A DNA stretch of 64,000 nt from Tamlana sp. I1. Its GTDB lineage: Bacteria > Bacteroidota > Bacteroidia > Flavobacteriales > Flavobacteriaceae. The position numbers and the translations under genes are program-made. Positions 1 to 64,000 of this stretch are shown in pieces; position 1 is the first letter of the stretch; each line of letters begins with the position of its first letter. The DNA lies in NCBI RefSeq assembly GCF_015355625.1, contig NZ_JACLAF010000013.1, forward strand, positions 1 to 64,000. The letters run 5' to 3'. The notes below the pieces were generated by a model that had not been told where the DNA came from, ran no database searches, and saw nothing but the letters and a program-made list of their open reading frames with translations.

Positions 1-138
1 CTAAACTATTTTATTAATAGAAGTACAAATGCTTCTGCAGAATCCTTTAATGCCAAAATTAAAGCTTTTAGAACGCAGTTCAGAGGCGTGAGAAACGTAA
101 AATTCTTCCTCTATAGATTAACTACTATTTTTGCTTAA
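1..138 (+). CDS. ISAon1-like transposase, C-terminal end (cut by window edge)
   Basis: An open frame enters from the left edge and stops at 136-138. Its 45 residues include NASAESFNAKIKAFR and end FFLYRLTTIFA, which resembles the C-terminus of ISAon1-type DDE transposases in Bacteroidota. The glutamate in NASAESFN would be the last acidic catalytic residue. Only this tail is visible, so I cannot tell whether the element is intact. A hairpin follows at 150-208, and a broken restriction gene lies just beyond, so an old insertion or rearrangement border is likely. Confidence 0.7.
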   Translation, partial: LNYFINRSTNASAESFNAKIKAFRTQFRGVRNVKFFLYRLTTIFA

Positions 139-149
139 TTCTAAAATCC

Positions 150-208
150 CACAACTTTTGCTCTTGATCCTTTAGAGGGTATAAAAGGGAGCAAGTCTAA
201 AAGTTGTG
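150..208. repeat. imperfect hairpin downstream of transposase end
   Basis: CACAACTTTT at 150-159 pairs perfectly with AAAAGTTGTG at 199-208, with partial pairing inside. It lies 12 bases after the transposase stop. It could be part of the element's end or a terminator. No clear T-run follows, so I do not call it a terminator. Confidence 0.4.
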
Positions 209-340
209 TGTGAATTAAAATAAGATTGCGATTTGCGACAAAAAAAGACATTTTGAACAACTATCTAGACCTCTTATAATTAATTCTCCCCGAATTTTTT
301 AATTAGCCATCCTAACAAACCCCTTCAAAAGAAGCACAAG

Positions 341-784
341 ATGACTTTAATTCAATTTGCCAAAAATCTAATTCAACGCCATCAAAAAGACGTTTCTAAC
401 ACCACCTCATTTTTAATCGATTTACAATCATTAAGCAAAAATTTAACTTCGGAAAACAAAAAACCATCCAATCTCTTTCAAGAAATAAATACTGAGTTTT
501 CTAAAAATCTTGATTTAACTTTCGTTCTAGAAAACGAGACAGGAAACCTTTGCTATTCTAATAATACTGCCGAATTACAAGATAACTACAAACAAATCTT
601 CACTGCAACCGACCTTCTAAATTATATTTACGCCATTTTATACAGCCCAGAATACAAGACACAAAAAACAAAGCTTTTAAAAACAGATGCTCCTAAATTC
701 CCATACCCCAAAAGCGCTAACACATTTTGGGAGTTTGTTAAAATTGAAAAAGAAATTAGCAAAAAGCATACGTACAATAAGTAA
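341..784 (+). pseudogene. C-terminal remnant of a type ISP/Eco57I-like restriction-modification enzyme
   Basis: This 147-residue frame has no signal peptide and starts abruptly. Its last 60 residues contain DLLNYIYAILYSPEYK, then KFPYPKSANTFWEF, and end near EISKKH. This resembles the specificity domain that closes large type ISP and Eco57I-like methyltransferase/nuclease fusions (usual pattern: YIYAxLHSPxYR, FPRxPYP, FWxLV, LRxLH). Those proteins exceed 900 residues and carry methyltransferase motifs, none of which is present here. It is therefore most likely a surviving 3' end, with the ATG at 341 only an internal methionine. A transposase end lies 200 bases upstream. A standalone short protein is possible but less likely. 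Confidence 0.55.
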
Positions 785-845
785 CATTCAACCAAAAGCA
801 GGATCATTTATACTTAAAAACCAGATAACCCCATAAATTACGATA

Positions 846-870
846 CCTGTTTAGTTATTGTCTAGTCTAG
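846..870 (+). promoter_or_regulatory. candidate operator before the beta-agarase, shared with the 14.9-kb lipoprotein gene
   Basis: A 25-base segment containing TAGTTATTGTCTAGTC matches 23 of 25 bases of the minus-strand segment at 15046-15070. That segment lies upstream of the FG-GAP lipoprotein gene in the same orientation relative to the gene. Here it lies 60 bases before the agarase ATG. Shared regulation by one factor is inferred; the factor is not known. Confidence 0.5.
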
Positions 871-930
871 TTTGTTTTGTATTTAAAATGAAGGGAGTAA
901 TATTAAACTCCAAATTATTTTAAACACATT

Positions 931-2316
931 ATGAACAAAAAACAACTCTTAACTTACTTTTTATTACTTTCAATCTTTAACATTTTCGCACAAGATTGGG
1001 CTAATATCCCCGTTCCGGCTGATGCTGGCACCGACAAAAACTGGGAGCTTCAAACAACACTGTCAGACGACTTTAACTACACATTTAATCCAGCCACAAC
1101 AAAATCAAATTTTGGCAACAATAAATGGTATAACTTTTACCACAATGCCTGGGATGGTCCAGGAACAACCTATTGGAAATACAACCATGTTTGGGTAGAT
1201 GGATCGGATTTAATAATTACCTCATCACGATGGAATCAAACCGGTGAAGATATGCCAATTACCAATTCACCTAACAAAATGAATAAGCCTAATGACGGCA
1301 TAAGCGCAGGCTGCATAACCTCCAACAACAAAGTGCTTTACCCTGTTTTTGTTGAAGCTAGCGTAAGCGTTGCCAACATCGCTTTAGCATCCGATGTTTG
1401 GTTATTAAGCCCAGACGACACTCAAGAAATTGATATTATAGAATGCTATGGTGGTGCCGACAGCAACAACGGTTTTTTCGCTAAAGACATTCATTTAAGT
1501 CATCATTCATTTGTTCGCCAACCTTTTCAAGATTATCAACCTAGAGGAAAAAACACTTGGTACACGCGTAGCGACATCACGACCTCTTGGGGAGATTATT
1601 GTTGGAATAACGGCGCAAGAAAATATGTAGAAATTGGCGTGAACTGGATAAGCCCTGTTCATTTTGAATACTACATAGACGGCGAACTGGTTCGCGTACT
1701 TTACGATAAAGCAAGCGCCACAAAAAAAGGCAGCACTTGGTATTACACCTACCCTAGTATGACTAATGGCACTCTAGATTTTGATTCTAATGGTTACCAA
1801 ACCGAAAATCCATTTGCTACATCATCAAGCTATTCTTTTAGCACATTACAAAATGCTAGCAACACCTCATCAGTAAGTATAATAGACCCTTATAATTACC
1901 AAAACGGTCAAGGTTTTTCAAAAGAATTAGACATTATTATTAATGTAGAATCTCAAAACTGGCATGTTGCTGCAGGCAGAACACCTAACGATGCACTACT
2001 AAGTGACCCTAGCAAAAACACCATGAAGGTAGATTGGATACGTGTTTACAAACCAACTAGCAGCTTAAGCACAGAAACACCAACTCAATCTAATTCCATT
2101 CACATTTACCCAGTTCCAGCAAACCAAACATTACATATTAAAAGTGAACAAAAAATAGATGATATAAAAATATATAACACTTTAGGAGTCATAGTTTATC
2201 AGCAAACTACATCGGTAGAAACAATCCCTCTTGATCAATTAAATAATGGGGTTTATTTTATAAGCATAAACGCTAACAACAAAACAACCACCAAGCGTTT
2301 TGTTGTTCAACATTAA
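931..2316 (+). CDS. secreted GH16 beta-agarase with type IX secretion tail
   Basis: Predicted endo-acting glycoside hydrolase of family 16 that cleaves beta-1,4 links in agarose outside the cell. Residues 1-20 form a signal peptide ending FNIFA-Q. The mature protein opens DWANIPVPADAG, typical of Zobellia-type beta-agarases, and the catalytic EIDIIE motif gives nucleophile E166, D168 and acid/base E171. The HISHH-like stretch (HLSHHSF) and FQDYQPRG also match agarases. After the catalytic domain (about 22-375), residues 390-461 form a Por-type sorting domain (IYPVPANQTL ... GVYFISI) directing export by the type IX system. Beta-porphyranases are close relatives, so porphyran is the main alternative substrate. 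A shared upstream motif (846-870) and a convergent terminator frame the gene. Confidence 0.88.
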   Translation: MNKKQLLTYFLLLSIFNIFAQDWANIPVPADAGTDKNWELQTTLSDDFNYTFNPATTKSNFGNNKWYNFYHNAWDGPGTTYWKYNHVWVDGSDLIITSSRWNQTGEDMPITNSPNKMNKPNDGISAGCITSNNKVLYPVFVEASVSVANIALASDVWLLSPDDTQEIDIIECYGGADSNNGFFAKDIHLSHHSFVRQPFQDYQPRGKNTWYTRSDITTSWGDYCWNNGARKYVEIGVNWISPVHFEYYIDGELVRVLYDKASATKKGSTWYYTYPSMTNGTLDFDSNGYQTENPFATSSSYSFSTLQNASNTSSVSIIDPYNYQNGQGFSKELDIIINVESQNWHVAAGRTPNDALLSDPSKNTMKVDWIRVYKPTSSLSTETPTQSNSIHIYPVPANQTLHIKSEQKIDDIKIYNTLGVIVYQQTTSVETIPLDQLNNGVYFISINANNKTTTKRFVVQH

Positions 2317-2336
2317 ACGTATTTGATCAAAAAAGA

Positions 2337-2367
2337 ATCGGCACCTCATCCTATTATAGGTGCCGAT
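2337..2367. terminator. bidirectional rho-independent terminator
   Basis: Perfect 10-bp stem (ATCGGCACCT at 2337-2346, AGGTGCCGAT at 2358-2367) with an 11-base loop. A-rich and T/A-rich flanks lie on both sides. It separates the convergent agarase and IclR genes and can serve both. Confidence 0.85.
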
Positions 2368-2379
2368 TTATAAAAAATA

Positions 2380-3132
2380 TCAAACCCCTAAAACAGCATT
2401 AATTGAAGCTGCTGTTTTTTGTAATTGCTGAATAAAAAAGTCTCTAGATTTATTGTTTTCTGAAAGCGCTGTTAAACTAGAAACCGCTATTGAAGCATAA
2501 ATCCCAGAGTGCACATTACCAATGGTAATTGCAATATCGGTAACTCCTAGAGTAAGCTCACTTTCTTTAAGATCGTAGCCCTGTTTTTCTATCTGTTGAA
2601 GTGTTTGTAATAATTCTGTTTGTTGTTTAACAGTTAATGCGTTAAAATCTTCCGATTTTTTTAAAATCGCATCACGTTCTTTCTCATCAATATTTGCAAG
2701 TAAAACACGCCCAGAAGTCGTTTTAATTAAAGGAAACAAACTCCCTTCTTCCACCGAAAGTGATACTGGTCCCGGACTTTTTGTTTGAGACACGACCATA
2801 AGTTTATCATACTGTATAATACTCATATGACAAGCTTGATGGGTCGCATTCGATAGATCTTCCATAAACGGTTTTGCCACACGCAGCAAACCATCAATAG
2901 GACTGTGAGTATGGGATAAATGATACAGCTTAAGTGTTAAACTGTATTTTCCAGAAGTACTCTTACTTATATATCCTCGATCTTCAAGACAGGCCAACAT
3001 GCGATAAATCTCATTAGCTGTTTTGTCTAAACCTAAAGAAATTTCCATTTGAGACTGTGGTACAGACTTCTCGGATAAATATTCAATAATATCCAAGCCT
3101 TTTTCTAATGCGGGTGCTTTGTATTTACTCAT
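2380..3132 (-). CDS. IclR-family transcriptional regulator
   Basis: A 250-residue cytoplasmic regulator of normal IclR length. The N-terminal winged helix-turn-helix (about 5-70: ALEKGLDIIEYL, QSQMEISLGLDKTANEIYRML, RGYI) is followed by an effector-binding domain (about 75-248) with typical segments such as LPLIKTTSGRVLLA-like FPLIKTTSGRVLLAN and the closing ASIAVSS. IclR proteins usually sense small acids or sugar-derived metabolites. It is transcribed away from the GH2 gene across a 99-base gap with a perfect palindrome at 3195-3210, so it probably controls itself and the GH2/CoA operon. The effector is unknown; a product of the neighbouring pathway is the natural guess. Confidence 0.88.
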   Translation of the reverse strand: MSKYKAPALEKGLDIIEYLSEKSVPQSQMEISLGLDKTANEIYRMLACLEDRGYISKSTSGKYSLTLKLYHLSHTHSPIDGLLRVAKPFMEDLSNATHQACHMSIIQYDKLMVVSQTKSPGPVSLSVEEGSLFPLIKTTSGRVLLANIDEKERDAILKKSEDFNALTVKQQTELLQTLQQIEKQGYDLKESELTLGVTDIAITIGNVHSGIYASIAVSSLTALSENNKSRDFFIQQLQKTAASINAVLGV

Positions 3133-3194
3133 AAAGCAAAAATAAACATTTATATATAAAAATTTACTTCATATTTAAAATTCAAATATAAATA

Positions 3195-3210
3195 CATATA
3201 TTTGTATATG
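3195..3210. promoter_or_regulatory. candidate IclR operator overlapping a Bacteroidota -7 element
   Basis: CATATA-TTTG-TATATG is a perfect 6-bp inverted repeat in the IclR/GH2 divergent gap. It contains TATATTTG (3197-3204), which fits the Bacteroidota -7 consensus TAnnTTTG for the GH2 direction. A second inverted repeat, ATATTT-7-AAATAT, lies at 3171-3189. Binding by the adjacent IclR protein is inferred. Confidence 0.5.
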
Positions 3211-3231
3211 AAAAATTAAAGTAATATCAAC

Positions 3232-5769
3232 ATGACTAAATTAAATCTCAAATTAATAGCCTTAACAGCCCTAGTGTTATCCGTAACATCTAGCGTGTTT
3301 GCTCAACCCAACACCACACTTGCACTTGAAGACTCAAACCAACAAGTTATTGATTTAAGCGGTATGCGTTGGCGTTTTAAAATGATGGCGCCAGGAGAAG
3401 GCGTTAAAAAAGGCCTGCATAAGTTACCTGCGGAAGACATTGAAACCTTAGTATGGAACAACGCCAAAGTACCTGGCGATGTGTACACCGATCTTTGGAA
3501 AGTAGGCATTATTGAAGACCCTCATTTTGGAAGAAACAGTGTAAAAGCACAATGGGTACAACAATACGAATGGTGGTACGCATTACAATTTAGCGTTACC
3601 GAAGATGTAGAAAACCAATTAGTAGACCTTGTTTTTGAAGGCGTAGATTATGCCTGCGAGGTATGGCTTAACGGTCATTATTTAGGAAAACATGAAGGGG
3701 TATTTTCTAAATTTTCTTTTGATGTTGCCAATTTTCTTCGCATCCATAAATACGATTTCCTTAAAGGCCGAAACATGCTCGTGGTTAAATTAGACACACC
3801 GCCGCAAGTAAACGCTTTTGTTGCCGGAAAAAAAACACCTTGGTTTGGCGATTATTGGAGAGACATCACCCCTATTGGTATTGTACGCCCTGTTAAATTA
3901 GTACGTACCGGAAAAATCCGCTTTAAAGATGTGTATGCTAACAATACCATTAATAAAGATGGATCGGCGGATGTAAATCTTGAAATCACCGTAGAAAACA
4001 CCAATAAAGTTGCTAAAGAATTTTCATTTGAAGCGGCCCTTAACGGGAAAAACTTTAAGATGAAAGAGCAAAAAGTAAGCTTTAAGAAAACCATTCAACC
4101 GGGAACTCATAAAGTCATTCAGAAAATACATTTAAAAGAAGCTAAATTATGGTGGCCATGGGATTTAGGTGACCAAAACTTATACACAGCAAAAATTGCG
4201 GTTAAAGATGGTAAATTAAACCAAGATGTTAACGAAACCACATTTGGTATTCGCGAAGTCACTTCTAAATGGAATCCTGGTTTTGTTAAAGATGTCGATG
4301 TTACCTTCCCGAGATCTACTTATATAAACGGTAAGTTTCACTTCATCCGTTCGGCATGTTGGGGTGGTCCTCCAAATATTTTTGTAGGACGTACCGAAAC
4401 AAGCGATTATAAAGAGTTAATTCGTTTGGCAAAAGAAATGAATATGAACAATATTAGAATCTTCGGATGGCACCCACCAGAAGTTCCAGAATTTTACCAG
4501 TACTGTGATGAAATGGGTATGACTGTTTGGCAAGACATGATTCCTTTAGGAACTGGAAATATTCCTTCAGACGAGAAAAACCTAGCTGAAATATTTAACG
4601 AAGGCGTTAAAGTAGTTGTAGAACGCAGAAATCATCCGTCGTTAATCATGATGGAAGGTGGTGAAGAAATGATGTTCCGTACCCGTGACCCTAAATTTGG
4701 TCGTGAATTCTTAGAGCGTTTAGGCGATTCACTTCAAGCTTATGTCGATTTACCATATGTTCCAGATTCTCCTATGACCGATCATGTTGGGCAACAAGCA
4801 GGTTTCAAACCGAAAGAAGCCGTTCATGCCTTACGTTACTTTTATGATATGGGTAAATGGTTGCACGAAGATTGGTACCAAACCAAAGCAGATGGCTACC
4901 CTATTGTTCCAGAATTTGCAATTACCTCAGTGCCTTCCGTAGAAAGTTTAAAGAAATTTATTCCTGAAGAAGAATTATGGACTCCTGGTTTAAGTTGGGG
5001 ACACCATTGGGCAGATTTAACCCGTTTACGCATGCAAAACTGGGATGTTTTTGGTAGTGAAATGAAAGGTTCTTTAGAAGAATTTGTAAATGCTACCCAA
5101 GATGCACAAGGGATTATTTTCCAAAATGGTATTGAGCATTTCCGTCGTGATAAACCAAGTTTAAGTGGTATTGCGCTTTGTCATTACATCACTTACGGAC
5201 CCGATATGAAATGGGCTATTGTTGATAATTACAGAAAACCTAAAAATTCATACTACTTTGTTCAAAAAGCGTATCAGCCGCTTTTAGTGAATTTTGAATT
5301 TAAAAAACGCCGTTGGGATACTAAGGAGCCTTTTGTTGGAAATATTTGGGTGATTAATGATTACTATAAATCATACGAAGATTGTACGGTGAAGTTTGAA
5401 ATGAAAGACGACTCTGGAAAAGTGATTGCTAACAAAACCTTCTCCATTGACAAGATTGAAGAAAACAGTGCGAAATCATTCTTCCCAATTAATGAAAAGG
5501 TTTTAAAATCGGTGAAATCTAAGTTTTTTGTGAACCTAGAATTAACCGACAAAAGCGGAAAAGTAATCTCTAAAAACGATTATTTCTTCCTAATTGGCGA
5601 TCAAAAAGAGGCCACAAAACATTTTAACGCTTGGAAAGAGGAACGTTTGAAAAACGAAAACGAAAATGGCGGATATGGTTCATACTACCACTTCTTCAAA
5701 GATTTTACAGGAGAAGACGGACAACGTTACGAGAGTCAAACCCAAATTCCAAGAGCATCAGGATTTTAA
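3232..5769 (+). CDS. secreted GH2 glycoside hydrolase (beta-mannosidase-like fold, substrate uncertain)
   Basis: An 845-residue exo-glycosidase with a signal peptide ending SVFAQ (1-25). The order is that of GH2: a jelly-roll sugar-binding domain (about 40-225: WRFKM, VPGDVYTDL, WWYALQF, LVFEGVDYACEVWLNGHYLG), an immunoglobulin-like domain (about 230-345), and a TIM barrel from about 350 (NNIRIFGWHPPE, CDEMGMTVWQD). The likely nucleophile is E561 in PEFAITSVPS and the likely acid/base is E479 in MMEGGEEM. The residue before the acid/base is Glu478, where GH2/GH-A enzymes almost always have Asn, so substrate recognition may be unusual. Beside an agarase, a beta-galactosidase-type role on agar or porphyran oligosaccharides is possible, but sequence alone does not settle it. 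Confidence 0.8.
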   Translation: MTKLNLKLIALTALVLSVTSSVFAQPNTTLALEDSNQQVIDLSGMRWRFKMMAPGEGVKKGLHKLPAEDIETLVWNNAKVPGDVYTDLWKVGIIEDPHFGRNSVKAQWVQQYEWWYALQFSVTEDVENQLVDLVFEGVDYACEVWLNGHYLGKHEGVFSKFSFDVANFLRIHKYDFLKGRNMLVVKLDTPPQVNAFVAGKKTPWFGDYWRDITPIGIVRPVKLVRTGKIRFKDVYANNTINKDGSADVNLEITVENTNKVAKEFSFEAALNGKNFKMKEQKVSFKKTIQPGTHKVIQKIHLKEAKLWWPWDLGDQNLYTAKIAVKDGKLNQDVNETTFGIREVTSKWNPGFVKDVDVTFPRSTYINGKFHFIRSACWGGPPNIFVGRTETSDYKELIRLAKEMNMNNIRIFGWHPPEVPEFYQYCDEMGMTVWQDMIPLGTGNIPSDEKNLAEIFNEGVKVVVERRNHPSLIMMEGGEEMMFRTRDPKFGREFLERLGDSLQAYVDLPYVPDSPMTDHVGQQAGFKPKEAVHALRYFYDMGKWLHEDWYQTKADGYPIVPEFAITSVPSVESLKKFIPEEELWTPGLSWGHHWADLTRLRMQNWDVFGSEMKGSLEEFVNATQDAQGIIFQNGIEHFRRDKPSLSGIALCHYITYGPDMKWAIVDNYRKPKNSYYFVQKAYQPLLVNFEFKKRRWDTKEPFVGNIWVINDYYKSYEDCTVKFEMKDDSGKVIANKTFSIDKIEENSAKSFFPINEKVLKSVKSKFFVNLELTDKSGKVISKNDYFFLIGDQKEATKHFNAWKEERLKNENENGGYGSYYHFFKDFTGEDGQRYESQTQIPRASGF

Positions 5770-5796
5770 CAACGACTAACTATTATTACTAATTGC

Positions 5797-5880
5797 AGAG
5801 ACTGTCTAAAAACAACACCCAAATCGAAACAACTACTTAGAAACTACCAATAAATTGGGTTTTTAGATGGTCTCTTTTTT
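5797..5880 (+). terminator. long imperfect inverted repeat with T-run between GH2 and the catabolic operon
   Basis: AGAGAC-TCTAAAAA-CCCAA (arm 5797-5822) pairs with TTGGGTTTTTAGA-GTCTCT (arm 5854-5876), and TTTTTT follows. It can act as a terminator or attenuator after the GH2 gene. The long arms and 31-base loop also resemble a small inverted-repeat (MITE-like) element. Confidence 0.55.
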
Positions 5881-5895
5881 ACTAGACTACGAATT

Positions 5896-7053
5896 ATGTC
5901 AGAAAAACATATAAAATTAAAAGGAATAACCTGGGACCACAGTCGTGGTTTCACATCGGCCGTTGCTACAGCACAACGTTTCCATGAATTAAATCCGAAT
6001 ATAGAAATCACCTGGGAAAAACGCTCGTTACAAGCTTTTGCAGACGAACCGATTGATACCCTAGCAAAACGGTATGATTTACTAATCATAGATCATCCAT
6101 GGGCAGGTTTTGCAGCTCGAACAGGGGTTATCATTCCGTTAAACGAACATTTACCGAAATCATTTTTAGACGATCAAGCCGCGAACTCGGTTGGGAAATC
6201 ACACGAAAGTTATTGTTTCGACGGGTATCAAAGTGCTTTAGCCATCGATGCCGCAACGCCCGTGGCAGCAAGCAGACCAGATTTATTAAACAAATTAGGA
6301 AAAACGCTACCAAAAACTTGGGCCGATTTAATCGCCTTAGCAAAGGACGGTTTGGTTGCTATTCCTGGGATTCCTCAGGATACTCTAATGAGTTTTTATA
6401 TGATTTGTTGCACGCATGGTGAAGATGTAGCCCTAACAAAAGACTATTTTGTTTCGGAAGACATCGGGCTACAAGCCTTAGATATTTTAAGAGATTTAGG
6501 ACAATATATTGATGCTTCTTGCTACGACATGAACCCCATTAAGGTTTACGAAGCCATGACACGCAGCGATAAATTTGCCTACTCCCCTTTTGCTTACGGC
6601 TACACCAACTACTCAAAACGCGGCTATGCTACTCATGTTTTAAAATTCCATGACACCGTTACTCTAGAAGGTCAGCATTTAATTACCACTTTAGGTGGAA
6701 CAGGTTTAGCCATTTCATCAAATTCAAAACATAAAGAAACCGCTTTAGCTTACGCCGAATATGTAGCATCTCCTAAAACCCAAAAAACCGTGTTCTTTGA
6801 TTATGGCGGACAACCAGGACACAGAGAGGCTTGGTTAGATACCACAAATAATTTCAATGCTTTAGATTATTTTAAAGACACGCTACCCACTTTAGATAGA
6901 GCCTTTTTAAGACCACGTTACCACGGACACATGTATTTTCAGGATAATGCAGGCGCTCCAATTCGTGAGTTTATGAAAAACGGTGGCCATGCCAAATCGC
7001 TTTTAGATAGCTTGAATACATTGTATCTTAAATCATTAAAGAAAACAACCTAA
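5896..7053 (+). CDS. solute-binding-protein fold (ABC family 1), no signal peptide
   Basis: A 385-residue protein resembling extracellular solute-binding proteins of sugar ABC transporters: AQRFHELNPNIEITWEKR near the start, DLLIIDHPWAG around 62-72, PKTWADLIALAK around 138-149, and GGTGLAISSNSKHKETALAYAEY around 256-278. The N-terminus (MSEKHIKLKGITWDHSRG) is hydrophilic with neither signal peptide nor lipobox. No ABC permease or ATPase gene lies nearby. It therefore probably stays in the cytoplasm and may bind, sense or channel a ligand for the next four genes, whose start lies 10 bases downstream. A missed upstream start is unlikely, because the preceding DNA is a hairpin. Confidence 0.7.
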   Translation: MSEKHIKLKGITWDHSRGFTSAVATAQRFHELNPNIEITWEKRSLQAFADEPIDTLAKRYDLLIIDHPWAGFAARTGVIIPLNEHLPKSFLDDQAANSVGKSHESYCFDGYQSALAIDAATPVAASRPDLLNKLGKTLPKTWADLIALAKDGLVAIPGIPQDTLMSFYMICCTHGEDVALTKDYFVSEDIGLQALDILRDLGQYIDASCYDMNPIKVYEAMTRSDKFAYSPFAYGYTNYSKRGYATHVLKFHDTVTLEGQHLITTLGGTGLAISSNSKHKETALAYAEYVASPKTQKTVFFDYGGQPGHREAWLDTTNNFNALDYFKDTLPTLDRAFLRPRYHGHMYFQDNAGAPIREFMKNGGHAKSLLDSLNTLYLKSLKKTT

Positions 7054-7063
7054 TCATTTATAA

Positions 7064-8209
7064 ATGTTACCATTAGAAGGCATTACCGTATTAGAGTTTG
7101 CGCAATTCATGGCAGGGCCATCGGCTGGATTAAAAATGGCCGATTTAGGTGCGCGCGTGATTAAAATTGAACGTCCAGGATCTGGTGAAGCGGGCCGACA
7201 AATTGCCCTTAAAAATATTTTTATTGATGAAAGCTCTATGGTGTTTCATACGGCCAATCGAAATAAACAATCGTATGCAGCCAATTTAAAAGACCCAGAC
7301 GATTTAGAAAAGGTAAAAAAACTCATTGCGCAAGCCGATGTAATGACCCATAATTTCCGACCAGGTGTTATGGAAAAAATTGGTTTAGATTATGAAACTG
7401 TAGCTGCTATAAATCCTAAAATGGTGTACGGTGTGGTTTCTGGATATGGTCCCGTTGGCCCTTGGGCTACCAAACCTGGCCAAGATTTACTTATTCAGTC
7501 CTTGTCGGGCTTTGTTAATTTATCGGGAAACGAAGCCGATGAACCCACAGCAACAGGACTAGCCACTTCTGATATTTTTACAGGAGTACATTTAGTTCAA
7601 GGTATTTTGGCTGCACTTATTGCCAGAAACCGCACTGGTAAAGGCTCTAAAGTTGAAGTGAGTTTATTGGAATCCACTTTAGACATCCAATTTGAACTGT
7701 TAACTACTTTCTTAAATGATGGCGAAATGCTACCAAAAAGAGCAAAAAAAGGCAATGCCCACGTGTATCTAGAGGCGCCTTATGGCATTTATCAAACCAA
7801 AGATGGTTACATCAGTATTGCGTTAACACCTTTAGATGCTCTGGCAAAAGCGATGAACTTGCATCTTCCTGATGCTTTTCAAAATCCGAAAGTATGGTAT
7901 GAAAAACGCGATGACATTATGGCTTTTTTACAAGAACAACTCATTAAAGAAAGCTCAGCACATTGGTTATCTATTTTTGAAGCATTAGATTTTAGAGTTT
8001 CAGAAGTATTTGATTATAAAACATTATTGAATCATGAAGGCTACAAAATCCTTCAAATGGATCAAGAGGTTGAAACTTCCGATGGTATTTCAATGAAAAC
8101 CACGCGCTGCCCCATCCGAATTGATGGTAACCGAATTTTCAATAAAAAATCGGCACCAAAAGTGGGTGAAAATAATGCCTTAATAGAAAAAGAATTTAAT
8201 CTAAGTTAA
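7064..8209 (+). CDS. CaiB/BaiF-type (class III) CoA-transferase, first of a tandem pair
   Basis: A 381-residue member of the formyl-CoA transferase family, which moves CoA between carboxylic acids through an enzyme-bound aspartyl-CoA anhydride. Characteristic segments are LEFAQFMAGPSAGLKMADLGARVIKIE (split motif, residues 10-36), NRNKQSYAANLKD, THNFRPGVMEKIGLDY, SGYGPVGPW and the catalytic Asp170 in ATSDIFTG, matching Asp169 of formyl-CoA transferase. It ends 2 bases before the next gene, a second full-length paralogue, so the two may form a hetero-oligomer or use different acids. The acid substrate cannot be read from the sequence. Confidence 0.88.
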   Translation: MLPLEGITVLEFAQFMAGPSAGLKMADLGARVIKIERPGSGEAGRQIALKNIFIDESSMVFHTANRNKQSYAANLKDPDDLEKVKKLIAQADVMTHNFRPGVMEKIGLDYETVAAINPKMVYGVVSGYGPVGPWATKPGQDLLIQSLSGFVNLSGNEADEPTATGLATSDIFTGVHLVQGILAALIARNRTGKGSKVEVSLLESTLDIQFELLTTFLNDGEMLPKRAKKGNAHVYLEAPYGIYQTKDGYISIALTPLDALAKAMNLHLPDAFQNPKVWYEKRDDIMAFLQEQLIKESSAHWLSIFEALDFRVSEVFDYKTLLNHEGYKILQMDQEVETSDGISMKTTRCPIRIDGNRIFNKKSAPKVGENNALIEKEFNLS

Positions 8210-8211
8210 TC

Positions 8212-9357
8212 ATGAAAAAACCATTAGAAGGCATCTTAGTTGTAGACTTTAGTCAGTATTTATCTGGCCCTTCAGCGAGTTTAAGATTGGCTGATTTAGG
8301 TGCTAGAGTCATTAAAATTGAAAAACCCGAAACGGGAGATTTAGGTCGTGGTTTGTATTTTTCAAATGTGGTGATGAACGGCGCTTCATCGATGTTTCAT
8401 GCCATCAACAGAAATAAACAAAGTTATGCGGCCAATATGAAAGCGACCGATGAACGTGAAAAAGTCTATCAATTAATCAGCAAGGCCGATGTTTTAATTC
8501 ATAATTTCAGACCAGGCGTTGTAGATAAACTAGGCATTGATTTCGAAACCATAAAATCTATTAATCCTAAAATCGTTTATGCTGAATTATCAGGTTATGG
8601 CAAAGAAGGCATTTGGAAAGATAAACCAGGACTGGATTTATTATTGCAATCGCTTTCAGGATTAACACAGCTAAATGGAAACGATGGCGCAGGCCCTATC
8701 CCTATTGGTTTGGCTGTAGTTGATATTTTATCTGGTGCCCATTTAGCACAAGGTATTTTAGCCTGTTTGTACAGAAAAGAAACCACGGGTGAAGGCGGTC
8801 ACGTGGAAGTAAGCATGCTTGAATCGGCTTTAGAATACCAGTTTGAATCCATTACCTGTTATTTTAGAGACGGCGGGCAACCAACCATCCGACCAAAAAG
8901 CAATTCCGCACATGCCTATTTAGGCGCACCTTACGGGGTTTACGCGACTAAAAATGGCGCTATGGCGTTGGCCATGGGATCTATTCCTTTTATTGGCGGT
9001 TTAATAGGTTGTGAAGCTTTATCAAAATATGAAACGCCCGAAAGTTGGTTTAATCAAAGGGATGAGATTAAAGACATCCTTGCCAAACACCTAGCTACGA
9101 AAGACACGAAAACGTGGTTAGCCGTTTTAGAGCCTGCCGATATTTGGTGTGCCGAAATCATGGATTGGAAAACACTCATGGATCAAGACGCCTTTAAAAT
9201 TTTAGAGATGATTCAGGAAGTTAACATGGCTGACGGCTACACCTACAAAACGACACGTTGCCCGATTCAAATTAATGGTGCCTGGTTAACCTCGGAAATT
9301 GGCAGTCCCGTTTTAGGCGAACACAATGAGAAAATCAATACAGAACTAACATCGTAA
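8212..9357 (+). CDS. CaiB/BaiF-type (class III) CoA-transferase, second of a tandem pair
   Basis: 381 residues, the same length as the preceding gene and clearly its paralogue (shared RNKQSYAAN, HNFRPGV, GYG, TTRCPI). The catalytic aspartate is Asp171 in AVVDILSG. Both copies keep the active-site Asp, so this is not a decayed duplicate. The start ATG lies 2 bases after the upstream stop, which implies translational coupling. The pair is followed by a crotonase and an aldehyde dehydrogenase, so the CoA ester made here probably goes to hydration/dehydration. Substrate unknown. Confidence 0.88.
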   Translation: MKKPLEGILVVDFSQYLSGPSASLRLADLGARVIKIEKPETGDLGRGLYFSNVVMNGASSMFHAINRNKQSYAANMKATDEREKVYQLISKADVLIHNFRPGVVDKLGIDFETIKSINPKIVYAELSGYGKEGIWKDKPGLDLLLQSLSGLTQLNGNDGAGPIPIGLAVVDILSGAHLAQGILACLYRKETTGEGGHVEVSMLESALEYQFESITCYFRDGGQPTIRPKSNSAHAYLGAPYGVYATKNGAMALAMGSIPFIGGLIGCEALSKYETPESWFNQRDEIKDILAKHLATKDTKTWLAVLEPADIWCAEIMDWKTLMDQDAFKILEMIQEVNMADGYTYKTTRCPIQINGAWLTSEIGSPVLGEHNEKINTELTS

Positions 9358-9369
9358 TAACAGAATTTT

Positions 9370-10152
9370 ATGAGTGATTTATCAACCAACATACTAGTCA
9401 AAAAAGCAGCAGGCGTTGCTACCATTAGCTTAAACAGGCCTAAAGCGAATAGTTATTACAAAGACTTTTTAGAATTAATTAGTCAAGCTGTAAAAGAAGC
9501 TAGCGCAGACGATGCTATCAAAGTTATTTTAATCAATAGCACTTCCGAAAAGTTTTTCTGCGCTGGAGCTGATATTAAAATCTTCAGTAGCAATACCACC
9601 GAGCAAAATGCCGAAATGGTAAAAGCGGCTCGCGAAGTTTCCGAAGCCATTACCTCAAGCAGTAAAATTGTTATTGCAGCCGTTAGCGGTCATGTTTTAG
9701 GCGGCGGATTAGAAATGATTATGGCTTGCGACATCCGTCTTGCTTCCGAAGGCAACTATTTAATTGGCTTACCCGAAGTGAAATTAGGCTTAATGCCTGG
9801 AAACGGCGGCACACCAAGACTCATCGATTTAATTGGAGCGAGCCGAGCCATGGAATTGTTGGTAACGGGAAATAACATATCACCACAAAAAGCTTATGAT
9901 TATGGCCTATTTAATCAATTATTCCCTGCCGATGCCTTTGAATTAAGCGTAACGCATTATGTAAATGAATTAGCTCAAGGCGCAGGACAAGCCATGGCGG
10001 CCATTAAACATTATGTGCAAAAACATAAAGGCATGAACTTACAAGAATCGTTAGATTACGAAACCACATCGGTTAACGCCTTGTACGATACGCATGATGC
10101 CAAAGAAGGTTTTTTAGCCTTTGTAGAAAAGCGTACACCAAAATTTAATTAA
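9370..10152 (+). CDS. enoyl-CoA hydratase/isomerase (crotonase) family protein
   Basis: A 260-residue soluble crotonase-fold enzyme. The oxyanion-hole segments are FCAGADIK (63-70) and HVLGGGLEM (108-116). Both acid/base glutamates of true hydratases are present, Glu115 in GGGLEM and Glu136 in LPEVKLGLMPGNGG, so hydration or dehydration of a CoA ester is plausible rather than only isomerisation. It lies 12 bases after the second CoA-transferase and 19 before the aldehyde dehydrogenase in the same operon. This supports a short pathway in which an acid is made into a CoA ester and then hydrated or dehydrated. Confidence 0.87.
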   Translation: MSDLSTNILVKKAAGVATISLNRPKANSYYKDFLELISQAVKEASADDAIKVILINSTSEKFFCAGADIKIFSSNTTEQNAEMVKAAREVSEAITSSSKIVIAAVSGHVLGGGLEMIMACDIRLASEGNYLIGLPEVKLGLMPGNGGTPRLIDLIGASRAMELLVTGNNISPQKAYDYGLFNQLFPADAFELSVTHYVNELAQGAGQAMAAIKHYVQKHKGMNLQESLDYETTSVNALYDTHDAKEGFLAFVEKRTPKFN

Positions 10153-10171
10153 CTAATAAAACATACTAATA

Positions 10172-11623
10172 ATGGCAAAAGAAATTAAACATTACCCCTG
10201 TTTCATCAATGGTGAGTGGTTAGATTCCTCAAAAAGAGCACTTATTGAAGTAGAAAACCCAGCAAACAATGACGTTTTTGCAACGGTTACCGCATGTACC
10301 AAAGAAGACGTGCAATATGCCTTAGAAACCTCAGAAAAAGCGCAATTTGGATGGCATTTAACACCTGCTCAAACGAGAGCCAATTACATTTATGCCATTT
10401 GTGATCGTTTGAAAGCAGAACGGGAACATTTCGCCAAATTATTAGTTATGGAGCAAGGAAAAACTTATGCTGAAGCACTTGGTGAAGTTGATGACACGAT
10501 TCGATATATGACCTATTCCGCGGAAGCGGGACGACGTATTCAAGGGGCTATTTTTCCAACTGAAAATGCTAACGAGCGTTTGGAAATCCATAAAGTTCCT
10601 TATGGCGTTACCGTGGCGTTGTGTGCCTTTAATTATCCTTTAGCTTTAATCGGACGAAAATTGGGTCCGGCTTTGGTTACAGGAAATACCATTATTTTAA
10701 AACCACATGAGTTAACACCTGTTACCGCTTCAGAATTTTGCCGATTGGTAGAAGACGCAGGCCTTCCTAAAGGCGTTGTTAATATGGTAGCGACACAAAA
10801 TGCACAAACCGCTTCTTTATTAGTTGAAAGTCCGATTACCAAATTAATCAGTTTAACCGGAAGCACCAATGCGGGACGCGCCATGTATCGCGCTGCTGCG
10901 GATAACATTACAGGTTTAATCTTAGAACTAGGTGGTAAAGCCCCATTTATTGTTTTAGATGATGCGGATATCGATAAGGCTGTTGAAGCTGCTGCCATTT
11001 CTAGATATGCCAACTGCGGACAAGTATGTATTTGCAATGAAATGGTGATGGTTGACGAAAAAATAGCTGATGAATTCACCGAAAAACTCATTAAACGTGT
11101 AGCACAAATTAAAACGGGTAACCCTTTTGATGCATCGGTAAATATGGGTCCCAATGTAAGCTCGCAAGGTTTAGCCCGTGTGCAAGATTTAGTAAATCAA
11201 GATATTGCCAATGGTGCCGAACTGGTTATGGGAGGCGGCCGACCAAATGGTGCTGAATTTGAAAAAGGCAATTGGTTTGCTCCAACCATTCTTACCAATG
11301 TTAAAAACGGCGATGCCACAACAAAACACGAATTATTCGCGCCTGTCCTGCCCATCATTAAAGTAAATGGTTTTGATGAAGCTATGGCTTATTCGAATGC
11401 CAGAGAAGAAGGTTTATCGGCATACTTATTTACCAATAACTATAAGATTCATCAAAAGGCCATTGATCAATTACAGGTGGGAACAATTTTCATCAACAAA
11501 CAAATTGTTGGCTATATTCAAGGCTATCATTCGGGGCATAAAACCTCGGGAATTGGTGGCGAAGATGGTATTTATGGTATAGAACATCATTTACAAAAAC
11601 GCACGGTTTATTTGGAGTATTAA
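10172..11623 (+). CDS. NAD(P)-dependent aldehyde dehydrogenase, AldA (lactaldehyde/glycolaldehyde)-like
   Basis: A 483-residue cytoplasmic dehydrogenase of normal ALDH length. Key residues are visible: Asn154 (AFNYP), Glu252 (LELGGKAP) and the nucleophile Cys286 (CGQVCIC). The C-terminal part ([19 protein letters not shown], then [10 protein letters not shown]) is close to E. coli AldA, which oxidises L-lactaldehyde and glycolaldehyde. In agar-degrading bacteria a related ALDH oxidises 3,6-anhydro-L-galactose, so that role is an alternative given the agarase nearby, although no cycloisomerase gene is visible here. It is the last gene of the operon; a strong terminator follows. Confidence 0.88.
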
Positions 11624-11661
11624 AACCGTTTTCAATACCTCACGCTGAGAAATATAATTCA

Positions 11662-11701
11662 ATAAAAAACCTTATAGCATTTGTTACTATAAGGTTTTTT
11701 T
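11662..11701. terminator. strong rho-independent terminator at convergent gene ends
   Basis: AAAAAACCTTATAG pairs with CTATAAGGTTTTTT around a short loop, with A- and T-runs on either side, so it can work in both directions. It closes the CoA operon and may also stop the opposing lipoprotein gene. Confidence 0.85.
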
Positions 11702-11780
11702 ATTGACCTGCAAAAGTCACTCAAAACTTTTAGCAAGGCAAAAACATTAAAAACAAAAGCGCGTTTTTGCTCTGAAACTT

Positions 11781-14700
11781 TTATGGTTTAATATTTAAAG
11801 GATAAACCTGATCATTATACATGATGCCATCGCTGGATGTAAAGGTTGCACGCAACATATAGAATTGACCTTCTGGCAAATCTTTTGTTGGTGTTAAACC
11901 TTTAAGAGAAAAGGTTTTCACAGCTTTACCAGACACTTTGTTAAGTGCAGTTTCATCAACCAAAACCACGTCTTTAATAGGCACCCATTCATTTTTAAAA
12001 TGACGCAACCATAAACGCACACCACCTTCATCGGCATTTATAACTTTTTGTCCAGACCCCGCGTAATATTCGGCTTCAACAGTAATGTTATCTCCGACAT
12101 TAAAGCTGTTGAATTTTTCTTTATTCAAAAGCTTAATAAAAGGTTTCACAAAAGGCTCAACCTTTATCATAGTATGAGCACTAACTTTAGGGTTTTCAGC
12201 CGAAGCTACAGTAATTTTAGTTTTGCCTGCTTTTAGAGCCTTTACCTTTCCTAAGTCATCAACTGTAGCTACTTCAGGATGACTACTTTCCCAAACTAAA
12301 TTTTGATTATCGGCGTATTTCGGATTTAATGTTGTTTCCAATTGCAAGGATTCATTCTCAAACAAAGTAACCTGCGCTTCAGATAAAACAATCGTTTCAA
12401 TAGGCTGCGCATACCAATCGACAATACTTATTTCTTTTGAAGCCTTTAAACCATTAGCCACACTAGTTGCTGTAATTGTCGTTTTCTCACCGATGTTCCC
12501 AACGGCTTCAACTACGCCATCTGTACCAACTTTTAAAACCTCCGGATTACTAGAAGCCCATTGCACCTCTTGATCGGCGTTTTTAGGTGAAGCTTTTATT
12601 ATTAATGGCATGGAAGTGCCTTTTCTTATTTCCGAAACGTCATCAGTTATAACCACCCCTTCTGGATCTAGTTTATTGGTATCGATTATGGCATTAGCCG
12701 CCTTATTATTGAACACAACCGTTTCGCCATTTCGCCATCTTACGGTTACGCTTTCTATTTTAGTTTCAGTCCCTAAACCAAAATGTACCATATTTAATAA
12801 ACTTTGAGAAAACACTTCGCCTGCCGAGCCTACGCGTTTACGGTATTCGTGATTTGCAGTCTTTACAATAACCTCAGCAGAAATGGCATCGATATTCGAT
12901 TTTGGCGCATAACCAACACGTACTAAAGCATAATTACCGCTACCCGGATTTTTATTCGCATACAAATACCACATACCGCCTTCACTACCATTTAGCAGGT
13001 CTAAACCACCATCTAAATCGAAGTCGAAAGCCTGTCCCATATCGCCATTTCCAGCATCACCAATAGCATTGGCGCCGTGCATGGTAACGGTTTCAAAAGC
13101 GCCATTCCCTGTGTTTAGCAACATATAATCGGAAGTTCTAGACCCAATAAAGCCCCAACGGTACACAAATATATCTTGGTAACTATCGTTGTTAAAATCT
13201 CCCACAGTAACCCCTAAAGAATTCCCTCCGGGCTGGATGTTATAAGCTTCAGAAACATCTGTAAACACCCCATTATCATTCCTAAGTAAAATATCCTGAA
13301 CATTTCTATTTTGAGGTACAAATTCGGGCATTACAGCTTCTACACCAGACAAACTAAATCGATACGACCAGAATAAATCGCCATTTCTAACCAAAGCTGC
13401 TTTCCATTTGTTATCGCCTATGGCTCCAATATAAAAACCATCAGCCGAAATATCTTTTGGCCAACCTTGAGCCGTTTTGCTATCAATTTCGAAATCTTGA
13501 CCCGAAGGTATTAGAGCTTCTTTTTTGTTTTCACCTAAAAAAATAGGATAGGTTTTTCCTCTATAATCGCCTTGCGCTAAGTAATAGTAGTTGTGAAGTT
13601 TAATTTTGTTGTCGCCAATAAACTCAAAAGCATCAACGCCTTTATAACCTCTGGTTTTAAGTGCCATTTCTTTATTTACAGGATCGCTGTCTAACGAGGG
13701 TGTTTCACCTTTTCCGCCTTCAAATTCTAGTCCGCGAGCTAAATACAAATCTAAATCGCCATCATTATCGATATCTACATCTGCAAGCGCCATAATTTGT
13801 TTGTATTCAGGAAGATCCTTTAGCATTTTAGCAGTAACCTCTGTAAAGGTGAAATCGCCATTACCTTTCCAAATAGACAATGGGCCGTATAAAATGATAT
13901 CATCAATGTGATCGCCATTAATATCGGTTATTAAAGCGCGCGAAGGATGTGCATCTTGAATTCCAGGCACATCTTTAAACTTAAAAGTACCATCGCCTAA
14001 ATTTTCATAATAGAAATGCTGTGGTTTTTCCTTTTTTAAGCCTTCTTCATTCACCAACATTAAATCTAAATCGCCATCCAAATCGTAATCTGACCAACGT
14101 GCACCTCTACCCCTAGCGCCACGGGTAATACCAACATCGCCTGTAAATCGAATAAAATTGGAATAATCATTTTTATAATAATTGGCAATGGAAGGATTTG
14201 CTCCATTCCCTCCACCTTGGGTAACGACTAAATCTAAATCGCCATCATTATCATAATCTCCAAGCGCAGTACCATGCAAATCGTGCATGTACCAACGGGC
14301 GAGATTTTGACTGTGTTTTGTTACTGTGCCATCGCCATTATTCCAATACAGTTTACTTGATTCTTGGTTGTGGTTGTTCACAATAAAATCGTAATAACCA
14401 TCTTGGTTAATATCTGCTATGGAAGGTCCGCCATATTTTATAGAATTCACACGATCTAATCCTGCTGCTTCACTGATGTCTGTAAACTTAGGAATCTCAA
14501 GGTTTCCAGCATCCTCTACAGTTATTTTATGAATGGTCATTTCGGCATCTCTAACCGAAAGTTTGAAATTTACGTCTCCCAATTCTTTAAATCCGATTAC
14601 AGCATTTACTTTTTGACGCCCAGTTTTTGAAACATCTAAATTGTCTAAAAGCAATGCCCCATCAGCAAATAAACTCAGGCTACCATAGGATTTATTATTA

Positions 14701-14912
14701 GTTAAATCGATAGTGATTTTTTTAACCTTACTCCCTTTAATTTCAGCATTAAAATTAAGTGGCTTTAAACTTTCTACAGGACTAGAATTACCGAGTATTT
14801 CATTAGTATTTGATTCCACCTTTACACAAGATTGAACCATTATAATGATATAAAGGCATAGGAATTTTAGAATTGTTTTACTTTTAGAATAATAAATTTT
14901 TTGTTGCATCAT
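11781..14912 (-). CDS. FG-GAP/VCBS-repeat surface lipoprotein with UnbV and two Big2 domains
   Basis: A 1043-residue lipoprotein (hydrophobic segment ending IIIMVQSC, Cys29). After an N-terminal beta region come many FG-GAP/VCBS repeats (about 140-700) with calcium-binding signatures such as DYDNDGDLDL, DYDLDGDLDL and DINGDHIDD, forming a predicted beta-propeller. An ASPIC/UnbV segment follows (VHFGLGTETKIESVTVRWRNG, about 720-745). Two Big2 immunoglobulin-like domains follow (IRKGTSMPLI ... VQWASSNPEVLKV; LFENESLQLE ... LVWESSHPEVATV), then a C-terminal beta domain. Such proteins are typically anchored at the cell surface and bind glycans or other surfaces; no catalytic motif is seen. The 15046-15070 motif it shares with the beta-agarase suggests co-expression. 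Confidence 0.8.
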   Translation of the reverse strand: MMQQKIYYSKSKTILKFLCLYIIIMVQSCVKVESNTNEILGNSSPVESLKPLNFNAEIKGSKVKKITIDLTNNKSYGSLSLFADGALLLDNLDVSKTGRQKVNAVIGFKELGDVNFKLSVRDAEMTIHKITVEDAGNLEIPKFTDISEAAGLDRVNSIKYGGPSIADINQDGYYDFIVNNHNQESSKLYWNNGDGTVTKHSQNLARWYMHDLHGTALGDYDNDGDLDLVVTQGGGNGANPSIANYYKNDYSNFIRFTGDVGITRGARGRGARWSDYDLDGDLDLMLVNEEGLKKEKPQHFYYENLGDGTFKFKDVPGIQDAHPSRALITDINGDHIDDIILYGPLSIWKGNGDFTFTEVTAKMLKDLPEYKQIMALADVDIDNDGDLDLYLARGLEFEGGKGETPSLDSDPVNKEMALKTRGYKGVDAFEFIGDNKIKLHNYYYLAQGDYRGKTYPIFLGENKKEALIPSGQDFEIDSKTAQGWPKDISADGFYIGAIGDNKWKAALVRNGDLFWSYRFSLSGVEAVMPEFVPQNRNVQDILLRNDNGVFTDVSEAYNIQPGGNSLGVTVGDFNNDSYQDIFVYRWGFIGSRTSDYMLLNTGNGAFETVTMHGANAIGDAGNGDMGQAFDFDLDGGLDLLNGSEGGMWYLYANKNPGSGNYALVRVGYAPKSNIDAISAEVIVKTANHEYRKRVGSAGEVFSQSLLNMVHFGLGTETKIESVTVRWRNGETVVFNNKAANAIIDTNKLDPEGVVITDDVSEIRKGTSMPLIIKASPKNADQEVQWASSNPEVLKVGTDGVVEAVGNIGEKTTITATSVANGLKASKEISIVDWYAQPIETIVLSEAQVTLFENESLQLETTLNPKYADNQNLVWESSHPEVATVDDLGKVKALKAGKTKITVASAENPKVSAHTMIKVEPFVKPFIKLLNKEKFNSFNVGDNITVEAEYYAGSGQKVINADEGGVRLWLRHFKNEWVPIKDVVLVDETALNKVSGKAVKTFSLKGLTPTKDLPEGQFYMLRATFTSSDGIMYNDQVYPLNIKP

Positions 14913-15325
14913 ATTTAGAGTGTTTGGTAAAATCTATTCAAAAGAAGAAAAATATTGGAGTGGTATTTTTCTTGTGATTCAATAGTTTTTTTTCTGTTTA
15001 ATTGAATTTATAAACTTGATGAAAAAACAGAAGCAAACAAGAAATCTTGACTAGACAATAACTATACAGGCCTTTAAAAACAGATATAAAATCCAATACG
15101 AAAAATAAAAACTGTTTAAAATAATGCGAAAGCGAACCAATATTTGCTCAAATAAAAAGCTTTAAACGATTAATTATAGCCTGACTTCTTTTAACAAAAT
15201 CATCAATCTGCTAAAAGTTATGTATATTACTTAACCGTTTAAAATCTAAAACAATAGGAAAGTTAGATTCAATTCTATAATTTTAAATTGAGTTATTTTT
15301 TTTAAAATTACCTACTTATGAACTT
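14913..15325. other. divergent promoter region between the lipoprotein and the hybrid regulator
   Basis: 413 noncoding bases, strongly AT-rich, holding the start signals of both neighbours. The only clear element is the motif at 15046-15070. No reading frame here looks real. Confidence 0.7.
15046..15070 (-). promoter_or_regulatory. candidate operator before the FG-GAP lipoprotein, shared with the beta-agarase
   Basis: Read on the minus strand it contains TAGTTATTGTCTAGTC and matches the agarase upstream motif (846-870) at 23 of 25 bases, in the same orientation relative to its gene. It lies 133 bases upstream of the ATG. No other copy was noticed in the window. Confidence 0.5.
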
Positions 15326-18300
15326 ATGAGAAGAACATTTATTTTTTGTTTTTTATTAATATCCTTCACTATTTGGTCGCAAGAGCCAAACCAAGAGTTC
15401 CATTTTTTTAACATAAAAGAAGGCATACCTAAAGTAGGCATTTCAAATATTATTCAAGATCATTATGGTTTTATATGGATAAGCACCACCGGAACGGGCC
15501 TCTATAAATTTGATGGCATTGACTATATAAACTACAAACACAAATTAAACGACTCAACCTCGTTAAGTAGTAGCCGAATACAGCACTCTTTTATTGATAG
15601 CAAAAACAGACTTTGGTTTGGCACCGAAAACGGATTAAACTTATACCATAGAGATTTAGACCAGTTTAACCGAATTGTTCTAGACAGCACAAATATTAAT
15701 AATGAATTTATTTTAACTATTGAAGAAGACGAAACTGGCAACATTTTAATAGGAACAAATAACCTAGGAATGTTTAAAATTAATACAGAGACGTTAAAAG
15801 TTGATAAAATCTCAAACTCTACTTTTAGTGAAGATGGTACTCCATTAAATATTAACAGTATAAAGCATTCCAAGCAAGGAAAAACCTTTGTAGGCACAAA
15901 TTTAGGACTGAAAGAGCTAGACTTAATTAATAACAAGCTTATTCATACCAGATTACTTTCAAACAATAAAAATACATTTAACACCTCTATTGAAAGGCTC
16001 TTCTTGGATAGCGAACGTAATTTATGGATTGGTTCTAAAACCAATGAAGGGGTTTACAAATGCAAACTAAGCAACGACAGCAACAACCATATTATTGATG
16101 TGACCCATTTTAATTTCACGTCCAAAAAAATTATGGATTTTGATGAGCTAGCGGATGGCACCATAATTATTGGAACCGAAAACGATGGCCTCTTTCACAT
16201 TCAAGATAATGGACAAATCATAAAAAATTATCGCGCTAACAAATCCGAAGAAAATAGCATCCTTCACAATTCTATTTGGACGCTTTTTATTGATGACAGA
16301 GACCGACTCTGGTTAGGCTATTACAACAGTGGCGTAGCGGTAAGCGATAATCTTTATAACAAATTCATGAACATTAAAAGCCTGCCGAATAATGATAACT
16401 CATTAAAAATAGGCTCGGTTATGGGGATGATTAAAGAAAACACAAACAAACTCTGGGTTGCAACCGATGGTGGCGGCATTGATATTTACAATACTAAAAC
16501 AGCAAAAATAACCCACATAAACAGTATTGATAACAAGATTTATTCGGGATTAACATCGGATTATATTGAAACCATTTTTAAGGATTCCCATCAAAACATC
16601 TGGGCAGGTAGCTGGGATAGCGGTTTATTTTTTCTAAAAAAAGGCGACAAAAAATTTAAAAACTACTCCATAGAAAACACTTCGGGAGCATTAGCCTCTA
16701 ATACCATAATGAGTTTATCTGAAGATTCGAACGGCATCATCTGGATTGGCACTTATTTTCAAGGGCTTCATGCCTTCAACCCTAAAACAAAAGCTTTTAA
16801 ACAATATAATACGGAAACACTTGCTAGATTAGACATTACTAAGGTTTTAGTCGATTCTGAAGATTACATTTGGATAGGTACACCCCATGGGTTATTCAAA
16901 GTAAAAAAACAAAAAGACGAAAGTATTAAAGTCACTTCGTTTACATACGAAATGACAAAAGCCTACAACAATCCATCAAATGCTAATTATATTCTATCCA
17001 TTTATGAATCTACAAATAAAGACATTTGGATAGGTACAAGGGGCGCTGGTTTATGCAGATACAATAAAGCAACAAACACATTTACTTGGTTCAATAAATC
17101 TAACGGTTTAATGGAGGAAAATGTCGCTTCCATAATTGAAGACCATAGCAACCTATGGATAAGTGGTAATTCTGGGCTAACTAAATTTAATTTAGAAACC
17201 ATGAAATTTACCAATTACACTTCTAATGATGGCTTAGTTTCGAACGATTATAATTTTGATTCGGTTCTAAAAGATGATGATGGTATTATCTATTTTGGAA
17301 ACTTAAAAGGGGTCGATTTTTTTAACCCCAAGCATGTAAACACAAACACCAATCCGCCTTCCTTACGTTTAACAGAGTTAAAATTATTCAACAAAAAAGT
17401 AATCCCTGGAACTCATAATGCGCCTTTAAACAAAGTTATTTCAGAAACTGATCATATCACTTTAAACGATAACCAAACCGTATTTACAATAGAATACACA
17501 GGCATTAATTACACCAGACCCGAAAAAAACAATTATGCCTACTATCTGGAAGGTTATGAAAACACCTGGAATTATGTTGACCAACAACGCAGTGCCACCT
17601 ATACTAATTTAGATCATGGCGATTACACATTCAAGCTCATGGCTTCTAATAATGATGGCGTTTGGAACCAAAAACCTTTAGAATTAAAAATATCTATATT
17701 ACCACCTTGGTGGAAAACAAAATGGGCGCTTTTTTCATATTTAACGCTGTTTTTCGTTGGAATTTATATTTTAAATCGCTTAACACTAAACAGAATTAAA
17801 GAAAAGGAATTGCTTCGTGTGGAGCGTTTAAGTCAAAATCAAAATGATGAATTAAATCAAAAGAAAATTCAATTCTTCACAAACATTTCGCATGAATTTA
17901 GAACACCGCTAACATTAATTATAAATCCGCTTAAAGATATTATAAACGACAGCGACCTTAATTTACCTCAAAAAATAAAAAACAAACACGCTATTATTTA
18001 TAAGAATACCGACAAGCTTTATAGGTTAATTAATGAATTAATGGACTTAAGAAAACTTGAAGTCAACAAAATGAATGTTAGAGCTCAAAAAATAAATTTA
18101 ATTGATTTCACTAAAAATATTGCAGAATACTTTCAAGAAGAAGCTACAAGGAAAAACATTTATTTAAGCGTAGACGCCGATGTGCCCGATTTAAGCGTTT
18201 GGGCAGATGCCAAAATGCTTGATAAAATTCTTTTCAACTTATTATCAAACGCCATTAAAATAACCCCAGAAGGCGGTACCATAGCTATTGAATTATCCGC

Positions 18301-19468
18301 TACAGACCACCTACACATATTACCTTTAATTGATGAAAAAACACCTGTAGAAGCTGTAGAAATTACTATTTCAGATACTGGACCAGGCATGGAAAGAAAT
18401 CAAGTTGAAAAAATATTTGAACGTTTTTATCAAATTGAAGATCAAAACAGATCCTATTTTGGAGGCACAGGAATTGGACTTGAAGTGGTACAAAGTTTTG
18501 TTAAGCTTCATAAAGGAAAAATAGAAGTAAAAAGTGAAATTGGAGAAGGTACTGTATTTAAAATATTATTACCTACTGGCCATGCGCATTACCAGGAAGA
18601 TGACCTTATAACTAGTGAAGAAAGTTTATATATTAACAAAAAAGATTTTCTAACCCTCCCTAATATTGAAGTTGAAGAACACTTAAATGAAACACTTAAA
18701 ATTCAAAAGAAAGATACCATTCTTATTGTAGAAGATAATGTAGAACTTAAGGATTATTTAAAAACCGAACTAAGTGAGCAATACAAAATACTACTAGCAA
18801 GCAACGGTACTGAAGGCGTTAAAATAGCACAAGAATCCTTTCCAGACCTAATTATTACAGATGTAATCATGCCCGAAATGAATGGTTTTGAGTTTTGCAA
18901 GATTATTAAATCTAATGCTTCAACAAGCCACATTCCTTTGCTAATGTTAACCGCCAAAGCCTCTATAGAAAACAGAATTGAAGGTATTGAAACCGGCGCC
19001 GATGCCTATATGGTAAAACCTTTTGATTTAAAACTATTAAAAATAAGATTGTCGCAATTAATAAAAAGCAGACAGCTTATTTTCGATAAATATTTTAGAG
19101 CGATTAGTGGCGCAGAAGAAAACCAAAATGCAAGTTCTATAGATAAAGAATTTATACAAAAACTACTCGGTTATATTAATAACAATATTAGCGACACGAA
19201 TTTAAGCGTAGAGGTTTTAGCAGATCAATTAAACCTAAGTCGCAGCCAATTATACCGAAAAATTAAAGCCTTAACAGGACAAACTGTTAATGAGTTTATT
19301 AGAAAAATACGACTGGAAAGAGCAAAGCAAATCTTAGAAAACGGAAGCACTACCGTTAGTGAAGCGTGTTACAAAGTTGGGTTTGCATCGCCTTCATATT
19401 TTGCGAAATGTTTTAAAGCACACTTCGGGTTATTACCAACTGAGATTGAAACCAAAAAAGACTTTTAA
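15326..19468 (+). CDS. hybrid two-component system regulator (HTCS) of the PUL
   Basis: A 1380-residue one-protein sensor and transcription factor that senses an oligosaccharide in the periplasm and activates the neighbouring susCD genes. Order: signal peptide (1-18), reg_prop beta-propellers (about 20-690, repeats of the IWIGT/LWIGS type such as HYGFIWIST, KNRLWFGT, HQNIWAGS), Y_Y_Y domain (about 715-790), membrane helix (about 797-815), HisKA with phospho-acceptor His856 (NISHEFRTP), HATPase (DTGPGM, GGTGIGLEVV), receiver with Asp1179 (LIITDVIMPEMNG), and a C-terminal AraC helix-turn-helix (SVEVLADQLNLSRSQLYRKI, VGFASPSYFAKCF). All catalytic residues are present, so it should be active. Laminarin or a related beta-glucan oligomer is the inferred ligand. 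Confidence 0.93.
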   Translation: MRRTFIFCFLLISFTIWSQEPNQEFHFFNIKEGIPKVGISNIIQDHYGFIWISTTGTGLYKFDGIDYINYKHKLNDSTSLSSSRIQHSFIDSKNRLWFGTENGLNLYHRDLDQFNRIVLDSTNINNEFILTIEEDETGNILIGTNNLGMFKINTETLKVDKISNSTFSEDGTPLNINSIKHSKQGKTFVGTNLGLKELDLINNKLIHTRLLSNNKNTFNTSIERLFLDSERNLWIGSKTNEGVYKCKLSNDSNNHIIDVTHFNFTSKKIMDFDELADGTIIIGTENDGLFHIQDNGQIIKNYRANKSEENSILHNSIWTLFIDDRDRLWLGYYNSGVAVSDNLYNKFMNIKSLPNNDNSLKIGSVMGMIKENTNKLWVATDGGGIDIYNTKTAKITHINSIDNKIYSGLTSDYIETIFKDSHQNIWAGSWDSGLFFLKKGDKKFKNYSIENTSGALASNTIMSLSEDSNGIIWIGTYFQGLHAFNPKTKAFKQYNTETLARLDITKVLVDSEDYIWIGTPHGLFKVKKQKDESIKVTSFTYEMTKAYNNPSNANYILSIYESTNKDIWIGTRGAGLCRYNKATNTFTWFNKSNGLMEENVASIIEDHSNLWISGNSGLTKFNLETMKFTNYTSNDGLVSNDYNFDSVLKDDDGIIYFGNLKGVDFFNPKHVNTNTNPPSLRLTELKLFNKKVIPGTHNAPLNKVISETDHITLNDNQTVFTIEYTGINYTRPEKNNYAYYLEGYENTWNYVDQQRSATYTNLDHGDYTFKLMASNNDGVWNQKPLELKISILPPWWKTKWALFSYLTLFFVGIYILNRLTLNRIKEKELLRVERLSQNQNDELNQKKIQFFTNISHEFRTPLTLIINPLKDIINDSDLNLPQKIKNKHAIIYKNTDKLYRLINELMDLRKLEVNKMNVRAQKINLIDFTKNIAEYFQEEATRKNIYLSVDADVPDLSVWADAKMLDKILFNLLSNAIKITPEGGTIAIELSATDHLHILPLIDEKTPVEAVEITISDTGPGMERNQVEKIFERFYQIEDQNRSYFGGTGIGLEVVQSFVKLHKGKIEVKSEIGEGTVFKILLPTGHAHYQEDDLITSEESLYINKKDFLTLPNIEVEEHLNETLKIQKKDTILIVEDNVELKDYLKTELSEQYKILLASNGTEGVKIAQESFPDLIITDVIMPEMNGFEFCKIIKSNASTSHIPLLMLTAKASIENRIEGIETGADAYMVKPFDLKLLKIRLSQLIKSRQLIFDKYFRAISGAEENQNASSIDKEFIQKLLGYINNNISDTNLSVEVLADQLNLSRSQLYRKIKALTGQTVNEFIRKIRLERAKQILENGSTTVSEACYKVGFASPSYFAKCFKAHFGLLPTEIETKKDF

Positions 19469-20131
19469 AACACCGCTTAGCACCTTCAAAACAGCTTGTT
19501 TTATGATTTAAAAAGCTAAGTTTTAAGCTGTATAAAACGATTTTATATTGTATTCGTTTTCATCTTCAACATCCATAAAAAATCTTAAAGCTCTATAAAA
19601 AAGCTATTTAAAAAGTCAATTAAATTTGATTTGTCAGCTTGTCGAAACCGCTATTGTTTTGCAATCAGTTAAAAATATTTCGACAGGTTCATACATCATG
19701 CATACTTTTAAGACCTTGTTTTAAACTCAGACGGATTTTCAACATAAGATTATTGCATTTTTCAAGTCAATTAAACCACAACCACCTGACTTACAACACC
19801 TTTTTAACCCATCAATATTTTGCAGCATAACACAAATGTTGCATCAAATAGCACAAATGTATCATGAGGCATATAAATCTTACATAGCGCTTCATTTGTT
19901 TTACAGAATGTTAAAACTGTATTAATCTTCCTCTTAATTCTATGTTAAATTTGATTTATACCAATACCAATTAAGTGAGTTATAAAAAGTTTAATAAAAA
20001 AGTAATTTTAGAAGTATTAGTAATCCTTTTAATACTCCTAACGCTTACCATGCTTTTTTATAACATGTAATTCAATTATTAAAATGAACACGTAAACTAA
20101 ATAACTAAATTTTTAACTAATTCAAATAAGT
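19469..20131. other. 663-base regulatory region upstream of susC
   Basis: Noncoding. It holds the paired direct-repeat operator (19832-19865), the companion CATGAGGCAT and TACATAG segment (19864-19886), and about 250 bases of leader to the susC ATG. A dispersed palindrome-like stretch with GTCGAAA and TTTCGACAGG lies at about 19636-19688. The long leader is typical of Bacteroidota susC genes; I see no riboswitch that I can name. Confidence 0.6.
19832..19865 (+). promoter_or_regulatory. HTCS-type operator: two direct repeats, 21-bp period
   Basis: ACAAATGTTGCAT (19832-19844) is repeated as ACAAATGTATCAT (19853-19865) exactly 21 bases later, two DNA turns, which suits a dimeric AraC-type domain. 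The same half-site occurs before the minus-strand GH3 gene (32376-32409), before the haloperoxidase fusion (36569-36602) and at 38349-38382. Binding by the HTCS at 15326-19468 is inferred from co-location. Confidence 0.65.
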
Positions 20132-23100
20132 ATGATGATAAAGTTTAAACTCGCGATTATTGCATGCCTAATGTTATGCATGCAAAATGCCTTTTCGCAA
20201 GAAAAGTCAATTACTGGGCTTGTAACCGATACTTCCGGATTACCCATCCCTGGCGTTGCCGTAATTGTAAAAGGCACCAGCAATGGAGCAAGCACCGATT
20301 TTGACGGGATTTACACGATTTCAAACGTAAGTCCTAACAACGAACTGATATTCTCCTATATAGGAATGGAATCTCAAACCGTATTAGTAGCAAACCAAAC
20401 TAGAATTAACGTAACGCTAAACGAATCTGTAGAGGCTTTAGATGAAATTGTGGTTGTTGGATACGGCACACAAAAAAAGGCCTTAGTAACAGGCGCTAGT
20501 GTTAATGTTAAAGGTGAAGATATTGCTGCCCTAAATACGGGAACAGCTATGGAAGCACTACAAGGTATTGCTGCTGGTGTAAATGTTACCAGAAACACCG
20601 GACAACCAGGTGCTGGTACTAAAGTAACCATTCGTGGACTAGGTACCATAGGTAATTCAAACCCGCTGTATATTGTAGACGGCGTTCCTGTTGGAGATAT
20701 TGATTATTTGAATGCTTCAGACATTGAAAGTATCGATGTTTTAAAAGATGCTGCTTCTTCAGCCATTTATGGTTCTAGAGCTGCAAACGGGGTGGTTTTA
20801 GTTACCACCATCCAAGGGCATAAAAACTCGGCAGCTAGAATTAGCTACGATACTTATTATGGTTTTCAAAACATCTACAAAAACCTGGATCCTTTAAATG
20901 CGCAAGAGTACATGTATATTATGGATGAAGGTCGAGTTAATGATGGTTTAGCACCAAATAACTGGGAAGCCATACTTAAAAACAATAACTGGCTAGAAAC
21001 GAACTATCCTGGTTTAGGCACTCAATTAGGAGAAGACATTTGGGCAAGGCTTCAAAATGGTTGGGAAGGCACCAATTGGATTGATGAGATGACCACAAAC
21101 AATGCAACCATTCAAAATCACGCCTTAAATATTTCTGGAGGTAGCGAAGACATTACGTATTCTGGAGGTGTTTCTTATTTTGAACAAGAAGGTATTATAG
21201 GAGGCAATTTAATTGATGCTGGATACAAAAGATTAACAGCTAGATTAAACACCACCATGGTATTGAAAAAAAATAGTACGCATGATATTCTTACCATTGG
21301 AGAAAACTTCACCTATACAAACACCGAAAATAGAAGCGTAGCCACTGGCAACATTTATTATAATGATTTACATAACGCTCTTGTTCAAAATCCTTTGCAA
21401 CCTGCATATTGGCAACCAGCAATTGATAATAACATAGACCCTTTTGGGTTTACTCCGTCTCTTGATGGGTTAGCCAACGATCAAACCAATCCTTTGGCTG
21501 TTATGAATTACCGTAGTAATTATAGTTATGGTAAAGGAAATAAAATTGTAGGTAATGTATTTGCTGAACTTCAACCCATACAAGATTTAAAATTTAGAGC
21601 GTATTATGGTATAGATTCTTGGTTTGGACATAGCAGATCTATGAACCCGACCTATAGTTTAGGCTTATTATATGTGGATAATATAGACGGTGCTACACAA
21701 GAACAGTACTTTGGAAGCAACCAAACATTTTCTGCAACAGCGTCTTATGAACACCTATTTGGAGAACACGAAATTGAAGCTTTAATTGGTACCGAAACTA
21801 TTAAAAATCAAATAAACACAAATGTAGGTGGTTCTAGAAATAACTTATTATTCCCAGACGACCCACGCTATGCATACCTTCAAAACACCGAAAGCCCTGA
21901 AAGCGTTAACGATGTTAATACTTGGGGTGCCGATTATGCCGCTGGCGGCGGTGGTTTACTATCTTACTTTTCTAGATTACAATATAATTATAAAGAAAAG
22001 TATCTGTTTTCAGCGATCATGAGAGCCGATGCCTCTTCAAACTTTGCAAAAGATTATAGATGGGGTTACTTTCCTTCATTTTCAGCAGGTTGGGTGCTAT
22101 CCAAAGAAGAGTTCATGGGGGATACTGGCGTAGTAAATTTCGCAAAACTTAGAGGTAGCTGGGGACAAAACGGTAACCAATCCATTCCACCATTTATTTA
22201 TTCCGCTCAAATTGCATACGTATTTCCTGGGTACTTCTTTGGAGATACAAAACCAATCTCTGGGGTAACCTCGTACCCAGAACGAGTTACTAACCCTGAG
22301 GTGCAATGGGAAACCTCAGAACAACTCGATCTTGGTTTCGATTTAAGACTATTTAACTCCAAATTTGCAGCCACTTTCGATTGGTATAAAAAAACAACAA
22401 AAGACTGGTTAGTATTAGCTGGAATTGGTGGTACAGCAGGTGCAGCACCTCCATATATTAATGGTGGTGATATAGAAAATACAGGAGTCGAATTAGTGTT
22501 AAGCTGGAATGATGATATTGGTGATTTTAAATACGGCATCACACTAAGCGGCGCCCATAACAAAAATGAAGTTACCAAAATTGATAATGCAGATGGCATT
22601 ATTCAAGGTGCTAGCCACGTCCTTTCTCAAGGAACTACATCTATATCAAGAGTTGAGGTAGGCAAACCTATAGGCTTCTTTTACGGTTTTCAAACCGATG
22701 GGATTTTACAAAATCAAGATGAGGTTGATGCCTACGTAAAACCTACCGATGGCACACCATATTTTGCCGATCAACGCCCTGGAGATGTTCGTTTTGTAGA
22801 TCAAAATCAAGATGGTGTTATCGACGAATCCGACAAAGTAATGTTAGGAAACCCGAATCCTGATTTTGAATTGGGAATTCAATTAAATTTTGAATACAAA
22901 GGCTTCTACGCAAACACAACTCTTACAGGAAAATACGGTATGCAAGTCATGCAATCTTACCGTTCTTTTGCAGATAGATTTGACCAAAACTATACTTCTC
23001 AAATCTTTCAACGCTGGCATGGTGAAGGGACATCGAATAGATATCCGCGTTTAACATCTGGATCAAACAGAAATACAAACTTTATTTCAGACATCTTTAT

Positions 23101-23386
23101 GCATGATGCCGATTATTTAAGAATAAACAACTTAACTATTGGATACAATTTTGGAAGAGCGCTTCAAAACATCAATGCGATAAACAACCTTAAAGTGTAT
23201 GCCTCGGTAACAAATCTTTACACATTTACAAAATATGATGGGATGGATCCCGATGTTAGATTTTCGGGTAATGACGATAGTCAAAATGGTAATGAAAACG
23301 GAGGAACCTCTTGGGCTTCTGGTGTAGATCTTGGTTTATACCCGCAACCTAGAACCGTAATGTTTGGATTAAGTGTAGACTTTTAA
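20132..23386 (+). CDS. susC: SusC/RagA-type TonB-dependent outer-membrane transporter
   Basis: A 1084-residue beta-barrel that imports oligosaccharides across the outer membrane using TonB energy. A signal peptide ends NAFSQ (about 1-23). A carboxypeptidase-regulatory-like domain follows (about 25-98: ITGLVTDTSGLPIPGVAVIVKG, given here as the ITGLVTD and PIPGVAV segments), then the SusC signature DEIVVVGYGTQKK (around 104-116), a plug domain (ESIDVLKDAASSAIYGSRAANGV) and a long barrel ending VMFGLSVDF. Length and order are normal. It starts the susCD operon; susD begins 17 bases later. The upstream direct repeat indicates HTCS control. Specificity for beta-1,3-glucan is inferred from the GH16 and GH3 genes downstream. 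Confidence 0.95.
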   Translation: MMIKFKLAIIACLMLCMQNAFSQEKSITGLVTDTSGLPIPGVAVIVKGTSNGASTDFDGIYTISNVSPNNELIFSYIGMESQTVLVANQTRINVTLNESVEALDEIVVVGYGTQKKALVTGASVNVKGEDIAALNTGTAMEALQGIAAGVNVTRNTGQPGAGTKVTIRGLGTIGNSNPLYIVDGVPVGDIDYLNASDIESIDVLKDAASSAIYGSRAANGVVLVTTIQGHKNSAARISYDTYYGFQNIYKNLDPLNAQEYMYIMDEGRVNDGLAPNNWEAILKNNNWLETNYPGLGTQLGEDIWARLQNGWEGTNWIDEMTTNNATIQNHALNISGGSEDITYSGGVSYFEQEGIIGGNLIDAGYKRLTARLNTTMVLKKNSTHDILTIGENFTYTNTENRSVATGNIYYNDLHNALVQNPLQPAYWQPAIDNNIDPFGFTPSLDGLANDQTNPLAVMNYRSNYSYGKGNKIVGNVFAELQPIQDLKFRAYYGIDSWFGHSRSMNPTYSLGLLYVDNIDGATQEQYFGSNQTFSATASYEHLFGEHEIEALIGTETIKNQINTNVGGSRNNLLFPDDPRYAYLQNTESPESVNDVNTWGADYAAGGGGLLSYFSRLQYNYKEKYLFSAIMRADASSNFAKDYRWGYFPSFSAGWVLSKEEFMGDTGVVNFAKLRGSWGQNGNQSIPPFIYSAQIAYVFPGYFFGDTKPISGVTSYPERVTNPEVQWETSEQLDLGFDLRLFNSKFAATFDWYKKTTKDWLVLAGIGGTAGAAPPYINGGDIENTGVELVLSWNDDIGDFKYGITLSGAHNKNEVTKIDNADGIIQGASHVLSQGTTSISRVEVGKPIGFFYGFQTDGILQNQDEVDAYVKPTDGTPYFADQRPGDVRFVDQNQDGVIDESDKVMLGNPNPDFELGIQLNFEYKGFYANTTLTGKYGMQVMQSYRSFADRFDQNYTSQIFQRWHGEGTSNRYPRLTSGSNRNTNFISDIFMHDADYLRINNLTIGYNFGRALQNINAINNLKVYASVTNLYTFTKYDGMDPDVRFSGNDDSQNGNENGGTSWASGVDLGLYPQPRTVMFGLSVDF

Positions 23387-23403
23387 TTAAAAAAATGAGA
23401 CAA

Positions 23404-25116
23404 ATGAAAAAAATAAAATATATAATTGCCTTTTCAGCACTAGTTACAGTATGGGGGTGCAGTCAAGATTTTTTAGATCAAGACAACCTTTATGGTAAAA
23501 GTTTAGAAACCTACTATAAAACACCAACAGATATCGAAGAGGCCATGGCCGGTGTATACAATGCGATTTACACAACTAATGTTCACAGTAACGAAACTGT
23601 AGCCGCAAACCTATTATCAGATATGATGTTAGGTGGCGGAGGCCCAGATGATGTAACTGCAAAATGGGTTGATGGTTTTGAAGACCCTAATGAAGATACC
23701 TATCGCGATTTATGGATTCAATCCTATAACGGTATTGCTAGATGTAATGCCATTATTGAGAAAACCGCTGAAGCAGATTTTTCGAAATTCTTTGATAATG
23801 CGCAACAAGGTTTAGAGTTTAAAGACCAAACCATTGGTGAAGCCTTGTTCATGAGAGCCTTTTATTATTTCAGATTAGCTAAGTTTTTTGGAGGTGTACC
23901 AGTAATTATTTCTGTGGATCAACCAAAAGACGGTCCAAGAAATACCTACACCGAAACCTTTGCACAAATAGCATCCGATTTAAAATTAGCTATTGAAATG
24001 ATGCCTAATACGCCATTTACAAGCATTCCTACAAACAGATACGGACATGCTAATAAATGGGTAGCTCAAGGGTATTTAGCACGTGTGTTTTTACATTACA
24101 CAGGGTATATGACGAATATTGAAGGCCAAGCTACAAGCGATTTACCTTTAGCTGATGGAAACACTTTAAGTGCTACAGATGTTGCTGGATATTTAAATGA
24201 TTGTATTGCTAATAGTGGCTATGCACTTGTTTCCGATTTTAGAAACTTATGGCCGTACTCTTATGTTAACCAAAGTGCAAACGCTGTGGTATTACCATGG
24301 GCAGATGCCGAAGGTTTGTCATGGGTAGGTCAAGACGGGAAAACGCCAACTTTTGGTACAGGAAACAATGAAACCATGTTTGTTCAACGTTTTTCTTTTG
24401 GTGACTGGGAATGGACTAATGGAAACATTTACACCAATAGATTTTGCTTATTTGCAGGAATACGCGATAACTCCATGGTGCCTTTTGGTCAAGGCTGGGG
24501 ATGGTGTACCATTAACCCTAATCTGTGGAACTCTTGGGATGATGTAGACCCAAGAAAAGCAGGTTCTATTCTTCCTATGGGCGATAGCGAACAAGGCACA
24601 GGAAGCTACCAAGCCGATAAAGGTGATCATGAAACTGGATTTTTCAACAAAAAATACATCGCCATTCAACATGATGATGGCTCAGGATCTAATGTAGGTA
24701 TGTTTGTTCAATTATACGATTGGAGCAATACCGATATGCAATTAATGCATGCCCAAGATTTTATATTTATGCGTTTTGCTGACATCTTACTAATGCATTC
24801 TGAAATAACTCAAACTGCAGACGGTATGAATGCTGTAAGAGCAAGAGCAGGAAATTTACCTCCAGTAGGATATACCTTAGAAGCTTTAAAAGAAGAACGC
24901 ATGCATGAGTTTGCTTTTGAAGGCTTACGTTGGTTCGACTTAGTGCGCTGGGGCGATGTAGACAGTGCTTTTAGTGGAACTATACCGGTAAGAAACTCAG
25001 GAATCGATGCCACTTACAGTGTAAACTACAGGTCAGAAACCAAAGGATTAGTTCCTATTCCAGAAACGGAAATCCGCTTGTCAAATGGGGTATATGAGCA
25101 AAACCCAGGCTGGTAA
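23404..25116 (+). CDS. susD: SusD/RagB-type surface glycan-binding lipoprotein
   Basis: A 570-residue partner of SusC that caps the transporter outside the cell and binds glycan. I place the start at 23404 (MKKIKYIIAFSA), since the residues before it add nothing to the signal; the lipobox is TVWGC. The N-terminal SusD region (DQDNLYGKSLETYYKTPTDIEEAMAGVYNAIY) and the C-terminal RagB region (RMHEFAFEGLRWFDLVRWGD, here as RMHEFAFEGLRWFDL) are both clear, with the TPR-like helices between them (GEALFMRAFYYFRLAKFFGG). It follows susC with a 17-base gap in the same operon. Confidence 0.94.
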   Translation: MKKIKYIIAFSALVTVWGCSQDFLDQDNLYGKSLETYYKTPTDIEEAMAGVYNAIYTTNVHSNETVAANLLSDMMLGGGGPDDVTAKWVDGFEDPNEDTYRDLWIQSYNGIARCNAIIEKTAEADFSKFFDNAQQGLEFKDQTIGEALFMRAFYYFRLAKFFGGVPVIISVDQPKDGPRNTYTETFAQIASDLKLAIEMMPNTPFTSIPTNRYGHANKWVAQGYLARVFLHYTGYMTNIEGQATSDLPLADGNTLSATDVAGYLNDCIANSGYALVSDFRNLWPYSYVNQSANAVVLPWADAEGLSWVGQDGKTPTFGTGNNETMFVQRFSFGDWEWTNGNIYTNRFCLFAGIRDNSMVPFGQGWGWCTINPNLWNSWDDVDPRKAGSILPMGDSEQGTGSYQADKGDHETGFFNKKYIAIQHDDGSGSNVGMFVQLYDWSNTDMQLMHAQDFIFMRFADILLMHSEITQTADGMNAVRARAGNLPPVGYTLEALKEERMHEFAFEGLRWFDLVRWGDVDSAFSGTIPVRNSGIDATYSVNYRSETKGLVPIPETEIRLSNGVYEQNPGW

Positions 25117-25144
25117 TATTATATAAAACTTAAACTTGAAAAAT

Positions 25145-25933
25145 ATGAAAATTCAAAAAATATTAAATCTATTAATGGTTTTTATAGTGTTGATTTTTGC
25201 TGCATGCGAACCTATTGTAGATGAAGAATCATTGAAAAACACGACCGATGTAGATGGTGTTGAACTGGTTGCTACGCAAAGTACTCCTGGAGGCAACGGC
25301 ATTACTCTAGAGATGGTAACCCCAGGAGTAACGGGTTACTGGGACTATAATATAGGAAGAGCTTATAGCGATAAAGCAGCGTTTACTTATCCAATTCCTG
25401 GTAACAACACGTTCACATTTATAGGAACCTTGGGCGCAGAGTTTTTTACTAAAACTATCGAAGTACAAGTCGATCAATTGGACCAACCTTTAGACCAAGA
25501 TTGGTATGATCTTGTAAGTGATGATACTTCTGCTGGAAAAACCTGGGTATTTGATAAATCTGGCCCCTATTGGTATATGTGCGCTCCAAACGATATTAAT
25601 GCGTGGGAAGGCGTATGGTGGGATGCTGGTCCATGTTGTATTAATGATGGAAACGGCGATGGAAGCATGACATTTAACCTAGATGGCGCCGCTAACTACA
25701 TTCGAGTGGCAACAACTGGTGCGGCACCACAAACGGCGAGTTTTGCACTAGATGTGCCTAATCAAAAATTAGCTTTTACAGGTGAATTAAATATTCTTGG
25801 TGACGATCCGTCTAGATCTAATCCTGCTGGTGTTTATGAAATTATCCGGTTAACAGAAACAGAATTAATTCTGTATTTACCATTAACTCCTGCAGGCGAT
25901 TCTGCTTGGGTTTGGAAATTTATAGCCCAATGA
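25145..25933 (+). CDS. PUL surface lipoprotein, putative glycan-binding protein (SGBP)
   Basis: About 262 residues starting at MKIQKILNLL; the lipobox IFAAC-E anchors it in the outer membrane. The N-terminal part (about 35-110) looks like an immunoglobulin/PKD-type beta domain (GVTGYWDYNIG, YPIPGNNTFTFIGT). The C-terminal part (about 120-260) is aromatic-rich (GPYWYMCAPNDINAWEGVWWDAG), as expected for sugar stacking. No catalytic motif is seen. It lies 28 bases after susD, the usual SGBP position, and is followed by a terminator. The role is inferred from position and the lipoprotein signal rather than from a recognised family. Confidence 0.65.
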   Translation: MKIQKILNLLMVFIVLIFAACEPIVDEESLKNTTDVDGVELVATQSTPGGNGITLEMVTPGVTGYWDYNIGRAYSDKAAFTYPIPGNNTFTFIGTLGAEFFTKTIEVQVDQLDQPLDQDWYDLVSDDTSAGKTWVFDKSGPYWYMCAPNDINAWEGVWWDAGPCCINDGNGDGSMTFNLDGAANYIRVATTGAAPQTASFALDVPNQKLAFTGELNILGDDPSRSNPAGVYEIIRLTETELILYLPLTPAGDSAWVWKFIAQ

Positions 25934-25969
25934 TATAAATTAGTTTAGTTTGTTTCAATTTGTTTGTTT

Positions 25970-26007
25970 AGAGGGTTTTTATGTGGTAATAAAAACCCTC
26001 TTTTTTT
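25970..26007 (+). terminator. rho-independent terminator inside the PUL, after the SGBP gene
   Basis: AGAGGGTTTTT (25970-25980) pairs with AAAAACCCTCT (25991-26001) around a 10-base loop, followed by a T-run. It lies between the SusCD/SGBP genes and the GH16 gene. Some transcripts probably stop here while others read through, lowering enzyme output relative to SusCD. Confidence 0.85.
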
Positions 26008-26042
26008 CACATTTGAAATATAACCTTTTTAGTCAACTGAAT

Positions 26043-27224
26043 ATGCCAAGCATAGAAAAACCTTCAATTAAATCCTTCACACATTTCAAAATGACATGTT
26101 CACTTTGTATCTATCTGATGCTATTATTTTGCTGCGGAAGCCATCCAGATCCTATTGAAGCTGATACACCTAAAGAAGATATGGAAATCATTCCAACAAA
26201 CCTTGATTTTAAAGTCACTATAGTTAATGCCGATACAAATAATCCTAATGGAGATGGCAACGGAAAAATAACCATAACAGCATCGGCAACTAACGCTACA
26301 AAATATAAATTCACATTTGGAGCTGGTAACCACATTGAAAACACAAGTGGAAATACCGAATTTACATATACTGAAATAGGAACCCACACCTATACTGTTT
26401 CGGTATTTGCTTATTCAGCAACAAACAATTCCATTTCAGCCTTTAAAAGCGTTACCATTTTTGTAAAAGAGCCAGAACTCACTTTAGTTTGGTCTGATGA
26501 ATTTGATATAGACGGCGCAGTACTGGCGACAAACTGGACTGCAGAAACCACTCCTGCCAATAACGCCAACCTAAGTTGGTTTAATGGCGAAAAACAACAT
26601 TACACAGACCGATTGGATAATGCTTATGTATCTAATGGTACTTTAAAAATTATTGCTAAAAAAGAATCTTTCACCTATACAGAACCTGGAAGCGGAAGAA
26701 CAAGCACCAAAGCCTATACCTCAGCGCGATTAATTACCCAAGGCAAACAAGAATTTACCTATGGCCGAATTGATGTAAGAGCAAAATTACCACAAGGTGA
26801 TGGTACCTGGCCTGCTATTTGGACTTTAGGCGCAAACATGAACACCGTAGGCTGGCCAGCTTGTGGAGAAATTGATATTATGGAACATTGGGGCTATAAT
26901 CCTGGCATTGTTTCTAGCGCCACACATACAACAGCCTGTTCTGGAGGCTGCAAAAATGTGACCGTTGGCGAAACCTTATTAACCGATTTTTCATCAGAAT
27001 TTCATGTCTACTCTGTGGTTTGGACTTCAGAAGAACTACGGTTTTTAATTGACGGTGAATTTAAATACAGATACAAACCTTCAACCAAAACCAATGAAAA
27101 TTGGCCCTATACAGCAAATCAATTTATAATACTAAATGTAGCCATGGGAGGCGATTGGTTTACTATCGGCCCTAATTTCACAACAGCAACCATGGAAGTC
27201 GATTATGTAAGAGTTTATCAATAA
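26043..27224 (+). CDS. GH16 endo-beta-1,3-glucanase (laminarinase-like) lipoprotein with PKD domain
   Basis: About 393 residues. I place the start at 26043 (MPSIEKPSIK), because an upstream frame start would fall in the terminator and this one gives a positively charged n-region before the hydrophobic core and lipobox LLFCC-G. A PKD-like domain (about 35-115: TITASATNATKYKFTFGAG, THTYTVSVFAY) precedes the GH16 domain (about 125-393). The catalytic motif EIDIME gives Glu276, Asp278 and Glu281, preceded by WPAIWTLG and followed by HWGYNPG, the laminarinase pattern. It cuts beta-1,3 (or mixed-linkage) glucan at the cell surface for uptake by SusCD. The GH3 gene follows 33 bases downstream. Confidence 0.88.
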   Translation: MPSIEKPSIKSFTHFKMTCSLCIYLMLLFCCGSHPDPIEADTPKEDMEIIPTNLDFKVTIVNADTNNPNGDGNGKITITASATNATKYKFTFGAGNHIENTSGNTEFTYTEIGTHTYTVSVFAYSATNNSISAFKSVTIFVKEPELTLVWSDEFDIDGAVLATNWTAETTPANNANLSWFNGEKQHYTDRLDNAYVSNGTLKIIAKKESFTYTEPGSGRTSTKAYTSARLITQGKQEFTYGRIDVRAKLPQGDGTWPAIWTLGANMNTVGWPACGEIDIMEHWGYNPGIVSSATHTTACSGGCKNVTVGETLLTDFSSEFHVYSVVWTSEELRFLIDGEFKYRYKPSTKTNENWPYTANQFIILNVAMGGDWFTIGPNFTTATMEVDYVRVYQ

Positions 27225-27257
27225 TAGAAAAGCCTATTAAATTAAAAATAATATAAG

Positions 27258-29561
27258 ATGAAGATTAACATCCTAACAACGTATTGTGCTCTAGTAATGC
27301 TACTTTTTATGGGTTGCAATACAAAGCAAAAACATAAAATGAATACACAAACAGATCATATTGGACAAAAAGTAGATTCTTTGTTACGCATTATGACGCT
27401 TGAAGAAAAGATTGGACAAATGAACCAATACAATGGGTTTTGGAATGTAACCGGCCCAAGCCCCGAAGGTGGCGATGCCGCATTAAAATACAAACATTTA
27501 GAAGCTGGCTTAGTTGGTTCGATGCTTAATGTAAGAGGCGCAGCAGAAGTAAGAGCTGTTCAGGAAATTGCTGTTGAAAAAACACGATTAGGCATCCCTT
27601 TAATTATTGGTTTTGATGTGATACACGGTTACAAAACCCTAACCCCTATTCCACTTGCCGAATCGGCTAGTTGGGATTTAGAAGCTATTAAAACATCAGC
27701 AAAAAATGCCGCCATTGAAGCCTCGGCAGAAGGTATTAACTGGACCTTCGCACCGATGGTAGATATTTCAAGAGATGCCCGCTGGGGGCGTGTTATGGAA
27801 GGGGCTGGCGAGGATCCGTTTTTAGGAAGCCGTATTGCAGAAGCGCGTGTGAAAGGTTTTCAGGGTGATGATTTATCTCAATACAACACCATTGCAGCCT
27901 GTGCCAAACACTTTGCGGGTTACGGATTTTCAGAAGCCGGTCGAGATTATAATACCGTAGATGTAGGCACCTCAACCCTACACAATATTATTTTTCCACC
28001 GTTTAAAGCTGCCACCGATGCAGGCGTTCGAACATTTATGAATTCATTCAACGAATTGAATGGTATTCCAGCAACAGGAAACACTTTTTTACAACGCGAA
28101 ATCTTAAAAAAAGATTGGGGTTTTAATGGTTTTATTGTGTCTGATTGGGGTTCCATGAGAGAAATGATTGCCCATGGTCATGCCGTAGATAATGAACATG
28201 CCGCGGAACTCTCCCTAAAAGCCGGTTCGGATATGGACATGGAATCTTATGCCTATATCAGGCATTTAGTAAAACTTGTAAAAGACGGCAAGATTGATGA
28301 AGCATTAATTAACGACGCCGCTGGTCGCATTTTACGCGTGAAATATGAATTAGGCCTGTTTGATGATCCTTATAAATATTGCGATTTAGACAGAGAAAAA
28401 GACATTGTAGGCAACAAAGATTTGCATGATGGCGCCCTAGATATGGCTAAAAAATCCATCGTATTATTAAAAAACGAAAATCAACTCCTGCCGCTTAAAA
28501 AACAAGGACTTAACATTGCCGTTATAGGGGATTTAGCAAACGACAAAACCAGTCCCTTAGGAAGTTGGCGAATTGCTGCTGAAGACGGTACAGCCATATC
28601 CGTACTTGAAGGTCTTGGAAACTATCCTAACAATAATATCACTTATGCTTCTGGCCCTAAATTATATAAAGGGATTCCCGATTTTACTACAGAAGTTGAT
28701 ATCAATACCACCGACAAATCTGGATTTAACGAAGCTGTGAATGCCGCCAAAAACAAAGATGTGGTGCTTATGGTTTTAGGCGAACACGGCTTTCAGTCGG
28801 GCGAAGGGCGTAGCAGAACAAACTTAGAATTACCTGGTTTTCAACAAGAATTATTGGAGGCCGTTTATAAAGTAAATAAAAATGTAGTTTTAGTCCTGAT
28901 GAACGGTCGCCCCTTAGCAATTAATTGGGCAGACCAAAATATTCCTTCTATAGTTGAAGCTTGGCAATTGGGCACACAAAGTGGCCATGCCATTGCTCAA
29001 GTTTTATATGGCGACTATAATCCTTCTGGAAAATTACCAATGACATTTCCAAAAAACATCGGACAAATTCCTATTTATTATAATTATAAAAACACAGGAA
29101 GACCCTCGCCATCCGATCATGATGCGAACACTGTTTTTTGGTCGCATTATGGCGATGTAGGCAACGAACCTTTATATGAATTTGGATACGGATTAAGTTA
29201 TACAACTTTTAAGTATGAAAATATGAAATTGAGTTCAAATGCTTTTAAGCCAGATGGTACTTTGGAAGTATCCTTCACCTTAACCAATACAGGAAACTAT
29301 GAAGGTAAAGAAGTTGTTCAAATGTATATTCGCGATTTATTTGCAAGTTCAACCCGCCCTGTAAAGGAATTAAAAGGCTTCGAATTGGTAAACTTAAAAC
29401 CTGGAGCTTCAAAAACAGTGTCGTTTACTATAGACTCCAAAACCCTTGAATTTTATTCAGCAAATAACAAATGGGAAGCAGAACCTGGAGATTTTAAAGT
29501 CTTTATTGGCGGAAGTTCAAACACCGTTTTAGAAGCAGATTTTTCACTTTCAAGCAACTAA
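27258..29561 (+). CDS. bglX: GH3 beta-glucosidase (BglX-like) lipoprotein
   Basis: A 767-residue exo-glycosidase that releases glucose from beta-glucan oligosaccharides, probably in the periplasm or on the membrane. The signal ends LLFMGC, giving lipoprotein Cys20. The N-terminal TIM barrel carries the BglX signature (KIGQMNQY, FAPMVDISRDARWGRVMEGAGEDPF in pieces, KHFAGYG) and the nucleophile Asp296 in IVSDWGSM. The alpha/beta sandwich (about 400-620, with EHGFQSGEGRSR supplying the probable acid/base Glu) and a fibronectin III-like domain at the C-terminus (TNTGNYEGKEVVQMYIRD) complete the normal architecture. It lies 33 bases after the GH16 gene and before a strong terminator, as the end of the PUL operon. 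Confidence 0.92.
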   Translation: MKINILTTYCALVMLLFMGCNTKQKHKMNTQTDHIGQKVDSLLRIMTLEEKIGQMNQYNGFWNVTGPSPEGGDAALKYKHLEAGLVGSMLNVRGAAEVRAVQEIAVEKTRLGIPLIIGFDVIHGYKTLTPIPLAESASWDLEAIKTSAKNAAIEASAEGINWTFAPMVDISRDARWGRVMEGAGEDPFLGSRIAEARVKGFQGDDLSQYNTIAACAKHFAGYGFSEAGRDYNTVDVGTSTLHNIIFPPFKAATDAGVRTFMNSFNELNGIPATGNTFLQREILKKDWGFNGFIVSDWGSMREMIAHGHAVDNEHAAELSLKAGSDMDMESYAYIRHLVKLVKDGKIDEALINDAAGRILRVKYELGLFDDPYKYCDLDREKDIVGNKDLHDGALDMAKKSIVLLKNENQLLPLKKQGLNIAVIGDLANDKTSPLGSWRIAAEDGTAISVLEGLGNYPNNNITYASGPKLYKGIPDFTTEVDINTTDKSGFNEAVNAAKNKDVVLMVLGEHGFQSGEGRSRTNLELPGFQQELLEAVYKVNKNVVLVLMNGRPLAINWADQNIPSIVEAWQLGTQSGHAIAQVLYGDYNPSGKLPMTFPKNIGQIPIYYNYKNTGRPSPSDHDANTVFWSHYGDVGNEPLYEFGYGLSYTTFKYENMKLSSNAFKPDGTLEVSFTLTNTGNYEGKEVVQMYIRDLFASSTRPVKELKGFELVNLKPGASKTVSFTIDSKTLEFYSANNKWEAEPGDFKVFIGGSSNTVLEADFSLSSN

Positions 29562-29589
29562 CATAACTTATAGAATTAGTGTTGATTTG

Positions 29590-29637
29590 AGTCCACTCAT
29601 AAAAATTTATCAAGATTTTTGTGAGTGGACTTTCTAT
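29590..29637 (+). terminator. strong rho-independent terminator after GH3
   Basis: A 17-bp stem, AGTCCACTCATAAAAAT (29590-29606) with ATTTTTGTGAGTGGACT (29615-29631), contains one G-T wobble and has an 8-base loop followed by TTTCTATTTT. It ends the plus-strand PUL operon. Confidence 0.9.
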
Positions 29638-30065
29638 TTTCGAGAAATGTATACGAATACCATATTACGATAAACAAGGTATATTCAATAAAAATATACT
29701 TCCTTTTTGATGGTCCTCTAAGGAGAATTATTAATCGTTAATTCAAGTTCATAAAAAAAGTATACTAGTAGTTTAAATACTGTATTAGTTCTTCAGATTC
29801 TTGGTTAGAAATATCCCCTAGAGGGGAAACTCTAACGCAACAGTTTCCCTCCTAATAAGGAGGGATTAAGGGAGGTGTTCTACAATACCTGTAATTTTAA
29901 TACAGCACAAAACACATAAACCTTATTAAAGTATTCAATAAAAAGATATTATAGGTAACTCATGAACTTAGAATTGTGAGTTATTGTATACTTCTCGACT
30001 CCGCAAACAATCATTTAAATTGAAAAGTTCAAACACTATTTCTAATCAATCTAAATCATCAACTA
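29638..30065. other. 428-base intergenic region with dispersed repeats
   Basis: No gene is visible. It contains one copy of the CCCTCCTAATAAGGAGGG palindromic repeat (29834-29879) and a CTTCTCGACTCCG 13-mer near 29991-30003 that recurs at 46783, 47020 and 47263. Confidence 0.6.
29834..29879. repeat. dispersed palindromic repeat, copy 1
   Basis: A 46-base sequence around CCCTCCTAATAAGGAGGG (a perfect small hairpin). Near-identical copies occur at about 46932-46979 and 47174-47222. The hairpin core with conserved flanks suggests a family of short mobile or recombinogenic repeats. Confidence 0.75.
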
Positions 30066-32267
30066 TTAATCGATAGTCACTTTAATTTTCTTAAAAATAG
30101 CGTTTGAAGCATTACCAACATAAATTTCATAGCTACCACTTTCAAAATTCCAATCTGAAATAGACGGGTCGTAATATTTTAATTTATCGATAGGCACTTC
30201 AACCAAAACAGTTTTAGCAGATCCCTTATCTAGTTTTACTTTAGAAAACCCTTTTAATTCTTTTAAAGGTCTATCAATTTTCGATTTTGGTTTCCCAACA
30301 TAAACCTGAACCACTTCTGCTCCTTCAAAATCACCAACATTTTTCACATCGCAACTAATGGTAATGGTATCGTTTTTAGCATAAGATTTTTTATCTGTTG
30401 ATATATTAGAAAGTTCAAAATTGGTGTACGACATGCCATAACCAAAGGCGTATAAAGGCTTTATCTTTTTAGTGTCATGCCAACGGTAGCCCACCAAAAT
30501 ATCTTCTTTATAATATTGATTAACGCCATCGCCAGGATAAGAGCGTTCACCAAAAGCATGAGCGCCATTATCATTAAGCTTTACAGGGAACGAAAAAGGT
30601 AATTTCCCAGACGGATTTACATCGCCACTTACAACATCGGCAATGGCCTGCCCTGCCATACTCCCTAAGTACCAAGTTTGTAAAATGGCTTTAACCTCAT
30701 TTAACCAAGGCATATCAATAGCATTTCCAGAAACCAAAATAAAACCAACATTTTTATTAACCTTAGAAATGTCATTAATAAGTGCCTCCTGCCCAAAAGG
30801 CAATCCGTATTGTTGCCTATCATCACCTTCACAATCTTGCAAATGACTTTTATTAAGACCGCCCACAAACAAAACGATATCTGCTTTTTTAGCTAATTGT
30901 ATAGCGGCATGTTTTAATGAATCGGCATCTAAATTTGAAGGATGCACGCGATTGTATTCCGAAGGCCCAGAATGGTATCCCATCGTATGTAAAATGCTTG
31001 CATTTTTATAACGAGCTTTTAAGCCTTCTAAAGGCGATATTTCAAATTTAGGTTTTAACTCTGATGAACCACCGCCGGCAGTCATTGATCGGGTGGCATT
31101 TTCACCAATTACAGCAATACTTAGATTTTTATCATCGCGAATAGGAAAGAAATTATCTTCATTTTTTAACAGCACCATGCCTTCCGTAGCCACTTTTCTA
31201 GCCACATCATGGTGTTCTTTGTTATTCATGCGCCCTAAAGGTTTATTCGGATTTAGATTGGTTCTATACATGAGACGCAAAATTCTACGTACTTTATCAT
31301 CTACAACAGCTTCAGGAATTTCTCCACTCTTCAGTTTTTTAAGAAAAGGCGAGGCCAAATAGTAATGATCGTAGTGGTTTTCTGTGGTGTATCCCAATCC
31401 GTCGGTGCCAGTACCCATTTCCAGATCTAAACCATTTATAGCAGCTTCATCGGTATTATGCGCCGAACTCCAATCGCTAATCACTACACCATCAAACTTC
31501 CAATCTTGTTTTAATATTTTCTTGGTAAGAAGCTCATGATGGGTTGTATATTGTCCGCGAAATTGATTGTAAGCCCCCATTATAGCCCAAACACCAGCCT
31601 CTTGAACGGCTGCTTTAAAAGCTGGTAAATAAATTTCATGTAAGGCCCGATCGCTCACCTCAACATTAATTACATCACGCCAATGCTCTTGGTTATTTAA
31701 GGCAAAATGTTTCACACAGGCAGCTACACCATTTTTTTGAACACCTTTTATATAAGGCACCACCATGGTTGATGCTAAGAAGGGATCTTCACCCATATAT
31801 TCAAAATTTCTACCATTTAGCGGTGTTCTGTAAATATTTACCCCTGGTCCTAAAAGCACATCTTTTTTACGGTATCTGGCTTCCTCACCAAGACTGAATC
31901 CAAATTGACTAGACAAATCTGGATTAAACGTTGCAGCCAAACAAGTAAGGGCAGGAAAGGCTGTTATGGAATCGTTGGTCCAACCAGCATAAGCCCAATC
32001 GTCCCAACTTATTTCTGCACGCACACCATGAGGGCCATCAGACATCCATATTTCTGGAATTCCCAATCTCGCGACGCCTTTTGTACTAAACTTAGATTGA
32101 GCATGACATAAAGCTACTTTTTCTTCTAAAGTTAACTGCTTTAAAATACTTTCAATATCGCTTTCATGGTTTGCGGGTTTTGCCTCTTGAGAAAACCCTA
32201 TTTGAAAGGTTAAGAAGCATAAAAAAAAGATGCCTGTTAACTGAACCTGGTTAAAAAAAATCTTCAT
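30066..32267 (-). CDS. secreted GH3 beta-glucosidase, minus-strand PUL member
   Basis: About 733 residues. I place the start at 32267 (MKIFFNQVQLTGIFFLCFL), because it yields a clean signal peptide ending IGFSQ; an upstream extension would run through the operator at 32376-32409. The domain order is TIM barrel (MSDGPHGVRAE, LGPGVNIYRTPLNGRNFEYMGEDPF in parts, KHFALNNQE), nucleophile Asp265 in VISDWSSAHNT, alpha/beta sandwich (VIGENATRSMTAGGGSSELKP in parts), then a fibronectin III-like domain. It belongs to a different GH3 branch from the BglX-like copy, so it may take different linkages (for example beta-1,6 or beta-1,3 ends). The HTCS-type operator upstream places it in the same regulon. 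Confidence 0.9.
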   Translation of the reverse strand: MKIFFNQVQLTGIFFLCFLTFQIGFSQEAKPANHESDIESILKQLTLEEKVALCHAQSKFSTKGVARLGIPEIWMSDGPHGVRAEISWDDWAYAGWTNDSITAFPALTCLAATFNPDLSSQFGFSLGEEARYRKKDVLLGPGVNIYRTPLNGRNFEYMGEDPFLASTMVVPYIKGVQKNGVAACVKHFALNNQEHWRDVINVEVSDRALHEIYLPAFKAAVQEAGVWAIMGAYNQFRGQYTTHHELLTKKILKQDWKFDGVVISDWSSAHNTDEAAINGLDLEMGTGTDGLGYTTENHYDHYYLASPFLKKLKSGEIPEAVVDDKVRRILRLMYRTNLNPNKPLGRMNNKEHHDVARKVATEGMVLLKNEDNFFPIRDDKNLSIAVIGENATRSMTAGGGSSELKPKFEISPLEGLKARYKNASILHTMGYHSGPSEYNRVHPSNLDADSLKHAAIQLAKKADIVLFVGGLNKSHLQDCEGDDRQQYGLPFGQEALINDISKVNKNVGFILVSGNAIDMPWLNEVKAILQTWYLGSMAGQAIADVVSGDVNPSGKLPFSFPVKLNDNGAHAFGERSYPGDGVNQYYKEDILVGYRWHDTKKIKPLYAFGYGMSYTNFELSNISTDKKSYAKNDTITISCDVKNVGDFEGAEVVQVYVGKPKSKIDRPLKELKGFSKVKLDKGSAKTVLVEVPIDKLKYYDPSISDWNFESGSYEIYVGNASNAIFKKIKVTID

Positions 32268-32375
32268 AAATCTAAATTTAATTGTGATGTGTTTTTTGAT
32301 TTGATTGAAACATAAAACCTTAAAAACAACGGTTATATTCCGGATGATAAAACTAGTTGATACCACGAAAAAACA

Positions 32376-32409
32376 GTAAAACGAATTCAGCGAAGACTGA
32401 AACATTTGT
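32376..32409 (-). promoter_or_regulatory. HTCS-type operator upstream of minus-strand GH3
   Basis: On the minus strand ACAAATGTTTCAG (32397-32409) is followed exactly 21 bases later by GAATTCGTTTTAC (32376-32388). The sequence is close to the site before the haloperoxidase fusion, including the TTCGCYGAATT stretch between and within the half-sites. It ends 109 bases upstream of the GH3 ATG. Confidence 0.6.
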
Positions 32410-32502
32410 TGCAATTAAGCTTGAAACCCCTTGTTACCGCTAAGAATAAGACGATTCATCAAAAAAACAAGCCTTTTAAATTTTGACTTTTATAAAAGAA
32501 GA

Positions 32503-35500
32503 CTAATCAATAATTAAAATATTAGAGTGCTCGTTTTTTCTCAACACATAGATCCCCGACTCCAATGAATTAGGAATTACTAAGGTTGTTGTTCCGTTGG
32601 AACCGTTGTAATTTATATTTGAAATGCTAATCGCATGGCCTAAAACATCAAAAAGCATAAATTGATCGGTTAATGTCGTGTGTGTTATATGAATTTCTCT
32701 ACCGTGCACAGGATTCGGATAAACCACAGACTCGGCTTCAGGAGCATTTGTTTGAGAGTCTTTAAAATATGCAGAAGCATAGTGATAAGCCGATTTACCA
32801 ATACGTGCCCCGATAAGTCGTCCCGGAATATCGTCGGCTGGCGGATGAATACCACCCCAAATTCTAGATAAACTGGTTTGATCGGAAGCATCTCTATAGG
32901 TTGCCCATTGTAACTTTACATCGACAGAAGGGCCTTTTTCAAAAACTAAAAAAGCATCTTTTTTTGCTACAAATTCGCCCATGCCACCCGGAAAAAACGC
33001 ATCGCCTGTAAATAACGTTAATACTTCAGCAGCAGCGCGAGAAAAAGTAGAATGCCCAGAAATATAACCTGCAAACGGTGGTGTTACAAACGACGGCCGT
33101 TGGTAAGGCCACCAATCTTCTGCCAAAATCCAATCTACACCAGCCACATCGGTTTGTGCGTTTTTAATATGCTCATGCCCTTTCCATGATAAAACTTTTA
33201 TTTTGCCCAAATGTTCATTGTTTTCGCCGCTTAAAACATCGCCAGCTTCAACAAGTTCTATAAACCCCGCTTTTAAAGGCATGCCTCCCACGTGATAATT
33301 TGGTAAATTTTCATCGGTACTTTGTCCTAACTCACTCATATACCGTATTGCAGAAATAGGTCGAATATAATCATACCACCCCTTAATTCCCCAAGCCGCT
33401 ATTGCAGCATCGTGCATGGCGCCTGCTAGTGTAAAATACGATTTCACGTCCCACTCTAACGGACTCAACTCATCGCCTTCGCCATTCATTTTTTTAACCA
33501 ATAAAGGATGATCACTTACGTAATTTAAAATTGTAAACCAATGTCCTGGAGGCGTTTCAGAGTCGGGGCCGTCTGCCCAAAATTCGGCTAAAACCCTTGC
33601 ATAATCTGCTCTTGGCACCATTTGAGGTTGATAAGCTTGTCCTGTAACAGGATTTAAGTCATGCCCTTTACTGATATCGCCGCCTTCGATAGCATTATAA
33701 TAATTGGGTAAATCTGAAAAATTGGTTGTAAATAGATTAATATCAATATTACCAATAGAACGTGGTGAAATATCCCAGAGCACGCCATCGCTTGGATCGA
33801 GATGTGAGCTCCAAAGCGATACTAAAGCGAAATTCCATTGGTAATCTGCTCCCGATTGGGTTTTAGCGTTAATATCTAGTTGTGGTGGGCGTCCGGGATC
33901 ATGAAAAACGTTGAAACTCTGCCCATCTCTACGGTGTACCGATTTTTCATTTTCGGTTAGTGCAAAAGGTTTTACTTGCCCCCATTCTGGGCCTAGAAAT
34001 TTAGGCGTTGAGCCATTAATTAAATTCCCACTTTGATCTATAAAAGTATTAAACGTTAGGGGTTGCCAACGGTTGCAATTAACGAGTCCGCTACCAATTC
34101 CTGAAACTGCCAAATCTAGGGGCTCATTAACTGGTTGGTAATAGACATATTCATAATTAAAAGATTCTCGCGAACCATCATTCAAACCATAATTAATAAT
34201 AGTTTGCCCAATAAAATTACCCAAAGCAGCTGCATCTCCCGATTGATAATCGATGGATGTGTTACTAACAACATATCCCAACTGACTCATAATAAGATTA
34301 AATCTATTGCTACTTTCCTCCCAACCTGGAGAATTTTTAAAACGATGCATTAGCAAACGATAGGCTGCAAAACTCATGGCTTTTTCAGAAGAAATTATAG
34401 CGCTTTCATTGGGCGTAAATGGCTCTAATTTACTCTCAAAATTATTTACGGAATTGCCCATTAAATAAGGCTTGCCTCCTTGATTATATATTGCCCACGC
34501 ATCGAATAAAGCGATGGCCATATGAAATAAATTTCGAGCATGTACATTAGGTCGCGCAAAATCCTTCCTAATAGCTTCTAAAAGGGCTTCGTTCCAGATT
34601 CTAGCTACCGAAATATCTTTTGACAAGCGACTTAAGTGTAGTTGCACATTTAAAGTATTGGTGTTACTTACACAAGTATTGTTTTTTTGATAAACACTGA
34701 GTTTCCCAGCGGCATGAAATCCCCATTTTACTTTGATGGTTGAAGTGCCTTGACCTTCAATTATTTCGCCACCTTCAACCGTCCATATAACTTCTGAATT
34801 TGCATTTAGATTCACCGAATAAGTTTCAATAGTATTAAAAGCAGACTGCTTGGATCCAGATATATTTCCTAAATCAAAATACACACAAGAACCATCATCT
34901 TCGGTAGCATCTGGATTATAAGTACAAGAATTTGGATTGGTGCATCCAAAAACCACATCATTAAACGGTATGTTTAAAATCTCGAAACCCTGCCCCTCTT
35001 TCGCTTTGATATAAGTATTGGGTTGAAGATTTTTATGGGTTTCCTCTAAACCAGAAGGCCATTTAATTTTTAATTCGCTTATAAGTGTTGCATTTTTTAA
35101 TCCGAAATGAACTGGCAGAATACTTTGAGACAAAAATCCAATGCCTGTATAATACCTATGAAACGTCCCAACATCGGTAACTACCGAAACCACGGTACCA
35201 ACAGCATTTTTATTAGACTGCACACCTTCTAGAGATACTTTAAACCATTTTAAAACATCTTGATTACGGTTTGAAATACTAGTGTTTTTATAAAAGAAAG
35301 ACGGGCTGTCGCTATTGGTTGTGTACAAATCTAAATCGCCGTCGTTATCAAAATCGAAAGGTGTAGCTCCAACACCATAGTTTAAGGCTTTTAAATTTGC
35401 TTCATCGGTTTTATTAATAAACCCTAATTGGCCTTCACTAAGCGTGTTTTCAAAATAAAAATTGTATTGGGCTTTAGGAATATTAAAACCATTTACAACA

Positions 35501-36516
35501 AACAAATCTTCATCGCCGTCTAAATCAAAATCAGCAAAAACAACATCCCATGCCCAACCGGTATCTTTAACACCTAAGTTGGAAGCAATATCTATAAAAG
35601 TATTATCGCCATTATTTTTATAGAAGGTATTATCATTAATATCAGTAATAAAAATATCGAAAAAGCCATCGTTATTATAATCATGAAAAGCGATGCCCAT
35701 ATCATGACCTGTATGATCTACGCCATAATTAATTGCTTCTTCTGATACAGAAATTCCATTTTGATTGATATACAAGTCGTTTTTTAAACTATTATCGTTA
35801 GACAGATACAAATCGAACCAGCCATCGGAATTAAAATCGAAAGGAACGCTTGCATACGATCTGTTGTTAGGTGTTGTTTGGGCAAAAAGTGCCGATTGGT
35901 TTGTAAAAGTACCATCGCCATTGTTTAAATAGAAAGTATTGAAACTGCAATTTTCCCACTCTGAGATATACAAATCTAAGTAACCATCGTTATTAAAATC
36001 GAACCAAGTAGCTCCTGTATACCAACATGTATTTTGTGGTGTAATTCCTGAGTTCTTTGTAACATCTACAAATGTACCATTGCCCTGATTCCTGAAAAGT
36101 TGTAGTTTATACTGATTTGTTAAAAACAAATCGGGAAACCCATCATTATCATAATCGCCCCAAGATGCGCCATATTTATAACCTTGTAAGGCAGGGTTTG
36201 GGGAATCGACTCCAGTTTTTGGAAATAAATTTGAAAGCCCTGCTATTTCTGTAACATCGGTGAATGTATTATTGCTATTATTTCGAAACAATCTGCTATG
36301 TGTAATTTCGATATTGTCTACGTCTTTAGCTTTGGCAACTATAAAAATATCTAGGTCTAAATCGCCATCGTAATCTGCAACAGCAACACCGCTATTTTCT
36401 TCCATAATCCCTAAGCCAGAAATATGCTCGAAACGCTCGAAAATTTGAGCAGACAAGATATTAACACAGAAAAACAGAAATATTAAAACTATACCTTTTT
36501 TAAATTTAATCGTCAT
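32503..36516 (-). CDS. FG-GAP/UnbV plus vanadium-haloperoxidase/PAP2 fusion, type IX secreted
   Basis: A 1337-residue protein with a signal peptide ending NILSAQ (1-24). Residues about 30-450 are FG-GAP/VCBS propeller repeats (DYDGDLDLD, DYDNDGFPDL, DFNNDGYLDL). An UnbV segment follows (FGLKNATLISELKIKWPSG), then a cysteine-rich CTNPNSCTYNPDATEDDGSC motif and a PKD-like region. A haloperoxidase/PAP2 domain (about 635-1245) shows all three vanadate/phosphate-binding motifs: KGWYDYIRP (K-x6-RP), SGHSTFSRA (His1155) and SRIWGGIHP (SR-x5-H). The C-terminus (about 1265-1337, VYPNPVHGREI) is a Por-type sorting tail. It may halogenate organic compounds or act as an acid phosphatase at the cell surface; sequence alone does not decide. 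The operator 53 bases upstream links it to the PUL. Confidence 0.82.
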   Translation of the reverse strand: MTIKFKKGIVLIFLFFCVNILSAQIFERFEHISGLGIMEENSGVAVADYDGDLDLDIFIVAKAKDVDNIEITHSRLFRNNSNNTFTDVTEIAGLSNLFPKTGVDSPNPALQGYKYGASWGDYDNDGFPDLFLTNQYKLQLFRNQGNGTFVDVTKNSGITPQNTCWYTGATWFDFNNDGYLDLYISEWENCSFNTFYLNNGDGTFTNQSALFAQTTPNNRSYASVPFDFNSDGWFDLYLSNDNSLKNDLYINQNGISVSEEAINYGVDHTGHDMGIAFHDYNNDGFFDIFITDINDNTFYKNNGDNTFIDIASNLGVKDTGWAWDVVFADFDLDGDEDLFVVNGFNIPKAQYNFYFENTLSEGQLGFINKTDEANLKALNYGVGATPFDFDNDGDLDLYTTNSDSPSFFYKNTSISNRNQDVLKWFKVSLEGVQSNKNAVGTVVSVVTDVGTFHRYYTGIGFLSQSILPVHFGLKNATLISELKIKWPSGLEETHKNLQPNTYIKAKEGQGFEILNIPFNDVVFGCTNPNSCTYNPDATEDDGSCVYFDLGNISGSKQSAFNTIETYSVNLNANSEVIWTVEGGEIIEGQGTSTIKVKWGFHAAGKLSVYQKNNTCVSNTNTLNVQLHLSRLSKDISVARIWNEALLEAIRKDFARPNVHARNLFHMAIALFDAWAIYNQGGKPYLMGNSVNNFESKLEPFTPNESAIISSEKAMSFAAYRLLMHRFKNSPGWEESSNRFNLIMSQLGYVVSNTSIDYQSGDAAALGNFIGQTIINYGLNDGSRESFNYEYVYYQPVNEPLDLAVSGIGSGLVNCNRWQPLTFNTFIDQSGNLINGSTPKFLGPEWGQVKPFALTENEKSVHRRDGQSFNVFHDPGRPPQLDINAKTQSGADYQWNFALVSLWSSHLDPSDGVLWDISPRSIGNIDINLFTTNFSDLPNYYNAIEGGDISKGHDLNPVTGQAYQPQMVPRADYARVLAEFWADGPDSETPPGHWFTILNYVSDHPLLVKKMNGEGDELSPLEWDVKSYFTLAGAMHDAAIAAWGIKGWYDYIRPISAIRYMSELGQSTDENLPNYHVGGMPLKAGFIELVEAGDVLSGENNEHLGKIKVLSWKGHEHIKNAQTDVAGVDWILAEDWWPYQRPSFVTPPFAGYISGHSTFSRAAAEVLTLFTGDAFFPGGMGEFVAKKDAFLVFEKGPSVDVKLQWATYRDASDQTSLSRIWGGIHPPADDIPGRLIGARIGKSAYHYASAYFKDSQTNAPEAESVVYPNPVHGREIHITHTTLTDQFMLFDVLGHAISISNINYNGSNGTTTLVIPNSLESGIYVLRKNEHSNILIID

Positions 36517-36560
36517 AAATAGTTAAGCTCTGAATAAGAACTAAACTACATGATTTAAAA

Positions 36561-36646
36561 AATAAAATCTGTTACAAATTCGGCGAAATATGAAACATTT
36601 GTCGCATGAGGCATGCTACATAGTGTGTTTCGATACATTAATGTGA
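36561..36646. repeat. 86-bp direct repeat, left copy, carrying an HTCS-type operator
   Basis: It aligns without gaps with 38341-38426, including an identical 40-base run (36590-36629 and 38370-38409). The pair brackets the three-gene toxin-antitoxin operon, with an offset of 1780 bases. This copy contains the operator 36569-36602 (minus strand ACAAATGTTTCAT, then GAATTTGTAACAG 21 bases on) for the haloperoxidase fusion gene, and the companion CATGAGGCAT and TACATAG. Confidence 0.85.
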
Positions 36647-36760
36647 AGAATAAGCGTTGGATGAACGGCTGCTATTATAACTACCTGTTAGAAAAACATA
36701 GCTTAATGTAATTTGTTGACCGACTGAAATAGTTTTGCGTTCATTAAATTCAAAATAATT

Positions 36761-37711
36761 TTAATGAGATAGTTCTAATTGTTTCGCTCTATTTTCTATC
36801 ACTGCTATTAAAGCACTTTTGTTTTCATTATTTAAAAAACTACTATTAATTAATTCTTGCCATTCTTTCATGCCTTTTTCTATTCGTTTCCACAGGTTAT
36901 CAATCGCTTTAGCAGGAATTTGCGATTTGGTCATGGCTTCGTTAAAATCTTTACGCTTTATTTTACGCTTTTTACCGTTGAGGTTTAATGCTAACTCTTC
37001 TGGATCTTCTGGGATTAATAACGTCACTGCTACCATATCATAGGCTGGTGACAAGGCATAGTTTTTACTGTCCTTTGCAAGGAGTGAAAAGTTTTTTAAA
37101 TGCATATCGTTATTTCCAATAAGGAAAGACACAATAACTTGCTCGTAAAACTTTACTGCATCCAATAATGGGTTTTGTGCATAGGTAATAATACCTCTTG
37201 CTATTTGCTCGTAAGACCCACGGTATTTATGTTCGGTAAGACGCTCTGTAAATTGGCATGCATCTTCCATCGGATGCTTTTCGTTATTGGCCGTGCGATC
37301 AATCCGCTTTGTTAAATAGGCTAAAGCACCATCTTTTAATGGGATTAACAAAAAAGGCACTGTTGCTATCCCACAAGCTTTTGCTAATAACATCGATAAG
37401 GCTTCAATTTCAGGCATTTGTGGGTACATATGAAATGGTGGTTTTAAAATATACTTACCATCTAATGCACCTACAATGGTTAACCTATTTTGAGCATTCT
37501 CTTGTGTAAAACCTAATGATAGTTTTGGTTGCACCCCAGTTACAATAATGCGTTGTGCCACGTTTTCTTTTGCTAAAGCTTCGATTTGAGTCGTCTCATA
37601 CTCTAATTTTAATACAGGTGTATCTTCTTTCCAAAACGCTGCTAGGCAGCTTTGATGGTAGTTTATATCACCATCTTCTAGTTTTTTATGACATGATAAA
37701 CAGTAGCTCAT
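36761..37711 (-). CDS. hipT: HipA/HipT-like serine-threonine kinase toxin with N-terminal zinc ribbon
   Basis: A 316-residue kinase of the HipA family, which phosphorylates translation factors (GltX for HipA, TrpS for HipT) and stops growth. It lacks the N-terminal subdomain of HipA, which is encoded separately just upstream. Residues 4-22 form a probable zinc site (CLSC, then YHQSC). The nucleotide loop is IVTGVQPKLSL; Thr58 stands where HipT carries the second Ser of its autophosphorylated SIS motif. The catalytic loop is GNNDMHLKNF (Asp202, Asn207) and the metal-binding Asp225 is in SPAYDM. All key residues are present, so it should be active. It overlaps the upstream gene by 4 bases, so translation is coupled. 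Confidence 0.88.
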   Translation of the reverse strand: MSYCLSCHKKLEDGDINYHQSCLAAFWKEDTPVLKLEYETTQIEALAKENVAQRIIVTGVQPKLSLGFTQENAQNRLTIVGALDGKYILKPPFHMYPQMPEIEALSMLLAKACGIATVPFLLIPLKDGALAYLTKRIDRTANNEKHPMEDACQFTERLTEHKYRGSYEQIARGIITYAQNPLLDAVKFYEQVIVSFLIGNNDMHLKNFSLLAKDSKNYALSPAYDMVAVTLLIPEDPEELALNLNGKKRKIKRKDFNEAMTKSQIPAKAIDNLWKRIEKGMKEWQELINSSFLNNENKSALIAVIENRAKQLELSH

Positions 37712-38025
37712 ACTTTCTCTATAATACTAATATTGCCAATACAATCTCTACACGTGGTTAACAACAACCCCATGCGGTCTCTTGGATTTATTTTCCAATT
37801 TTTATGTACGATGTCTAACAACCACCCTTCTGGAATTAGACCGTCGAAGAATGGGAATAGGTATTCAGCGCTAAAGGGTTCTTTCTGTAATGGTAATGAA
37901 AGACTTACTGCTAATGCGTTTTCATTTTCTAGGTATGTGTTTTCATACTTGAATTGATAGCCGTTATCGTCCTCGGTTAATATACCAGCTAAGGTTTTAT
38001 TTACCCAGATTTCTCCTTGCCTCAT
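37708..38025 (-). CDS. hipS: HipS-like protein (stand-alone HipA N-terminal domain)
   Basis: A 105-residue protein equal to the N-terminal subdomain normally fused to HipA (couple_hipA): GEIWVNKTLAGILTEDDNGYQFKY, given here by its GEIWVNKTLAG start, then AVSLSLPLQ, FPFFDGLIPEGWLL and DRMGLLLTTCRDCIG. In the described HipBST system of E. coli the separate HipS is the antitoxin. Here the same role is inferred from gene order (HTH, small domain, kinase) and size. It overlaps the HTH gene by 29 bases and the kinase gene by 4. Confidence 0.82.
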   Translation of the reverse strand: MRQGEIWVNKTLAGILTEDDNGYQFKYENTYLENENALAVSLSLPLQKEPFSAEYLFPFFDGLIPEGWLLDIVHKNWKINPRDRMGLLLTTCRDCIGNISIIEKV

Positions 38026-38236
38026 CGCTTATAGGTTTTGGTGTTAGTGTGTGCCCAAAAAATAATAGCACCTGATTTACTTTATCGGCCATTACATTTG
38101 GTTTTCCTTGTTCGAGTTCACGTAAAAAACGCAAGCCTACTCCTGTAAAGTCTGACAACTCTACTTGTGTTAAATTTGCTTGTTTTCGTCTAGCCCTTAT
38201 AAATTGAGCTATTGTATTTTCTCTATCCCACTCCAT
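37997..38236 (-). CDS. hipB: HipB-like helix-turn-helix repressor
   Basis: A 79-residue XRE-type DNA-binding protein: IAQFIRARRKQANLTQVELS, then GVGLRFLRELEQGKPNVMADKVN, matching HipB (LSQLVRQRRKELGLTQ-type). It is the first gene of the toxin-antitoxin operon. Three palindromes exactly 40 bases apart (38242-38339) lie directly upstream, the nearest ending 5 bases before the ATG, so autorepression is expected. In HipBST systems this protein augments operon repression rather than neutralising the kinase itself. Confidence 0.85.
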   Translation of the reverse strand: MEWDRENTIAQFIRARRKQANLTQVELSDFTGVGLRFLRELEQGKPNVMADKVNQVLLFFGHTLTPKPISDEARRNLGK

Positions 38237-38241
38237 TACAT

Positions 38242-38339
38242 TATACCTTTATGGGTGCAATATAGTAAAACATTTTAAAATTATACCCTTATGGGTACAA
38301 AATTTTCAAAACCATAATATTTACACCTTTTAGGGTATA
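38242..38339. promoter_or_regulatory. three evenly spaced palindromic operators of the hip operon
   Basis: Three copies of an 18-bp palindrome lie at 38242-38259 (TATACCTTTATGGGTGCA), 38282-38299 (TATACCCTTATGGGTACA) and 38322-38339 (TACACCTTTTAGGGTATA). Consensus TAYACCYTTWWRGGTRYA; starts are exactly 40 bases apart, nearly four DNA turns, so bound dimers would face the same side. They fit the short inverted repeats recognised by HipB-type repressors. Confidence 0.8.
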
Positions 38340-38340
38340 A

Positions 38341-38426
38341 AATAAAACCTATTACAAATACGTAGAAACATGAAACATTTGTCGCATGAGGCATGCTACA
38401 TAGTGTGTTGCGATACCTTAATGTAA
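38341..38426. repeat. 86-bp direct repeat, right copy, carrying an orphan HTCS-type operator
   Basis: It partners 36561-36646. It begins one base after the last hip operator and contains a complete operator (minus strand ACAAATGTTTCAT at 38370-38382 and GTATTTGTAATAG at 38349-38361). No PUL gene follows this copy; the gene downstream of it is hipB. Confidence 0.85.
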
Positions 38427-38771
38427 AGCATTAGGGAGCACTTTTTAGCTCACTGTTTATTATTTTAGATTAATTAGAGAAGCAAAACAAATTCTTGAGT
38501 TTACAAAAAAAACACCTACTGTTCGGGAGTTGAAAATCTTTATACCTTTATTGCTTTTAAACCTCCTAATTTCGAGTAAATCGAAATTTTCCTCCCTTCA
38601 AAAAACCAAGGGAGGAGCACGTTTTATTGATGTTCTTAGGGGAAGTTTAAATAATCCATTTTTTTTGATTTTTGACTTTTTAACGCTTATGTTTTGAAAA
38701 CCTGTAGACTCTGTGAACACGACACTTTCGGAAAAATATCGAACATAAAAAGAATAAAAACGCACCAAAAT
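38427..38771. other. intergenic region between hip repeat and hsdR
   Basis: No gene seen. It contains two small hairpins, AATTTCGA-TCGAAATT near 38567-38588 and CCTCCCTT-AAGGGAGG near 38592-38616. The second is related to the dispersed CCCTCC repeat family. Confidence 0.5.
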
Positions 38772-41672
38772 TTAAGCCTGCATGCCTTGTATAAACACTT
38801 CTACATAATGCTTCATTTTATCTAGTATACGTTCGCCTATGCTTCTGGCTTTTAAAATACTTGGTCGGCTATCTAAACATTTAAAAACATCGTCTCTTAT
38901 GGGTTGTTTTCCGCTGTAGATATAAGCATCTATCAAGGCTTTAAATTGGGCTTTATCTAAATTTTCTTCTTCACAAATTTTACCTAGCGCCAATACTTTT
39001 TGTTCTTTCCAATAATTATTAAAGGCTTCCCCAACGGTATTAGAATCTGAAATATGTGGTAAGTTTTCCTCTATAAATTTTTCGACAAGTTCGCGCTTAC
39101 TTCTTAGCTTGATATCGCCTCCTAATAAGTCTAGAATGGCTTTTTTCTTAGCTGCAGCTCCTGTTGTTTTGTCTTCTTTAAGATTAGCGAGTAATTGAAT
39201 GATATAAGCGACGTTAATTTTATCTTGATGAATTAACTCCAATTCAAAATCGATATCATCAAGTATAGAGACTTTCTCTTTTTCTGCATTACGCTTTACT
39301 TTTTCGTGCAAATCCAGATACTTGCCTTTATAATCTTCAAATTCTTGTGAGTCTAGAGGCATATCCTTCCAGTCAAAATCGGTGTACGATTGTAGCACAT
39401 TTAAATTACGCATCAGTCTTCTAAAGGCTTGTACAAAAGCAGCTTCTTCATTTTCATCAATTAAATCGTCTACACTTTGATAGGTTGGCGTAATCGCTTT
39501 TAAACCATCAAAAGCTTCATCGAATTTCTTGGCGATATCTTCAAACTCGGGCATAACAACCACTTCAATAGCATCTTTGTTAGAAAACAATGTAATGGCA
39601 TCATCGGTAGCTTTTTTAAGATTTCGAAAACATAAAATATTTCCTTGAGATTTCTGGTCGCCCAATATTCTATTGGTACGTGAAAAGGCTTGAATTAAAC
39701 CGTGTTGTTTTAAATTTTTATCGACATATAAGGTGTTTACCTTTTTCGCATCGAAACCGGTAAGCATCATATTTACTACAATAACGAGATCTAAACGGTC
39801 TTTCTCATCGTTAAATGATTTTTTCTCACGTTCTTTTAAACGCTTGCTAATATCTTTAAAATAGCCTTCAAACAACTTCCCATCTTTAGTGGTGTAATTG
39901 GTGCCGTACATGTGGTTGTAATCGGCTATAAAACTCTCTAATTTATCCCTAGTGTGGCTAGATTGATAGACGGCTTCAGGTTCTGCAGCATCAGGAAGTT
40001 CATAATCTGGAATATAATCTTGCGCATCGTTATCATCTTCGTTTGCGCCAAAGGTAAAAATGGTGGCTATGCGTAAATCGTGTTCGCCTGCCGCTTTCTT
40101 TTTCTGAAACACCTCGTAGTACTTTATCGCGGCATCAATACTGCTTACTGCAAATAATGCTGAATAATCTTTAGAAAATGTTTTACGGTCGTGATGGGCA
40201 ATAATATAATCGGCAATAGATGCTATGTATTTTGAATCTTCGAATACTTCTGTTTTATCGATGTCTTCGACCATGAGGTCGAACTGATGTTTGTTTTTAT
40301 GCTTAAATACACTGTAATATTCTATGCCGAAACGCAGTACATTCTCATCGCGAATGGCATCGGTAATGACATATTTATGTAAACAGTCGCCAAACAAATC
40401 TTTAGTGGTGCGTTTTCCTAAATCGTTTTTAGAAGCGTTATCTGCAAAAATTGGCGTTCCTGTAAACCCGAACAGCTGACTTTGGGAAAAGAACTCTGTA
40501 ATCCTTCCGTGTGTCTCTCCAAACTGACTGCGGTGACATTCGTCGAATATAAAAACAAAGCGTTCGTTTTTTAAATGTTCTAACTGCGAACGGTAATGCC
40601 CCGAAATGGCATTGTTTAACTTTTGTATGGTGGTTATTATTAAATCTGAATCTTTAGCATGACCCTTTTTGTCTTTAAAAGTACCTAGAAACTGATCGAC
40701 TAAACTGGTGGTATTGGCTGTAGAATCTACACTACCTTCTTTAAAGGCATTAAACTCCTTCATGGTCTGGTAATCTAAATCTTTACGATCTACCACAAAA
40801 ACCACTTTATACACTTCGGGTAAATCCATTAAAATTTGACTACTCTTAAACGAGGTTAGTGTTTTTCCAGAACCTGTAGTATGCCATATATACGCATTAT
40901 CGGTACTGGTTTTTACGCGATTAATAAGTGCTTCTGTAGCATAATATTGATACGGTCTAAGTACCATTAATATTTTATGCGTTTCGTTAATTACAATGTA
41001 ATGCGCTATCATTTTACCCAAATGGTCTGGGTTTAAAAACGATGCTGAAAATGCTGTTAACTCGGTAATGTTTTTATTGTTGGCATCTGCCCAAAAGAAG
41101 GTTTGTTTTACAGATTGCATGGCGTTATTAGCTAGGTATTTCGTGTTTCCGCCATTACTAATTATAAATAGTTGCACATATTGAAACAGCCCATGGTTGC
41201 TCCAAAACGAATGTTTTTGGTAACGGTTTATTTGATTAAAAGCTTCCTTCATCTCTAAACCCCTACGCTTTAATTCTATTTGCACCAAAGGCAAACCATT
41301 TACCAATAGAGTAACATCGTATCGGTTTTTAAAGGTACCGTCTTGGGTGATTTGATTGGTGACTTGAAACTGGTTATTGTGCCAATTTTCCGAATCGAAA
41401 AACCGGACATAAACCGCTTCTTCGTTTTCGTTAGTAAAACTAAAGCGATCCCGTAGTGTTTTTGCCTTATCGAACACATTGCCTTTAGCGAGGTGGTTTA
41501 AGATGCCATCGAATTCTTTATTGGTGTAAGACGCTTTATTAAAAGTTTCTAACTGTGTTTTTAAATTAGAAACTAAAGCGTCGCCATCTGGTATTGCAAC
41601 AGATTGATAGCCCAAACCAATGAGTTGGGTGATTAGGTTATTTTCTAATGTTAATTCTGACTGACGACTCAT
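38772..41672 (-). CDS. hsdR: type I restriction endonuclease subunit R
   Basis: A 966-residue motor/nuclease subunit of the HsdMSR complex, which translocates DNA with ATP and cleaves away from unmethylated target sites. The N-terminal nuclease core shows the PD-(D/E)xK pattern (Asp119 in KNRYDVTLL, Glu133 and Lys135 in QIELK). Walker A is TTGSGKT (265-271), the DEAD-like box is DECHRS (about 375), and later helicase motifs are seen in MMLTGFDAKKVNTLYVDK and QAFSRTNR. It is full length with no frameshift. The ATG lies 4 bases after the Abi_2 gene stop. A fragment of its 5' end is duplicated at 42791-42966. Confidence 0.94.
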   Translation of the reverse strand: MSRQSELTLENNLITQLIGLGYQSVAIPDGDALVSNLKTQLETFNKASYTNKEFDGILNHLAKGNVFDKAKTLRDRFSFTNENEEAVYVRFFDSENWHNNQFQVTNQITQDGTFKNRYDVTLLVNGLPLVQIELKRRGLEMKEAFNQINRYQKHSFWSNHGLFQYVQLFIISNGGNTKYLANNAMQSVKQTFFWADANNKNITELTAFSASFLNPDHLGKMIAHYIVINETHKILMVLRPYQYYATEALINRVKTSTDNAYIWHTTGSGKTLTSFKSSQILMDLPEVYKVVFVVDRKDLDYQTMKEFNAFKEGSVDSTANTTSLVDQFLGTFKDKKGHAKDSDLIITTIQKLNNAISGHYRSQLEHLKNERFVFIFDECHRSQFGETHGRITEFFSQSQLFGFTGTPIFADNASKNDLGKRTTKDLFGDCLHKYVITDAIRDENVLRFGIEYYSVFKHKNKHQFDLMVEDIDKTEVFEDSKYIASIADYIIAHHDRKTFSKDYSALFAVSSIDAAIKYYEVFQKKKAAGEHDLRIATIFTFGANEDDNDAQDYIPDYELPDAAEPEAVYQSSHTRDKLESFIADYNHMYGTNYTTKDGKLFEGYFKDISKRLKEREKKSFNDEKDRLDLVIVVNMMLTGFDAKKVNTLYVDKNLKQHGLIQAFSRTNRILGDQKSQGNILCFRNLKKATDDAITLFSNKDAIEVVVMPEFEDIAKKFDEAFDGLKAITPTYQSVDDLIDENEEAAFVQAFRRLMRNLNVLQSYTDFDWKDMPLDSQEFEDYKGKYLDLHEKVKRNAEKEKVSILDDIDFELELIHQDKINVAYIIQLLANLKEDKTTGAAAKKKAILDLLGGDIKLRSKRELVEKFIEENLPHISDSNTVGEAFNNYWKEQKVLALGKICEEENLDKAQFKALIDAYIYSGKQPIRDDVFKCLDSRPSILKARSIGERILDKMKHYVEVFIQGMQA

Positions 41673-41676
41673 AATT

Positions 41677-42591
41677 CTATTGTTTCCATAAGGGTTCGTT
41701 TTGCCAATTGGGTTTCATACCTAAGGCATCGGGATCTACATTGGGGTATTTTACAAATAAGTGATCTAATTTTTCAGTAAACTCATTGGTAGGTAAAATG
41801 GTGTTTAATATGTACTTCATTAAACACATATGAACATACAATTTGCTAAACTCGTGCTGCTTAGGAATGTTTTTGGAATCTAATATCCACGGATTTGGAG
41901 GTTTTGATAATAATTTTACCGTACCAGGTAAATTTCTATTCCACAAACGCGAATGATGCGCACAAAAGTTGCGTATTTGCGCTATAGATTGTAGCCAACT
42001 TGGTAAATACGTATGATTAACTGCACCAAAGTCTTTAGCAATTTGATCTTTAGCCGTAATATCATTTTTCAAGTTTCCATACAGTTTAGAAAGCGCTCCA
42101 AAACTAGTTTGTTCTAGTGATTTCCATGCAGGCGGAAATCTGCCGTCATCTTTATGTTTTTTACTGTGGTTTTTTATTGAAACATCTTTTGTTCTATTTA
42201 TTTCTTCTTCAAGACTTGCTAATGTTTTTACTAAGGCTTTACTATCGCTAAACAATTCGAAGTTTTGAAACCACCATGGGTCAATTTCATGTGACAGGTA
42301 ATAGACCAGTTTTGTGCGTAAACTAATTTCTATTTTCTCGATAACATCGAAAAGCAATAAGCGTAATTCGGCATCGAAATTATAAAGAGCAATAACATCT
42401 TCAAACCTGCTATTGGGTTTAAATAGGTGATTTATTTTATCATGTTGCATTACATACCAATATTCGCCCAATCGGTAATAGCTAATATTTATAAGGTATT
42501 TCTCGGCAACAAGTGGTCTTTTTATAATTAACCCGCGGTCTTGTAATTGCTTGACTTGTTTGGAAAGTGTTAATGGAGGCTTATTAAACAT
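41677..42591 (-). CDS. Abi_2 (AbiD/AbiF) family abortive-infection protein with HEPN motif
   Basis: About 304 residues from MFNKPPLTLSKQ; I place the start at 42591 because the residues upstream look like untranslated DNA. The Abi_2 family pattern is clear: LSKQVKQLQDRGL, YYRLGEYW, FDAELRLLLFDVIEKIEISLRT in parts, FGALSKLYGNL and IRNFCAHHSRLWNR. Arg207-Asn208 with His212 form the R-N-x3-H site of HEPN ribonucleases, so RNA cleavage leading to growth arrest on phage infection is a reasonable role. It lies between hsdS and hsdR, almost touching hsdR, which is a common moron position in type I loci. The 3' end of this gene is duplicated at 42791-42966. Confidence 0.88.
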   Translation of the reverse strand: MFNKPPLTLSKQVKQLQDRGLIIKRPLVAEKYLINISYYRLGEYWYVMQHDKINHLFKPNSRFEDVIALYNFDAELRLLLFDVIEKIEISLRTKLVYYLSHEIDPWWFQNFELFSDSKALVKTLASLEEEINRTKDVSIKNHSKKHKDDGRFPPAWKSLEQTSFGALSKLYGNLKNDITAKDQIAKDFGAVNHTYLPSWLQSIAQIRNFCAHHSRLWNRNLPGTVKLLSKPPNPWILDSKNIPKQHEFSKLYVHMCLMKYILNTILPTNEFTEKLDHLFVKYPNVDPDALGMKPNWQNEPLWKQ

Positions 42592-42633
42592 ACGGCAAAA
42601 TAGATGTTTTATGTACCGTATTAAAAGCAAAAG

Positions 42634-42674
42634 ACACACCCTGGGACGCTGATCTAACGGGTAGCGTGGTGTGT
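42634..42674. repeat. inverted repeat in the leader of the abi gene
   Basis: ACACACC-5-ACGCT pairs with AGCGT-GGTGTGT around a 12-base loop. It lies 43 bases before the abi ATG, downstream of the candidate promoter, so it would form in the transcript leader. No T-run follows. Its function is unknown. Confidence 0.5.
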
Positions 42675-42750
42675 ACTGTTACTGCAAAAGTACAATATAA
42701 TTTATATATATGATATGCTTTTTTCATATTTCTCATTCTTAATACTACGA

Positions 42751-42780
42751 CCCTACATAAACATTTGCTAAAACAGCCTC
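42751..42780 (-). pseudogene. degenerate hsdS 3' tail
   Basis: On the minus strand the codons before the stop read RLF-stop-QMFM-stop, an eroded version of the HsdS ending GLLQQMFV found in the intact gene (43840). It is the most decayed of three such tails in the locus. Confidence 0.5.
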
Positions 42781-42790
42781 TTTGTATTAG

Positions 42791-42966
42791 GTTTCTAACT
42801 GCGTTTTTAAATTAGAAACTAAAGCGTCGCCATCTGGTATAGTAACCGACTGATAGCCCAAACCATTGAGTTGGGTGATTAGGTTATTTTCTAATGTTAA
42901 TTCTGACTGACGACTCATAATTCTATTGTTTCCACAAGGGTTCGTTTTGCCAATTGGGTTTCATAC
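42791..42966 (-). pseudogene. duplicated abi 3' end plus hsdR 5' end (176 bp)
   Basis: Aligns without gaps to 41545-41720, with about 7 mismatches. It contains the last 14 codons of abi, the 4-base junction and the first 43 codons of hsdR. The offset is exactly 1246 bases, so the intact abi gene is bracketed by this direct repeat. It is not a functional gene. Confidence 0.9.
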
Positions 42967-43010
42967 TGTCATTGCGAGTTAGTCATTGCGAGCGTAGCGC
43001 GGCCCCAACC

Positions 43011-43073
43011 GTCATTGCGAGCAAAGCGCGGCAATCTTATGTGTTATGAGACTGCTTCGTGCCTCGCAGTGAC
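43011..43073. repeat. dispersed palindrome GTCATTGCGAG / CTCGCAGTGAC
   Basis: Arms 43011-43021 and 43063-43073 enclose GCGCGGCAATCT. Related copies lie at 43280-43353, at 43711-43837 and, shorter, inside hsdS (45005-45050). This is the CATTGCGAG-type repeat seen in many flavobacterial genomes. The whole block 42996-43130 recurs at 43746-43891. Confidence 0.75.
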
Positions 43074-43078
43074 GTTCC

Positions 43079-43130
43079 TACACAAACATTTGCTGCAGCA
43101 ACCCCTTTTTAAAGACTTGGTTTTAAACTA
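43079..43130 (-). pseudogene. second hsdS 3' tail fragment
   Basis: On the minus strand it encodes [11 protein letters not shown]-stop, identical to the end of the intact HsdS, then diverges. Together with the adjoining palindrome it is a copy of 43761-43891, about 750-760 bases away, and the pair brackets the GIY-YIG gene. Confidence 0.75.
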
Positions 43131-43279
43131 CTTGAGTATTTACATTCGTTTTATAAGAATTCTAGATATTTAAATATAGCTGAAAAATAGGTGTTTTTTA
43201 TGAAAATCAGGTATTTGAGTTTAAAATTTGAGAATTACGGGTTATTTGTGGGTTCCATAAAATGGTGTGCCTTCCTACT

Positions 43280-43353
43280 GTCATTGCGAGGCACGAAGCA
43301 ATCTTTCGATCCGTGTTCCTAGTCATGAGATTACCACGCTACGCTCGTAATGA
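43280..43353. repeat. dispersed palindrome GTCATTGCGAG / CTCGTAATGAC
   Basis: Arms at 43280-43290 and 43343-43353. It lies 50 bases past the GIY-YIG stop codon and may form a terminator-like hairpin for that gene. The short frame through it is an artefact. Confidence 0.65.
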
Positions 43354-43403
43354 CGTCTCCGTTTCAAAAGACTGCCACGGTCGATCCTCCCTCGCAGTAA
43401 CGG

Positions 43404-43703
43404 TTACATCGCCTCATCATACAAATCCAACCACTCCGGATTCTCCTCCTCAATTAAGGCTACTTTTTTAGCCCGGTTTCCCGCCTTTAGTTGTTTCTCT
43501 CTGCCTATGGCATCGCCTATCATTTGAAAGGTTTCAAAATACACCAACTTACTTAAATTATACCGCGCACTAAACGATTTTTTATCATGCTTTTCTTTAT
43601 GTTCCTGTATACGCCTTATTAAATTATTAGTCACACCAATATATAAAGTGGTGTTATTTTTATTCGTAATTATGTATACATATCCTGGTTTCATACGCGT
43701 CAT
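43404..43703 (-). CDS. GIY-YIG nuclease superfamily protein (UPF0213-like)
   Basis: A 99-residue single-domain protein: PGYVYIITNKNNTTLYIGVT holds the GIY-YIG pair (as VYI and YIG), followed by NLIRRIQEHKE with the catalytic-type Arg, then LVYFETF and GREKQLKAGNRAKKVALI, where Glu and the closing Asn are expected. The start could be M1 or M5 (43691). Such small proteins are predicted DNA endonucleases, often in variable regions. It stands alone between palindromic repeats and two hsdS ends, so it looks like a late arrival in the type I locus rather than part of the enzyme. Confidence 0.85.
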   Translation of the reverse strand: MTRMKPGYVYIITNKNNTTLYIGVTNNLIRRIQEHKEKHDKKSFSARYNLSKLVYFETFQMIGDAIGREKQLKAGNRAKKVALIEEENPEWLDLYDEAM

Positions 43704-43710
43704 TCATTAC

Positions 43711-43837
43711 TGTCATTGCGAAGACCCAACTGCCATTGCGAGCCCAGCGCGGCCCCAACCGTCATTGCGAGCACAGCGCGGCAATCTCATGATCCGTGTT
43801 CCTAGCCATGAGACTGCTTCGTGCCTCGCAGTGACGT
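43711..43837. repeat. compound dispersed palindrome between GIY-YIG and hsdS
   Basis: Three GTCATTGCGA/GCCATTGCGAG arms (43711, 43731, 43761) face one CTCGCAGTGAC arm near 43826-43836. It abuts the hsdS stop at 43840. Confidence 0.7.
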
Positions 43838-43839
43838 TC

Positions 43840-45078
43840 CTACACAAACATTTGCTGCAACAGCCCCTTTTTAAAGCTTTGCGTTTGCGTTATTTGATGG
43901 TTTACAGTTTCTATTTTGGTGTCGATAGCTGATAAATAGGTTGCTATTTTTTGTTGTTCTTGAATTGAAGGCAATTTTATATCAATTTCAAAAAAATCAT
44001 TTACTCCAATATTTAACAACCCGTGATTACGAGCTCCTTCTTGTGCTACTTTTTCAATTTCCTTATTTTGTAAACCTCTTTCAAAATATTGCTCCATAAA
44101 ATTTAGAGAAACGTCATTGTTAAATCTAAAACAGATATATAATGTTGAAACAACACCCAAGTCATATCTTTTCAACCTTTTAATTGCTCCCATTGGATAA
44201 CCATTTGAGTAACTTTTATTATAAGCAAAATCATTTTTTTCTAATAAATAATAACTCATTAAGTTCTTTGCTGAAACTGATTTATTGAAATATTCTAACT
44301 GACTAACTAACCCTAATTGAGCTGAAATTGTTAACACATTTTGATTATCTATTTTGTTTTTAGTCTTGATGCGTTCTGCAACTTCCCCCAACCGTTTCTT
44401 CTCCCAATCAGGATACGGATTTCCATTTTCGTCTTTGAAGCGTAGTTTGCCTGAAAACAGTTGTTGCATCACACCTTTTTTGTATTGCTCGAGCAAGTCC
44501 TTCTTTTTGTTGAGCTGCTGTATTTTTTCATCTACCGCAGATAAAAAGGAGGCTATTTTTTGTTGTTCGGGGAGGGAGGGGAATATTACGCCAACACTTT
44601 CCAGATTTTTAACAGATAAACCTGGTTGAGCTAAACCAGTAGAATACTGATTCAAATTAGATTTGTACAACAAGTAAAAAATCCAATCTGTATCATATTT
44701 ATTACTCAATGATACAACAACAGCATGTTCAGTAGCATAAAACTTACCTTTAGCAAGTTTTACATTTCCACAATGAGCGCCTTGTCGTCCTATTAAAGTG
44801 AATTTTCCTTCTTGATTAAAAACTTTCGTAAACCCCCTTAAACCATTCCCTCCATAACATGGAAACATTCCTTCTAATTCTTCATCATAAATTTCTGATG
44901 CTTTTACATAAGTACCTGCCTTCATACTGCAGATATTACCTATCGTACTATTTATCCAATCATAATCAAATTCCTTAAATCGTAATTTAGGAATACGTTG
45001 GGCAGATTGCTTGAGATTGCTTCGTTCCTCGCTATGACTGCGCAATGACGTTTTGTGTTGTTCTGCAGTATCCCTCAT
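43840..45078 (-). CDS. hsdS: type I restriction-modification specificity subunit S
   Basis: A 412-residue DNA-recognition subunit with the usual two target-recognition domains (about 38-165 and 235-360). Each is followed by a conserved coiled-coil helix ([21 protein letters not shown] and [21 protein letters not shown], both quoted in part), with GLLQQMFV at the C-terminus. The start codon overlaps the hsdM stop (TAATG). The first 28 residues ([19 protein letters not shown]) are unlike HsdS and are the translation of a CATTGCGAG-type palindrome (45005-45050); the family-like part begins at IPKLRFKEF. Fragments of its 3' end at 42751 and 43079 suggest past recombination at this gene. Confidence 0.92.
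45005..45050. repeat. dispersed palindrome inside the hsdS reading frame
   Basis: GATTGCTTCGTTCCTCGCTATGACTGCGCAATGACG-type sequence, quoted here only by its ends GATTGCTTCG and GCGCAATGACG, lies in frame within codons 10-25 of hsdS. Confidence 0.65.
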
Positions 45079-46670
45079 TAAAACGGCGTATTTATCCCTA
45101 ATTGTTTACAGAAATCGACTATAGTTGCATCTACGCTTGCCATGTCTTGGTCTAGTTGCTTTAATTCGGCAGACACAGCAATTAGGTCTACAGGTTCTTC
45201 TTCTTCAAAGGTGTCCACATAACGTGGTATGTTTAGGTTATAGTCGTTTTCTTTTATTTCGGTTAAAGTGGCCACGTAGCTGTATTTATCGATAGCTGGG
45301 TGAGGTTCTTCGCTTTGCTCAGGATGACAGGTGTAGGCTGTATAAGTATCTGCTATTTTATCAATGTCTGCTTCGCGTAAAACATTTTGTGTTTTTACTT
45401 TTTCGAAATGTGCACTAGCATCTATAAACAATACCTTGTCTTTGTTTTTGCGTTCTTTTTTAAATACTAAAATACAGGTCGGGATGCTGGTACCATAAAA
45501 AATATTGGCAGGCAAACCAATTACTGCATCTAGATAGTTACGGTCTTTTATTAAATATTTACGAATGTGGCCTTCGGCAGCACCTCTAAACAATACACCA
45601 TGTGGTAATACGATGGCCATGGTGCCGTTATCGGCCAATTGATGAATCATGTGTTGTACAAAAGCGAAATCGGCTTTAGAGCTTGGTGCTAGTTTTCCGT
45701 AAGCAGAAAAACGTTCGTCACTCATAAATAAGGGGCTTGCACTCCATTTTGCCGAGAATGGCGGATTAGCAACGATCGCCTCGAAACGTAAATCTTCGTG
45801 CTGTGGTTTCTCTAGGGTGTCATCGTTTTTAATGTCGAATTTATTGTAATGCACATCGTGCATGATCATATTCATGCGGCATAAGTTGTAGGTGGTTGGG
45901 TTCATTTCTTGACCGTAAAACCCAGATACATGTTCCACCTCGCTAGCCACACGCAATAACAACGAGCCTGAACCACAGGTTGGATCGTACACCGATTTTA
46001 ATTGGTTTTTACCAACGGTTACCAACTTAGATAATACTTTAGAGACTTGCTGTGGTGTATAAAACTCTCCTGCTTTCTTACCTGCGCCAGCAGCAAATTG
46101 CCCAATAAGATATTCGTAGGCATCCCCTAGCACATCGCTATCGGTATTTTGTAAATCGAAATCGATTTGGTCTAAATGCGCTAGTACTTTTACGATGAGT
46201 TCGTTTTTATCGTTTTCAGATTTCCCAAGCTTAGAACTTGTTAAATCGATATCTTCAAAGAGGTTTCCAAAATCGTCTTCACTCTCCGATCCCATGGTAC
46301 TTTGCTCGATATGCGTAAGTACTTTAGATAAATCACCTAATATAAATTGGTTTTTACCGCCTGCATTACCACGGCGTGCCAACTCCGAAAACAGTTCCGA
46401 TGGGGCTAAAAAGTAACCCAGCTTATCTAAAGCCGCATCTTTTAAAGCCTCCATTAATTCGGCTTCTTGCTCGTGTCCTTCTACATCGGCAAAGGTAATA
46501 CCGTCTGCTTCTAGCATTTCGTTAGCGTAGAGTTCCATTTTTTTACTGAGGTATTTGTAAAAAATAAAACCTAGTATATAATCTCTAAAAGTATCGGCAT
46601 CCATTTTCCCTCGTAGGGTGTTGGCAATGTTCCAGAGTTGTTGTTCTAATTGTTGTTTTTGATCTGTCAT
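45078..46670 (-). CDS. hsdM: type I restriction-modification N6-adenine methyltransferase subunit M
   Basis: A 530-residue methyltransferase that, with HsdS, methylates adenine in the recognition site and with HsdR forms the nuclease. An N-terminal helical domain ([20 protein letters not shown], quoted as its first part [10 protein letters not shown]) precedes the SAM-binding motif [11 protein letters not shown] (229-239) and the catalytic NPPF (302-305). [13 protein letters not shown] at 201-213 is the typical approach to motif I. The stretch [11 protein letters not shown] near residues 447-457 is the translation of a dispersed TCATCCTGAGC-type repeat inserted in frame. It is the first gene of the locus; hsdS starts in its stop codon. 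Confidence 0.94.
45300..45329. repeat. dispersed repeat inside the hsdM reading frame
   Basis: Minus-strand TGTCATCCTGAGCAAAGCGA encodes CHPEQSE in HsdM. It is a short form of the TCATCCTGAGC repeat family common in Bacteroidota. It adds about ten residues in a loop without breaking the frame. Confidence 0.6.
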
Positions 46671-46780
46671 AAATCGAGTACTCCTGTATTAAAATATAAA
46701 AAGTATGAATCTCTAAAAATACGAATTACTCCTGAAATAGATTTACTGAAACTTGTTAAAGTGTAGTGGGTTTTGGTTTT

Positions 46781-47260
46781 GCTTCTCGACTCCGAAGACC
46801 TACTCCGATTGAAGACCCGATATAACATAAAACGAGACTTGTAAATTTGGGGTTTTGTTCTTGGTTGTGGTATGGGAAAGATATCTATTATAAACACACC
46901 CCTTAGTCCCCGCTTTTTAGAGAAAAAAACGCTAACTCAACAGTTTCCCTCCTAATAAGGAGGGATTAAGGGAGGTGTTATGCTTTTAATAACTGATTTT
47001 GTTTATAATGCTGATTTGCTTCTCGACTCCGATTGAAGACCCTACTCCGATTGAAGATCCGATATAACATAAAACGAAACTTGGAAAATTGGGCTTTTAT
47101 TCTTGCTTGTGGTATTGGAGCGTTACCCCATTAAAAACACACCCCTTAGTCCCCGCTTTTTAGAGAAAAAAACGCTAACTCAACAGTTTCCCTCCTAATA
47201 AGGAGGGATTAAGAGAGGTGTTATGCTTTTAATAACTGATTTTGTTTATAATGCTGATTT
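46781..47260. repeat. tandem duplication, unit about 240 bp
   Basis: The block starting GCTTCTCGACTCCG at 46781 repeats at 47018 and begins again at 47261. Each unit holds an ATAACATAAAACGA segment, CACCCCTTAGTCCCCGC, and one CCCTCCTAATAAGGAGGG palindrome (about 46932-46979 and 47174-47222). Units differ by scattered substitutions, so the duplication is not brand new. Confidence 0.85.
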
Positions 47261-47350
47261 GCTTCTCGACTCCGCTCGAAGACCCTACTAATAAGAAAAA
47301 AAGAATTAAATTAATTAAAGTAGCAAGTTTTATTGATGTTTTTAGGAAAA

Positions 47351-47510
47351 ATTTGATAAAGGGATTAAATATCCCTCAACACTCCGTGTTGAAAATAAAA
47401 AAGCTTCACTTACAAATTCAAGTAAACTTGATTTGACAAAGGGATTGCATATCCCTCAACACTCCGTGTTGAAAATAAAAAAGCCTCACTTACAAATTCA
47501 AGTAAACTTG
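47351..47510. repeat. tandem duplication, unit exactly 80 bp
   Basis: 47351-47430 and 47431-47510 match at all but about five positions. Each unit contains GGGATT-ATCCC and AACACTCCGTGTT hairpins and AAAAAAGCYTCACTTA. The right flank (from 47511) restarts with ATTTGAC and then gives GTGAAGCTTTTTT, the complement of the unit's AAAAAAGCTTCAC. Confidence 0.9.
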
Positions 47511-47527
47511 ATTTGACGTGAAGCTTT
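47391..47527. terminator. terminator-like hairpin spanning the 80-bp repeat
   Basis: AAATAAAAAAGCYTCAC (in each unit, 47393-47409 and 47473-47489) can pair with GTGAAGCTTTTTTATTT at 47518-47534. The nearer arm gives a bidirectional terminator with a nested CAAATTCAAGT-ACTTGATTTG stem. The alternative arm offers a longer loop. Confidence 0.6.
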
Positions 47528-47726
47528 TTTATTTATCCGTGACCGCGAAGGGATTGTACCCCTTGTTGTAAGCCCTTTATAGCGCTAGGTTTATTTTTAT
47601 ACTAATAAAAAGGTAACCGAATAGCACACATATACTTTGTAATAGTTTAGAAGTATTTTGAACTTCAATACTCAATAAAGATACGAAACAAAAGGCACTA
47701 GAATCATACAAACTGTATTAAAGTTG

Positions 47727-47918
47727 TTATAAATACTCTTTAACTATCTCTTTAGTTATGCCCGTGTAGTCTGCGAATTCTTCAACGGTAATGAATTGAT
47801 GTTGGTCTTTGCCCAGGTAAATTTTTATGTCGTTTAATAACTTGCGTCCGTAGCGTTCACTTCTGCCAGTGATACGCTGAATGTCCTTTGGATATATGCA
47901 AGCTCTAATTATCTTCAT
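47727..47918 (-). CDS. small helix-turn-helix-like protein, unknown role
   Basis: A 63-residue basic protein: IYPKDIQRITGRSERYGRKL followed by FITVEEFADYTGITKEIVKEYL (quoted in part). Two short helical segments of the DIQRITG and EFADYTGI type resemble helix-turn-helix or excisionase-like folds, so DNA binding is likely but the family is not one I can name. It faces away from the 251-residue gene, with 154 bases between the two starts, so it could regulate the cassette. There are no strong signs of recent transfer beyond the adjoining repeats. Confidence 0.55.
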   Translation of the reverse strand: MKIIRACIYPKDIQRITGRSERYGRKLLNDIKIYLGKDQHQFITVEEFADYTGITKEIVKEYL

Positions 47919-48072
47919 TTGTACTTTATCTATGCTTTATCCGTACTGTTAGGTTGAGGAATCCATATTCTTATTCGGAAGAAGTATTCACTAACGGCAT
48001 GGATGACTTCACTTTTTTGATTTGTTCTATAAATCTACTGTGTTTTGTTGAGAATTTAAAATATTAAATATT

Positions 48073-48828
48073 ATGGCAAAACAAACAGGTATTATTAAAT
48101 TAAAGGGAACTATCGGAGATATTTCCTTTTACAAAAGTGCAGATGGGCATTTAGCTCGTGCTAAAGGCGGTGTTGATGCAAGTAGAATTGCTACTGACCC
48201 CGCATTTCAAAGAACTCGTGAAAACGGTTCGGAATTTGGTCGCGCGGGAAAAGGCGGCAAGGTTATAAGAAATGCGATTCGTATTCTTTTACAGAATGCT
48301 AAGGACAAACAAGTGGTTAGTCGTTTGACAAAAAACCTATTGGCTGTTGTTAAAACAGACCCAACTAATCCACGTGGTGCACGTACCATTCAAGATGGTA
48401 ACATGGCTGTTTTAGAGGGGTTCAATTTTAACACCAATGCCAAACTTGGTGCTACTCTTTTTGCTCCGTTTGTTACGGCTTTTGATCGTGTATCTGGTAC
48501 TGCTACCACCGATTTAGCACCCTTCGCTCCTACTATTCGAATTGCTGCTCCTAATGGCACTACGCATTTTAAAGTGGTTTCTGGTGCTGCTGAATTAGAT
48601 TTCGTAAATGAAACCTCAACTTTTGAAAGTGATGAAACGGCTATTTTACCGTATGATGGCGCTGACACAGCAGCTATTAATTTAAGCGCAGATGTTTCAG
48701 CTAACTCTGTTTTACCTGTTTTACAGGTTGTGGGGATTGAGTTTTTTCAGGAAGTGAACGGACAAATGTACCCACTAAAAAACGGTTCGTATAATGCCCT
48801 TATGGTGGCTACTATTGATACAGTATAG
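48073..48828 (+). CDS. conserved Bacteroidota protein of unknown function (251 aa)
   Basis: 251 residues, no signal peptide or membrane segment. The first half is basic and looks conserved: KQTGIIKLKGTIGDISFYKS, then HLARAKGGVDASRI, FQRTRENGSEFGRAGKGGK and LTKNLLAVVKTDPTNPRGAR. The second half (about 120-250) is beta-rich and low in charge, with alternating hydrophobics and a closing GSYNALMVATIDTV. I recognise a type of protein found as hypothetical in many Bacteroidota, but no domain that gives a function. A nucleic-acid or structural role would fit the basic head. The next gene starts 3 bases after its stop, so the two are co-translated. Confidence 0.75.
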   Translation: MAKQTGIIKLKGTIGDISFYKSADGHLARAKGGVDASRIATDPAFQRTRENGSEFGRAGKGGKVIRNAIRILLQNAKDKQVVSRLTKNLLAVVKTDPTNPRGARTIQDGNMAVLEGFNFNTNAKLGATLFAPFVTAFDRVSGTATTDLAPFAPTIRIAAPNGTTHFKVVSGAAELDFVNETSTFESDETAILPYDGADTAAINLSADVSANSVLPVLQVVGIEFFQEVNGQMYPLKNGSYNALMVATIDTV

Positions 48829-48831
48829 GTT

Positions 48832-49224
48832 ATGTTAATCTTACACAGAACCTATTTTGAAGAGGGCACCAACGGTGCACTCTTCTTTAATAACACATTT
48901 CTAGGATTTACTATTGAGTTGCCATGGCATGATAACGAAAGAAACATATCGTGCATAAAGGAAGGCACTTACACGGTTAAAAAAAGGTATTCTTCCAAGT
49001 TTAAACATCACTTACAACTTATTGATGTTTCAAATAGAAAACTCATTTTAATTCATCCTGGTAATGATGCTAAAAAAGACCTTCGGGGTTGTATCGCTCC
49101 GGTTACGCACTTATCTGGTATCGGCAAGGGTGCTTTATCAAAAGCTTTACACTCCAAATTGATATCGTTATGTTACCAGCATCTCGATGGCAACGACACA
49201 TTAACAATCACTATAAAATCATAA
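48832..49224 (+). CDS. DUF5675-like protein
   Basis: 130 residues. ILHRTYFEEGTNGALFFNN at the start, then FTIELPWHDNERNISCIKEGTYTVKKR and LILIHPGNDAKKDLRGCIAPV (each quoted only partly by these words) follow the DUF5675 pattern: LExPW, xIPxGxY, HxGNxxxdxxGCI. The HPGN...GCI pair recalls the His...GC signature of YkuD-type L,D-transpeptidases, so a cell-wall-related activity is a guess. DUF5675 genes are often found in phage-like and secretion-linked cassettes. It starts 3 bases after the 251-residue gene and is followed 4 bases later by a small membrane protein. Confidence 0.75.
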   Translation: MLILHRTYFEEGTNGALFFNNTFLGFTIELPWHDNERNISCIKEGTYTVKKRYSSKFKHHLQLIDVSNRKLILIHPGNDAKKDLRGCIAPVTHLSGIGKGALSKALHSKLISLCYQHLDGNDTLTITIKS

Positions 49225-49228
49225 GACC

Positions 49229-49477
49229 ATGACGATTATTCAAAGATTAACAGGACCTACACCGAAATTTTTTAAAGTACTACGAAATATTGGCCTCGGT
49301 TTAGCTGCTGCAGGTGGAGCCATTCTATCTGCGCCAATTTCATTACCCGCCTTAGTGGTTACAATTGCCACCTATCTAACAGTTGCAGGAACGGTTGCCA
49401 CGGCTGTTAGTCAGACTGCGGTTACAGATACTACCAACACAGATACGGGAGCTCAAAACATGGATTCCCCAAAATAG
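49229..49477 (+). CDS. small membrane protein, holin-like size
   Basis: 82 residues with a basic amphipathic start (TIIQRLTGPTPKFFKVLRN), then one or two hydrophobic helices (LGLAAAGGAILSAPISLPAL, VVTIATYLTVAGTVATAVSQ) and a polar tail. Size and layout resemble small phage holins, and it follows a DUF5675 gene by 4 bases, but no holin family is recognised. Confidence 0.6.
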   Translation: MTIIQRLTGPTPKFFKVLRNIGLGLAAAGGAILSAPISLPALVVTIATYLTVAGTVATAVSQTAVTDTTNTDTGAQNMDSPK

Positions 49478-49506
49478 AATTCACTTAATTATTATTAACA
49501 GTAAAG

Positions 49507-49719
49507 ATGTCCTATTTCGATTTACATGCTAAACACACTATTATTGGTGGAACGGTTTTTTCGGCATTGCCCAATATTGGATCCGATCAATTTGTAACCA
49601 CATTTATCATGGCTGTGTTTGGTGCTATGGTGAGTTTTATGGCATCTTTAGTATTGAAAAAAGTGTACCAGATTATTCAGATTAGATTGAAAAGAAAAAC
49701 AAAAAAAGAGACTCCTTAA
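49507..49719 (+). CDS. small membrane protein of the same cassette
   Basis: 70 residues with one clear transmembrane segment (about 28-48: VTTFIMAVFGAMVSFMASLV) and a highly basic tail (IQIRLKRKTKKETP). It starts 29 bases after the previous gene, and its last codons run into the terminator at 49701-49735. Two small membrane proteins after a possible cell-wall-active protein recall phage lysis or toxin modules; function unknown. Confidence 0.6.
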   Translation: MSYFDLHAKHTIIGGTVFSALPNIGSDQFVTTFIMAVFGAMVSFMASLVLKKVYQIIQIRLKRKTKKETP

Positions 49720-49735
49720 AAGTCTCTTTTTTTTT
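49701..49735 (+). terminator. rho-independent terminator ending the small cassette
   Basis: AAAAAAAGAGACT pairs with AGTCTCTTTTTTTTT around a 7-base loop. It overlaps the last codons of the 70-residue gene and may also serve the convergent minus-strand gene ending at 49740. Confidence 0.85.
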
Positions 49736-49739
49736 GCTA

Positions 49740-50159
49740 TTATATTACTTTTTTAAAAACACCCCTTATATAAGCCAGTTTAAGTTGCTGGATTTTTTGA
49801 TGCATAAAAAGATACTCTGCTTCTTTTTGATTTAATATTTGCATGGTTTTAAGTTGTTTTTCTAGTGCCACATTATTCATTTTAAAGGCTTTGTTTATTG
49901 TTTTTAAACAATCTTTTATGGTTATAAAAGGTATCACACTTCCCTTTAGATAATATGTAAAATATTGCCCTAATTGAAGCATCATAGTTAAATGATAGAG
50001 ACTGTTTTTAACTTCTTCTGAAGTTGTAATAATCACAAAACAATTTGGGCATGGCTGCTCTAACGGTTTTCCACTGTTTTGACCTTTATTCAAAATAAAA
50101 AAATGTGGGTTTGAGTAGGTTCTTCCGATTTGGTGCGTCTTGATTTCAAAACTTGACAT
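49740..50159 (-). CDS. hypothetical protein, probably DUF6943-like
   Basis: 139 residues, soluble. The N-terminal half reads EIKTHQIGRTYSNPHFFILN, then KGQNSGKPLEQPCPNCFVII, resembling a short Bacteroidota family I recall as DUF6943. The CPNC pair might bind a metal, and GSVIPFI around 73-79 is also typical. The C-terminal half is helical and basic. Function is unknown. It is convergent with the membrane-protein cassette across a shared terminator, and such proteins are often found in mobile or variable regions. Confidence 0.55.
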   Translation of the reverse strand: MSSFEIKTHQIGRTYSNPHFFILNKGQNSGKPLEQPCPNCFVIITTSEEVKNSLYHLTMMLQLGQYFTYYLKGSVIPFITIKDCLKTINKAFKMNNVALEKQLKTMQILNQKEAEYLFMHQKIQQLKLAYIRGVFKKVI

Positions 50160-50613
50160 AGCTATACAATTTAAAATTAATTGCTACGCTTCGCGCCAAT
50201 ATTTTTTTGAAAAAGAAAAAAGATAGCCTCCACTATTGAGGCGTGGCTAAGGCTGTCAAGGTTTTTGAGTCAAAGTTTTTTTGAGTAAAAATGTTTAATG
50301 AAATAGAAGAAATACTGTGAAAAAAGTTTTATTCAAAACCCGTAGGGCTTGACCTTTATAGCCTTGTGCGGTGGCTGATGGTAGCCACATATATTTGCTA
50401 CCTTTTTTATTTTATATCTCTAAATAATTATAATTTACTTTGCCGTTGTATAGCCAATAAAACATCAAACTTTTCTGGGGAATTAACTCTTAAAAAAATA
50501 GGTTTATTACAATGGATTTAGGGTTGGGTGGTGCGTGTGTATGGGTAGCTTAATTGTATTGTTAGGCCTTAGCCTAGCTTATAATTAAGGTACTTATACC
50601 GGACAACTTTAAA

Positions 50614-50681
50614 ATGGCTTATTACTTTTTTAACCTTACTATTTACATATAAAATTGTTGGTTAAAAAAGTAATGTGCCAT
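50614..50681. repeat. hairpin element A
   Basis: Arms ATGGCTTATTACTTTTTTAA.. (50614-50635) and its complement (50660-50681) match at 20 of 22 positions around a 24-base loop. The two unpaired positions (TT opposite the complement of AC) are the same as in hairpin B at 51116-51186. Confidence 0.75.
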
Positions 50682-50970
50682 AGTAAACGTGAGCTTCTTA
50701 AACCTATTTTTTTAAAACCGCTGACTTGGGTGGTGGGGAAAAGTGGCTTTTAATATTTGTTAGCGACATGAAACAAACAAAGACTTGAGATAACGAATAC
50801 TTGCCTACTTCGACTGGGCTCAGCACAGGCTTAGCGATGGTTTTGTGCAGCTTGAATGAGATAACGAATATTAATTTCAAATAACGTAATCCTTAAAACT
50901 TACTGATGTTTAATGTTAGTTCAAAATGTGATTTAATGTTCGTAAGTGAGCGTTGGCTGTGTGGATATTT

Positions 50971-51063
50971 TACATAATACCAGTTATAGCTACAAAATGC
51001 ATTAACACTGCGATAGCAAACCTTTGAAAAGTGCCGTTTGCTACTATAACTACCCGTTATGTA
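50971..51063. repeat. 93-bp imperfect palindrome with TAAC/GTTA core (attC-like shape)
   Basis: The left end reads TACATAATACCAGTTATAG and the right end CTATAACTACCCGTTATGTA; one is nearly the complement of the other. Inside, GCA..CACT pairs with AGTGC. The right end also resembles 36670-36704 after the hip operon. The layout recalls integron attC sites, but the R-box bases (GTTATGT) do not meet the GTTRRRY consensus. Confidence 0.5.
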
Positions 51064-51115
51064 AATATAGCTTGGGGTTGTTTTTATGGCGCTGTATTTG
51101 TTTTGGTTTTTGGCA

Positions 51116-51186
51116 ATAGCTTATTGCTTTTTTTAGCTCGACCTGGCGGCTCGAGACAGGTCGAGCTAAAAAAAGTAATGTGCTAT
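51116..51186. repeat. hairpin element B, very stable
   Basis: Arms 51116-51145 and 51157-51186 match at 27 of 30 positions, with a perfect 19-bp inner stem (CTTTTTTTAGCTCGACCTG, 51127-51145) and an 11-base loop. The outer parts are homologous to hairpin A, so the two belong to one family. Confidence 0.8.
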
Positions 51187-51303
51187 TTGCGCGGTGGCTA
51201 CAAATACCGTGATATAAAAACAACATTGCGGTGGCGCGGGGAACAACACAAAAGACAGAGGTGTTTTGCTTTTCGCAAAATGCTGGGTTTTGTGTTGTGG
51301 GGA

Positions 51304-51334
51304 ATAAAAAAAGAGCCTTCCGAAAAAGACTCTT
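51304..51334 (-). terminator. terminator of the metal-resistance operon
   Basis: Read on the minus strand: AAGAGTC, a 10-base loop, GGCTCTT (one G-T pair), then TTTTTT. It lies just after the stop of the HMA lipoprotein gene. Confidence 0.75.
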
Positions 51335-51345
51335 AAAATATAAAA

Positions 51346-51783
51346 TTAATGATCGTGATTTGAATGCCCTTCTTCCTTTTTATCTCCAGATTGATTCATC
51401 ATCATTTCATGATCGTATTGACAACAACCTGGCAATTCCTTATAGGCTTCTTCACTACCTGCAACTTTTTCGGTGTCGTAACCTGAAGCTGCTATGGCCT
51501 TATGAATTGCCATGGCATCCGTTTTGCTTTCATCAAAAGAAACGTCAATTTTTTTCTTATCAACATCCCAGTTAGCACTTGCAACACCTTCTACACTATT
51601 GACCGCCTTTTCAATGGTATTTTTACACATACCACAATTACCTCTAACACCAAAGGATATGTCTGTATATGCCATTTCCTTTGACATTTCAGTAGTTGGA
51701 GTATCTATTTCTTTTTTGGTTTCGTCTTTACAACTTGTTAAACCTAATGCTGCTATTACCGCTACGCTTAAAATTACTTTCAT
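51346..51783 (-). CDS. HMA-domain lipoprotein, periplasmic metal-binding
   Basis: 145 residues. Signal with lipobox ALGLTSC (Cys18). The heavy-metal-associated domain (about 38-108) carries GNCGMCKNTIE with the CxxC metal site. The tail has GCCQYDHEMMM and a His-rich end (EEGHSNHDH), giving further copper or mercury ligands. It probably collects Cu(I) in the periplasm or at a membrane and hands it to the efflux system. It is the last gene of the minus-strand metal operon, 33 bases after the adaptor gene. Confidence 0.85.
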   Translation of the reverse strand: MKVILSVAVIAALGLTSCKDETKKEIDTPTTEMSKEMAYTDISFGVRGNCGMCKNTIEKAVNSVEGVASANWDVDKKKIDVSFDESKTDAMAIHKAIAASGYDTEKVAGSEEAYKELPGCCQYDHEMMMNQSGDKKEEGHSNHDH

Positions 51784-51816
51784 TGTTTTAAAATTTAATT
51801 ATTACTACTTAATTTA

Positions 51817-53592
51817 TTATTCTATGACTTGTTTTACTTCACCGCAAGTTATCATGGCACTACCAAAATATGGGTTAACTACTTTTTTTTCTCTACTCAA
51901 CCAATATGCACCATTATTGTTATCTGCCATCGGACAAAATTCCACATAAACTTTCTCATTAACCCCAAACAGCTGTACTGCAGTTATTAGTTGTGTTGTG
52001 AGGTGTTTGAAATGGTTTCTTTGCTCATTTATATCTGAGGTTTTAGAAATGGACGTTGCAGAGGGTTTTATTTCTTTCATTAGTGACATCCAATGATTAT
52101 GCGCCTCACCTTTAAGCAATTTCATATCTACCCGACTTAAACTAGATAATAATGAGGATGCTGTTTTGGAACTTCCTTCTGAGTCATCTTTTACTAACGC
52201 ATCTTTTAATTTGATATAGTCGTTAAACACAGCTTTTAATTGTTCTTGAAATTTCTCTGAAACAGTTACACGTTTATTTATACCAGAACGCTCATTTTCG
52301 GTACTGGAATTATTTTTTTCCATTCCTGAATGTCCTTCATGACCTGTCATTGTTTTACCACCATGCTTATTCATCATAGATTTTTTACCTTGTAATTGTG
52401 CTGCTGCATCAACTGTAAATGTGCCATTGGTTACTATTTCATCACCACTACTCAACCCTTCTAGCACCTCATAATTAGCACCTATTTTACTACCTAAAGT
52501 CACTTCTTTCAATTCAAAAACAGGTTCATTAGGTGATGTTTTGATGTATACAACAGAGCGTTCGCCTGTCCAAAGCACTGCTGAAGCTGGAATGGTTATG
52601 GTTTCATTGGAATTGGCTTTACCACTTTTAATTTCTGCGGTTACAAACATACCTGGCTTAAAAAGGGCTTCCTTGTTATTTAAAACTACTCGTAAATCTA
52701 TAGTACGTGTATTAGTATTTAAAACAGGATCAATAAAGTCAACTTTTCCTTTAAAATCTTTATTAGGGTAAGCGTTTGAAATCACATTAATTTCTTGACC
52801 TTTTTTAAATTGTTCAATTTGATTTTCATACACATCAAAGTTTGCCCAAACCGTATTTAGGTTTGTTATATTAAACAAAGCTTGCCCTTGTTTAATATAA
52901 TCTCCCTGTTCTACCAATTTTTTGGTAACTGTACCTGAAACCGTGGCGTGTACAGGGAAATTTTCAATGACTTTACCTGACGTTTCTATTTGGTTGATTT
53001 GGTTTTCAGAAAGTTTCCAAAGTTTTAATTTATTACGTACCGCTTTGTACAAGGTAGGTTGTGACTCTTTTAAGGAAGCTGCAGTAATCAATTCTTGTTG
53101 TGCTGCATACAGTTCTGGCGAATAAATAGAAGCCAACAATTGTCCTTTACGCACTTTTTCACCTGTAAAACTAATATTTAAGCGTTCTATTCTACCAGAA
53201 AAGTAACTGACCTGAACAACATTGGTTTCTTCGTTTTCTACTATTTTACCTGATAGTTTAACGATTCCATCAGCTGTTAAATCTTTACCTACAACTGTAG
53301 TTTGAATATTAGCCAATGCCATCGCATTTTCAGTAAGTTTAAATTGATCTGCAAGTAAACCATCTGCTCCAGCTTCGGCAGGAATTAAATCCATACCACA
53401 AATAGGGCAATCGCCCGGTTCAGGTTGCATAATTTGTGGATGCATTGAGCAGGTCCACATTTGATTGGTTTCTGCAACCTCATCGTGATTATGAACTTTT
53501 TCTTGTTTAGACGAACCACTAAAAAGCAACCATCCCAACAATAGACCAGTGGCAACTAAGCCTATGTATATCACTATTTTATTATTTTTCAT
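51817..53592 (-). CDS. cusB: CusB-type RND adaptor with heavy-metal-binding head and DUF3347 tail
   Basis: 591 residues. Membrane anchor (IYIGLVATGLLLGWLLF, about 8-24). A heavy-metal-binding domain follows (MWTCSMHPQIMQPEPGDCPICGMDLIP in parts, 45-71). Membrane-fusion segments follow: barrel-sandwich/lipoyl parts (GRIERLNISFTGEKVRKGQLLASIYSPEL, quoted as GRIERLNISFTGE), an alpha-hairpin (TAASLKESQ..KLWKLSENQINQIE), and a beta-barrel (VWANFDVYENQIEQFKKGQ). The C-terminal 150 residues are a DUF3347 domain (FQEQLKAVFNDYIKLKDAL), which occurs fused or beside copper proteins. It links the CusA pump to the TolC-like channel in the periplasm. Its start overlaps the DUF305 gene end by 11 bases. Confidence 0.9.
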   Translation of the reverse strand: MKNNKIVIYIGLVATGLLLGWLLFSGSSKQEKVHNHDEVAETNQMWTCSMHPQIMQPEPGDCPICGMDLIPAEAGADGLLADQFKLTENAMALANIQTTVVGKDLTADGIVKLSGKIVENEETNVVQVSYFSGRIERLNISFTGEKVRKGQLLASIYSPELYAAQQELITAASLKESQPTLYKAVRNKLKLWKLSENQINQIETSGKVIENFPVHATVSGTVTKKLVEQGDYIKQGQALFNITNLNTVWANFDVYENQIEQFKKGQEINVISNAYPNKDFKGKVDFIDPVLNTNTRTIDLRVVLNNKEALFKPGMFVTAEIKSGKANSNETITIPASAVLWTGERSVVYIKTSPNEPVFELKEVTLGSKIGANYEVLEGLSSGDEIVTNGTFTVDAAAQLQGKKSMMNKHGGKTMTGHEGHSGMEKNNSSTENERSGINKRVTVSEKFQEQLKAVFNDYIKLKDALVKDDSEGSSKTASSLLSSLSRVDMKLLKGEAHNHWMSLMKEIKPSATSISKTSDINEQRNHFKHLTTQLITAVQLFGVNEKVYVEFCPMADNNNGAYWLSREKKVVNPYFGSAMITCGEVKQVIE

Positions 53593-54064
53593 TTTCTAAT
53601 CGTTTTATCATTCCTTTCATTTCTTCTATTTCTTTACGCTGTGCTTTAATGATATCTTCAGCCAATTTTTTAACTTCTGGGTCTTTTATATCTGCCATTT
53701 CACTTGTTAAAATGGCTATAGAATGATGTGGAATCATGGCTTTCATCCAGAGTACATCACCAATTATTGGAGCTTGCGTTCTTACTAAACCTAATGCGCT
53801 TACAAACAGGATAAAACTTCCTGCAAGTATTGCTATATTCTTTTTTTTATCATTATACATTTTTCGCATAAAAAACCACATAATGACTGCCATTGTAGAA
53901 ATCCCTAAACAGGTCATATAGAAACGTGTTAAGCTAAACCAAACATGATCTATTGCATACGTATTTAAATACATCGTTATATACATTGCTACAAAAGAGC
54001 AAGCCAACATTAAAAAGAAAGTTTTATAACTTCCCTTTTTATGATTATCCTTTGAATTTTCCAT
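53582..54064 (-). CDS. DUF305-like membrane protein, copper-resistance associated
   Basis: 160 residues. Three hydrophobic helices (about 14-33, 42-64 and 75-94) are followed by a soluble DUF305 segment with MIPHHSIAILTSEMADI and KLAEDIIKAQRKEIEEMKG, which in the ferritin-like DUF305 family supplies His and Met ligands. It is found beside copper efflux genes in many bacteria. Here it is co-translated with the adaptor gene and lies 18 bases after copA. Its exact function is unknown. Confidence 0.85.
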   Translation of the reverse strand: MENSKDNHKKGSYKTFFLMLACSFVAMYITMYLNTYAIDHVWFSLTRFYMTCLGISTMAVIMWFFMRKMYNDKKKNIAILAGSFILFVSALGLVRTQAPIIGDVLWMKAMIPHHSIAILTSEMADIKDPEVKKLAEDIIKAQRKEIEEMKGMIKRLENEK

Positions 54065-54082
54065 AATTATTTGATTTTATAG

Positions 54083-56581
54083 TTAAATTTTAATTGTTCT
54101 TAATCTTAAAGCATTTGCTATTACTGAAACCGAGCTGAAACTCATGGCTAATGCTGCAATCATTGGAGACAATAAAATGCCAAAAAATGGAAATAACACT
54201 CCCGCTGCAATAGGCACTCCTAAAGTGTTATAAATGAGGGCAAAAAATAAATTCTTTTTAATATTTCTCATAACAGCATGACTCAAGTTTTTTGCTTTCA
54301 CAATACCATGTAAGTCACCTTTAACCAATGTTATCATGGCACTTTCAATAGCTACAGATGTACCCGTTCCCATGGCAATACCAATGTCACTTTTAGCCAA
54401 AGCTGGTGCATCATTAATACCATCACCTGCCATGGCAACTACTTTTCCTTTTTCTTGAAGTTTTTCTACTTCTTTAAGTTTATTTTCTGGAAGCATACTG
54501 GCTTTAAAATCTGCCAAATTAAGTTCTGCTGCTACAGCTTGTGCTGTATCGTAATTATCGCCTGTTAACATGATGACTTCAATACCGTTACTTTGAAGTT
54601 CTTTAATGGCTTTTGCACTAGTTTCTTTAATTTTATCACCTATAACAACATATCCAATAACAGTTTCTCCCAATGATAAATATGACACTGTTTTACCTTC
54701 CTTTTGATAAGATTTAGCTTTGGCTTCCATTTTAGATGTGATGTCTGCCTTCGCATATTCCATCATTTTAGGGTTTCCTAATGCTACTTTTTTATCATTA
54801 ATTATAGCTTCAACACCTTTTCCTGTGATAGCACTAAAATTATCTGATTTTAGTATTTCTACCTGATGCTCCTTTCCGTATTTCACAGTGGCTTCAGCTA
54901 AAGGATGTTCGCTATTCGTATTCAATGAAACCATGTATTGAAGTACTTCTTTCTCATTGAAATCCGCTCCAAAAGCACCTATAGTCTCTACTGTTGGTTT
55001 ACCTTCTGTGATCGTACCTGTTTTATCGACAATTAAAGTATCTACCTTATCCATTTTCTCAAGTGCTTCGGCGTTTTTAATTAACACACCATTTTGAGCC
55101 CCTTTGCCTACACCAACCATTACAGACATTGGTGTTGCTAACCCTAAAGCACAAGGGCATGCAATAATTAGAACTGCTATGGCATTGACAAACGCATATA
55201 CATACACCGGCTCTGGCCCCCAAATGGCCCAAACAATACATGTAATTACAGAAATGAGTACGACCACTGGCACAAAAAATCCAGATACTTTATCAGCTAA
55301 ATTTTGAATTGGAGCGCGACTTCTGCTCGCATCGTTAACCATATGAATGATTTGTGAAAGCAACGTATCGCTTCCTACCTTTTCAGCTTTCATCAAAAAG
55401 GATTGATTGCCATTAATGGTTCCGCTACTAACTTTATCATCTTGTGATTTGTTCACAGGAATAGGTTCCCCTGTTATCATAGATTCATCAATGGTTGTTT
55501 CGCCTTCGGTAATCACACCATCAACAGGTATTTTATCACCAGGTTTTACTTTGAGAATATCATTTAATGCGATCTTATCAATACTGACTTCAATCTCTTC
55601 ACCATCTATTATTTTTACAGCTTTATTGGGCGCTAACTTTAATAGTTCCTTAACTGCAGAATTGGTTTTACTATGAGCACGCGCTTCTAGAAGCTGACCT
55701 AAAAGCACCAAGGTTAGAATTACTGTTGCTGCTTCAAAATAAACATGCACTGCACCCGATTCTGTTTTAAACTGTGTAGGAAATACATTTGGAAAAAACA
55801 TGCCAAAAACACTAAACAACCAAGCTACACCGGCTCCCATTCCAATAAGTGTAAACATATTTAGATTCCATGTTTTTATACTTTTGTAGGCACGCTCAAA
55901 AAACATCCATGTTGCATAAAACACTACAGGAATGGAAAGAGCAAATTGAATCCAATTCCAATATTTTTGCTCCATAATGTCATACAATGGATTATTGGTA
56001 AGCATCTCACTCATTGCTATTAAGAAAATTGGCAAAGTAAAAGCAATGGCTATTTTAAACTTCTTCAATAACTTTTTGTAGGCTTTCTCTTCTGCTGAAC
56101 TATCGGCTTCCAAGGGCACCAAATCCATTCCACACTTAGGACAAGCACCTGCTTCATCTTTTATAATTTCTGGATGCATAGGGCAGGTCCATTGTTCTGA
56201 ATTTAAAGTTGAAAGGTTTTGTTCTTCAACCAAATCCATTCCGCAAACAGGACAGTCTCCTGGTTGGTTATAAGTTTTATCGCCTTCGCAATGCATTGGA
56301 CAATAAAATGTGCCTGTACCCTTACCTTTTGGCTTTGGCGCTTTTTCCTCTTTGGTATGTTGGTGTTCTCCTTGGTTATGAATACTGTAATTGCCGCCAT
56401 CTTCCTCTAACGCTTTTTGAAACGTTTCTAAAGGAATATGAGAATCCATTTCGATGGTTGCTTCAGCCTTTTCTAAATTAACAGACGCCTTTGACACACC
56501 TGAAACTTCAGACAGTGTTTTTTCAACGTGACTGCGACAGCCGTTGCATGTCATGCCGTGTATGTGATATGTATGTTTCAT
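54083..56581 (-). CDS. copA: copper-exporting P1B-type ATPase
   Basis: 832 residues. N-terminal HMA domain with GMTCNGC (9-15), then two heavy-metal-binding domains (CPMHCEGD..GDCPVCGMDL, about 94-117; CPMHPEII..GACPKCGMDL, about 133-156). The ATPase core has the TGE of the actuator (TITGEPIPV), the metal-binding CPC in IACPCALGLATP, the phosphorylation site DKTGT, and the hinge GDGINDAPAL. CPC with C-terminal Asn/Met-Ser elements fits the Cu(I) subgroup P1B-1. It exports cytoplasmic copper to the periplasm, where the RND pump can remove it. It lies within the minus-strand metal operon. Confidence 0.94.
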   Translation of the reverse strand: MKHTYHIHGMTCNGCRSHVEKTLSEVSGVSKASVNLEKAEATIEMDSHIPLETFQKALEEDGGNYSIHNQGEHQHTKEEKAPKPKGKGTGTFYCPMHCEGDKTYNQPGDCPVCGMDLVEEQNLSTLNSEQWTCPMHPEIIKDEAGACPKCGMDLVPLEADSSAEEKAYKKLLKKFKIAIAFTLPIFLIAMSEMLTNNPLYDIMEQKYWNWIQFALSIPVVFYATWMFFERAYKSIKTWNLNMFTLIGMGAGVAWLFSVFGMFFPNVFPTQFKTESGAVHVYFEAATVILTLVLLGQLLEARAHSKTNSAVKELLKLAPNKAVKIIDGEEIEVSIDKIALNDILKVKPGDKIPVDGVITEGETTIDESMITGEPIPVNKSQDDKVSSGTINGNQSFLMKAEKVGSDTLLSQIIHMVNDASRSRAPIQNLADKVSGFFVPVVVLISVITCIVWAIWGPEPVYVYAFVNAIAVLIIACPCALGLATPMSVMVGVGKGAQNGVLIKNAEALEKMDKVDTLIVDKTGTITEGKPTVETIGAFGADFNEKEVLQYMVSLNTNSEHPLAEATVKYGKEHQVEILKSDNFSAITGKGVEAIINDKKVALGNPKMMEYAKADITSKMEAKAKSYQKEGKTVSYLSLGETVIGYVVIGDKIKETSAKAIKELQSNGIEVIMLTGDNYDTAQAVAAELNLADFKASMLPENKLKEVEKLQEKGKVVAMAGDGINDAPALAKSDIGIAMGTGTSVAIESAMITLVKGDLHGIVKAKNLSHAVMRNIKKNLFFALIYNTLGVPIAAGVLFPFFGILLSPMIAALAMSFSSVSVIANALRLRTIKI

Positions 56582-56674
56582 TTGTTGTTATATATTTTCT
56601 CAATGGTCAGATGTCATTAATTGTTTTAAAAAACCTTTAATAGGTTCATATTAATACAACCGCTCATTTCATTA

Positions 56675-57892
56675 TTACTGAATTAAATAATTAACTATAG
56701 TGCTTTGTACATAGTAACTTTTGATAGACTCTATTTGGTTCATTTGAAACTTGAGTTGTAGTTCTTGAATATCTAAAACATCATTAAAATCTATGGTTCC
56801 TGTTTCGTAACTTTTAATTAAAATATCCTCTGCGTCTTTAGCTTGTTTTAAATTCTTGGTTTGCGTTTCAAAACTTATTCTAGCAGAAATACGATCGTTA
56901 ATCGCTTTGCTTAAAAGTGTTTCCAAGATGTTTAAACGTTCTTGCTTTTGAGTTTTTAATTCTTGTTGCGCTAACACATTTTGTTTCGTTTGAGACTTAT
57001 ATTTTTTATTAAAAATTGGAATTGAAAGTGTAACCATAGGCATTACAATATCTTTACCGTTATCGGAGAAATTCATGTCTGGTCTTGGCTCTACATTTAT
57101 ATAGTCCAAACCAAAACCAATCATTGGGCTACTTTCTTTTTGATTTAGTAACTCTGAGTGTTCTATGGATTGATATAGTTTATCATACTTCAACAATTCT
57201 GGGTGCAACTCTAGATTATTTGTACTCATTTCAAAGTCTTCTGAAGGCAACATTAAATTATCTACTACCACTACAGCGACATCACTTTTCCTATTCAAAA
57301 GCTTATTAAATTTAGTTTGTTCAGCTAAAAATTGTTGATGCAATACATCTTTTAATTGTTTCATTTCATTTTGACGCATTTGCAATCGCAATACATCTAC
57401 AGCAGATGCTTTACCAACCTCAACAGCTGTTAATGCTAATGTTTCATAAGTTTCTAACAACTTGATATTTTCCTGTAACACTTCTTGCTTTGCTTTATTA
57501 GCATATAAATTATAATAAGATTGTGATACAGAAGCCATTAATTTTCGCTTAGCAATAACAATATCTTCAAATTTTGCATCAGCTAAAGCATTAACGTAAT
57601 TTTCTCGTGAGGTAATTGAACCAAACCAGGGTATCATTTGTTTGGCCGACAATTTAAATCGCTGCGCCCCAGTACGTGTTTCTGGTTCACTTACAAAGTA
57701 ACCTACCCCAAATTCTGTATTAGGAATGGTATTAACTTCATTGACTTTTTCTGAAACTATGCTGTATTGCAATTCAAACTTTTGTATTTCTGGATTGTTG
57801 TTCAATGCTTCATTAACAAGTGTTTCCAATTCCTGTGCATTAGAAATACTAAAAATGAATAAACCTAGTAGTGTATAAATTAGTCTTTTCAT
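56675..57892 (-). CDS. cusC: TolC/CusC-type outer-membrane efflux channel
   Basis: 405 residues with a signal peptide (ends SISNAQ) and the two-repeat helical layout of outer-membrane factors: LVNEALNNNPEIQKFELQY at the start of repeat 1, RFKLSAKQMIPWFGSI, the coiled-coil parts (SYYNLYANKAKQEVLQENIK), and repeat 2 from about 205 (NNLELHPELLKYDKLYQSIEHSEL). It forms the exit channel for the CusA-type pump. Its ATG overlaps the cusA stop by 4 bases, so the two are translationally coupled. At 405 residues it is slightly shorter than E. coli CusC. Confidence 0.88.
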   Translation of the reverse strand: MKRLIYTLLGLFIFSISNAQELETLVNEALNNNPEIQKFELQYSIVSEKVNEVNTIPNTEFGVGYFVSEPETRTGAQRFKLSAKQMIPWFGSITSRENYVNALADAKFEDIVIAKRKLMASVSQSYYNLYANKAKQEVLQENIKLLETYETLALTAVEVGKASAVDVLRLQMRQNEMKQLKDVLHQQFLAEQTKFNKLLNRKSDVAVVVVDNLMLPSEDFEMSTNNLELHPELLKYDKLYQSIEHSELLNQKESSPMIGFGLDYINVEPRPDMNFSDNGKDIVMPMVTLSIPIFNKKYKSQTKQNVLAQQELKTQKQERLNILETLLSKAINDRISARISFETQTKNLKQAKDAEDILIKSYETGTIDFNDVLDIQELQLKFQMNQIESIKSYYVQSTIVNYLIQ

Positions 57893-60800
57893 TTGTTTAC
57901 TCTTTTTAACTTAAACTCTTCTCTCCAGCTATATAAAACAGGTACAATAAAATAAGAAGTAATATCAATTACCATACCTCCAAAAATTGGAATTGCCATA
58001 GGTATCATTATATCACTTCCTTTACCTGTGGATGTTAGTACAGGCAAAAGCGCCAAAATTGTAGTAACGGTTGTCATTAAACACGGGCGAATACGTTTTC
58101 CTGCTGCTTGCAAAGCAGCCATTCTAATATTCTTTTTATCAGTTGGTTTGTCTCGCTCAAAAGTTTGCGTGAGGTATGTTGCCATGACCACACCATCATC
58201 GGTAGCAATACCGAAAAGTGCAATAAACCCAACCCAAACAGCCACACTTAGATTGACCGTTTTCATATTAAATAGGTCCCTCATGTTTTCACCAAACAAA
58301 CTGAAGTTGAAAAACCAATCTTGACCATACAGCCATAGCATAATAAAACCACCAGCAAAAGCCACTGCTATTCCAGTAAATACCATTAATGAGGTGGTAA
58401 CAGATTTAAATTGAAAATAAAGAATTAAGAAAATAATAATCAGGGCTAATGGAACAACCACAGACAATGTTTTTTCTGCTCTTAATTGATTTTCATAAGT
58501 TCCTGTGAATTTATAACTGATACCTTTTGGAACCGTCAATGCTCCTGAATCAATTTTCTGCTGAAATAAGGCTTGCGCATTTTCAACCACATCAACTTCT
58601 GCAAACCCATCTAATTTATCAAACAACACATACCCAACTAAAAAGGTATCTTCACTTTTTATGACTTGTGGACCTTGCTCATACCGGATGGTTGCCAATT
58701 CACTTAAAGGCACAGGACTTCCTTTTTCAACAGGAATATAAATACCTTTTATAGCTTCTGGATTACCACGCAACTCTCTTGGATAACGTACACGAACAGC
58801 ATAACGTTCTCTACCTTCAACAGTTTGGGTTAAAGCCATACCTCCTATGGCTACTTTTAGTACGTTTTGCACCGTTTCAATTGACACACCATAGCGTGCT
58901 ATTTTTTCTCTATCAATATCAATTAGCAAATACGGTTTTCCAACAATTCTATCTGCAAAAACAGCTTCAACTTTAACACCTTCTGCTTGTTTAAGAAGAG
59001 TTTCTAATTGCAAACCAAATGCTTCAATTTGTTTTAAATCTTGGCCTTTTACTTTTATGCCCATTGGTGCGCGCATACCTGTTTGAAGCATGACCAACCT
59101 GGTTTCTATGGGTTGTAATTTTGGTGCAGAAGTAACACCAGGTAGTTTGGTAACTCTAACAATTTCATTCCAAATATCGTCTGGTGATTGAATTTCTGGG
59201 CGCCAGTTTCTGTAGAACTCTCCGTTATCATCTTCAATTAATTGAGAACTTTTGATGTCACTTATATTGACATTTTTAGTGTTATTAGGATTTGCTATAT
59301 AACCACCGGCTTGTAACTCAAATAATCCATCCTCATTTACTTTATAACGTTGTTTTTTTCCTTCGGAATCTCGCAGATATTCTGATTTGTATTGAATGAT
59401 ATTTTCATACATTGACAAAGGTGCAGGATCTAAAGCTGATTCGGTTCGACCAGCTTTTCCAACTACAGTTTCAATTTCTGGAATTGTGGCTACTGCCATA
59501 TCTAATTGCTGAAGTACTCTTTTGTTTTCTTCTACCCCCGAATGAGGTAATGAGGTTGGCATTAACAAAAACGAACCTTCATTTAAAGACGGCATAAATT
59601 CCTTTCCTGTGTTATTCATTATCCAAATTCCAGAAATAAGCACCGTAGTTGGTATCATTAGAAACAAAATTTTATTAGCTAAAGCCCAGTTTAAAATCTG
59701 TTCGTAATACTTTCTAAAAATTGAAAATATCCCTAAAATCCCGAAGCAGATAATAGCTACAAAAATTAAGTTTATAAAGATACTTCTATCAAAACCTAGT
59801 GGTCTCCAATATTCTGCAAGAAGGAAAACAATAGCAGCACATGAAATAATAATATTTACAAGGTTGCTATTTTTTTTGTTCAGTTTACCCAATACACTCA
59901 ATAATCCTGTAACCCCAAAAGCCACTAATATGGCACCTAACCAGTAACCAAATGCCATAAACACGATTCCTGCGACTATTAATACACCGTTTAAAATGTA
60001 TTTATACGACCTTTTAAAGCTAGTTTTCCTGAATAAATAAGCTGCGAAAGGAGGGATTAAAAACAAAGCTATAACTAATGAGGCAGACAGCGCCATAGTT
60101 TTAGTAAAAGCAAGAGGTCTAAAGAGTTTCCCTTCTGCTCCAACCATAGTAAATACCGGAACAAAACTGATAATTGTAGTTAATACTGCAGTCAAAATAG
60201 CGCCAGATACTTCTGCTGTTGCATTATATATCACTTCATTTGTAGTTAACGCTGTACCGTCTTCTCGCAGGCGTAATTTATCATCATCAAGATGGCGAAT
60301 CATATTCTCTGCAAGTATAACCCCTACATCTACCATGGTACCAATAGCGATAGCAATACCCGAAAGCGCCACAATATTAGCATCTACATGAAACAGTTTC
60401 ATGGTAATAAAAACCATTAATACAGCAACAGGCAATAACCCAGAAATTAAAATGGATGCTCTTAAATTGAAAACCATCACAATAATAACCAGAATAGTAA
60501 TTAATATTTCTAAGGTTAATGCTTCATTAAGAGTTCCTAAAGTTTCTTGAATCAATTCTGTTCGGTCATAAAATGGAACAATGGTTACTTGAGAAGTGCG
60601 GCCATCTGCCAGTACTTTTGTTGGCAACCCTCCTTTCAATTCTTCAATTTGTGATTTTACATTGTTAATGACTTCCATGGGATTAGCACCGTATCGTGCC
60701 ACAACCACACCACCAACGACTTCTGCACCTTCCTTATCCAATAAACCTCTTCGGGTTGCTGGTCCCAATGATACTTTACCAATATCTTTAATTTTAATTG

Positions 60801-61617
60801 AAGTAAAATCTGCGGAAGTAACAACTGCATTTTCAATGTCTGAAATAGACTTTACATAGCCCAAGCCACGCACTAAATATTCGGCTTGATTGATTTCTAA
60901 AGTCTGCGCACCAATATCCTGATTACTACTTTTAACAGCTTTTACGATCTGATTTAAGCTTATGTTATATTGACGCATTAACTCCGGATTGACATCCACT
61001 TGATACTCCTGAACATACCCTCCAATAGAAGCTACTTCAGAAACGCCACTTGCTGAAGACAAAGCGTACTTTACATAGTAATCTTGAATACTACGCAATT
61101 CATGTAAATCCCAACCACCTGTAACTTTTCCGTTTTCATCACGTCCCTCCAGCGTATACCAAAATATTTGCCCTAAGCCAGTGGCATCTGGACCTAATGC
61201 AGGATTTACACCTTCGGGCAATAACCCACTTGGCAATGAATTGAGCTTTTCAAGTATGCGACTTCGACTCCAATAAAATTCTATATCTTCTTCAAATATG
61301 ATATAGATGCTTGAAAAGCCAAACATTGAAGAACTACGAATGGTTTTTACTCCAGGAATACCAAGCAACGAAGTGGTTAATGGATAAGTAATTTGGTCTT
61401 CTATATCTTGGGGTGAACGACCATCCCACTTTGTAAATACTATTTGTTGATTTTCGCCAATATCTGGTATGGCATCAACAGCCACAGGATGACTTGGCAA
61501 AAATCCTGTATCCCAATTAAAAGGTGCATTTACCGTTCCCCAGCCCACAAAAAGGACGAGCAATAGCACGGCAACGAGTTTATTCTCGATAAGAAATTTG
61601 ATTGCTTTATTAAGCAT
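57889..61617 (-). CDS. cusA: CusA/CzcA-type heavy-metal RND efflux pump
   Basis: 1242 residues, somewhat longer than E. coli CusA (about 1047) because of extra hydrophobic and linker segments (about 540-660 and 765-800). The HME-RND pattern is clear: LPSHPVAVDAIPDIGENQQIVFT in parts, SMFGFSSIYIIFEEDIEFYWSRSR, PALGPDATGLGQIFWYTLEG, the TM4 proton-relay region GIAIAIGTMVDVGVILAENM, and the TM10-11 segment FGIATDDGVVMATYL. It expels Cu(I)/Ag(I) or divalent metals from the periplasm through the adaptor and channel encoded next door. The context of CopA, HMA and DUF3347 proteins favours copper. Confidence 0.93.
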   Translation of the reverse strand: MLNKAIKFLIENKLVAVLLLVLFVGWGTVNAPFNWDTGFLPSHPVAVDAIPDIGENQQIVFTKWDGRSPQDIEDQITYPLTTSLLGIPGVKTIRSSSMFGFSSIYIIFEEDIEFYWSRSRILEKLNSLPSGLLPEGVNPALGPDATGLGQIFWYTLEGRDENGKVTGGWDLHELRSIQDYYVKYALSSASGVSEVASIGGYVQEYQVDVNPELMRQYNISLNQIVKAVKSSNQDIGAQTLEINQAEYLVRGLGYVKSISDIENAVVTSADFTSIKIKDIGKVSLGPATRRGLLDKEGAEVVGGVVVARYGANPMEVINNVKSQIEELKGGLPTKVLADGRTSQVTIVPFYDRTELIQETLGTLNEALTLEILITILVIIVMVFNLRASILISGLLPVAVLMVFITMKLFHVDANIVALSGIAIAIGTMVDVGVILAENMIRHLDDDKLRLREDGTALTTNEVIYNATAEVSGAILTAVLTTIISFVPVFTMVGAEGKLFRPLAFTKTMALSASLVIALFLIPPFAAYLFRKTSFKRSYKYILNGVLIVAGIVFMAFGYWLGAILVAFGVTGLLSVLGKLNKKNSNLVNIIISCAAIVFLLAEYWRPLGFDRSIFINLIFVAIICFGILGIFSIFRKYYEQILNWALANKILFLMIPTTVLISGIWIMNNTGKEFMPSLNEGSFLLMPTSLPHSGVEENKRVLQQLDMAVATIPEIETVVGKAGRTESALDPAPLSMYENIIQYKSEYLRDSEGKKQRYKVNEDGLFELQAGGYIANPNNTKNVNISDIKSSQLIEDDNGEFYRNWRPEIQSPDDIWNEIVRVTKLPGVTSAPKLQPIETRLVMLQTGMRAPMGIKVKGQDLKQIEAFGLQLETLLKQAEGVKVEAVFADRIVGKPYLLIDIDREKIARYGVSIETVQNVLKVAIGGMALTQTVEGRERYAVRVRYPRELRGNPEAIKGIYIPVEKGSPVPLSELATIRYEQGPQVIKSEDTFLVGYVLFDKLDGFAEVDVVENAQALFQQKIDSGALTVPKGISYKFTGTYENQLRAEKTLSVVVPLALIIIFLILYFQFKSVTTSLMVFTGIAVAFAGGFIMLWLYGQDWFFNFSLFGENMRDLFNMKTVNLSVAVWVGFIALFGIATDDGVVMATYLTQTFERDKPTDKKNIRMAALQAAGKRIRPCLMTTVTTILALLPVLTSTGKGSDIMIPMAIPIFGGMVIDITSYFIVPVLYSWREEFKLKRVNK

Positions 61618-61725
61618 ATTATTTGATTATTAAACAGTTAGACATTGGCATTGAGAAAACACCGAATACAACAAAATATCCTTATGACATACAGCCATAG
61701 GATAAAACAGTCTATTGTTTAAAAA

Positions 61726-62139
61726 TCAAATTAAATAAGTCTCGTCGATTTTGAAGATTTCTTTTATGACGAGTGGCGGCTTGTATTCTTCAAAGGCAGA
61801 TACATTACTATCTAAACCTTCAAAAAGATTAATGTATGTGTAAACGAAGGTGGCGATAAAAACTTGTTGCTCAAAAGTAATTTTGTCAAGTTGAAGTTGT
61901 AGTTCGTCTTGACCATCGACTACCAATTGCACATCATTACAGCAGTTCTTTTTAGTAATCGAACAACCTTCGGCTAATGGGTTTTGCATTTCCATTCCAC
62001 AACCTTTCGCTTTATGGAATATAGCTGTTTCAACCAAATTACCCCCACAATAATGCATATTGAGCGTAAATGACAATGTAGAGAATAACACTACAAAAGC
62101 CATTAACACGGACATTATTTTATGGGTTACTTGCTTCAT
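61726..62139 (-). CDS. HYC_CC_PP family protein
   Basis: 137 residues. A signal-like hydrophobic start (IMSVLMAFVVLFSTLSFTL) precedes the three motifs that name the family: MHYCGG (HYC), KKNCCND (CC) and EYKPPLV (PP). The cysteines suggest a metal site or disulfides in the periplasm. The family occurs in Bacteroidota beside heavy-metal efflux genes. It lies 108 bases upstream of cusA. Its molecular role is unknown; a periplasmic copper binder or sensor is the natural guess. Confidence 0.85.
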   Translation of the reverse strand: MKQVTHKIMSVLMAFVVLFSTLSFTLNMHYCGGNLVETAIFHKAKGCGMEMQNPLAEGCSITKKNCCNDVQLVVDGQDELQLQLDKITFEQQVFIATFVYTYINLFEGLDSNVSAFEEYKPPLVIKEIFKIDETYLI

Positions 62140-62200
62140 ACTGAATGCGAAGTTACAAAATTTAATAATATGTTGATTTGATTAACAAAAGTTTAAACTA

Positions 62201-64000
62201 TTAATCCCAATGCATGCGCTGCAACCTAACCGCATTCAAAATAGCCAATAATGCCACACCTACATCGGCAAAAACAGCTTCCCACATGGTAGCCAAACCA
62301 CCTGCTCCTAAAATCATTACAATTACTTTTACCCCAAAAGCTAATACGATATTTTGCCAAACGATTTTACGTGTGGAACGACTAATTTTAATAGCCTTTA
62401 CCACTTTTGAAGGTTGGTCTGTTTGAATAATAACATCTGCTGTTTCAATAGCGACATCGCTTCCTAAACCGCCCATTGCTATACCTATATCACTTGCTGC
62501 TAAAACTGGCGCATCATTAATACCATCACCAATAAATGCAATTTTGTTTTCGGGGTTTTGCTTTAAAAGTTCAACTTCTTTCAATTTATCTTCAGGTAAT
62601 AATCCGCCTTTGGCATGTTCGATATTTAATTCGGAAGCCACCTTTTGAGTAATGGAATCTTTATCACCAGAGAGCATCATGATACTGTTAACACCAACCT
62701 TATGTAGGGCAGAAATTGTTTCTTTTGCATCCTCTTTTAATTGATCTGCAATAACCACATAACCTGCGAATTTATTATCTATAGCAACTAATACAATGGA
62801 CTCTACAATAGATTGGGTTTCGGTTGGTACATCAATTTTATTAGCAGTCATCAACGCTTTATTTCCAACTAAAACAATCTTACTATTTATGTTACCTTTT
62901 AATCCTTTTCCAGCTATTTCAGTAACGTCTGAAGCTTTATAAGCTGAACTTTCAACTTTATATTCTAAAATAGCCTTTGCGATGGGATGCGTGGATTGCT
63001 CCTCCATAGCCATTAGGTACTTCATAAATTCTTTTTCATCCCATCCAATAGCTTTGATTTCTTTTATTTTAAAAACACCTTTAGTAACCGTTCCTGTCTT
63101 GTCCATTACCAAAGTATTTACCTTGGTCATGACATCCAAGAACGAAGCGCCTTTAAATAAAATTCCATTTTTTGAAGCGGCGCCCAAACCTCCGAAATAC
63201 CCCAAAGGAATAGAAATTACTAAAGCACAGGGACAAGAAATCACCAAGAAAATTAAAGCTCTGTATAACCAATCTCTAAAGACATAATCATCTACAAAAA
63301 AATACGGCAGCAACGTAACACCTATTGCTAAAAACACGACAATTGGTGTATATATTCTAGCAAATTTTCTAATGAACAATTCTGTTTTAGATTTACGAGA
63401 TGTTGCATTCTGCACCATATCGAGAATACGTGCAATAGAACTATCCTTAAATTCTTTGGTAGTTTCTATTTCAATGACACCATCTAAATTTATACTTCCT
63501 GCAAATACTTTTTCTCCTTTTAAAATCGTACTTGGTTTACTTTCTCCTGTTAATGCTGCTGTGTTGAATGAACCTTTGTCGGAAAGCAGAATACCATCTA
63601 AAGGGATTTTTTCTCCAACACGTACTTGCACTTTTTCACCAATTTGAACCGTTTCTGGATTTACAGATACATAATCATTATTTCGATATACTAAGGCTTC
63701 ATTTGGTCTGACATCCAATAAAGCTTTTATATTTCCTTTTGCTCTGTTAACTGCTGCATTTTGAAATAACTCACCTACTGCGTAAAATAACATAACCGCA
63801 ACACCTTCTGGGTATTCGCCAATAATGAATGCTCCAATAGTGGCTATAGACATTAATAAAAACTCTGTAAACACATCACCTTTATTAATGCTCTCCCAAC
63901 CCTCTTTAACTACAGGTAACCCCACTGGTAAATAAGCTATGCCATACCAAATAATACGCACCCAATCCTTGAAGAAGTTAACATCAAAATAATCTAAACC
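62201..64000 (-). CDS. heavy-metal P1B-type ATPase, Zn/Cd-type (start beyond window)
   Basis: At least 600 residues; the frame is open to the right edge, so the N-terminus is missing. It shows membrane helices, AVGELFQNAAVNRAKGNIKALLDVRP (quoted by AVGELFQNAAVNRAK), the actuator TGESKPS, the metal motif SCPCALVISIPLGYFGG, then GILFKGASFLD, the phosphorylation site DKTGTVT, the HP motif THPIAKA and the hinge GDGINDAPVLA. SCPCALV with GGLGAASKNGILFKG is typical of the ZntA/CadA subgroup (P1B-2: Zn, Cd, Pb) and differs from CopA in this window. It is the first gene seen of the minus-strand metal cluster. Confidence 0.9.
   Translation of the reverse strand, partial: GLDYFDVNFFKDWVRIIWYGIAYLPVGLPVVKEGWESINKGDVFTEFLLMSIATIGAFIIGEYPEGVAVMLFYAVGELFQNAAVNRAKGNIKALLDVRPNEALVYRNNDYVSVNPETVQIGEKVQVRVGEKIPLDGILLSDKGSFNTAALTGESKPSTILKGEKVFAGSINLDGVIEIETTKEFKDSSIARILDMVQNATSRKSKTELFIRKFARIYTPIVVFLAIGVTLLPYFFVDDYVFRDWLYRALIFLVISCPCALVISIPLGYFGGLGAASKNGILFKGASFLDVMTKVNTLVMDKTGTVTKGVFKIKEIKAIGWDEKEFMKYLMAMEEQSTHPIAKAILEYKVESSAYKASDVTEIAGKGLKGNINSKIVLVGNKALMTANKIDVPTETQSIVESIVLVAIDNKFAGYVVIADQLKEDAKETISALHKVGVNSIMMLSGDKDSITQKVASELNIEHAKGGLLPEDKLKEVELLKQNPENKIAFIGDGINDAPVLAASDIGIAMGGLGSDVAIETADVIIQTDQPSKVVKAIKISRSTRKIVWQNIVLAFGVKVIVMILGAGGLATMWEAVFADVGVALLAILNAVRLQRMHWD

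Follow-up and report, generated by a model that had tools for sequence, protein, structure and literature searches.

A five-gene operon beside agar-degradation genes in Tamlana sp. I1 may encode a CoA-thioester route for a sugar acid

The analysed DNA is a stretch of 64,000 nucleotides from Tamlana sp. I1 (hereafter referred to as the window). At positions 5896–11623 it carries an operon whose enzymes, I propose with a probability of about 0.5, process a sugar acid as its CoA thioester, the acid deriving here from agar or porphyran. The observed basis for this proposal consists of the genes themselves, their conserved catalytic residues, the gene context and the absence of a leader on one of the proteins; from these I infer the reactions, the role of the solute-binding-protein (SBP)-fold subunit and the substrate.

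The operon comprises, in order, genes for an SBP-fold protein, two class III CoA-transferases, a crotonase and an AldA-like aldehyde dehydrogenase (ALDH), all on the forward strand. The ORF list gives intergenic gaps of 10, 2, 12 and 19 bases, and ORFs and Pfam matches (Table 1) bear out the original prediction of a five-gene set, with gaps of 2–19 bases, adjoining a GH2 and an IclR gene. The IclR gene is divergent from the GH2-operon unit, and its product is the probable regulator; members of the same IclR cluster are present in 51 loci. A script scan of the region between the IclR and GH2 genes, run without a control, found palindrome arms ATTCAAATATA and TATATTTGTAT, 11 bases each with one mismatch. 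This palindrome is a possible operator, and may be a chance match given its AT-richness. The GH2 protein has an N-terminal leader, as judged by eye, and reached no specific NCBIfam model at its cut-off. The neighbouring agarase is probably the protein encoded at 931–2316, for which the Pfam match covers the T9SS tail only, and GH16-like motifs were recognised by eye. No ABC permease gene is linked to the operon among the ORFs and Pfam matches of positions 341–14912, and Pfam identified no cycloisomerase within it, the host copy being located on another contig (C11).

Table 1. Features of the operon and its upstream region (positions in the window).
Feature	Position	Strand	Length (aa)	Domain match or motif
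IclR-family regulator	2380–3132	-		Pfam IclR_C 6.2e-30, HTH_IclR 5.7e-8
IclR-GH2 intergenic region, candidate operator	3133–3231	.		Imperfect AT-rich palindrome near 3180–3207
GH2-family glycosidase	3232–5769	+		Pfam Glyco_hydro_2_N2 1.1e-28, Glyco_hydro_2 1.5e-15
Leaderless SBP-fold protein	5896–7053	+	385	Pfam SBP_bac_1 4.5e-15, SBP_bac_8 also matched
Class III CoA-transferase 1 (CaiB/FRC family)	7064–8209	+	381	CoA_transf_3 5e-94; catalytic Asp170
Class III CoA-transferase 2	8212–9357	+	381	CoA_transf_3 1.1e-92; catalytic Asp171
Crotonase/enoyl-CoA hydratase	9370–10152	+	260	ECH_1 1.1e-56; catalytic Glu 115, 136
Aldehyde dehydrogenase	10172–11623	+	483	Aldedh 7.4e-145; Cys286, Glu252

The structure model of the SBP-fold protein (pLDDT 93.8) has the CUT1 sugar-binding fold, with a TM score of about 0.8 against CUT1 sugar-binding proteins. 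No signal peptide or leader is visible, by eye, in 23 sequences. The protein probably resides in the cytosol and goes with the CoA-transferases, whose substrate-holding partner I propose it to be. It is encoded within 300 bp of a CoA-transferase in 92 of 98 loci, and none of the five agar-sugar genomes without the SBP has the CoA-transferase. The fold of an ABC-importer binding protein is present in this operon without the export signal or linked permeases, and the six plasmid loci that do possess ABC permeases have another annotated binding protein next to these.

Both transferases carry the CoA_transf_3 domain and the catalytic Asp of class III CoA-transferases, a residue kept in all 73 sequences of the first and all 72 of the second. 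The two are probable partners, and are fused in seven Hymenobacter loci; the predicted structure of this natural fusion, built from seven sequences, is too poor for use (pLDDT 43). Neither reached the curated cut-offs of the carnitine, oxalate or succinate-glutarate CoA-transferase equivalogs (e.g., 94.6 vs 413 and 222.7 vs 750 bits).

The ALDH retains Cys286 and Glu252 in 39 of 39 sequences. Its best solved relatives are 6j75 (430 bits), which I take to be a 3,6-anhydro-L-galactose dehydrogenase, and 3k2w (423 bits), ahead of E. coli AldA (337 bits). I rejected its identification as the anhydrogalactose dehydrogenase of this host, since a gene on contig C11 matches 6j75 far more closely (754 vs 430 bits). 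At 46–47% identity, the operon ALDH is related to, and not orthologous with, this C11 dehydrogenase. Contig C11 carries a separate, complete-looking standard 3,6-anhydro-L-galactose cluster, including a cycloisomerase, and these are likely the host's canonical genes for this sugar. With this second cluster in the genome, the operon is an addition and does not replace the standard genes.

Leaderless SBPs with CoA-transferases were identified in 80 relative loci, in two main versions: type A has ALDH and crotonase, as in this operon, while type B has a Gfo/Idh protein, mostly with a MaoC hydratase. These loci were chosen by similarity and are mutually related, so the counts given here are not independent. 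The same gene set had been suggested as something to seek in other genomes, and by ORF typing 33 of the 80 combine crotonase with ALDH and lack Gfo/Idh; they belong to Bacteroidota, Gammaproteobacteria and the alphaproteobacterium Hirschia, and the set is not a chance assembly. The type B Gfo/Idh (E ≤ 1e-90) was found in 12 of 44 genomes and is absent from the host. Mutual exclusion of the two versions was considered and is partial only, as four genomes (G070, G077, G081 and G090) have this Gfo/Idh together with a type A locus.

Each of the 31 searchable type A genomes encodes a cycloisomerase, which was found in 7 of the 395 genomes of a class sample. With the host also possessing one, the idea that the operon replaces the cycloisomerase was discarded. 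For type B loci it is present in 25 of 41 cases and absent from the genomes of the other 16 at E ≤ 1e-100. The SBP occurs in nine of the 395 class-sample genomes (E ≤ 1e-60), two of which have the cycloisomerase; the remaining seven lack it, and their SBPs are at 48–56% identity. The agar link therefore applies to type A loci, not to the SBP family as such. A tie to porphyran through a P450 demethylase proved indecisive, the P450 being found in 30 of 40 genomes, including four of the five cycloisomerase genomes without the SBP.

In the proposed route, agar or porphyran would yield a 3,6-anhydro-L-galactose-type sugar as its free aldehyde, which the ALDH would oxidise to the aldonic acid. The paired CoA-transferases, with the SBP-fold protein holding the substrate, would then load CoA onto this acid; since the CoA would come from the product's own CoA ester, the step would cost no ATP. 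The crotonase would strip the hydrogen from C2 and the oxygen from C3 (the ring ether or a 3-OH), to give a 2-keto-3-deoxy-acyl-CoA after tautomerisation. A transferase would finally free the 2-keto-3-deoxy acid, whose breakdown general downstream enzymes would complete, and the module would stand in for the sugar-acid dehydratases or cycloisomerase found elsewhere. The Zn-ADH and SDR of type B loci are 70% and 86% identical to their counterparts in the C11 cluster, which suggests a shared 2-keto-3-deoxy product. The conserved catalytic residues, the closeness of the SBP to a CoA-transferase and the cycloisomerase in every searchable type A genome also count for the route. Counting against it are the type B loci and class-sample SBPs in genomes without a cycloisomerase, and the arrangement at C3 of anhydrogalactonate, which is presumably not as expected for a crotonase. 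The original prediction of aldehyde to acid, to CoA ester, to (de)hydration is still the best fit.

Plain 3,6-anhydro-L-galactose could instead be the substrate, with the operon duplicating the work of the cycloisomerase along a parallel route, as the relationship of its ALDH to 6j75 and the cycloisomerase in all searched type A genomes might indicate. I consider this rather unlikely: the same genome has a complete-looking standard cluster, and redundancy retained across many lineages would be odd. As the host and all of these genomes already possess the cycloisomerase, the module is unnecessary for the plain sugar, and a modified form or another agar or porphyran sugar is the likelier substrate; the 2-O-methyl ether of anhydrogalactose is one guess.

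The crotonase has both catalytic Glu in all 41 sequences, which places it in the crotonase family. Together with the gene order (CoA-transferases, crotonase, ALDH), these residues would also suit a pathway where the transferases activate an acid, the crotonase hydrates and cleaves it as hydroxycinnamoyl-CoA hydratase-lyase does, and the freed aldehyde is left to the ALDH as the final enzyme. This is unlikely, as distant crotonase-type loci in Variovorax, Streptomyces and Sinorhizobium are accompanied by SDR and aldose epimerase genes, and in three such loci (L122, L123 and L125) no ALDH is listed in the stretch shown, indicating that the crotonase step needs none.

The surroundings of the relatives favour the proposed route: agar, porphyran, fucoside or rhamnoside genes, or sugar transporters, are close by, except at plasmid locus L119, with aromatic/acyl-CoA genes, and at L121 and L124, without clear sugar genes beside the pair; the carnitine or fatty-acid surroundings that would have refuted the original prediction are not the main context. 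That the operon is simply a CoA pathway for dicarboxylates, carnitine-like compounds or fatty acids, near agar genes by chance, is very unlikely, since most examined loci are in a sugar-gene context and the family-level matches to succinate-glutarate, oxalate, mesaconate and carnitine CoA-transferases all fall far under the curated cut-offs. Least credible is a route from a deoxy sugar by way of lactaldehyde and lactate (or glycolate), to which nothing in the operon points: the ALDH does resemble AldA at group level, scoring 445 bits with NCBIfam PRK10090 (cut-off 500), but it is nearer 6j75 and 3k2w than E. coli AldA, and the operon has no recognised aldolase and no recognised set of fucose/rhamnose isomerases. 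The original prediction is supported in that the operon is catabolic, CoA-dependent and linked to agar degradation, and is not supported in its lactaldehyde/lactate substrate; it also missed the separate anhydrogalactose cluster, the likely cytosolic location of the SBP and the breadth beyond agar.

The module is far wider than agar. Distant relatives sit in sugar gene clusters in Bacteroidota, Proteobacteria and Streptomyces, alongside genes for a mutarotase, lactonase, SDR or FAH hydrolase, and several have no recognisable sugar-acid dehydratase in a search that did not extend to IlvD-type dehydratases. No enolase-like ORF was found in 77 of the 80 loci, which speaks for the proposed route; against it, 5 of 18 distant or plasmid loci (L117–L120 and L125) have an enolase-type gene, and L120 additionally has UxaA-type genes. 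It is possible, and I suggest it tentatively, that class III CoA-transferases have acquired a cytosolic sugar-binding protein as a functional subunit. The resulting system, distributed across Bacteroidota, Proteobacteria and Actinomycetota, would handle sugar acids in the form of CoA thioesters and dehydrate them with either a crotonase or a MaoC hydratase, depending on the stereochemistry of the sugar.

No description of such an operon or pathway was found in the literature searched, which left most subscription journals outside and included portions of PMC5698469, PMC5613140 and PMC10033563; the terms IclR, enoyl, hydratase and transferase are absent from the main text of the Zobellia expression paper. 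Zobellia is open to gene deletion (PMC5698469). If correct, a CoA-thioester route would join sugar catabolism to acyl-CoA chemistry, account for sugar gene clusters in which a dehydratase seems to be missing, and offer a function for a conserved protein group that is apparently not extracellular despite its annotation as "extracellular solute-binding protein". For marine carbon cycling, it hints at how bacteria handle rarer red-algal sugars, such as L-galactose and methylated anhydrogalactose.

Sugar breakdown is described as proceeding by phosphorylation or by direct dehydration of sugar acids. The SBP-fold protein shares its fold with the CUT1 ABC-importer binding proteins (SmoF, MalE3, trehalose/maltose-binding protein), but has no leader by eye and no permease in the operon, and is very highly conserved. 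The transferases share family and catalytic Asp with FRC, YfdE, SUGCT and benzylsuccinate CoA-transferase; unlike these, they reach no substrate model, are linked to an SBP and form a pair of paralogues. The non-phosphorylating L-rhamnose/L-fucose pathway uses a dehydrogenase, lactonase, sugar-acid dehydratase, SDR and FAH hydrolase. Relative L113 resembles it in its mutarotase, Gfo/Idh, lactonase-type amidohydrolase, SDR and FAH hydrolase, but has SBP-CaiB-CaiB-MaoC where the dehydratase is expected, none being recognised, and the operon described here differs further in its ALDH and crotonase. With the canonical 3,6-anhydrogalactose pathway of Vibrio EJY3 and of Zobellia (DauA–D, for the D form; PMC5698469), it has in common a related ALDH and the agar context; that pathway is CoA-free and employs an enolase-type cycloisomerase, whereas the operon is CoA-linked.

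The original observation of a five-gene operon at 5896–11623 is borne out by ORF calls, which place every gene at its claimed position, with intergenic gaps of 10, 2, 12 and 19 bases. Pfam assigns the encoded proteins to SBP_bac_1/8 (an SBP-fold protein, hereafter SBP), CoA_transf_3 (twice; CoA-transferases 1 and 2), ECH_1 (a crotonase) and Aldedh (an AldA-like dehydrogenase, ALDH), and also identifies a GH2 gene between the operon and the IclR gene. The host genome is Tamlana-like, its SBP sharing 98% identity with the Tamlana agarivorans JW-26 protein. In comparison with the same strain, the GH2 and ALDH are 97% and 99% identical, while the IclR regulator reaches just 57% (its best relative, at 65%, is from Aquimarina), and the adjoining GH16-like gene is likewise dissimilar; this divergence beside near-identical genes hints at an exchange of the upstream genes.

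Features of the window, with their assignments
Positions	Strand	Feature	Remarks
341–784		C-terminal fragment	Type ISP
931–2316		GH16-like gene	Pfam gives a T9SS tail only; GH16-like motifs by eye, e.g. QEIDIIE, VDWIRVYKP
2380–3132	−	IclR regulator	
5896–11623	+	Five-gene operon	
11781–14912		FG-GAP/UnbV_ASPIC protein with Big_2 domains	Cluster c28, to which it belongs, is found again in several loci with crotonase and ALDH
15326–32414		Hybrid two-component regulator, TonB receptor, SusD, GH16, two GH3 genes	Looks like a beta-glucan utilisation locus; substrate presumably a laminarin-type beta-glucan
32503–36516		Large FG-GAP/ASPIC-UnbV protein	DUF6851, vanadium-chloroperoxidase-like domain, T9SS-type tail
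36761–46670		HipA-like protein, type I restriction-modification genes, Abi_2 protein	
51817–63961		Metal-resistance region	Two P-type ATPases, CusB/HlyD-type and outer-membrane efflux proteins

By eye, none of 23 diverse SBP sequences carries a leader peptide, and a conserved G-x-(T/A)-W motif follows no more than about a dozen residues after the start. Some members of a wider set of 81, whose ORF starts were assigned mechanically, have longer N-termini, which I attribute to starts called too far upstream. Across these 81, conservation is 97% or higher at 132 of 385 positions, and the structural model (pLDDT 93.8) finds its matches among CUT1 sugar-binding proteins, SmoF and MalE3 for example. 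In 92 of 98 loci the SBP has a CoA-transferase no more than 300 bp away. The six others are L017 (its locus has none, but by coordinates its contig carries two at a distance of about 11 kb), L031, L042, L044 and L047 (370–548 bp by ORFs, 433–611 bp by tblastn), and L124 (a crotonase lies between them). In six plasmid loci that possess ABC permeases, the annotation places another binding protein next to these. I infer a cytosolic SBP that serves the transferases.

The catalytic residues are retained throughout the alignments of relatives: the class III aspartate, assigned through the aligned motif, in 73/73 CoA-transferase 1 and 72/72 CoA-transferase 2 proteins (in the latter it aligns with an aspartate of solved family members), both glutamates in 41/41 crotonases, and the cysteine and glutamate in 39/39 ALDHs. 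For neither transferase does any of the listed models score above its curated cut-off. In seven Hymenobacter loci the two are fused into a single protein in unchanged order, which indicates that they probably work as a pair.

Among the best 80 of 234 confirmed relative loci, ORF typing with a 150 aa cut-off, below which many MaoC genes fall, gave 33 loci with crotonase and ALDH (version A, as in the window), 41 with Gfo/Idh (version B), 5 mixed and 1 with crotonase but neither ALDH nor Gfo. For the same 80, tblastn gave 33 with crotonase and ALDH, 31 with MaoC and Gfo, 7 with Gfo and neither hydratase (L035, L036, L060 and L085 being incomplete loci, L034, L039 and L061 not) and 9 other mixtures. 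In version B a RhaT-like or MFS carrier is usually present as well, together with a second SBP-fold protein, and frequently also Zn-ADH and SDR; nearby lie GH29 fucosidases in marine genomes, and in Hymenobacter GH78/GH106 rhamnosidases. The second SBP-fold protein (L057:13439–14674 and relatives) precedes Gfo/Idh in most version B loci and is leaderless by eye. On the SBP tree, where plasmid rows sit on long branches, the three version labels need 9 changes, against a shuffled mean of 31.6 (8 unlabelled rows left out), which indicates that the oxidase/hydratase pair was swapped several times around an SBP–CoA-transferase core.

Could this core stand in for a dehydratase? The distant locus L113 encodes an L-rhamnose mutarotase, two MaoC proteins, SBP, both CoA-transferases, a lactonase-type Amidohydro_2 protein, RhaT, Gfo/Idh, SDR and a FAH hydrolase, which I take to be the non-phosphorylating rhamnose/fucose route minus its dehydratase. 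Loci from Variovorax, Streptomyces and Sinorhizobium M103 combine SDR, aldose epimerase, CoA-transferase, SBP and crotonase, the first two with a FAH hydrolase as well. Seven blastp queries, which remote members may escape and whose scope excludes IlvD-type enzymes, found no enolase-like ORF in 77 of the best 80 of 234 loci; of the remaining three, L016 and L080 carry the cycloisomerase of the CoA-free anhydrogalactose pathway itself; a different enolase-type gene is present in L077 and, in addition, in L080. Counting against such a replacement, an enolase-type gene is present in L117–L120 and L125, five of the 18 distant or plasmid loci, and L120 has UxaA-type genes besides. No clear sugar-oxidation genes adjoin the SBP–transferase pair in L121 and L124; in S. 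meliloti (L093) the annotation shows a single CoA-transferase next to the SBP, and an incomplete table lists no gene for sugar oxidation nearby.

Another contig of the host, C11, groups together genes for a GH2 relative, Zn-ADH, SDR, ALDH, a member of the enolase superfamily (taken to be the cycloisomerase), a RhaT-like carrier and a GH117-like protein; also seen there, by eye only, are sulfatases, a GH3, an epimerase and a SusC/D pair. Its ALDH scores 754 bits to the solved enzyme 6j75, presumably an anhydrogalactose dehydrogenase, versus 430 for the window ALDH. The later steps of this route run via 2-keto-3-deoxy-galactonate. For Zobellia, published accounts describe an agar-induced cluster, ZGAL_4657–4669, that includes ahgA (GH117), ZGAL_4659 as orthologue of the Vibrio L-sugar dehydrogenase, and DauA–D as the D-sugar enzymes (PMC5698469). 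The C11 cluster looks like the main route, so the window operon adds to it. With the version B reference copies, the Zn-ADH and SDR of C11 share 70% and 86% identity, respectively, which suggests a downstream product common to C11 and version B.

The cycloisomerase was found in all 38 searched genomes of the first list of 40 loci (best identities 52–99%; L029 and L049 fall outside the genome count), in 22/38 of the second list of 40 (E ≤ 1e-100), and in 7/395 genomes of a class sample; the listed loci were chosen by similarity to the window and are mutually related, so that these counts are of non-independent events. By ORF type, it is present in all 31 searchable version A genomes, 5/5 mixed, the genome of the one untyped locus (L020), and for 25/41 version B loci; at the same threshold it is absent from 12 Hymenobacter, one Pedobacter and one Pontibacter genomes and those of L062 and L074. 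Of the first-list genomes, 37/38 have a gene closely related to the C11 dehydrogenase (53% identity or more), the sole exception (G080) having only a window-type gene, at 50%. Against a general link between the SBP and agar, only 2 of 9 SBP-carrying class-sample members have the cycloisomerase. None of the 5 members with cycloisomerase but no SBP has the CoA-transferase (E ≤ 1e-60).

The route I propose is computational, with all steps predicted: a sugar acid from agar or porphyran would be dehydrated as its CoA thioester. CoA would make C2 acidic, the hydratase would drive out the C3 oxygen, the resulting enol would give a 2-keto-3-deoxy acyl-CoA, and the transferase would move CoA on to the next acid. 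MaoC enzymes act on D-3-hydroxyacyl-CoA and crotonases on L-3-hydroxyacyl-CoA; MaoC in version B fits, since the C3 arrangement of L-rhamnonate, L-fuconate and L-galactonate is D. An ALDH belongs to version A, whose sugar should therefore show a free aldehyde, like anhydrogalactose. Anhydro-L-galactonate shares the C3 arrangement of those acids, which taken alone does not suit a crotonase. My guess for the version A substrate is 2-O-methylated anhydrogalactose, which, if true, would account for a second dehydrogenase and ring-opening route; a literature search on it brought up nothing that addresses this question by its title. In literature searches no account of this gene combination or chemistry came up. 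The component families are already known, and it is their combination and the proposed chemistry that appear to be new.
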